Assembly: GCA_937911965.1 (NCBI GenBank)
Contig: CALDPL010000019.1
Coordinates: 1-17,131, forward strand
Length of the DNA: 17,131 nt
Reading direction: 5' to 3'
Origin: an uncultured Allomuricauda sp.
GTDB taxonomy: Bacteria; Bacteroidota; Bacteroidia; Flavobacteriales; Flavobacteriaceae
This document shows, in pieces, positions 1 through 17,131 of the stretch. Under the pieces are notes generated by a model. The model saw only the letters and a list, made by a program, of their open reading frames with translations, did no database searches and was not told where the DNA came from. Position 1 is the stretch's first letter, and every line of letters starts with the position of its first letter. Made by a program: the position numbers and the translations under genes.

Positions 1-1
1 C

Positions 2-607
2 TCGGAACTCTCCAGAAAGGATGAAATTTTCACCTCGGACACGGGCCTGTTGAGCATAGCGGGAGGGAAGCTCACGGGATACAGAAAGATGGCGGAACGG
101 GTGGTCAACAGGATTGCCAAACGCATGGAGGATGAGCAGGGAGCCGTTCTTAAACCCTGTACCACCGACAAGATTCCCCTTTGCGGCAACGGCTTCAAGA
201 AATACAAACAGGTCAAAAATTATATCGCCACGATATTGGACCGGATCCAGGACAGTGGATTTACGTCCCAAGATGCCCACTATTTGGTGACCACTTATGG
301 GAAGCAGACCCAAACAATCTTGGAACTGTACACCCAGATTCGGGACGAGGACCCCCACCGACGTATGGTCCGGGCGGAGGCCCGCTTTGCCATAGCCCAC
401 GAGATGGCCCTCGATCCCTTGGATTTCTTTATCCGAAGGACGGGAAGGATGTACTTTGACATTGAAAGTGTCCGAAAATACAGGGAGGCCGTTCTGGAGG
501 AATTCCGAACTGCCTTCAAATACGATGGCAAGGCCATGGAGGCCATGGACCGGGCCCTGGATGCCTCCCTGAAGGAACATTCCGATTTTTCCAGGGATCG
601 GGGGTAA
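2..607 (+). CDS. glpD: Glycerol-3-phosphate dehydrogenase, C-terminal part (5' end outside window)
   Basis: This is the last ~200 residues of the FAD-dependent, membrane-associated enzyme that oxidises sn-glycerol 3-phosphate to dihydroxyacetone phosphate and passes electrons to quinone. The reading frame is open to the left edge and begins in the segment LLSIAGGKLTGYRKMAERVV, the typical GGK-LT-YR-MAE signature near the end of the FAD domain. It is followed by the helical C-terminal domain, with YLVTTYGKQTQTILEL and the run RAEARFAIAHEMALDPLDFF, where the family has E-x-R/Y-A-x-x-x-E-x-A-x-x-x-x-D. The gene ends at a TAA just before a GC-rich stretch. gpsA, the biosynthetic G3P dehydrogenase, lies at the other end of the window, but the accessory island separates the two and no operon is implied. 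Only the upstream FAD-binding half is missing, because of the window edge. Confidence 0.95.
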   Translation, partial: SELSRKDEIFTSDTGLLSIAGGKLTGYRKMAERVVNRIAKRMEDEQGAVLKPCTTDKIPLCGNGFKKYKQVKNYIATILDRIQDSGFTSQDAHYLVTTYGKQTQTILELYTQIRDEDPHRRMVRAEARFAIAHEMALDPLDFFIRRTGRMYFDIESVRKYREAVLEEFRTAFKYDGKAMEAMDRALDASLKEHSDFSRDRG

Positions 608-896
608 ATCATTTTGTCCCCCTTGGGGGAATCCATCTCATGGGGCCAACCTCCTTTTGCAGGGAAGGATTGCCGATTACACAAAAAAACCTGCCGTCCA
701 TACAAAATTTACGGTCAGGGCATTGTATTATTTTGTAATTTCATTGGGTCGTGCCCGAACCAGGTTCATCGGCAGGGAAGGCCCCTGCCCTATGTCCGCT
801 CCCCGTTAAGGGCCCCGACCCGACGGTTCCCGGGTTCCTGCATATCTCCCAGATTGGAATTATACCGTTGGAAAACATTTGCAAAAAACTGAACGG

Positions 897-1580
897 ATGA
901 CCCTTGTACAGCCCAAAACCAAGCAGGTGCTTATCGTGGAGGACCACGCTCTGAGCAGTACGGGGTACAAGCTGATTTTGGAGGATCCGGTTAAATTGGA
1001 CGATGAACCGACCTACGAGGTCAAGACAGCCCATACTTTAAAGGAAGCGCATGATTGTTTGATGGAGGTGGATGGAATCTTCGATATCGTCCTATTGGAC
1101 ATCCGTATGAAGGCCTATCCGGAGTTGAAACTGTTTTCGGGGGAGGATCTGGGCCAAGTGATAGTGGAGCGGTTTGGAGACACCAAGATAATCGTATTGA
1201 CGAGCATTCTGGACAAGAACAGGTTGAACGGGATATTGAAAGCCTTGAAACCTGCGGGCTTTTTAATTAAAACGGATGTCGACCCCAAGTCCCTGAAAGA
1301 TGCCTTTAGGCAGGTATCCAATGGCATGCGATATTATTCCAATTCGATAATGGACCTTATAGAGGGCAACTATCTTTCGGGCATTGAACTGGACGATGGG
1401 GAGAGGGAGTTTCTATACCTACTGTCAATAGGCGTTCCGACCACCGGGATTCCCGATCATCTGCCCTGGTCCCTTTCGAAGGTGGAGAAAAAGAAAAGAA
1501 AGCTCAGGGAGCAATTGGATGTCGAGGGGAAAAACATCATGGCCCTGATCCACAGGGCCCGGGAGTTGGGGATCATTTAA
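897..1580 (+). CDS. NarL/LuxR-type response regulator (cassette 1)
   Basis: A 227-residue two-component response regulator that should bind DNA when phosphorylated. The N-terminal receiver domain (about 9-140) keeps all the usual residues: acidic pair E15-D16 in VLIVED, phospho-acceptor D68 in IVLLDIRM, T102 in IIVLTSI and K125 in GFLIKTD. Residues 166-227 look like a divergent GerE/LuxR helix-turn-helix, starting ELDDGEREFLYLLSIGV and ending in RARELGII. I chose the ATG at 897; a TTG at 879 in the same frame would add six residues. No histidine kinase is in the window, so it is an orphan here. The C39/VKOR/thioredoxin fusion follows 207 bp downstream. Broken copies of this gene lie at 8738-9059 and 11653-12192, each again upstream of a thioredoxin remnant and a peptide gene, which suggests it regulates the peptide cassettes (inference). 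Confidence 0.87.
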   Translation: MTLVQPKTKQVLIVEDHALSSTGYKLILEDPVKLDDEPTYEVKTAHTLKEAHDCLMEVDGIFDIVLLDIRMKAYPELKLFSGEDLGQVIVERFGDTKIIVLTSILDKNRLNGILKALKPAGFLIKTDVDPKSLKDAFRQVSNGMRYYSNSIMDLIEGNYLSGIELDDGEREFLYLLSIGVPTTGIPDHLPWSLSKVEKKKRKLREQLDVEGKNIMALIHRARELGII

Positions 1581-1787
1581 TGGGGATTTGGGGAAAACTC
1601 CCAAAATTATGCGGTTTTCATACCCCCTGGAGCCAATTCAATACCATAGTTTTATCGCATTGTCGGGATTTTGCCGATAAGATCCAATGACAGGGTTAAA
1701 AAAGAGAGATGGGCAAAAATGGGTTGGGCATGCCCTTCCCATGGGTCATTCAACAGAGAACCCCATCACCCGTGAACTTAAACCGCT
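1581..1787 (+). other. Intergenic region between response regulator and VKOR fusion, conserved in the other cassettes
   Basis: No gene is visible. The first ~100 bp contain a weak inverted repeat (GAAAAC near 1593, GTTTTC near 1614) and then TAGTTTTATCGC and CGGGATTTTGCC. Related sequence follows the response-regulator remnant at 12193-12290 and, more weakly, the one ending at 9059, where the hairpin AAAACCAC/GTGGTTTT is clearer. The stretch therefore travelled with the cassette and may terminate the regulator transcript or carry the promoter of the fusion gene. That role is inference. Confidence 0.4.
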
Positions 1788-3368
1788 ATGGACAACTGTA
1801 CTGCCGTGACCGGAAATTTATTGGCCAGACTCAAGATCGGATATACCGATCGATTTTTAATGGACACTATTCTTTCCCACCCGGAACATCCCAGTTTGTT
1901 GGCCGTTTCGGACACCCTATCGAAATACCAAATTGAGGACCTTCCGGTAAAAGTGGATGGCCACAGGCTCCAAGGACTTCCATTGCCGTGTATTGTACAA
2001 TTGTCAGACAACGGCGGGATGTTCCATGTTTTGACCCGTTATTCCGCAAAGGAGTCCATCTATTTGAATGACAAAGGAAAACAGGTGGCGATTCCTACCA
2101 AGGAATTCTTGACCAGATGGACCGGGGTTTGTCTATTGGCCGAAACAACTGCGGATTCAGGTGAACCCGGTATTGCGGAGAAATTGGCCAGGAGAAGAAC
2201 CATGGCCATTTTCAAATGGGCCGGGGCATTTTTCCTGTTGGTCTGGGCAGTTTTCAGCTTTTCCGATTCCCAACTTGCACCAGAAATAAATCCGTTGTTG
2301 GTCGGGGCATATGCATTGTTTAAAGTATCGGGACTTGCCGTGGGGACAATGTTGCTCTGGTACGAGGTGGACAAATACAATCCCACACTGCAAAGTTTTT
2401 GTTCAGGCGGCAAGAAGGTGAACTGTGATTCTGTCCTGAATTCCAAATATGCAAAAGTCTTTGATGGAAAGGTGAGTTTGGGGTCGATCGGTTTCTCATA
2501 CTTCTTCGGCACGTTTTTCTTTTTGCCCATCAGCGGTTTTTCCGGTACATCCCTGGCCCCCTTGGCCTATTTGAGTTTTGCCTCCCTTCCCATAGTGGCC
2601 ATATCCGCTTACTATCAGGGTTTGGTAATCAAACAATGGTGCAAATTCTGTATCGTTGTACAAGCGGTATTGCTTCTGGAAGCGGTAATCGCTTTCTTGG
2701 GTGGGTTTCATTCAATCGGATTGGAGTTTGGCCCATTGTCACTGTTGTTGGCATTGCTTCTTATCCCTATTCCTTTGTGGAATTGGCTCAAACCATTGCT
2801 CGAAAAGGAAAAGGAAGTCAATCTATATAAACGTGGGCTCAAGAAGTTAAAGAACAATCCCGATGTGTTCATGGGTTTGTTGCGGAAAAGCCGAAAAATA
2901 GAAACCGATGTTGAAGGTTTGGGCATTTCCTTAAGAAATGACACAGCAAGATATGATGTCATAAAAGTATGTAACCCCTATTGCGGGCCTTGTTCCAAAG
3001 CTCATCCTTTATTGGATGAACTGTACCAAAAAGGGTCGATCAACCTACAAATTATCTTCACCGCCAGCGAAGAGGAAAATGATCGAAGGTATAGTCCCGT
3101 AAGCCACTTATTGGCCATTCACATGACCGACCCCAATGGTATAGCAAAAGCACTGGATGACTGGTATATGGCCGACCAAAAGGATTATGGTGTTTTTGCG
3201 GACAAATATCCGCTGAATGGAGAGATACATCAGCAAAAAGAAAGGATAAAACAAATGTGGGATTGGTGCAAAGTTGAAAAGATCACACATACTCCGACCG
3301 TTTTTATCAATGGACACGAATTGCCCAAGGAATATGGTATTGAAGATATTAAAGGGATTCTCGGATAA
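1788..3368 (+). CDS. C39-like / VKOR / thioredoxin fusion membrane protein
   Basis: A 526-residue protein predicted to make disulfide bonds. Residues 1-120 resemble a C39 peptidase domain (PSLLAVSDTLSKYQIE, then H80 at the catalytic His position), but the canonical Q..D-CGxxC start is absent, so it is probably a non-catalytic leader-binding domain. Residues 140-330 form a VKOR membrane domain with several hydrophobic segments, the loop cysteines C205 and C213 and the active-site pair WCKFC (C285, C288). A soluble thioredoxin/DsbA-like domain follows, with CGPC at 399-402 and a cis-Pro loop at T502-P503. All catalytic cysteines of the VKOR and thioredoxin parts are present. The gene lies downstream of the response regulator and ends 6 bp before a hairpin and the structured element that precede peptide 1. 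Remnants of its 3' end occur at 9140-9405 and 12340-12565. Family knowledge: VKOR-Trx fusions oxidise secreted proteins. Inference: the substrates here are the cysteine-rich peptides. Confidence 0.9.
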   Translation: MDNCTAVTGNLLARLKIGYTDRFLMDTILSHPEHPSLLAVSDTLSKYQIEDLPVKVDGHRLQGLPLPCIVQLSDNGGMFHVLTRYSAKESIYLNDKGKQVAIPTKEFLTRWTGVCLLAETTADSGEPGIAEKLARRRTMAIFKWAGAFFLLVWAVFSFSDSQLAPEINPLLVGAYALFKVSGLAVGTMLLWYEVDKYNPTLQSFCSGGKKVNCDSVLNSKYAKVFDGKVSLGSIGFSYFFGTFFFLPISGFSGTSLAPLAYLSFASLPIVAISAYYQGLVIKQWCKFCIVVQAVLLLEAVIAFLGGFHSIGLEFGPLSLLLALLLIPIPLWNWLKPLLEKEKEVNLYKRGLKKLKNNPDVFMGLLRKSRKIETDVEGLGISLRNDTARYDVIKVCNPYCGPCSKAHPLLDELYQKGSINLQIIFTASEEENDRRYSPVSHLLAIHMTDPNGIAKALDDWYMADQKDYGVFADKYPLNGEIHQQKERIKQMWDWCKVEKITHTPTVFINGHELPKEYGIEDIKGILG

Positions 3369-3374
3369 ACAAAA

Positions 3375-3468
3375 GGCCCAAGAATTAATCCTTGGGCCAT
3401 GAACGATATTGCTTTCGCGAAGCATGGACCGAAACCTTGACGGTCCCCAAACGTTCAGGGCAAAGTTA
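3375..3468. promoter_or_regulatory. Structured element copy A: hairpin plus three-way junction
   Basis: First of three well-conserved copies. It starts with an 8-bp perfect hairpin (GGCCCAAG 3375-3382 / CTTGGGCC 3391-3398). A predicted three-way junction follows: P1 TGAACG 3400-3405 with CGTTCA 3452-3457, P2 GCTTTCGCGAAGC 3411-3423, and P3 GGACCG 3426-3431 with CGGTCC 3441-3446 around the loop AAACCTTGA. It ends in GGGCAAAGTTAATTTT. Before the IS inserted, the peptide 1 start codon would have been about 30 bp from the end of the element. The minus strand of CAAAGTTA reads TAACTTTG, a perfect Bacteroidota -7 box, and the first hairpin is followed on that strand by TTTTGTTT, so a minus-strand small RNA is one possibility. 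A plus-strand mRNA leader is the other. Confidence 0.7.
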
Positions 3469-3484
3469 ATTTTAAATTTTTGTT

Positions 3485-4783
3485 CACTAGTGTCCACTAA
3501 ACGTTAATGTTCGTTCTTTGAAAGTATTGTAATCATTGGCTTCCAGCGTTTTTCTATAGCGTGACGATTTGAATTACTTTGTTCATGTTTTTATAATTCT
3601 TGATCCATGAACAACGGCAAATATATTTTCTCACAATTGACAGAGTTTCTGCCGCGGCGCATTTTTGACCGCATGGTGGCCAAACATGATGGCAACAGGT
3701 ACGTCAAGCATTTCACCTGCTGGAACCAGCTTCTCTGTATGATCTTTGGCCAATTGACGGCCCGGGACAGCCTCCGTGACCTGATTACTGTCATTGAGGC
3801 CCATAGCCCTAAGTCCTATCACCTCGGGTTTGGGAAGAGCGTTACCCGGAGCAATCTGGCCAAGGCCAATGAAAATCGTAACAGTAATATCTTTGAGGAG
3901 TTTGCCTATTGCCTGATCGATATTGCCCGCAAAAAACGCTCCAATGATGATTTTGTGGTAAAGGGGAAGGTTTACGCCTTTGATTCCTCTACCATAGACT
4001 TGTGCCTGAGCGTGTTTTGGTGGGCCAAGTTCCGTAAGGCCAAAGGGGGCATCAAGCTTCACACGCTTTTCGATATAACCACCCAGATCCCGGCATTTAT
4101 CCACATTACGGCCGCAACGGTAAATGACATGAATGCCATGGATGTCATCCCATATGAAGCAGGGGCCCATTACGTGTTTGACCGTGGGTATGTGGACTAT
4201 CAAAGGCTCTACAAAATAGAAAGGCCCCAAGCCTACTTTGTGGTCAGGGCCAAGTCCAACCTAAAGTTCAGGAGGATGTATTCCAAAAAAACCGATAGAA
4301 CCACCGGGGTATTATGCGACCAATCGGGCAAGCTCACCGGGTTCTATGTTTCCAAGGATTATCCAGATAAGTTGCGCAGGGTCAAGTTCCATGATCAAGA
4401 GACCGGGCGCACTTTCGTCTTCCTGACCAACAACTACGAACTGTCCGCCTTGGAGATAGCCCTATTATATAAAAACCGTTGGCAGGTAGAGCTCTTTTTC
4501 AAATGGATCAAGCAGCATTTAAGGATCAAATCTTTTTGGGGGACATCCGAAAATGCTGTCCGGATCCAAATTTACACCGCCATCATTACATATTGTCTGG
4601 TGGCAATTGTGGGTCAAGAACTGAAAATTGAACGTTCGACCTACGAAATATTACAGGTCCTGGGGGTATCCCTACTGGACAAAACCCCTGTAAATGAACT
4701 GTTTAACAATATAGACTACAATGATATCAAAGAACTTGAACACAATCAACTGAAAATCAGTCTATTTTAAGTGGACACTAGTG
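3485..4783 (+). mobile_element. Complete IS4-family insertion sequence with 9-bp target duplication
   Basis: A 1299-bp element. Its ends are inverted repeats: left CACTAGTGTCCACTAAA and right (reverse complement) CACTAGTGTCCACTTAAA, identical over the first 14 bases. The flanking 9 bp ATTTTTGTT at 3476-3484 is repeated exactly at 4784-4792, so the insertion footprint is clean. A single transposase gene fills it. The insertion separates the structured element A from the start codon of peptide 1. With the element and one duplication removed, the peptide start again lies about 30 bp after the structured element, as for the other peptides. The clean ends and intact transposase suggest a recent insertion. 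Confidence 0.93.
3607..4770 (+). CDS. IS4-family transposase with N-terminal DUF4372-like domain
   Basis: A 387-residue DDE transposase. The N-terminus (FSQLTEFLPRRIFDRMVAKH to about residue 75) matches the DUF4372-type domain common in Bacteroidota IS4 elements. The catalytic core has D126 in FDSSTIDLCLS, D192 in VFDRGYVDYQ and E295 within the IS4 signature Y-2-R-3-E-6-K (Y288, R291, E295, K302). The length is normal for the family and there is no internal stop, so the element is probably active. The gene starts 122 bp inside the left inverted repeat and ends 13 bp before the right end of the element. Confidence 0.95.
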   Translation: MNNGKYIFSQLTEFLPRRIFDRMVAKHDGNRYVKHFTCWNQLLCMIFGQLTARDSLRDLITVIEAHSPKSYHLGFGKSVTRSNLAKANENRNSNIFEEFAYCLIDIARKKRSNDDFVVKGKVYAFDSSTIDLCLSVFWWAKFRKAKGGIKLHTLFDITTQIPAFIHITAATVNDMNAMDVIPYEAGAHYVFDRGYVDYQRLYKIERPQAYFVVRAKSNLKFRRMYSKKTDRTTGVLCDQSGKLTGFYVSKDYPDKLRRVKFHDQETGRTFVFLTNNYELSALEIALLYKNRWQVELFFKWIKQHLRIKSFWGTSENAVRIQIYTAIITYCLVAIVGQELKIERSTYEILQVLGVSLLDKTPVNELFNNIDYNDIKELEHNQLKISLF

Positions 4784-4796
4784 ATTTTTGTTTATT

Positions 4797-5000
4797 ATGA
4801 AAAGTTTAGATTTAAACAAGTTGGACCTTGGAGCGGAAAACCTGCTCCATAGAGATCAGTTAAAAAATGTTATTGGAGGATTTGAAAAGCCGTATGATGG
4901 ATTTGAATGTGCGAATGATTATGAAAGATGTGATAGTGCCCATCCTGATGATTTTTATGATTTTCAGGAATGTATGTTCTGGGCAGGTTGTCTTTATTGA
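4797..5000 (+). CDS. Peptide 1: cysteine-rich precursor with double-glycine leader (4 Cys)
   Basis: A 67-residue precursor. Residues 1-28 are a leader beginning MKSLDLNKLDLG and ending ENLLHRDQLKNVIGG, the Gly-Gly site cut by C39-type exporters. The predicted core is 39 residues, strongly acidic and aromatic, with cysteines at 38, 45, 59 and 65. The ATG at 4797 is fixed by alignment with the three other precursors in the window, all of which have Gly-Gly at 27-28. The IS4-family insertion lies immediately upstream and cuts it off from the structured element A, so expression may be lost or may now depend on the IS. A GLPGLI protein gene follows 79 bp downstream, after a hairpin. The mature activity (bacteriocin, signal or other) cannot be told from sequence. 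Confidence 0.85.
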   Translation: MKSLDLNKLDLGAENLLHRDQLKNVIGGFEKPYDGFECANDYERCDSAHPDDFYDFQECMFWAGCLY

Positions 5001-5025
5001 TTCTTCCAAACTTTAATTTTAAACT

Positions 5026-5060
5026 GACACCCCTTAACCAGTATTGGCAAAAGGGGTGTC
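5026..5060 (+). terminator. Intercistronic hairpin between peptide 1 and GLPGLI gene
   Basis: GACACCCCTT (5026-5035) pairs perfectly with AAGGGGTGTC (5051-5060) around a 15-nt loop. No T-run follows, so it is more likely an mRNA-stabilising or partial-termination hairpin that lets the peptide be made in excess over the downstream GLPGLI protein. Confidence 0.45.
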
Positions 5061-5079
5061 CCCCAATCATGATACATTT

Positions 5080-5808
5080 ATGAAAAAATTATTATTGATC
5101 GTATGCATAATAAGTGTCAACCATGTTCATTCCCAGAACGTAAAGGCAAAAGTTGTTTATGAGGCCACATCGGTTGGAATAAATGCCTCAAGGCTTGGGT
5201 TGGACTACAAATATCCGGATAATGAAATTCTGGATTTACCTAAAAAACCCGTTTTATTCCATTTAATCGTTAATGGGAACGAGGCAGTGTTTCAGCCCGA
5301 ACATGATTTGCCCACAAAAAAGAAATTGGGCTTCACCTATGATAAGACCGCCGTTTTGGCCCAACACGATAAGGTCTATTACACAAATTCAAATACTGGT
5401 GAATCCTTTTTTCAAAGTTTTTGGACAGTGAATACTTTGGTGTACACTGATGAGGTGACTTGGAAACTTGGTGAAGAATCCAAGAAAATTGGAGGTTATT
5501 TATGCCATAAGGCCACAGCTGAAATAAAGGCTAAACAATTAAAAGGGATGAATTATATCCGCCCAATCGAGGCATGGTTTACCAAAGAGATTCCAATCCA
5601 ATTCGGCATCCAAAATCTCAATGGACTTCCTGGATTGATGCTGGAACTACATCTGGATTATGAAAAGGGAAGCGTCAGTTTCAAGGCTTTGGATGTTCAA
5701 TTGCCCTTGGATGAAAAGCTAGAAATGGTTAGGCCCGTGGGCAGTCAGAAAGTATCCCATGAAGAATACTTGGAAATGATTGATTTGATAATCAAGAAAA
5801 GATTATAA
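5080..5808 (+). CDS. GLPGLI-family secreted protein, partner of peptide 1
   Basis: A 242-residue exported protein with signal peptide MKKLLLIVCIISVNHVHS before QNVKAKVVYEA. It carries the family signature NGLPGLMLELHLDYEKGSV from residue 181 and the conserved IGGYLCHKA region around C142. The family is Bacteroidota-specific and of unknown biochemical function; the fold is thought to be beta-rich and periplasmic or surface-exposed. I chose the ATG at 5080 because it begins the signal peptide; an in-frame upstream start at 5044 would put 12 unrelated residues before it. It follows peptide 1 after a hairpin. A second GLPGLI gene overlaps peptide 4, so pairing of this family with a leader peptide occurs twice in the window and suggests a role in immunity, maturation or reception of the peptide (inference). 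Confidence 0.88.
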   Translation: MKKLLLIVCIISVNHVHSQNVKAKVVYEATSVGINASRLGLDYKYPDNEILDLPKKPVLFHLIVNGNEAVFQPEHDLPTKKKLGFTYDKTAVLAQHDKVYYTNSNTGESFFQSFWTVNTLVYTDEVTWKLGEESKKIGGYLCHKATAEIKAKQLKGMNYIRPIEAWFTKEIPIQFGIQNLNGLPGLMLELHLDYEKGSVSFKALDVQLPLDEKLEMVRPVGSQKVSHEEYLEMIDLIIKKRL

Positions 5809-5892
5809 GGCTTCTTTTTCAATCAATGTTTCCTATTAATTAATTGGGAAGTTGAAAGAAAGATTCGAGAGGCATAGTGACATGAAATTTCC

Positions 5893-5985
5893 CCCCAAGA
5901 CATTTGTCTTGGGGAATGAACAAAATTGCTTTCGCGAAGCATGGACCGAAACCTTGACGGTCCCTAAACGTTCAGGGCAAAGTTA
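5893..5985. promoter_or_regulatory. Structured element copy B, upstream of peptide 2
   Basis: This copy has the same architecture as copy A and nearly the same sequence in the junction. A 9-bp hairpin CCCCAAGAC (5893-5901) / GTCTTGGGG (5906-5914) differs completely in sequence from that of copy A but occupies the same place. P1 is TGAAC 5917-5921 with GTTCA 5970-5974, P2 is GCTTTCGCGAAGC 5928-5940, and P3 is GGACCG 5943-5948 with CGGTCC 5958-5963. CAAAGTTA (5978-5985) again closes it, 20 bp before the ATG of peptide 2. The first hairpin has no T-run on either strand. Confidence 0.7.
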
Positions 5986-6004
5986 ATTTTAAAACTTTTA
6001 AATC

Positions 6005-6202
6005 ATGAAAAATTTGAGTTTAAAAAATTTGAATTTTAGTGCGGACAGCCTATTACCAAGAGAACAGTTAAAGACGGTATTTGGAGGACACCTCATTAAG
6101 GATTGCCCTGATGGTCATGCAAAGTGCAGTTGTTCAAATCCTGATGGGAGTGTTACCGTAGGTTGCTCCTCGAGCGGGAACTGTGATGGTTTTTGCGATT
6201 GA
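6005..6202 (+). CDS. Peptide 2: cysteine-rich precursor with double-glycine leader (6 Cys)
   Basis: A 65-residue precursor. The leader of 28 residues starts MKNLSLKNLNFSAD and ends SLLPREQLKTVFGG. The core of 37 residues has six cysteines, is rich in Gly, Ser and Asp, and contains DCPDGHAKCSC. The CPDG-x-x-C start resembles that of peptide 3 (CPDGKPC), so these two cores may be related, while peptides 1 and 4 differ. It is preceded at 20 bp by the conserved CAAAGTTA end of structured element B and followed by a terminator-like hairpin and a TlpA-like thioredoxin gene. The even cysteine number and the neighbouring thiol-disulfide protein fit a disulfide-bonded secreted product. Confidence 0.85.
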   Translation: MKNLSLKNLNFSADSLLPREQLKTVFGGHLIKDCPDGHAKCSCSNPDGSVTVGCSSSGNCDGFCD

Positions 6203-6215
6203 TAGTGTTAAATTT

Positions 6216-6237
6216 GGCCCGGTATATCTACCGGGCC
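6216..6237 (+). terminator. Strong hairpin after peptide 2
   Basis: GGCCCGGTA (6216-6224) and TACCGGGCC (6229-6237) form a perfect 9-bp stem with a 4-nt loop, followed by ATTTATCC. It lies 14 bp after the peptide 2 stop and 19 bp before the next start codon. It is probably a terminator or attenuator that lowers expression of the TlpA-like gene relative to the peptide. The T-run is short, so termination may be partial. Confidence 0.6.
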
Positions 6238-6255
6238 ATTTATCCGTATTATAAT

Positions 6256-7809
6256 ATGCTTAAAAAAACCGTATATCACAAGGCCCCTTGTGCCCTAATG
6301 GCTATTGGTACAAGTATATTGCTATTGGGTTCATCATGTTGCGAGAACGTCAAAAAATATCCGGAGGTACATATCACTGGGTCCGTGCCGCACGCACATG
6401 ATTCGTCTTATGTTGCGTTCACCAGATTATTGGATACCGATGGCAACAATTATTTCAGAAGGTTTGACAGTGTACCCATTATCGATGGCCATTTTAAAAA
6501 AACATTTCCCTTGCGAAATTCTACCAGTGTAGCCGTTCTGGCAAGTAGTGAAGCCATTCCCAGTATTCACCTAATTATTGATGGAGAAGGAGAGATTGGA
6601 ATGACCATTAAAAGGTCCGTGCCGTATTTTGATGTCACCTTTACCGGCAAAAATGCCAAAGGGCATGATCTAATCTTCGATTCGAGCCTATTACGGGTGA
6701 TCCACTTGGTAAATGTACTCAATGGGGTTATGGAACAAGGGGTGGATTCACCTCAAATGTTGATACGGCGCACTGAGGAGATCCTCGACAGTTTGGTTGC
6801 CCCATTCGATGATTTATTGACCAAGGAGCAAATTACTTCCAAGTTCTTTGACCAAGTAAAAATCCAAGCGGAAGGCAAGATGTTGAATGCCGTACACCAC
6901 ATTATGGCCCACGCGTATCGCTACCCCAAAACCTCGGCTTTCAAAAAAGAGGCCATCGACACCATACTGGTTCATTTCTTTACGAAATACAATCCATTTT
7001 CCGAACGCTATCGGTTCAATTTGGGAATTATTAGAACATTGAATGCCGAGAACAAGTGTGGGTTGATAGATCGTGGGCTGCTGCCCGGAAGCCGGGTGCA
7101 GCTTGACATCTGGCCGGATAAGTTCGCACATTATGCCTTTGCTCCCGCAGAACTACAGGAAAAGATGATGGCCACACAGATCCGCCTGAGTAGAGATTAT
7201 GGGGAGAACCCCATTTGCGAGGATTTACAACGGTTCCACAAGTTTAAGGAGACCTTTCCCGAAAGTGCCTATAATTCCGTGTTCCAGAACAGGTACTTTG
7301 ATGACCTGGACTGTGATGGCGAACCTAGGGAACGCGCCATATATCCATTTGCCACGCTAGGGGCCGATAGCCTCTCCCTGATCAAGGAATATCAGGGCAA
7401 CACCTTGGATTCACTTGTACAAGAACGGTTCTCGGGCAGAAAGGTCTTTGTGGATCTATGGGCCACTTGGTGCTCCCCTTGCATACAAGAATTTGGATTT
7501 ATTGAAGAGGTGAAACCGGTTCTGGTGGAGCTGGGAATCGAGGGGTTGTTTGTCTCGATCGACCGCCTGCGGGCACGCAAGAATTGGGAAGAGGCCATAC
7601 GTAGGTACCGTTTAGAGGGAAGTCATTTTTTGGTAGGTCATGAGATTGATTCAACCCTGAGGGCCCAATTGGAAGAGAATGGCGAAATAACCATCCCGCG
7701 CTACCTATTATTTGACGAACAAGGAAAGCTCTTGGACGATGACCTACCACGACCAAGCTCGGGAAGACTGATAGACAGACTTCGGGAACTCTCCAAATTC
7801 AATAACTAG
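6256..7809 (+). CDS. TlpA-like thiol-disulfide protein with long N-terminal domain
   Basis: A 517-residue exported protein. The N-terminus (MLKKTVYHK, then IGTSILLLGSSCC) looks like a lipoprotein or signal segment, with a loose lipobox before C28/C29. Residues ~35-130 resemble the beta-rich DUF4369-like domain often found before TlpA modules, residues ~140-380 are helical and unassigned, and residues ~385-517 are a TlpA/AhpC-type thioredoxin fold with WATWCSPC (C406, C409) and cis-Pro P481 in EITIPRYLLF. Active-site Trp and both cysteines are present. I chose the ATG at 6256; in-frame codons back to 6193 overlap the peptide 2 gene and encode no signal peptide. Its place behind a six-cysteine peptide suggests reduction, isomerisation or proofreading of disulfides in that peptide (inference). 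The C39 exporter pseudogene starts 6 bp after its stop. Confidence 0.85.
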   Translation: MLKKTVYHKAPCALMAIGTSILLLGSSCCENVKKYPEVHITGSVPHAHDSSYVAFTRLLDTDGNNYFRRFDSVPIIDGHFKKTFPLRNSTSVAVLASSEAIPSIHLIIDGEGEIGMTIKRSVPYFDVTFTGKNAKGHDLIFDSSLLRVIHLVNVLNGVMEQGVDSPQMLIRRTEEILDSLVAPFDDLLTKEQITSKFFDQVKIQAEGKMLNAVHHIMAHAYRYPKTSAFKKEAIDTILVHFFTKYNPFSERYRFNLGIIRTLNAENKCGLIDRGLLPGSRVQLDIWPDKFAHYAFAPAELQEKMMATQIRLSRDYGENPICEDLQRFHKFKETFPESAYNSVFQNRYFDDLDCDGEPRERAIYPFATLGADSLSLIKEYQGNTLDSLVQERFSGRKVFVDLWATWCSPCIQEFGFIEEVKPVLVELGIEGLFVSIDRLRARKNWEEAIRRYRLEGSHFLVGHEIDSTLRAQLEENGEITIPRYLLFDEQGKLLDDDLPRPSSGRLIDRLRELSKFNN

Positions 7810-7815
7810 TTAATT

Positions 7816-8440
7816 TTGGGATTCCCTTTCTACAAACAACCCGATTCCAAAGACTGTGGCCCTACTTGTTTGCGGATCATTGCCAAGCATTATGGCAAGC
7901 TGATCTCCTTGCAGGAGATCAGGGAAATCTCCGAGACCACAAGGGAGGGCAGCAACCTTTTAAAACTCAGCGATGCCGCCGAGGCCATGGGGTTCAAATC
8001 CATTGGGGTAAAAATCGATTACGATCAATTAAAAGAAGTTCCACTGCCCTGTATCGTACACTGGAACAAAAGCCATTTTGTGGTGGTCTATGCCATAAAA
8101 AAAGATGTCATCCACATTTCGGACCCCTCCTATGGGCTGATCACCTACACCAAAGAAGAGTTTCTGTCCCGTTGGGTCGGCAACAATGCCACGGAGGCCG
8201 CCAAAGAAGGCATAGCCCTGTTGTTGGAGGTCACCCCAAAGTTCCACAAACTGGATTGGGAGAGTACCGACAAAAAATCGCTGCGTTTCCTGTTCCAATA
8301 CCTGTTCAAGTACAAAGGCCTGTTGGCCCAATTGTGCATTGGGCTTTTGTGGGGAGCCCGATGCAACTCATCTTTCCTCTCCTTGCCCAAAGCATTGTGG
8401 ATGCCGGGGCCCCGTGGGACTATTTGGGGAAGAATTTTTC
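7816..8440 (+). pseudogene. C39-peptidase ABC exporter, frameshifted and truncated
   Basis: The N-terminus is a well-preserved C39 bacteriocin-processing peptidase: Q8 and C14 in KQPDSKDCGPTCLRII, H87 in WNKSHFVVVY and D103 in ISDPSYG, the normal oxyanion-Gln, Cys, His and Asp set. From residue ~157 the first transmembrane segment begins (FLFQYLFKYKGLLAQLCIGL). Near 8350 the frame breaks, and the homologous continuation PMQLIFPLLAQSIVDAG is found one frame over (8358-8408) before similarity ends around 8440. A full exporter is about 700-730 residues, so nearly all of the membrane domain and the whole ATPase are missing. The only start in this position is a TTG (7816), another sign of decay. 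The free peptidase domain (~155 residues) could still be translated, but export would need another transporter. Confidence 0.85.
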
Positions 8441-8470
8441 GGGAGGGAACCATTCCTCGGCCCATGGGGC

Positions 8471-8575
8471 GGGCTTCAACGGGTTCAGGGTCCATAGGAA
8501 ACCGACCGCATTGGGGACAAACCACATTGTGGTCAACCCGGCGGACACTCCGATTACAACTGCCCGAAAAAGAGC
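8471..8575 (+). pseudogene. IS110-like transposase fragment
   Basis: About 35 codons in the frame of the exporter's second part read GFNGFRVHRKPTALGTNH followed by IVVNPADTPITTA. This resembles the N-terminal RNase H-like (DEDD) domain of Bacteroidota IS110-family transposases, where IVVNPADxPTT is a recurring motif. No start, no C-terminus and no element ends are visible. Insertion and later decay of such an element would explain the truncation of the exporter just upstream. The assignment rests on motif memory only. Confidence 0.5.
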
Positions 8576-8737
8576 ATGCCCAGGGAACGGGTCAACTTCA
8601 TCCACTGTAATATGGGCAGGGTGGTATCGATACCGTTGGTACCCACAAGGACCCGCTGGGATATAGGCCATTCGGTGCCCGATCTGTACCCAGGGCAACT
8701 GAATCTGGAGTTCAACAAAAAAACGGGGGATGGCTAG

Positions 8738-9059
8738 ATCAAGATAATGATTATGACCGGTATTTTGGGCCGAAATATACTAAAGGGAATCATGACCTCT
8801 TAGGATTCCTTGGACTTTTTATTGAAGACGGAGGCCGACCACAACAGCCTGAAACTGGCCTTGGCACAGCTGTTGCAATGGAACCGTTATTATTCCGGGT
8901 CCATCCTGGACCTTCTAGAGGACTGGTATTTTACTGAAATGTGAAATGGACCTGGATTTTGAGGAAAGGGAGTTGCTCCACCTGCCCTCCATAGGGGTCC
9001 CTACCCATTGGATCTCTGGGCGTCATTTAAGGAAAGTGGACAGAAAACCACACAAACTA
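8738..9059 (+). pseudogene. Response-regulator remnant (cassette 2)
   Basis: Translation in shifting frames gives IKIMIMTGILGRN, then DFLLKTEADHNSLK, then NRYYSGSILDLLEDWYF, then FEERELLHLPSIGVPTHWI and HLRKVDRKPHKL. These align in order with residues ~97-203 of the intact regulator at 897-1580 (TKIIVLTSILDKN, GFLIKTDVDPKSLK, MRYYSNSIMDLIEGNYL, GEREFLYLLSIGVPTTGI, SLSKVEKKKRKL). In-frame stops occur near 8804 and 8938 and a frame change near 9020. The N-terminal third with the phospho-acceptor Asp is gone. It is more diverged from the intact gene than the copy at 11653, so it is the older duplicate. Confidence 0.8.
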
Positions 9060-9069
9060 TGTGGTTTTC
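9045..9069 (+). terminator. Hairpin after the cassette 2 regulator remnant
   Basis: AAAACCAC pairs with GTGGTTTT around a 9-nt loop (ACAAACTAT). The stem ends in T4 and the next bases are CCTACCC. It corresponds in position to the weaker repeat after the intact regulator (near 1593-1620), and so probably reflects an ancestral terminator of the regulator gene. Confidence 0.45.
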
Positions 9070-9139
9070 CTACCCAACCGTCTTGGTTGGATTTTTTAGC
9101 TTTGTCACAATCCCCAAGATGTTGAAAAAAGGCCCTTTG

Positions 9140-9405
9140 GTTGAAAAAAGATTTACCATCCTTTTTCAACCATCGCCCAACAGTGAAATTGAAGGGTTTT
9201 GGACAACGAACATCATAAAGGACTACCGGGCCTTTGCCAAAAAACATCCTATGAACGGGGAGCTTGGGAACCAGGATAAATAGTTGAAGGCAGGGTATAA
9301 GTGTTGCGACGCAGAAAAGATAAGCCGTACCCAACTATATTCATCAATGGACATGAACTGTCCACAGGGTATAGTGTGGGGGACTCAAAGGTGGTATTGA
9401 AGTAA
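9140..9405 (+). pseudogene. Remnant of the VKOR-thioredoxin fusion gene, 3' end (cassette 2)
   Basis: The frame reads RFTILFQPS, FWTTNIIKDYRAFAKKHPMN and, after a stop at 9281-9283 and a frame change near 9332, AEKISRT and TIFINGHELSTGYSVGD. These align with the end of the fusion protein at 1788-3368 (LQIIFTASE; DDWYMADQKDYGVFADKYPL; VEKITHTPTVFINGHELPKEYG). Everything upstream, including the VKOR domain and the CGPC site, is deleted. The stop at 9403-9405 is followed 15 bp later by a hairpin, as in cassette 1. Confidence 0.8.
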
Positions 9406-9420
9406 AACCAAAAGATAAAA

Positions 9421-9510
9421 GTCCAAGGAACACTTGGACCTGGACGAGACATTTTCTCAAAATGTGGCCATAAACCTTGGGGTAGGCTTAAATGACCAAG
9501 GGAAATATAA
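9421..9510. promoter_or_regulatory. Degenerate structured element copy D, upstream of peptide 3
   Basis: The opening hairpin is kept (GTCCAAG 9421-9427 / CTTGGAC 9433-9439), with TTTTATCTTTT following it on the minus strand. A second hairpin ACATTTT 9449-9455 / AAAATGT 9459-9465 sits where P2 would be. The P3 loop sequence AAACCTTG (9472-9479) is preserved, but the P3 stem is weak and P1 is not clear. The trailing AAATATAATTTTTAAA resembles CAAAGTTAATTTTAAA of copies A and B. Peptide 3 starts 18 bp after the end of this interval. The homology is inferred from position and from the shared loop. Confidence 0.5.
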
Positions 9511-9527
9511 TTTTTAAACTTATCATT

Positions 9528-9761
9528 ATGAAAAAGGTTAGGTTAAAAAACCTTAATTTAAGCACCAATGAATTGTTGCAAAGGGAGCAGTTAAAGACTG
9601 TTTTTGGAGGTTATGTTCATGATATATGCCCTGATGGAAAACCCTGTCTGATTCAGTGTCCTAGTCGGCAGATATGTGGTGGTCCGTATTGCCCCACGCA
9701 AATAAACGTAGACGAAATTTGCAGTGAACCAGGTGGGATTTGCAATTGTTATTATGTTTAA
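9528..9761 (+). CDS. Peptide 3: cysteine-rich precursor with double-glycine leader (8 Cys)
   Basis: A 77-residue precursor. The 28-residue leader starts MKKVRLKNLNLSTN and ends ELLQREQLKTVFGG. The 49-residue core contains eight cysteines, beginning YVHDICPDGKPC and ending GGICNCYYV. I placed the start at the ATG of 9528, where it aligns with the other leaders; an in-frame ATG at 9492 would add 12 residues that the other precursors lack. Unlike the other peptides it has no partner gene next to it. What follows is IS debris, then a metalloprotease-like gene 707 bp away. Its reading frame is intact although the regulator and thioredoxin genes upstream are ruins, so it may be under selection or simply be a small target for mutation. 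Confidence 0.83.
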   Translation: MKKVRLKNLNLSTNELLQREQLKTVFGGYVHDICPDGKPCLIQCPSRQICGGPYCPTQINVDEICSEPGGICNCYYV

Positions 9762-9807
9762 AATCGGCCCGTTCAACCAATAGCTTTTAAAAGACATGTT
9801 GAAGTGA

Positions 9808-9930
9808 TTTAAACTTTTTTTGGATCGAAAAAAAGGGTTGCGGATATTTGTGTGTTGCGAAACATAAACAAATCCAAGACAACCCTTTATGTACAAAGTA
9901 CGGCAATTATTGTTTAAAAAAAAGTTTAAA
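9808..9930. repeat. Nested inverted repeat, MITE-like
   Basis: Two nested pairs of arms share one centre. The outer arms are TTTAAACTTTTTTT (9808-9821) and AAAAAAAGTTTAAA (9917-9930), and the inner arms are AAAGGGTTG (9832-9840) and CAACCCTTT (9880-9888). A further imperfect pair GGATATTTGT / ACAAATCC lies inside. The sequence is AT-rich with no gene inside. It abuts an IS3-like orfA fragment, so it could be an IS end region, a small non-autonomous element or a large RNA hairpin. No target duplication is evident. Confidence 0.6.
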
Positions 9931-10059
9931 GATGGACTGGAAGAGGTGGAATCGGATGGTTGTCATGTTTCTTTTCCAGCTTCTGGATTGTAAAACCCTC
10001 CGATAAAGCTTCCAGCAGTACCTTGAACTTGAACTCAGTGTGAACTTTCTTCGTGTCAT
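9926..10059 (-). pseudogene. IS3-family OrfA fragment
   Basis: On the minus strand the translation KVHTEFKFKVLLEALSEG, then FTIQKLEKKHDNHP, matches the N-terminal helix-turn-helix of IS3-type OrfA transposase proteins (xxEFKxKVxLEAL...I.ELxxKxxxHP). An ATG at 10059 (MTRR) is one base out of frame with this segment, and a stop follows soon after the match. It is therefore a frameshifted and truncated remnant; OrfB is not present. Confidence 0.65.
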
Positions 10060-10468
10060 GATACAGTATTTAGATTAAAAACTTAACTTACTTTTAAAAC
10101 CGGAATAAAGCACAGGTACGGCAAGCAAGTTTTCCATCAAAAATGTATTTGACCGACTTACAAAGGAATCTTTTGCCGCCTGATGCAGACAACAAGCTCC
10201 CCGAGTTGGAGTGATTGGATTTCATTGCCAGGGTAGAACATATACTGGCAGGAAACCTGGACACGGAAAAACACATATTGCTGTTGGCTTGGGCCTAAAT
10301 GCCATATGTAGGGCAGTACACAAATTGCCGACACAAATTAGAGAATCCCATTCGCAACCCATATGAGTTTAGGTTAAATAAAAACGGAAACGGTATTGAC
10401 GATTTATACTATTATAGGATTGTAAATAATTTATACAGTGGCACTTAAAATTTTATCCTTATTTTAAA
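10060..10468. other. Gene-poor AT-rich stretch before the metalloprotease gene
   Basis: No intact gene is visible. Around 10143-10330 a decayed frame reads MYLTDLQRNLLPPD, then LDFIARVEHILAGNLDTEK after a stop. The second part faintly recalls the start of an AraC-type helix-turn-helix (DxFxxRVxxIxxxNLxxE), but conserved later residues are missing and I do not call it. The last ~100 bp are very AT-rich and may hold the promoter of the gene at 10469; TAGGATTG near 10415 differs by one base from a TAnnTTTG box. Confidence 0.35.
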
Positions 10469-11371
10469 ATGATACTGGTTAACAGGAAGTTCGTTCTGAT
10501 ATTCTGTATTTGTTTCTTAGGTCAAATACCAATATCACATTGCCAAAAACCCCAAAATAATAAAATAAAACTTCTTCATGATATTTCGACTTTTCTCAGA
10601 TCGGAGTTTGGAATGGAAATTTCAAAGCAGTTTTATACCAAATGGGATGAAAATGAGAAGGGCCATTATGTCGTGTATTTTTCAAAACCCGATGAGATAG
10701 ATGGTCATCAGCGAGGTTTCGGAGACGAAGTAAGTGCGATTGATTTCAAGGTAAAGCAAGATAGTTTAGGATTTCATACAATGATATATCATACATATGG
10801 CAGTGCTGCCGTCAGACTGTCTGGGCACTTGCTCTCATATTCCGAAGAATCCCTTGGTTTTATAGGTTTCCACGAGGCTACCCACACTCATTTTAGAAAT
10901 AAAGGTACATACTTACCATATAGTGTGAATGAGGCAGCCTGTGATGTACTGGCCAATTACCTAACCATTGAGTTTGCTAAAAAAGATAAGAGAATTTCAT
11001 ATCTAAAAGCCAAGAAACAAAGAAAATACATAGAAAAGATAGGTAATTTGGTTAACCAGGCATCAAGTGCCCTAAAATCTGGTCAAACATGTAAGTTTAT
11101 CAAAAAAAGTAGGATCCTAAAAAGACAAGTTGACAAACTTGATGAAAACTATTTCGAGGATAACTTTTTAAAAGATCGGTATTTTTATGAAATTAATAAT
11201 GCATTCCTTTTAAGGAACACTTACTATAGTAAATATTATTTCAAACTAAGGGAGTTATTAAATTTAACTGATATTAATACTTTTTTGAAGGTTTTGGATA
11301 GTCTGCCTAAAAAGGAAGAAGAATGCTTTGCAGCTATAAATGCTGCAATTGATGTGGCAAAAATTCATTAA
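10469..11371 (+). CDS. Predicted secreted zinc metalloprotease-like protein (HEXXH)
   Basis: A 300-residue protein with an N-terminal signal segment (KFVLIFCICFLGQIPISHC before QKPQ). The key feature is FHEATHTHF, an HEXXH zinc motif (H135, E136, H139), followed 16 residues later by NEAACDVLANYL, where E155 fits the third zinc ligand of gluzincins. The C-terminal half is Lys-rich and helical with no recognisable domain. I cannot name a family; distant aminopeptidase-like zincins have the same H-E-x-x-H...N-E-A layout. Base composition is clearly more AT-rich than the flanking genes, suggesting separate acquisition. It sits between cassettes 2 and 3 and could process or degrade a secreted peptide, but that is only a guess from position. 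Confidence 0.65.
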   Translation: MILVNRKFVLIFCICFLGQIPISHCQKPQNNKIKLLHDISTFLRSEFGMEISKQFYTKWDENEKGHYVVYFSKPDEIDGHQRGFGDEVSAIDFKVKQDSLGFHTMIYHTYGSAAVRLSGHLLSYSEESLGFIGFHEATHTHFRNKGTYLPYSVNEAACDVLANYLTIEFAKKDKRISYLKAKKQRKYIEKIGNLVNQASSALKSGQTCKFIKKSRILKRQVDKLDENYFEDNFLKDRYFYEINNAFLLRNTYYSKYYFKLRELLNLTDINTFLKVLDSLPKKEEECFAAINAAIDVAKIH

Positions 11372-11384
11372 GCAGTAGGACTGT

Positions 11385-11650
11385 TCACTCATTTTCCATG
11401 GGTAGGAAGATAGGGATTTCCTGGAAAGGCGTTCCGGATCTGCTCGAGTACCGGTTGCCCGTTCTTCTTCAGGGACGAGATATACCCCCTGATGCGTGCG
11501 AAGTATCATGCGTGCTGGGGTGACCGGAAACAGCCGGATACCTTCTGTTTCACCTTGATCATCCTCAGGTCCCTTTCGGCCTGGTTGTTGTCGAAGGGGA
11601 CCTTGGGCCATGGGAGGAACTTCAGGAACAGGTCCTTGTGCTTTTCCAGT
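11385..11650 (-). pseudogene. IS66-family transposase C-terminal fragment
   Basis: The minus strand encodes [19 protein letters not shown], then [20 protein letters not shown], then YFARIRGYISSLKKNGQPVL and EQIRNAF, the hallmark C-terminal region of IS66 transposases (DNNxAERxLR...K.K.SG.FRS). There is an internal TGA just before YFARIRGY, and a one-base insertion near the end puts the natural ending (QEIPIFLPMENE, stop at 11385) out of frame. At its upstream side (11650) it joins directly to the truncated response regulator of cassette 3, so an IS66 insertion or deletion probably removed the 5' part of that gene. Confidence 0.88.
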
Positions 11651-11652
11651 GG

Positions 11653-12192
11653 GGGGTACAAGCTGATTTTGGAGGCCCCGGTTAAATTGGACGACGAGCC
11701 TGCCTACAAGGTCAGGACGGCCCATACTTTAAGGGAAGCGCATGATCGTCTGATGTCCGGGGATGGATCCTATGACATTGTCCTTCTGGACATCCGCATG
11801 AAGACCTATCCGCGGCTGAAACTGTTTTCCGGGGAGGGTCTGGGAAAGTTGATCGTGGAGCGGTGCCCGGACACCAAGATAGTCGTGTTGACCGGCATTC
11901 TGGAGAGGAACAGGTTGGACGGGATTTTGAGATCCTTGAACCCCGCGGGCTTTTTGATAAAAATGGATGTCGGCCCCAAGTCCCTGAAAGATGCCCTTTG
12001 GCAGGTGTCCAAAGGAAACCGGTATTATTCCAATTCGATACTGGACCTTATAGAAGGCCACTATTTATCGGGCATTGAACTGGACGATGGGGAGAGGGAG
12101 TTTCTATACCTACTGTCAATAGGCGTTCCGACCACCGGGATTCCCGATCATCTGCCCTGGTCCACAGGGCCCGGGAGTTGGGGATCATTTGA
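11653..12192 (+). pseudogene. Truncated response regulator (cassette 3)
   Basis: Homologous to the regulator at 897-1580 from its GGGGTACAAGCTG (residue ~23) onward, with the same phospho-acceptor region IVLLDIRM, VVLTGILE and GFLIKMD. It lacks the first ~22 residues, including the acidic pair, because the IS66 fragment abuts it. Relative to the intact gene it also lacks 79 bp between CTGGTCC and ACAGGGCCC, at a TCC repeated on both sides of the deleted segment (bases 1470-1472 and 1549-1551 in the intact copy). This puts the end of the HTH out of frame. Bases 12068-12163 are identical to 1377-1472 of the intact gene, while the upstream part is clearly more diverged. Confidence 0.88.
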
Positions 12193-12339
12193 TGGAGGTT
12201 TGCGGGAAACTCCCCAAAATGTACGGTTTTTATACCCCTTGGAATCATTTCAATGTCTTAGTTTTAACACACTGTCCGGATTTTGCACGTAAGATCAGGT
12301 GGCAAGGTTGATTCCAAAGGAGATTAAAGGACGACCCAA

Positions 12340-12565
12340 GGCGCATTTATTGATTGGTGCATTTCAAAAGAAGAGGACCATGGAGCGTATGCCAACGGAC
12401 ATCGAATGTAGGTTGTGAGGGGGGGACAGGACGGGAAGGTTGGAGGCAATGGGCCAAATGTGCCCGGTCGATAAGAAAGCGCACACCCCCGCCATATTCA
12501 TGAACGGCCATGAACAGCCAAAAGAGTATGGTGTGTAGGATTTAGAGAAAGGGTTGAATTGTTGA
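12340..12565 (+). pseudogene. Remnant of the VKOR-thioredoxin fusion gene, 3' end (cassette 3)
   Basis: The translation gives FIDWCISKEEDHGAYANGH and, after a stop and a frame change, KKAHTPAIFMNGHEQPKEYG. This matches DDWYMADQKDYGVFADKYP and EKITHTPTVFINGHELPKEYG at the end of the intact fusion protein. The region between (about 15 residues) is scrambled, and everything upstream of the DDW segment is missing. The last stop (12563-12565) lies 4 bp before the hairpin of element C, the same arrangement as in cassettes 1 and 2. Confidence 0.8.
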
Positions 12566-12569
12566 AAAA

Positions 12570-12660
12570 CGGCAGGAGCTATGCCTTGGCCGAACGATCG
12601 ATATTGCTTTTGCGGGGCATGGACCGAAACCTTGACGGTCCCCAAACGTTCGGGGCAAAG
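12570..12660. promoter_or_regulatory. Structured element copy C, upstream of peptide 4
   Basis: The first hairpin is CGGCA...TGCC(G) (12570-12586), with GTTTTTC after it on the minus strand. P1 is longer than in A and B, CCGAACG 12590-12596 with CGTTCGG 12647-12653. The T-A pair of A and B is a C-G pair here, a compensatory change. P2 is GCTT 12606-12609 with GGGC 12615-12618: the two A bases of copies A and B are G, which keeps pairing as G-U only if the RNA is the plus strand. P3 and its loop (12621-12641) are identical to copy A. The -7-like box on the minus strand has an extra base (AAACTTTG). Confidence 0.7.
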
Positions 12661-12682
12661 TTTAATTTTTAATGATTGTATT

Positions 12683-12922
12683 ATGAGAAAATCGAGTTTG
12701 AATCAATTAAACCTTGGAGCTGAAAACCTGCTGCATAAGGAACAGTTGAAATCTGTTTTAGGGGGGTATGCACCAAAGGAGAATGACTGGCCCTGTTATG
12801 ATTCTGGTTGCCTTTCATACTGTGGAGACCAAGCCACATGGTTATGGGAGAATTCCAGTATGACCGATCCACAGGTTCAGAGTTGGTATATGGGCTGTTT
12901 GGATTCGTGTTGTAATGGATAA
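12683..12922 (+). CDS. Peptide 4: cysteine-rich precursor with double-glycine leader (6 Cys)
   Basis: A 79-residue precursor. The leader of 28 residues starts MRKSSLNQLNLGAE and ends NLLHKEQLKSVLGG, closest to the leader of peptide 1. The core of 51 residues has six cysteines, three near its start (WPC, SGC, SYC) and three near its end (MGC, SCC), separated by a Trp/Ser-rich stretch. The ATG at 12683 aligns with the other leaders. Its coding end overlaps the start of the downstream GLPGLI gene by 8 bp, implying translational coupling. Structured element C ends 22 bp upstream of the start. Confidence 0.87.
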   Translation: MRKSSLNQLNLGAENLLHKEQLKSVLGGYAPKENDWPCYDSGCLSYCGDQATWLWENSSMTDPQVQSWYMGCLDSCCNG

Positions 12923-13697
12923 GTTGTTTTTTCCATCCCCTTTCCTCAACCTGGTTCAGGAAGCCATTGTCGCCACTTTTCTTGGTTTAATGATCAATAT
13001 GTCCTTTGCACAAGAATATACTTCCGGCAGTATAATCTATGATGTTTATGAAGGAAATTATACCAGTGAGGTTGGGCAAAATATATTCAATTTGGGAAAT
13101 GGAAGTGCCAACCAAGATGATTATTGGCCAAAGAGCATATTGTTGGAATTCAACGGTAACAGCTCCTATTGTATGCTGACGCCTGAATCCACAATTTCCA
13201 ATAACAATTGGTCAAAATTTAAGGAGTCTTCTTTGGAACTGATGGGCGAAACCTTTTACTCGATTTCCGATAAGGAGCTTCTGACCACTTATGATGACTA
13301 TGGAACCTTATACCTCATATCAAAAAAGGACGAAGAAATTCAATGGGACTTGAAGGAAGGGGCAAAAACTATTTTGGGATATTCCTGTAAAAAGGCCGTT
13401 CGCAGAATAATGTATAGAAGAAACAGTCAATCATGGGTAGTGGACTATGTGGCGTGGTACGCTCCAGGAATTGCGGTTCCTTTTGGGCCGTTTGACCATG
13501 TCAATCTCCCAGGCTTGGTCCTGGAGGTAGAAAAGACCGGGGGGCATACGGAATTTAGATATGTTGCCAGGGCCATCGATGTGGATAGGAATGATTCTCT
13601 TATAATCAATAAACCTTCCAAGGGTGTGCCCATAACACAAAGGGAGTATGATAGGAAACTGAGGGATAGGCTAAACGAACTTTTTGGTGGGAAATAA
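12915..13697 (+). CDS. GLPGLI-family secreted protein, partner of peptide 4
   Basis: A 260-residue exported protein. A hydrophobic segment IVATFLGLMINMSFAQ ends at a likely cleavage site before EYTSGSIIYDVYEG. The signature NLPGLVLEVE (197-206) is a one-residue variant of GLPGLI (first Gly replaced by Asn), and GYSCKKAV around C158 matches the equivalent GYLCHKA of the other GLPGLI protein at 5080-5808. The start overlaps the last bases of the peptide 4 gene, which favours translational coupling. The first ~14 residues before the hydrophobic core are unusually long; a downstream start at M26 or M29 would leave too little signal peptide. The function of the family is unknown. The IS200/IS605 element begins within 5 bp of its stop. 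Confidence 0.85.
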   Translation: MDKLFFPSPFLNLVQEAIVATFLGLMINMSFAQEYTSGSIIYDVYEGNYTSEVGQNIFNLGNGSANQDDYWPKSILLEFNGNSSYCMLTPESTISNNNWSKFKESSLELMGETFYSISDKELLTTYDDYGTLYLISKKDEEIQWDLKEGAKTILGYSCKKAVRRIMYRRNSQSWVVDYVAWYAPGIAVPFGPFDHVNLPGLVLEVEKTGGHTEFRYVARAIDVDRNDSLIINKPSKGVPITQREYDRKLRDRLNELFGGK

Positions 13698-13701
13698 ACG
13701 A

Positions 13702-14258
13702 CCCCGGGGCAAGCCCCGAGGTATTAGAACAACTTAAGTTGCCCTGAGTGTATTTTTTGATACTCTTTTTCCTTGCCTTGGCTCTCCACATATTTCCGAA
13801 TGACATCCTTGTTCCCATACTGCCCCACCGTGTTGGCATAGTACCCACTGGTCCATAAACTTCCTCCCCACAAAAACTGTTCCAGCTCCGGGTGCAATCG
13901 AAACAATTCCCTCCCCGTTATACTCTTTATGGGCCTGACCATATCACTCACCGATATGGAAGGAACACTCTGGACCAAAAAATGGACATGGTCCGACTCA
14001 TGGCCTATCTCAACAAACCAAATCTCATATCGATCCGAAATACCATCACAGATTTCCTTGAGGGTCCGTCCAGAATCCTCCGTCAACACTTTCCTCCTGT
14101 ATTTCATAGGAAGCACCAAATGGTACAACAACAGGGTCTTGTTGTGACGTTTGTATATATGTTCATCTTCCACTTGGCCAATCTACGCTTTTCCATGTGA
14201 TATGAAAAACCATCCGTTTTTCAAACTTTTCCTCCTTACCCCGGGGCAAGCCCCGAGG
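13702..14258 (-). mobile_element. IS200/IS605-family element with paired end hairpins
   Basis: The 20-bp sequence CCCCGGGGCAAGCCCCGAGG occurs at 13702-13721 and again, in the same orientation, at 14239-14258. Each can fold (GGGGC-TTG-CCCC), which fits the left- and right-end imperfect palindromes that this family's single-strand transposase recognises. Only one gene, a TnpA on the minus strand, lies between. No inverted repeats or target duplication are expected for the family. The exact cleavage points outside the hairpins cannot be set from this one copy. Confidence 0.8.
13724..14173 (-). CDS. tnpA: IS200/IS605 TnpA (Y1 HUH transposase)
   Basis: A 149-residue protein with the normal length of IS200 transposases. 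It has the HUH metal-binding pair H62-V-H64 in ESDHVHFLVQ and the catalytic tyrosine Y128 in VIRKYVESQG, preceded by the usual LWTSGYYANTVGQYG segment. The N-terminus HNKTLLLYHLVLPMKYRRKV is typical as well. There is no TnpB in the element. The frame is intact, so the transposase could be active. Confidence 0.93.
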   Translation of the reverse strand: MEDEHIYKRHNKTLLLYHLVLPMKYRRKVLTEDSGRTLKEICDGISDRYEIWFVEIGHESDHVHFLVQSVPSISVSDMVRPIKSITGRELFRLHPELEQFLWGGSLWTSGYYANTVGQYGNKDVIRKYVESQGKEKEYQKIHSGQLKLF

Positions 14259-14350
14259 AATTCTTTAGATTAACGGAAAGGATAAGGTCAGGGCAGCTAC
14301 ATCTTCAAATTGGATTCAGGCATTCAAGTTGACGGTGCCTTGAACTGGAA

Positions 14351-15352
14351 TCAATCCAATTTCTCGGTCAGATTTTCAAATACCTTCTTGGGGTTCTTCT
14401 CCTTGTAGAGTACCTGATATACCGCATTGAGAATGGGGGTCTTGGATTTTTTTTCCAGTTTTTCCATCAACAGTTGGGCACTTTTGGTTCCGTAATAGCC
14501 CTCGGCCACCATGTTCATTTCCATCATGGCGCTCTTTACGGTATAGCCCTTTCCGATCATGTTCCCGAACATGCGGTTTCGGCTGAAGGCGGAATAGCCG
14601 GTGACCAAAAGGTCTCCCAGATAGGCGGAATTGTTGATGTTTCGCTTCATTTTATAGACCTTGTCTATAAAGCGTTTCATCTCCCGGATGGAATTGCTCA
14701 TCAATACGGCCTGAAAGTTGTCCCCATACCCCAGTCCATGGGCGATTCCCGCACCAATGGCATAGATGTTCTTGAGCATGGCGGCATATTCAGTGCCTAT
14801 GATGTCGTCGGAAATCTTGGTCCGTATATAATGGCTTTTGAGCTGTTTGGCCAGCATCTTGGCCTTGGCGGTATCCGCGGATGCGATGGTGAGGTAGGAG
14901 AGGCGTTCCAAGGCCACTTCCTCCGCATGGCAGGGGCCGGTGATCACCCCTATGTTTTCAAAGGGAGTGCCGTACTGTGCATTGAAATGCTCCCCTACGA
15001 TCAGGCCACTTTCCGGGACGATACCCTTGATGGCCGAAAAAATGATCTTGTCCTTTAGGGATACGGTCAGGGCCTTGAGTTCCGAGTGCAGGAATGCCGA
15101 GGGGATGGCAAAGATAAGGACATCGCAGGCCCCTACCATTTCATTGATGTCACTGCTGAACTCAAGACGATCCACATCCAGTTCCACGGAACTCAGATAA
15201 TTGGGATTGTGGCCTTCCTTTTTGAGGTGGCGGATGGCAGAATCACTGCGCATATACCATCCGACCCGGTCCAGGTTCTCCGATAACATCTTGACTATGG
15301 CCGTGCCCCAGCTACCTCCCCCGAACACCCCAAATCTCATATTGTCTTCCAT
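14351..15352 (-). CDS. gpsA: NAD(P)H-dependent glycerol-3-phosphate dehydrogenase
   Basis: A 333-residue cytosolic enzyme that reduces dihydroxyacetone phosphate to sn-glycerol 3-phosphate for phospholipid synthesis. The N-terminal Rossmann motif is FGVFGGGSWGTA, with IKGI and GPCHAEEV in the middle (the latter equivalent to GPSFAxEV) and LKNIYAIGAGIAHGLGYGDN and the catalytic Lys region further on. The C-terminal domain has the expected YLGDLLVTGYSAFSRNRMFG segment. The start used gives MEDNMRF; a start at the second Met (MRFGVFG) is equally plausible. It points toward the IS200/IS605 element and is probably the edge of the conserved chromosome to the right of the island. Confidence 0.95.
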   Translation of the reverse strand: MEDNMRFGVFGGGSWGTAIVKMLSENLDRVGWYMRSDSAIRHLKKEGHNPNYLSSVELDVDRLEFSSDINEMVGACDVLIFAIPSAFLHSELKALTVSLKDKIIFSAIKGIVPESGLIVGEHFNAQYGTPFENIGVITGPCHAEEVALERLSYLTIASADTAKAKMLAKQLKSHYIRTKISDDIIGTEYAAMLKNIYAIGAGIAHGLGYGDNFQAVLMSNSIREMKRFIDKVYKMKRNINNSAYLGDLLVTGYSAFSRNRMFGNMIGKGYTVKSAMMEMNMVAEGYYGTKSAQLLMEKLEKKSKTPILNAVYQVLYKEKNPKKVFENLTEKLD

Positions 15353-15476
15353 GCAACAAAATTAAGATTAAAAAAGGTATGATAAAACAGAGACGATGCC
15401 ATTAGCTGAAAATCAAGTAGATATAAAAGTTGGCATGGAGATTGGTCTATACGTGATGAACCATAAATAGACGATC

Positions 15477-16397
15477 ATGAAAAGAAAACTACTACCCTTC
15501 GGAATTTTGTTTCTCGGCCTTTTGGCCGGTTCCTGCTATACGGATGTTGTAGTGGGGGAGGATCCCATTGTGGGGCTGCCGGTGCAAACCGCCCTTGCCC
15601 TGGAATCCCATGATCTTTGGTATGTGGATATCGGGGCGACCAAAGGGAAAGGGGAAGTTCCCTTTCTGCAATACGCCTTTACCATCTCCTTTGATCGAGG
15701 GATTGTCTATGCCAACAACAATTTGGTGGGCATCGGCAAAAAGGGCAATGGCCTGGGCATTGATGTGGGCAGCTATGGTCTGTACGGGATGGAGGTGGAC
15801 ATCGATCACGATCTGGACGGCTTGTGGACCCTGGAAGTCCATGTCCTGGGACCCAACACCCTGGAACTGTATGATCGCAACAGCAATACTTCCTATCTGT
15901 TGCGGGGGTATTCCAGATATTCCTTTGACTATGATAGGCTCTTCTATGATAACATCCATTATTTTCTTCAGGAATACGAGGTATGGGAGAAGACCTATAC
16001 CAGTGACTACGGGGCCCTGAACGGGTTTGATGCGGAGAACTACCTGCAGTTCCACGACGATGGGGGTGGGTATTTCAGGTCCTCCATGGACCGGGTGGGC
16101 ATGCCGCTGTCCCAACTCCGATGGGATTATCAGGGGGGCTATACGGTCCATGATGTGGCCAGCGACCCCCAACTGAAAACCCTGACCCTGGATTATGACT
16201 ATTTGGGCAATGATTATTTTGAACTCTATATAATCGATGACGGAACCTTGGAACTCTACCATGTCCCCAGTGCAACGGTATATGAGTTCAGGGGAAGGGG
16301 TCCCATACAATTTTTGAAATCAGAAATCCAAACGGGTAGGAAACGGACCAAAATTTCCAATCCGACCATGGATGTGGAACGTCAAAGGAAATTGTAA
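15477..16397 (+). CDS. Hypothetical lipoprotein with two internal repeats
   Basis: A 306-residue predicted lipoprotein: signal MKRKLLPFGILFLG followed by LLAGSC, with the lipid-modified Cys at 20. Two halves share a pattern: LWTLEVHVLGPNTLELYDRN and YLLRGYSR (about 117-147), and YFELYIIDDGTLELYHVPSA and YEFRGRG (about 247-274), each beta-strand-rich and aromatic. It is acidic and rich in Tyr, Asp and Gly, which suggests an outer-membrane-anchored beta-sheet protein. I do not recognise its function. It is transcribed away from gpsA and ends before a strong bidirectional terminator. Confidence 0.75.
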   Translation: MKRKLLPFGILFLGLLAGSCYTDVVVGEDPIVGLPVQTALALESHDLWYVDIGATKGKGEVPFLQYAFTISFDRGIVYANNNLVGIGKKGNGLGIDVGSYGLYGMEVDIDHDLDGLWTLEVHVLGPNTLELYDRNSNTSYLLRGYSRYSFDYDRLFYDNIHYFLQEYEVWEKTYTSDYGALNGFDAENYLQFHDDGGGYFRSSMDRVGMPLSQLRWDYQGGYTVHDVASDPQLKTLTLDYDYLGNDYFELYIIDDGTLELYHVPSATVYEFRGRGPIQFLKSEIQTGRKRTKISNPTMDVERQRKL

Positions 16398-16457
16398 GGA
16401 AGGGCGATGCCCTACGACAAAACAAGGGAGTTATTTTAGTTGGTTATTTAGTTGGGG

Positions 16458-16494
16458 ACCGCCCCGGGCATACAAGTTCGGGGCGGTTCTTCTA
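16458..16494. terminator. Bidirectional terminator between convergent genes
   Basis: ACCGCCCCG (16458-16466) pairs perfectly with CGGGGCGGT (16479-16487) around a 12-nt loop, followed by TCTTCTATCTT on the plus strand. It lies between the lipoprotein gene (plus) and the META-domain gene (minus, ending at 16504), so it can end both transcripts. Confidence 0.8.
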
Positions 16495-16503
16495 TCTTAG
16501 GTC

Positions 16504-17131
16504 TCAATCAATTTTTTTGAAAGTGAGGAAGGGAGCCTCCCCCGCAGTGGACAGGTAGAGCCTGTTGTTTTCCAGGCTGTATTTGGTGACCCCCTGTAAG
16601 ACCGTGAGGAAGCGGTCCTCCTTTTCCATATTCGGACAGGCCATCAGGGTGGAGGCAATCTGTCCAAAGCGGAGCACATCCCATTCAAAGAAGAGGGTGC
16701 CCGTCATTCTGTTGCAGCCGGAGAAGCCCGAAAAACGGTTCTCACTGGTGTAGAGTTCCATATAGGGCAAGTCGTTGCCGTTGAAGTCCTCCTTGCCCAC
16801 CTTTTGACCCTCCAATTCCTCGAGAACCCAGATGTCGTTGAGCCTGGAATCCGTAAAGTACTCCCCACAACCTTCCAGGACCTGGGTTTCCCCATCCGTT
16901 CCCTTTACATAGGATATGGTGACCTCGTAGGGAAAGACTTCCCCCGACATGGCATTGGTACACTCCTTTTGGGTGATGATCACATCCATGCTTGTGTCCC
17001 CCTCCCCGCTCCGGTACATTTTTATGTTTGAATCCTGCACCCGTATGGGTTCGGGATGCGGAAGTACCAGGGAATCCCCCATCAAACGGTTGAGCACGAT
17101 CCGGTCTCCCAGTATGTCCAGGCCCCAAAAA
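16504..17131 (-). CDS. META/HslJ-domain lipoprotein-like protein (5' end outside window)
   Basis: The reading frame is open to the right edge, so the protein is longer than the ~208 residues seen. The visible N-terminal part begins FWGLDILGDRI, then ITQKECTNAMSGEVFPYEVT and LEGCGEYF, the pattern of the domain that precedes META in Bacteroidota envelope proteins (EPFWxLDI, C-x-DxMSG...YP, LxGC). The META/HslJ-type domain follows: LNDIWVLEELEGQKV, FSGFSGCNRMTGTLFF, IASTLMACPNMEKEDRF and LYLSTAGEAPFLTFKKI, with the conserved SGCNR and TxMACPN motifs. HslJ-like proteins are envelope stress proteins in other bacteria; the role here is unknown. A signal sequence, if present, lies outside the window. 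Confidence 0.85.
   Translation of the reverse strand, partial: FWGLDILGDRIVLNRLMGDSLVLPHPEPIRVQDSNIKMYRSGEGDTSMDVIITQKECTNAMSGEVFPYEVTISYVKGTDGETQVLEGCGEYFTDSRLNDIWVLEELEGQKVGKEDFNGNDLPYMELYTSENRFSGFSGCNRMTGTLFFEWDVLRFGQIASTLMACPNMEKEDRFLTVLQGVTKYSLENNRLYLSTAGEAPFLTFKKID

Follow-up and report, generated by a model that had tools for sequence, protein, structure and literature searches.

Cysteine-rich GG-leader peptide precursors with a shared structured RNA element and a putative disulfide-forming fusion enzyme at a locus of an uncultured Allomuricauda sp.

The window analysed here, meaning the whole stretch of 17,131 nucleotides (positions 1 to 17,131, forward strand) of contig CALDPL010000019.1 in assembly GCA_937911965.1, comes from an uncultured Allomuricauda sp. 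of the Flavobacteriaceae. Its features are as follows.

879..1580, + strand: response regulator upstream of the fusion gene (PF00072, 30.3 bits, cut-off 30.2; in the same place in L013 and L024)
1788..3368, + strand: intact C39-like + VKOR + DsbA-like fusion, 526 aa (Pfam, structure model and PDB comparison), a putative dedicated disulfide-forming enzyme
3397..3473, + strand: RNA element copy 1, belonging to precursor 1 and now separated from it by an insertion sequence
3485..4783, + strand: insertion sequence between RNA element 1 and precursor 1 (PF01609, PF14294; 9-bp target duplication), with a DDE transposase at 3607-4770
4797..5000, + strand: precursor 1, 67 aa, with a 28-residue GG leader and a 4-Cys core (same core type in relative P0003)
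5080..5808, + strand: exported-looking GLPGLI family protein directly 3' of precursor 1 (TIGR01200, 108.5 bits, cut-off 50)
5914..5990, + strand: RNA element copy 2, 14 nt upstream of the precursor 2 ATG
6005..6202, + strand: precursor 2, 65 aa, with a 28-residue GG leader and a 6-Cys core of the CPDGxxxCSC... type
6256..7809, + strand: TlpA/ResA-like thioredoxin-fold protein directly 3' of precursor 2 (Redoxin, 36.3 bits)
7816..8610, + strand: N-terminal C39 peptidase domain of a peptidase-containing ABC transporter (PCAT) (PF03412, 124.8 bits, residues 4-123)
8732..9059, + strand: decayed response-regulator remnant upstream of precursor 3 (tblastn E 2.5e-12)
9218..9399, + strand: decayed remnant of the fusion C terminus upstream of precursor 3 (tblastn E 2.3e-9)
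9438..9514, + strand: RNA element copy 3, 13 nt upstream of the precursor 3 ATG, the lowest-scoring and a diverged window copy
9528..9761, + strand: precursor 3, 77 aa, with a 28-residue GG leader and an 8-Cys core
11639..12189, + strand: decayed response-regulator copy upstream of precursor 4 (79% amino acid identity, residues 24-198, E 2.7e-91)
12343..12547, + strand: decayed remnant of the fusion C terminus upstream of precursor 4 (tblastn E 1e-9)
12592..12669, + strand: RNA element copy 4, 13 nt upstream of the precursor 4 ATG
12683..12922, + strand: precursor 4, 79 aa, with a 28-residue GG leader and a 6-Cys core (of a type also seen in P0006 and P0007)
12915..13697, + strand: second GLPGLI family protein, directly 3' of precursor 4 (TIGR01200, 110.1 bits, cut-off 50)

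The original prediction had described four open reading frames whose 28-residue leaders end in Gly-Gly at 27-28, fit the consensus LLx[RK][DE]QLKxV[ILF]GG and lack cysteine, and whose cores carry 4, 6, 8 and 6 cysteines; all of this is borne out in the window. Calling the leaders nearly the same slightly overstates a real similarity, since leaders 2-4 are 50-64% identical to leader 1. Likeness among the four precursors is nonetheless beyond chance inside the window, from E 1e-13 for precursors 2 and 3 (tblastn), a match that reaches into the core, to E 4e-5 for the weakest pair, precursors 1 and 2. The cores measure 39, 37, 49 and 51 residues, and the core type of precursor 2 recurs in relatives L005, L006, L013 and P0008-P0010. 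The open reading frame list also holds an alternative upstream ATG for precursor 3, at 9492; the start at 9528 fits the leader. A profile seeded with 20 leaders (4 from the window and 16 from relatives) recovers relatives' leaders outside the seed, with E-values as low as 3e-17 (L023).

The fusion gene satisfies the description of a VKOR family member, scoring 60.7 bits against VKOR in Pfam (cut-off 27.5) and holding the four conserved VKOR cysteines (205, 213, 285 and 288), which are present in 26/26 fusion proteins; its DsbA-like cysteines are likewise invariant (26/26). Residues 1-125 (Peptidase_C39, 29.3 bits) take, in the structure model and PDB comparison, the fold of PCAT/HlyB C39 and C39-like domains, as seen in PCAT1, ComA, LahT150 and 3zua. 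Unlike PCAT and HlyB proteins, however, the fusion lacks the catalytic His (the column reads L14 M6 V3 R1 A1 Y1, n=26, in the hhalign register) and is joined to VKOR and DsbA-like domains rather than to an ABC transporter. A His does stand at position 80, two residues past that column, in six of the 26 proteins, and Cys 4 of the domain is found in 20 of them; the catalytic-Cys region is unaligned with that of active C39 peptidases. The VKOR fold and its four cysteines are shared with Synechococcus VKOR, which carries a thioredoxin-fold domain, and with Takifugu VKOR-like, whereas the N-terminal C39-like domain, an extra hydrophobic helix and a gene position adjoining peptide precursors set the fusion apart from known VKOR enzymes. 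The modelled helix ahead of the VKOR bundle spans 129-159 (hydrophobic at 140-158, following a basic stretch), and the side of the membrane on which it would put the C39-like domain does not fit easily with a VKOR active site in the periplasm.

In 20 of 24 fetched relatives, a GG-leader, cysteine-rich precursor begins less than 200 nt 3' of the fusion gene, and it is from this direct adjacency to a C39-like/VKOR/DsbA-like protein that we infer disulfide bonding. The exported type of the cysteine-rich precursors fits the original proposal of disulfide-bonded exported peptides, the disulfides themselves being suggested by the fusion context. That proposal also leaned on even cysteine counts. Among the nearest relatives, 32 of 33 precursors from outside the window have an even count (binomial 4e-9, related sequences being treated as independent), but the odd counts that had been named as evidence against the idea do occur, in 1/33 close and 17/65 distant precursors; those located via the RNA element thus show a weaker parity bias (48 even versus 17 odd).

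What surrounds the precursors is partly ruined. The cassette has been duplicated in the window; the oxidase and regulator copies ahead of precursors 3 and 4 have decayed, and the precursors, judged by their reading frames, have stayed open. The PCAT is truncated after its first transmembrane part, and HlyD was absent from the nine window proteins (besides the precursors) scanned with Pfam, and for these reasons export from the window locus alone is doubtful. HlyD genes and PCAT-type C39 domains are present in most relatives, and a C39 domain outside the fusion is found in 21/25 loci, the window included.

As for the companions, the TlpA/ResA-like protein is a putative disulfide isomerase or companion. 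Homologs follow a precursor-2-type core in L005, L006 and L013 (73, 68 and 34% identity to that of the window), and a single distant match at E<=1e-25 was obtained across 299 genomes; L011 has a cysteine spacing resembling that of precursor 2 yet no TlpA-like gene. A GLPGLI protein accompanies a precursor of the precursor-1 type in G075, and GLPGLI relatives (~40% identity) in G094, G015 and G022 have neither an element nor a precursor-1-type precursor within 1.5 kb upstream. Cognate immunity was considered as a role for these companions and is not claimed, because of the counter-cases L011 (TlpA-like) and G094, G015 and G022 (GLPGLI).

Each window precursor goes with its own copy of an element of ~77 nt that folds as a three-way junction with a pseudoknot. 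Its alignments show strong covariation and conserved unpaired residues in the fold. In the first alignment, whose structure was picked after inspecting the sequences, two of five covariation measures did not rise above shuffles (261/500 shuffles were as high for double-change pairs and 71/500 for pair types). The pseudoknot, which is absent from the search model and whose columns in the second alignment were likewise picked after inspection, exchanges pair types at five positions. Folded singly, three of the four window elements are no better than dinucleotide shuffles. Rfam at gathering score gave no match at the element in 13 sources (the window, L001-L004 and 8 further loci), and a permissive Rfam scan of window positions 3360-6010, which hold elements 1 and 2, returned only a sub-threshold SNORD44 outside both. 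The vegetative promoter consensus TAnnTTTG is not enriched upstream of the elements over random sites. We do not claim an upstream hairpin, because one of <= -5 kcal/mol precedes 54/111 elements versus 40% of random 45-mers.

Of 299 genomes from one family, 42 carry the element according to the covariance model. Among 74 good new matches, 65 lead into a GG-leader open reading frame (versus 0.65% of random sites), as a rule after 12-18 nt, and so do all 23 matches in four additional genomes of a phylum-wide sample. Overall, the 3' end of the element mostly lies 11-22 nt from the precursor ATG. The nine uncounted matches comprise three likely precursors missed by the motif or start rule (G160, G260 and G075), four where every frame is very short or displaced (G126, G214, G302 and G165) and two with other open reading frames (G036 and G064). 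Outside the family, no credible element was found in Parabacteroides and Emticicia plasmids, an Arachidicoccus locus and two Flavobacterium loci. The association with the fusion gene has its limits: the element has no match in 11/39 fusion-bearing genomes and a match in 14/260 genomes without a fusion, it lies <=12 kb away for 22 of 40 fusion genes (those of 52 matches lying outside the 7 training genomes), and 31 of the 74 good matches either sit in a fusion-less genome or have no fusion gene within 12 kb. Moreover, the same element precedes grasp-with-spasm (TIGR04192/TIGR04193) and class I lanthipeptide-type (NF038153) precursors in L154 and L133 (E 9e-5 and 1e-4, respectively).

How do these peptides relate to described systems? 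None of the four window precursors reaches a family cut-off in an NCBIfam and Pfam scan. The nearest profiles are weakly similar GG-ending leaders, namely, TIGR04149, the leader of rSAM-modified RiPPs (best window precursor, 16.9 bits, cut-off 25), and NF047798, leader_Chryseo of a bacteriocin-like protein (precursors 2 and 3, 13.1 and 12.4 bits, cut-off 23.5); at E<=0.1, 19 of 34 collected precursors match the former and 12 the latter. The nine window proteins covered by the Pfam scan, a set outside which lie four other large open reading frames, include no radical SAM protein, LanB or LanC. Grasp-with-spasm and class I lanthipeptide systems employ other modification chemistry, and neither appears among the scanned proteins. 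Closest in kind are the bacteroidetocins, proposed as class IIf bacteriocins of Bacteroidales (PMC6671954 and PMC8546649), in which a GG leader precedes a cysteine-bearing core (4 Cys in bacteroidetocins A and B) and the cluster encodes a PCAT and a thiol oxidoreductase whose deletion attenuates activity. The thiol oxidoreductase beside the peptide has its counterpart in the fusion at 1788-3368; of the PCAT, the window holds a truncated copy, and 21/25 loci have a C39 domain outside the fusion. The two systems also differ: window leaders have 28 residues versus 15-16 aa for bacteroidetocins; two of the four window cores fall outside the 42-53 residues given for the mature peptide (PMC8546649); a thiol oxidoreductase with a 5-TM protein stands in place of the C39-like+VKOR+DsbA fusion; and an RNA leader, proposed here, goes without mention in the available text of both papers. 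The original reading of bacteriocin- or RiPP-like peptides is thus supported by exported-type, cysteine-rich precursors with a shared leader, but its "undescribed cysteine-rich family" goes too far as regards the leader, given the TIGR04149 and NF047798 matches and the prior description of bacteroidetocins, which are of the same kind (PMC6671954). A putative dedicated oxidase, decayed duplicate cassettes and a conserved RNA element were all missed in that first reading. Among the papers listed in searches of the open-licence PMC literature, none describes a C39-VKOR-DsbA peptide system or the RNA element in its title or abstract; the element could be among the 64 structured 5' regions of Flavobacterium psychrophilum that PMC9723704 places in its supplement.

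In total, these observations are best explained, and with good probability, by exported, probably bacteriocin-like peptides. A dedicated enzyme would join their cysteines as disulfides, and a shared structured RNA, of which each gene has its own copy, would govern their synthesis; the disulfides, the antimicrobial activity and the RNA function of the window system are what we infer from sequence. In this proposed mechanism, the C39-like domain of the fusion would hold the leader without cutting it, the VKOR/DsbA part would oxidise the core, and the PCAT would cut after GG and export the core. The TlpA-like companion may reshuffle disulfides, and the RNA element, often inside an operon, would act in cis on precursor translation or mRNA stability. 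Orphan precursors would rely on one intact enzyme set supplied in trans.

Other explanations deserve weighing. Could the element be a ligand-sensing riboswitch with two folds, through which one small signal controls many secreted-peptide genes? The pseudoknotted three-way junction with conserved unpaired residues and the scatter of copies over one genome (15 in G078) would suit such a switch, but the single alternative pairing tested, taken from single-sequence folding, is not supported (67.9% paired versus 68.8% in shuffles), and neither a ligand nor a metabolic gene logic was seen, so we regard it as unlikely, if conceivable. Far less probable is that the repeat is a DNA feature, a site of recombination or regulator binding through which precursor cassettes are moved or controlled. 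The duplicated cassettes and the dispersal of elements in genomes would be expected of one; the pseudoknot covariation, the constant orientation and ATG spacing, and the placement of 22/33 and 31/78 copies <=100 nt past the stop of an open reading frame of >=100 aa (versus 4% of random sites) all argue for RNA instead.

Two further doubts concern the peptides and the locus. Many copies per genome and the lack of a certain immunity gene among those found are compatible with signalling or developmental peptides rather than antimicrobials, a proposal that we consider doubtful in view of the varied cores and of the parallels with bacteroidetocins, which kill (PMC6671954). There is a similarly slim chance that the locus in the window is dead, a remnant whose export genes are disrupted, whose regulator and oxidase copies have decayed and whose precursors are no longer made. 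The truncated PCAT, the insertion sequence ahead of precursor 1 and the decayed copies would all be expected of such a remnant; against it stand the open frames of all four precursors, the fusion gene and the companions, and the finding that precursors also lie behind broken or partial fusion genes in three other genomes, as expected with enzymes in trans.

Returning to bacteriocin-like peptides under RNA control, we posit, at roughly even odds, a broader role for the element: one pseudoknotted RNA class may serve exported GG-leader peptides throughout the family as a general cis-acting leader, whatever their maturation chemistry (disulfide, lanthipeptide-type or grasp-with-spasm). It would then form an RNA-based regulon by which the production of a genome's secreted-peptide arsenal is set or gated, and would allow new precursors to be spotted even when their sequence is not known beforehand.

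Marine and gut communities count the Bacteroidota among their major members, but, to our knowledge, only a few of the peptides that these bacteria secrete are known. With the fusion enzyme comes a testable way of making disulfide-rich peptides, and the RNA element provides a handle, independent of peptide sequence, for listing precursors genome by genome. If the broader proposal is true, a structured RNA linked to precursors from several RiPP classes would add a new level at which bacterial antagonism is controlled.

The four precursors of the original prediction, with Cys-free 28-residue leaders ending in Gly-Gly (GG) and cores of 4, 6, 8 and 6 cysteines, are borne out by the ORF and tblastn evidence: every leader ends in LLx[RK][DE]QLKxV[ILF]GG, and precursors 1 to 4 match one another inside the window at E values of 1e-13 to 4e-5. 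None of the four reached a cutoff in an NCBIfam and Pfam scan, the nearest informative model being TIGR04149 (16.9 bits; cutoff, 25). Downstream of precursor 3 lies an exported-looking protein (10469-11371) with a putative metallopeptidase motif, HEATH, spotted by eye; its only Pfam match, DA1-like, is subthreshold.

Precursors, RNA element copies and insertion sequence in the window
3397-3473, RNA element copy 1, belonging to precursor 1
3485-4783, insertion sequence with a 9-bp target duplication, separating RNA element 1 from precursor 1
4797-5000, precursor 1, core with 4 Cys
5914-5990, RNA element copy 2, belonging to precursor 2
6005-6202, precursor 2, core with 6 Cys
9438-9514, RNA element copy 3, diverged, upstream of precursor 3
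9528-9761, precursor 3, core with 8 Cys
12592-12669, RNA element copy 4, belonging to precursor 4
12683-12922, precursor 4, core with 6 Cys

A scan of genome contigs carrying the fusion gene, which encodes a putative disulfide-forming enzyme (C39-like, VKOR and DsbA-like), gave 24 loci, including representatives of Flagellimonas, Croceivirga, Arenibacter, Flavobacterium, Gaetbulibacter, Galbibacter, Salegentibacter and, twice, Arachidicoccus. A GG-leader precursor starts 107 to 184 nt downstream of the fusion gene in 20 of the 24 and farther downstream in L019 and L023; two Flavobacterium loci have none downstream on the same strand. Counting the window, an extra C39 domain separate from the fusion occurs in 21 of 25 loci (weak in L021). 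By Pfam on one representative per cluster, 21 of these loci have an ABC-transporter cluster, 19 have an HlyD cluster and 11 have TlpA-like clusters. Core Cys number is even in 32 of 33 nonwindow precursors (most commonly six; the exception has seven), a count from which we dropped the L009 precursor, truncated by the contig end, and two matches with E > 0.3, in L021 (one Cys) and L002 (not a GG precursor). The protein system extends outside the Flavobacteriaceae, since Parabacteroides and Emticicia plasmids keep the gene order of fusion, small six-Cys peptide and DUF4369 or TlpA-like gene. On the Parabacteroides distasonis plasmid (L205, 5965-13572), where a DUF4369 protein follows the small peptide, there are also genes annotated as LanC-like, galactosyltransferase-related and peptidase-containing ABC transporter (PCAT). 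Downstream of HlyD in L002, L007, L013, L020 and L023 is a gene pair in which a GT2-type glycosyltransferase gene (Pfam applied to L013 alone) accompanies a gene of unknown family, and L008 has a DXD glycosyltransferase downstream of its precursor; some of the peptides may be glycosylated.

The intergenic stretch 3' of the fusion gene is repeated upstream of precursors 2 and 4 and recurs in relatives. Searching with a nucleotide profile brought up 33 copies, spread over 21 of 25 loci and including the diverged copy of precursor 3, and a precursor ATG lies 6 to 32 nt (mostly 11 to 22) downstream of 31 of them; the other two are window copy 1, followed by the insertion sequence, and one in L019. 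The element comprises hairpins P2 and P3 inside P1; the P3 loop also pairs with the strand 3' of P1, forming a pseudoknot. In the 33-sequence alignment, 92.2% of cells are paired versus 30 to 51% when slid, and double-change cells number 105 versus 42 in shuffles, with two of five covariation measures no higher than shuffles; RNAalifold, unprompted, recovered P2 and P3 and missed P1. In 78 matches from 50 newly fetched loci, in an alignment itself fitted to the model, the three helices are 87.7% paired (37 to 57% slid), with 95 double-change cells versus 29. The pseudoknot, absent from the search model, its columns picked after viewing the alignment, is 93.5% paired (27 to 71% slid), with 76 double-change cells versus 25, a value reached by no shuffle. 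Because three of the four window copies fold singly no better than shuffles, the case for RNA structure rests on covariation. Rfam scans of 13 sources gave no family match at the element, and searches of an open-licence library listed no paper describing it. We regard it as a candidate new structured RNA.

How widely does the element travel with the peptides? Among 299 genomes of the family of Flagellimonas amoyensis (L001), which we take to be the Flavobacteriaceae, the covariance model has at least 107 matches at E <= 0.01 in 42 genomes, a lower bound given the strict filters; the fusion (E <= 1e-30) is present in 39 and both together in 28 (Fisher p = 2.7e-20; 3e-15 without seven training genomes). 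Outside the training genomes there are 88 matches, 74 of them with E <= 1e-3, and a GG-leader ORF follows 65 of these 74 versus 260 of 40,000 random sites, at 12 to 24 nt (mode, 14) where the test permitted 5 to 30. All 65 ORFs have a Cys-free leader start; 48 have an even number of core Cys and 17 an odd number. The fusion gene is within 12 kb of 43 of the 74 and not of the other 31. In a phylum-wide sample, matches at E <= 1e-3 occur in 6 of 395 genomes, two of which had already turned up. In the other four, which may lie inside or outside the family, a slightly more permissive test placed a GG-leader ORF after each of the 23 matches. The element also stands upstream of a precursor above the class I lanthipeptide leader cutoff (L133, E = 1e-4) and of one adjoining grasp-with-spasm enzymes (L154, E = 9e-5). 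Large numbers of precursors led by the element, several of them closely spaced, occur in G078 (15 elements), G611 (12) and G397 (9). A weak element in L156 (7631-7705, E = 2.5e-4) precedes a Gly/Ala-rich peptide with two Cys that, judged by eye, looks like a class IIb-type bacteriocin; a PCAT-like gene, under its NCBIfam cutoff, is about 2 kb away.

Element starts lie within 100 nt past the stop of an ORF of at least 100 amino acids for 22 of the 33 copies from the profile and for 31 of the 78 matches found later, versus 4% of random sites, and vegetative promoters are not enriched upstream. Because of this close following of stops and the lack of promoter enrichment, we interpret it as the leader of an mRNA, often operon internal, that acts on translation or stability.

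Bacteroidetocins combine a GG leader, a Cys-bearing peptide, a thiol oxidoreductase and a PCAT (PMC6671954), and the window system would work in a similar way, although its own PCAT gene is truncated. Because it differs in leader length, in its fusion enzyme and, for two of four precursors, in core length, we keep it apart on this comparison of leaders, core lengths and enzymes.

Upstream of precursor 4 is a decayed copy of the region preceding precursor 1, namely, a response regulator (79% identical across residues 24 to 198) and then a C-terminal fusion remnant; the corresponding remnants upstream of precursor 3 are decayed further, and precursor 2 has only the intergenic element. The enzymes of the duplicated cassettes decayed, and the precursors survived. 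Partial or broken fusion genes lie upstream of precursors in genomes G005, G008 and G016 too. An IS200-like (Y1) transposase (13724-14173) is flanked by near-identical 25-bp repeats at 13701 and 14238.

In total, the system probably works as follows. A PCAT, from the window locus or another, would cleave after GG and export the core; the C39-like domain of the fusion would hold the leader while its VKOR/DsbA part would close disulfides in the core, and the TlpA-like protein could correct disulfide pairing. Every precursor would have its own RNA leader, and because each brings its own, the duplicated cassette would remain under common control despite the decay of its enzymes.
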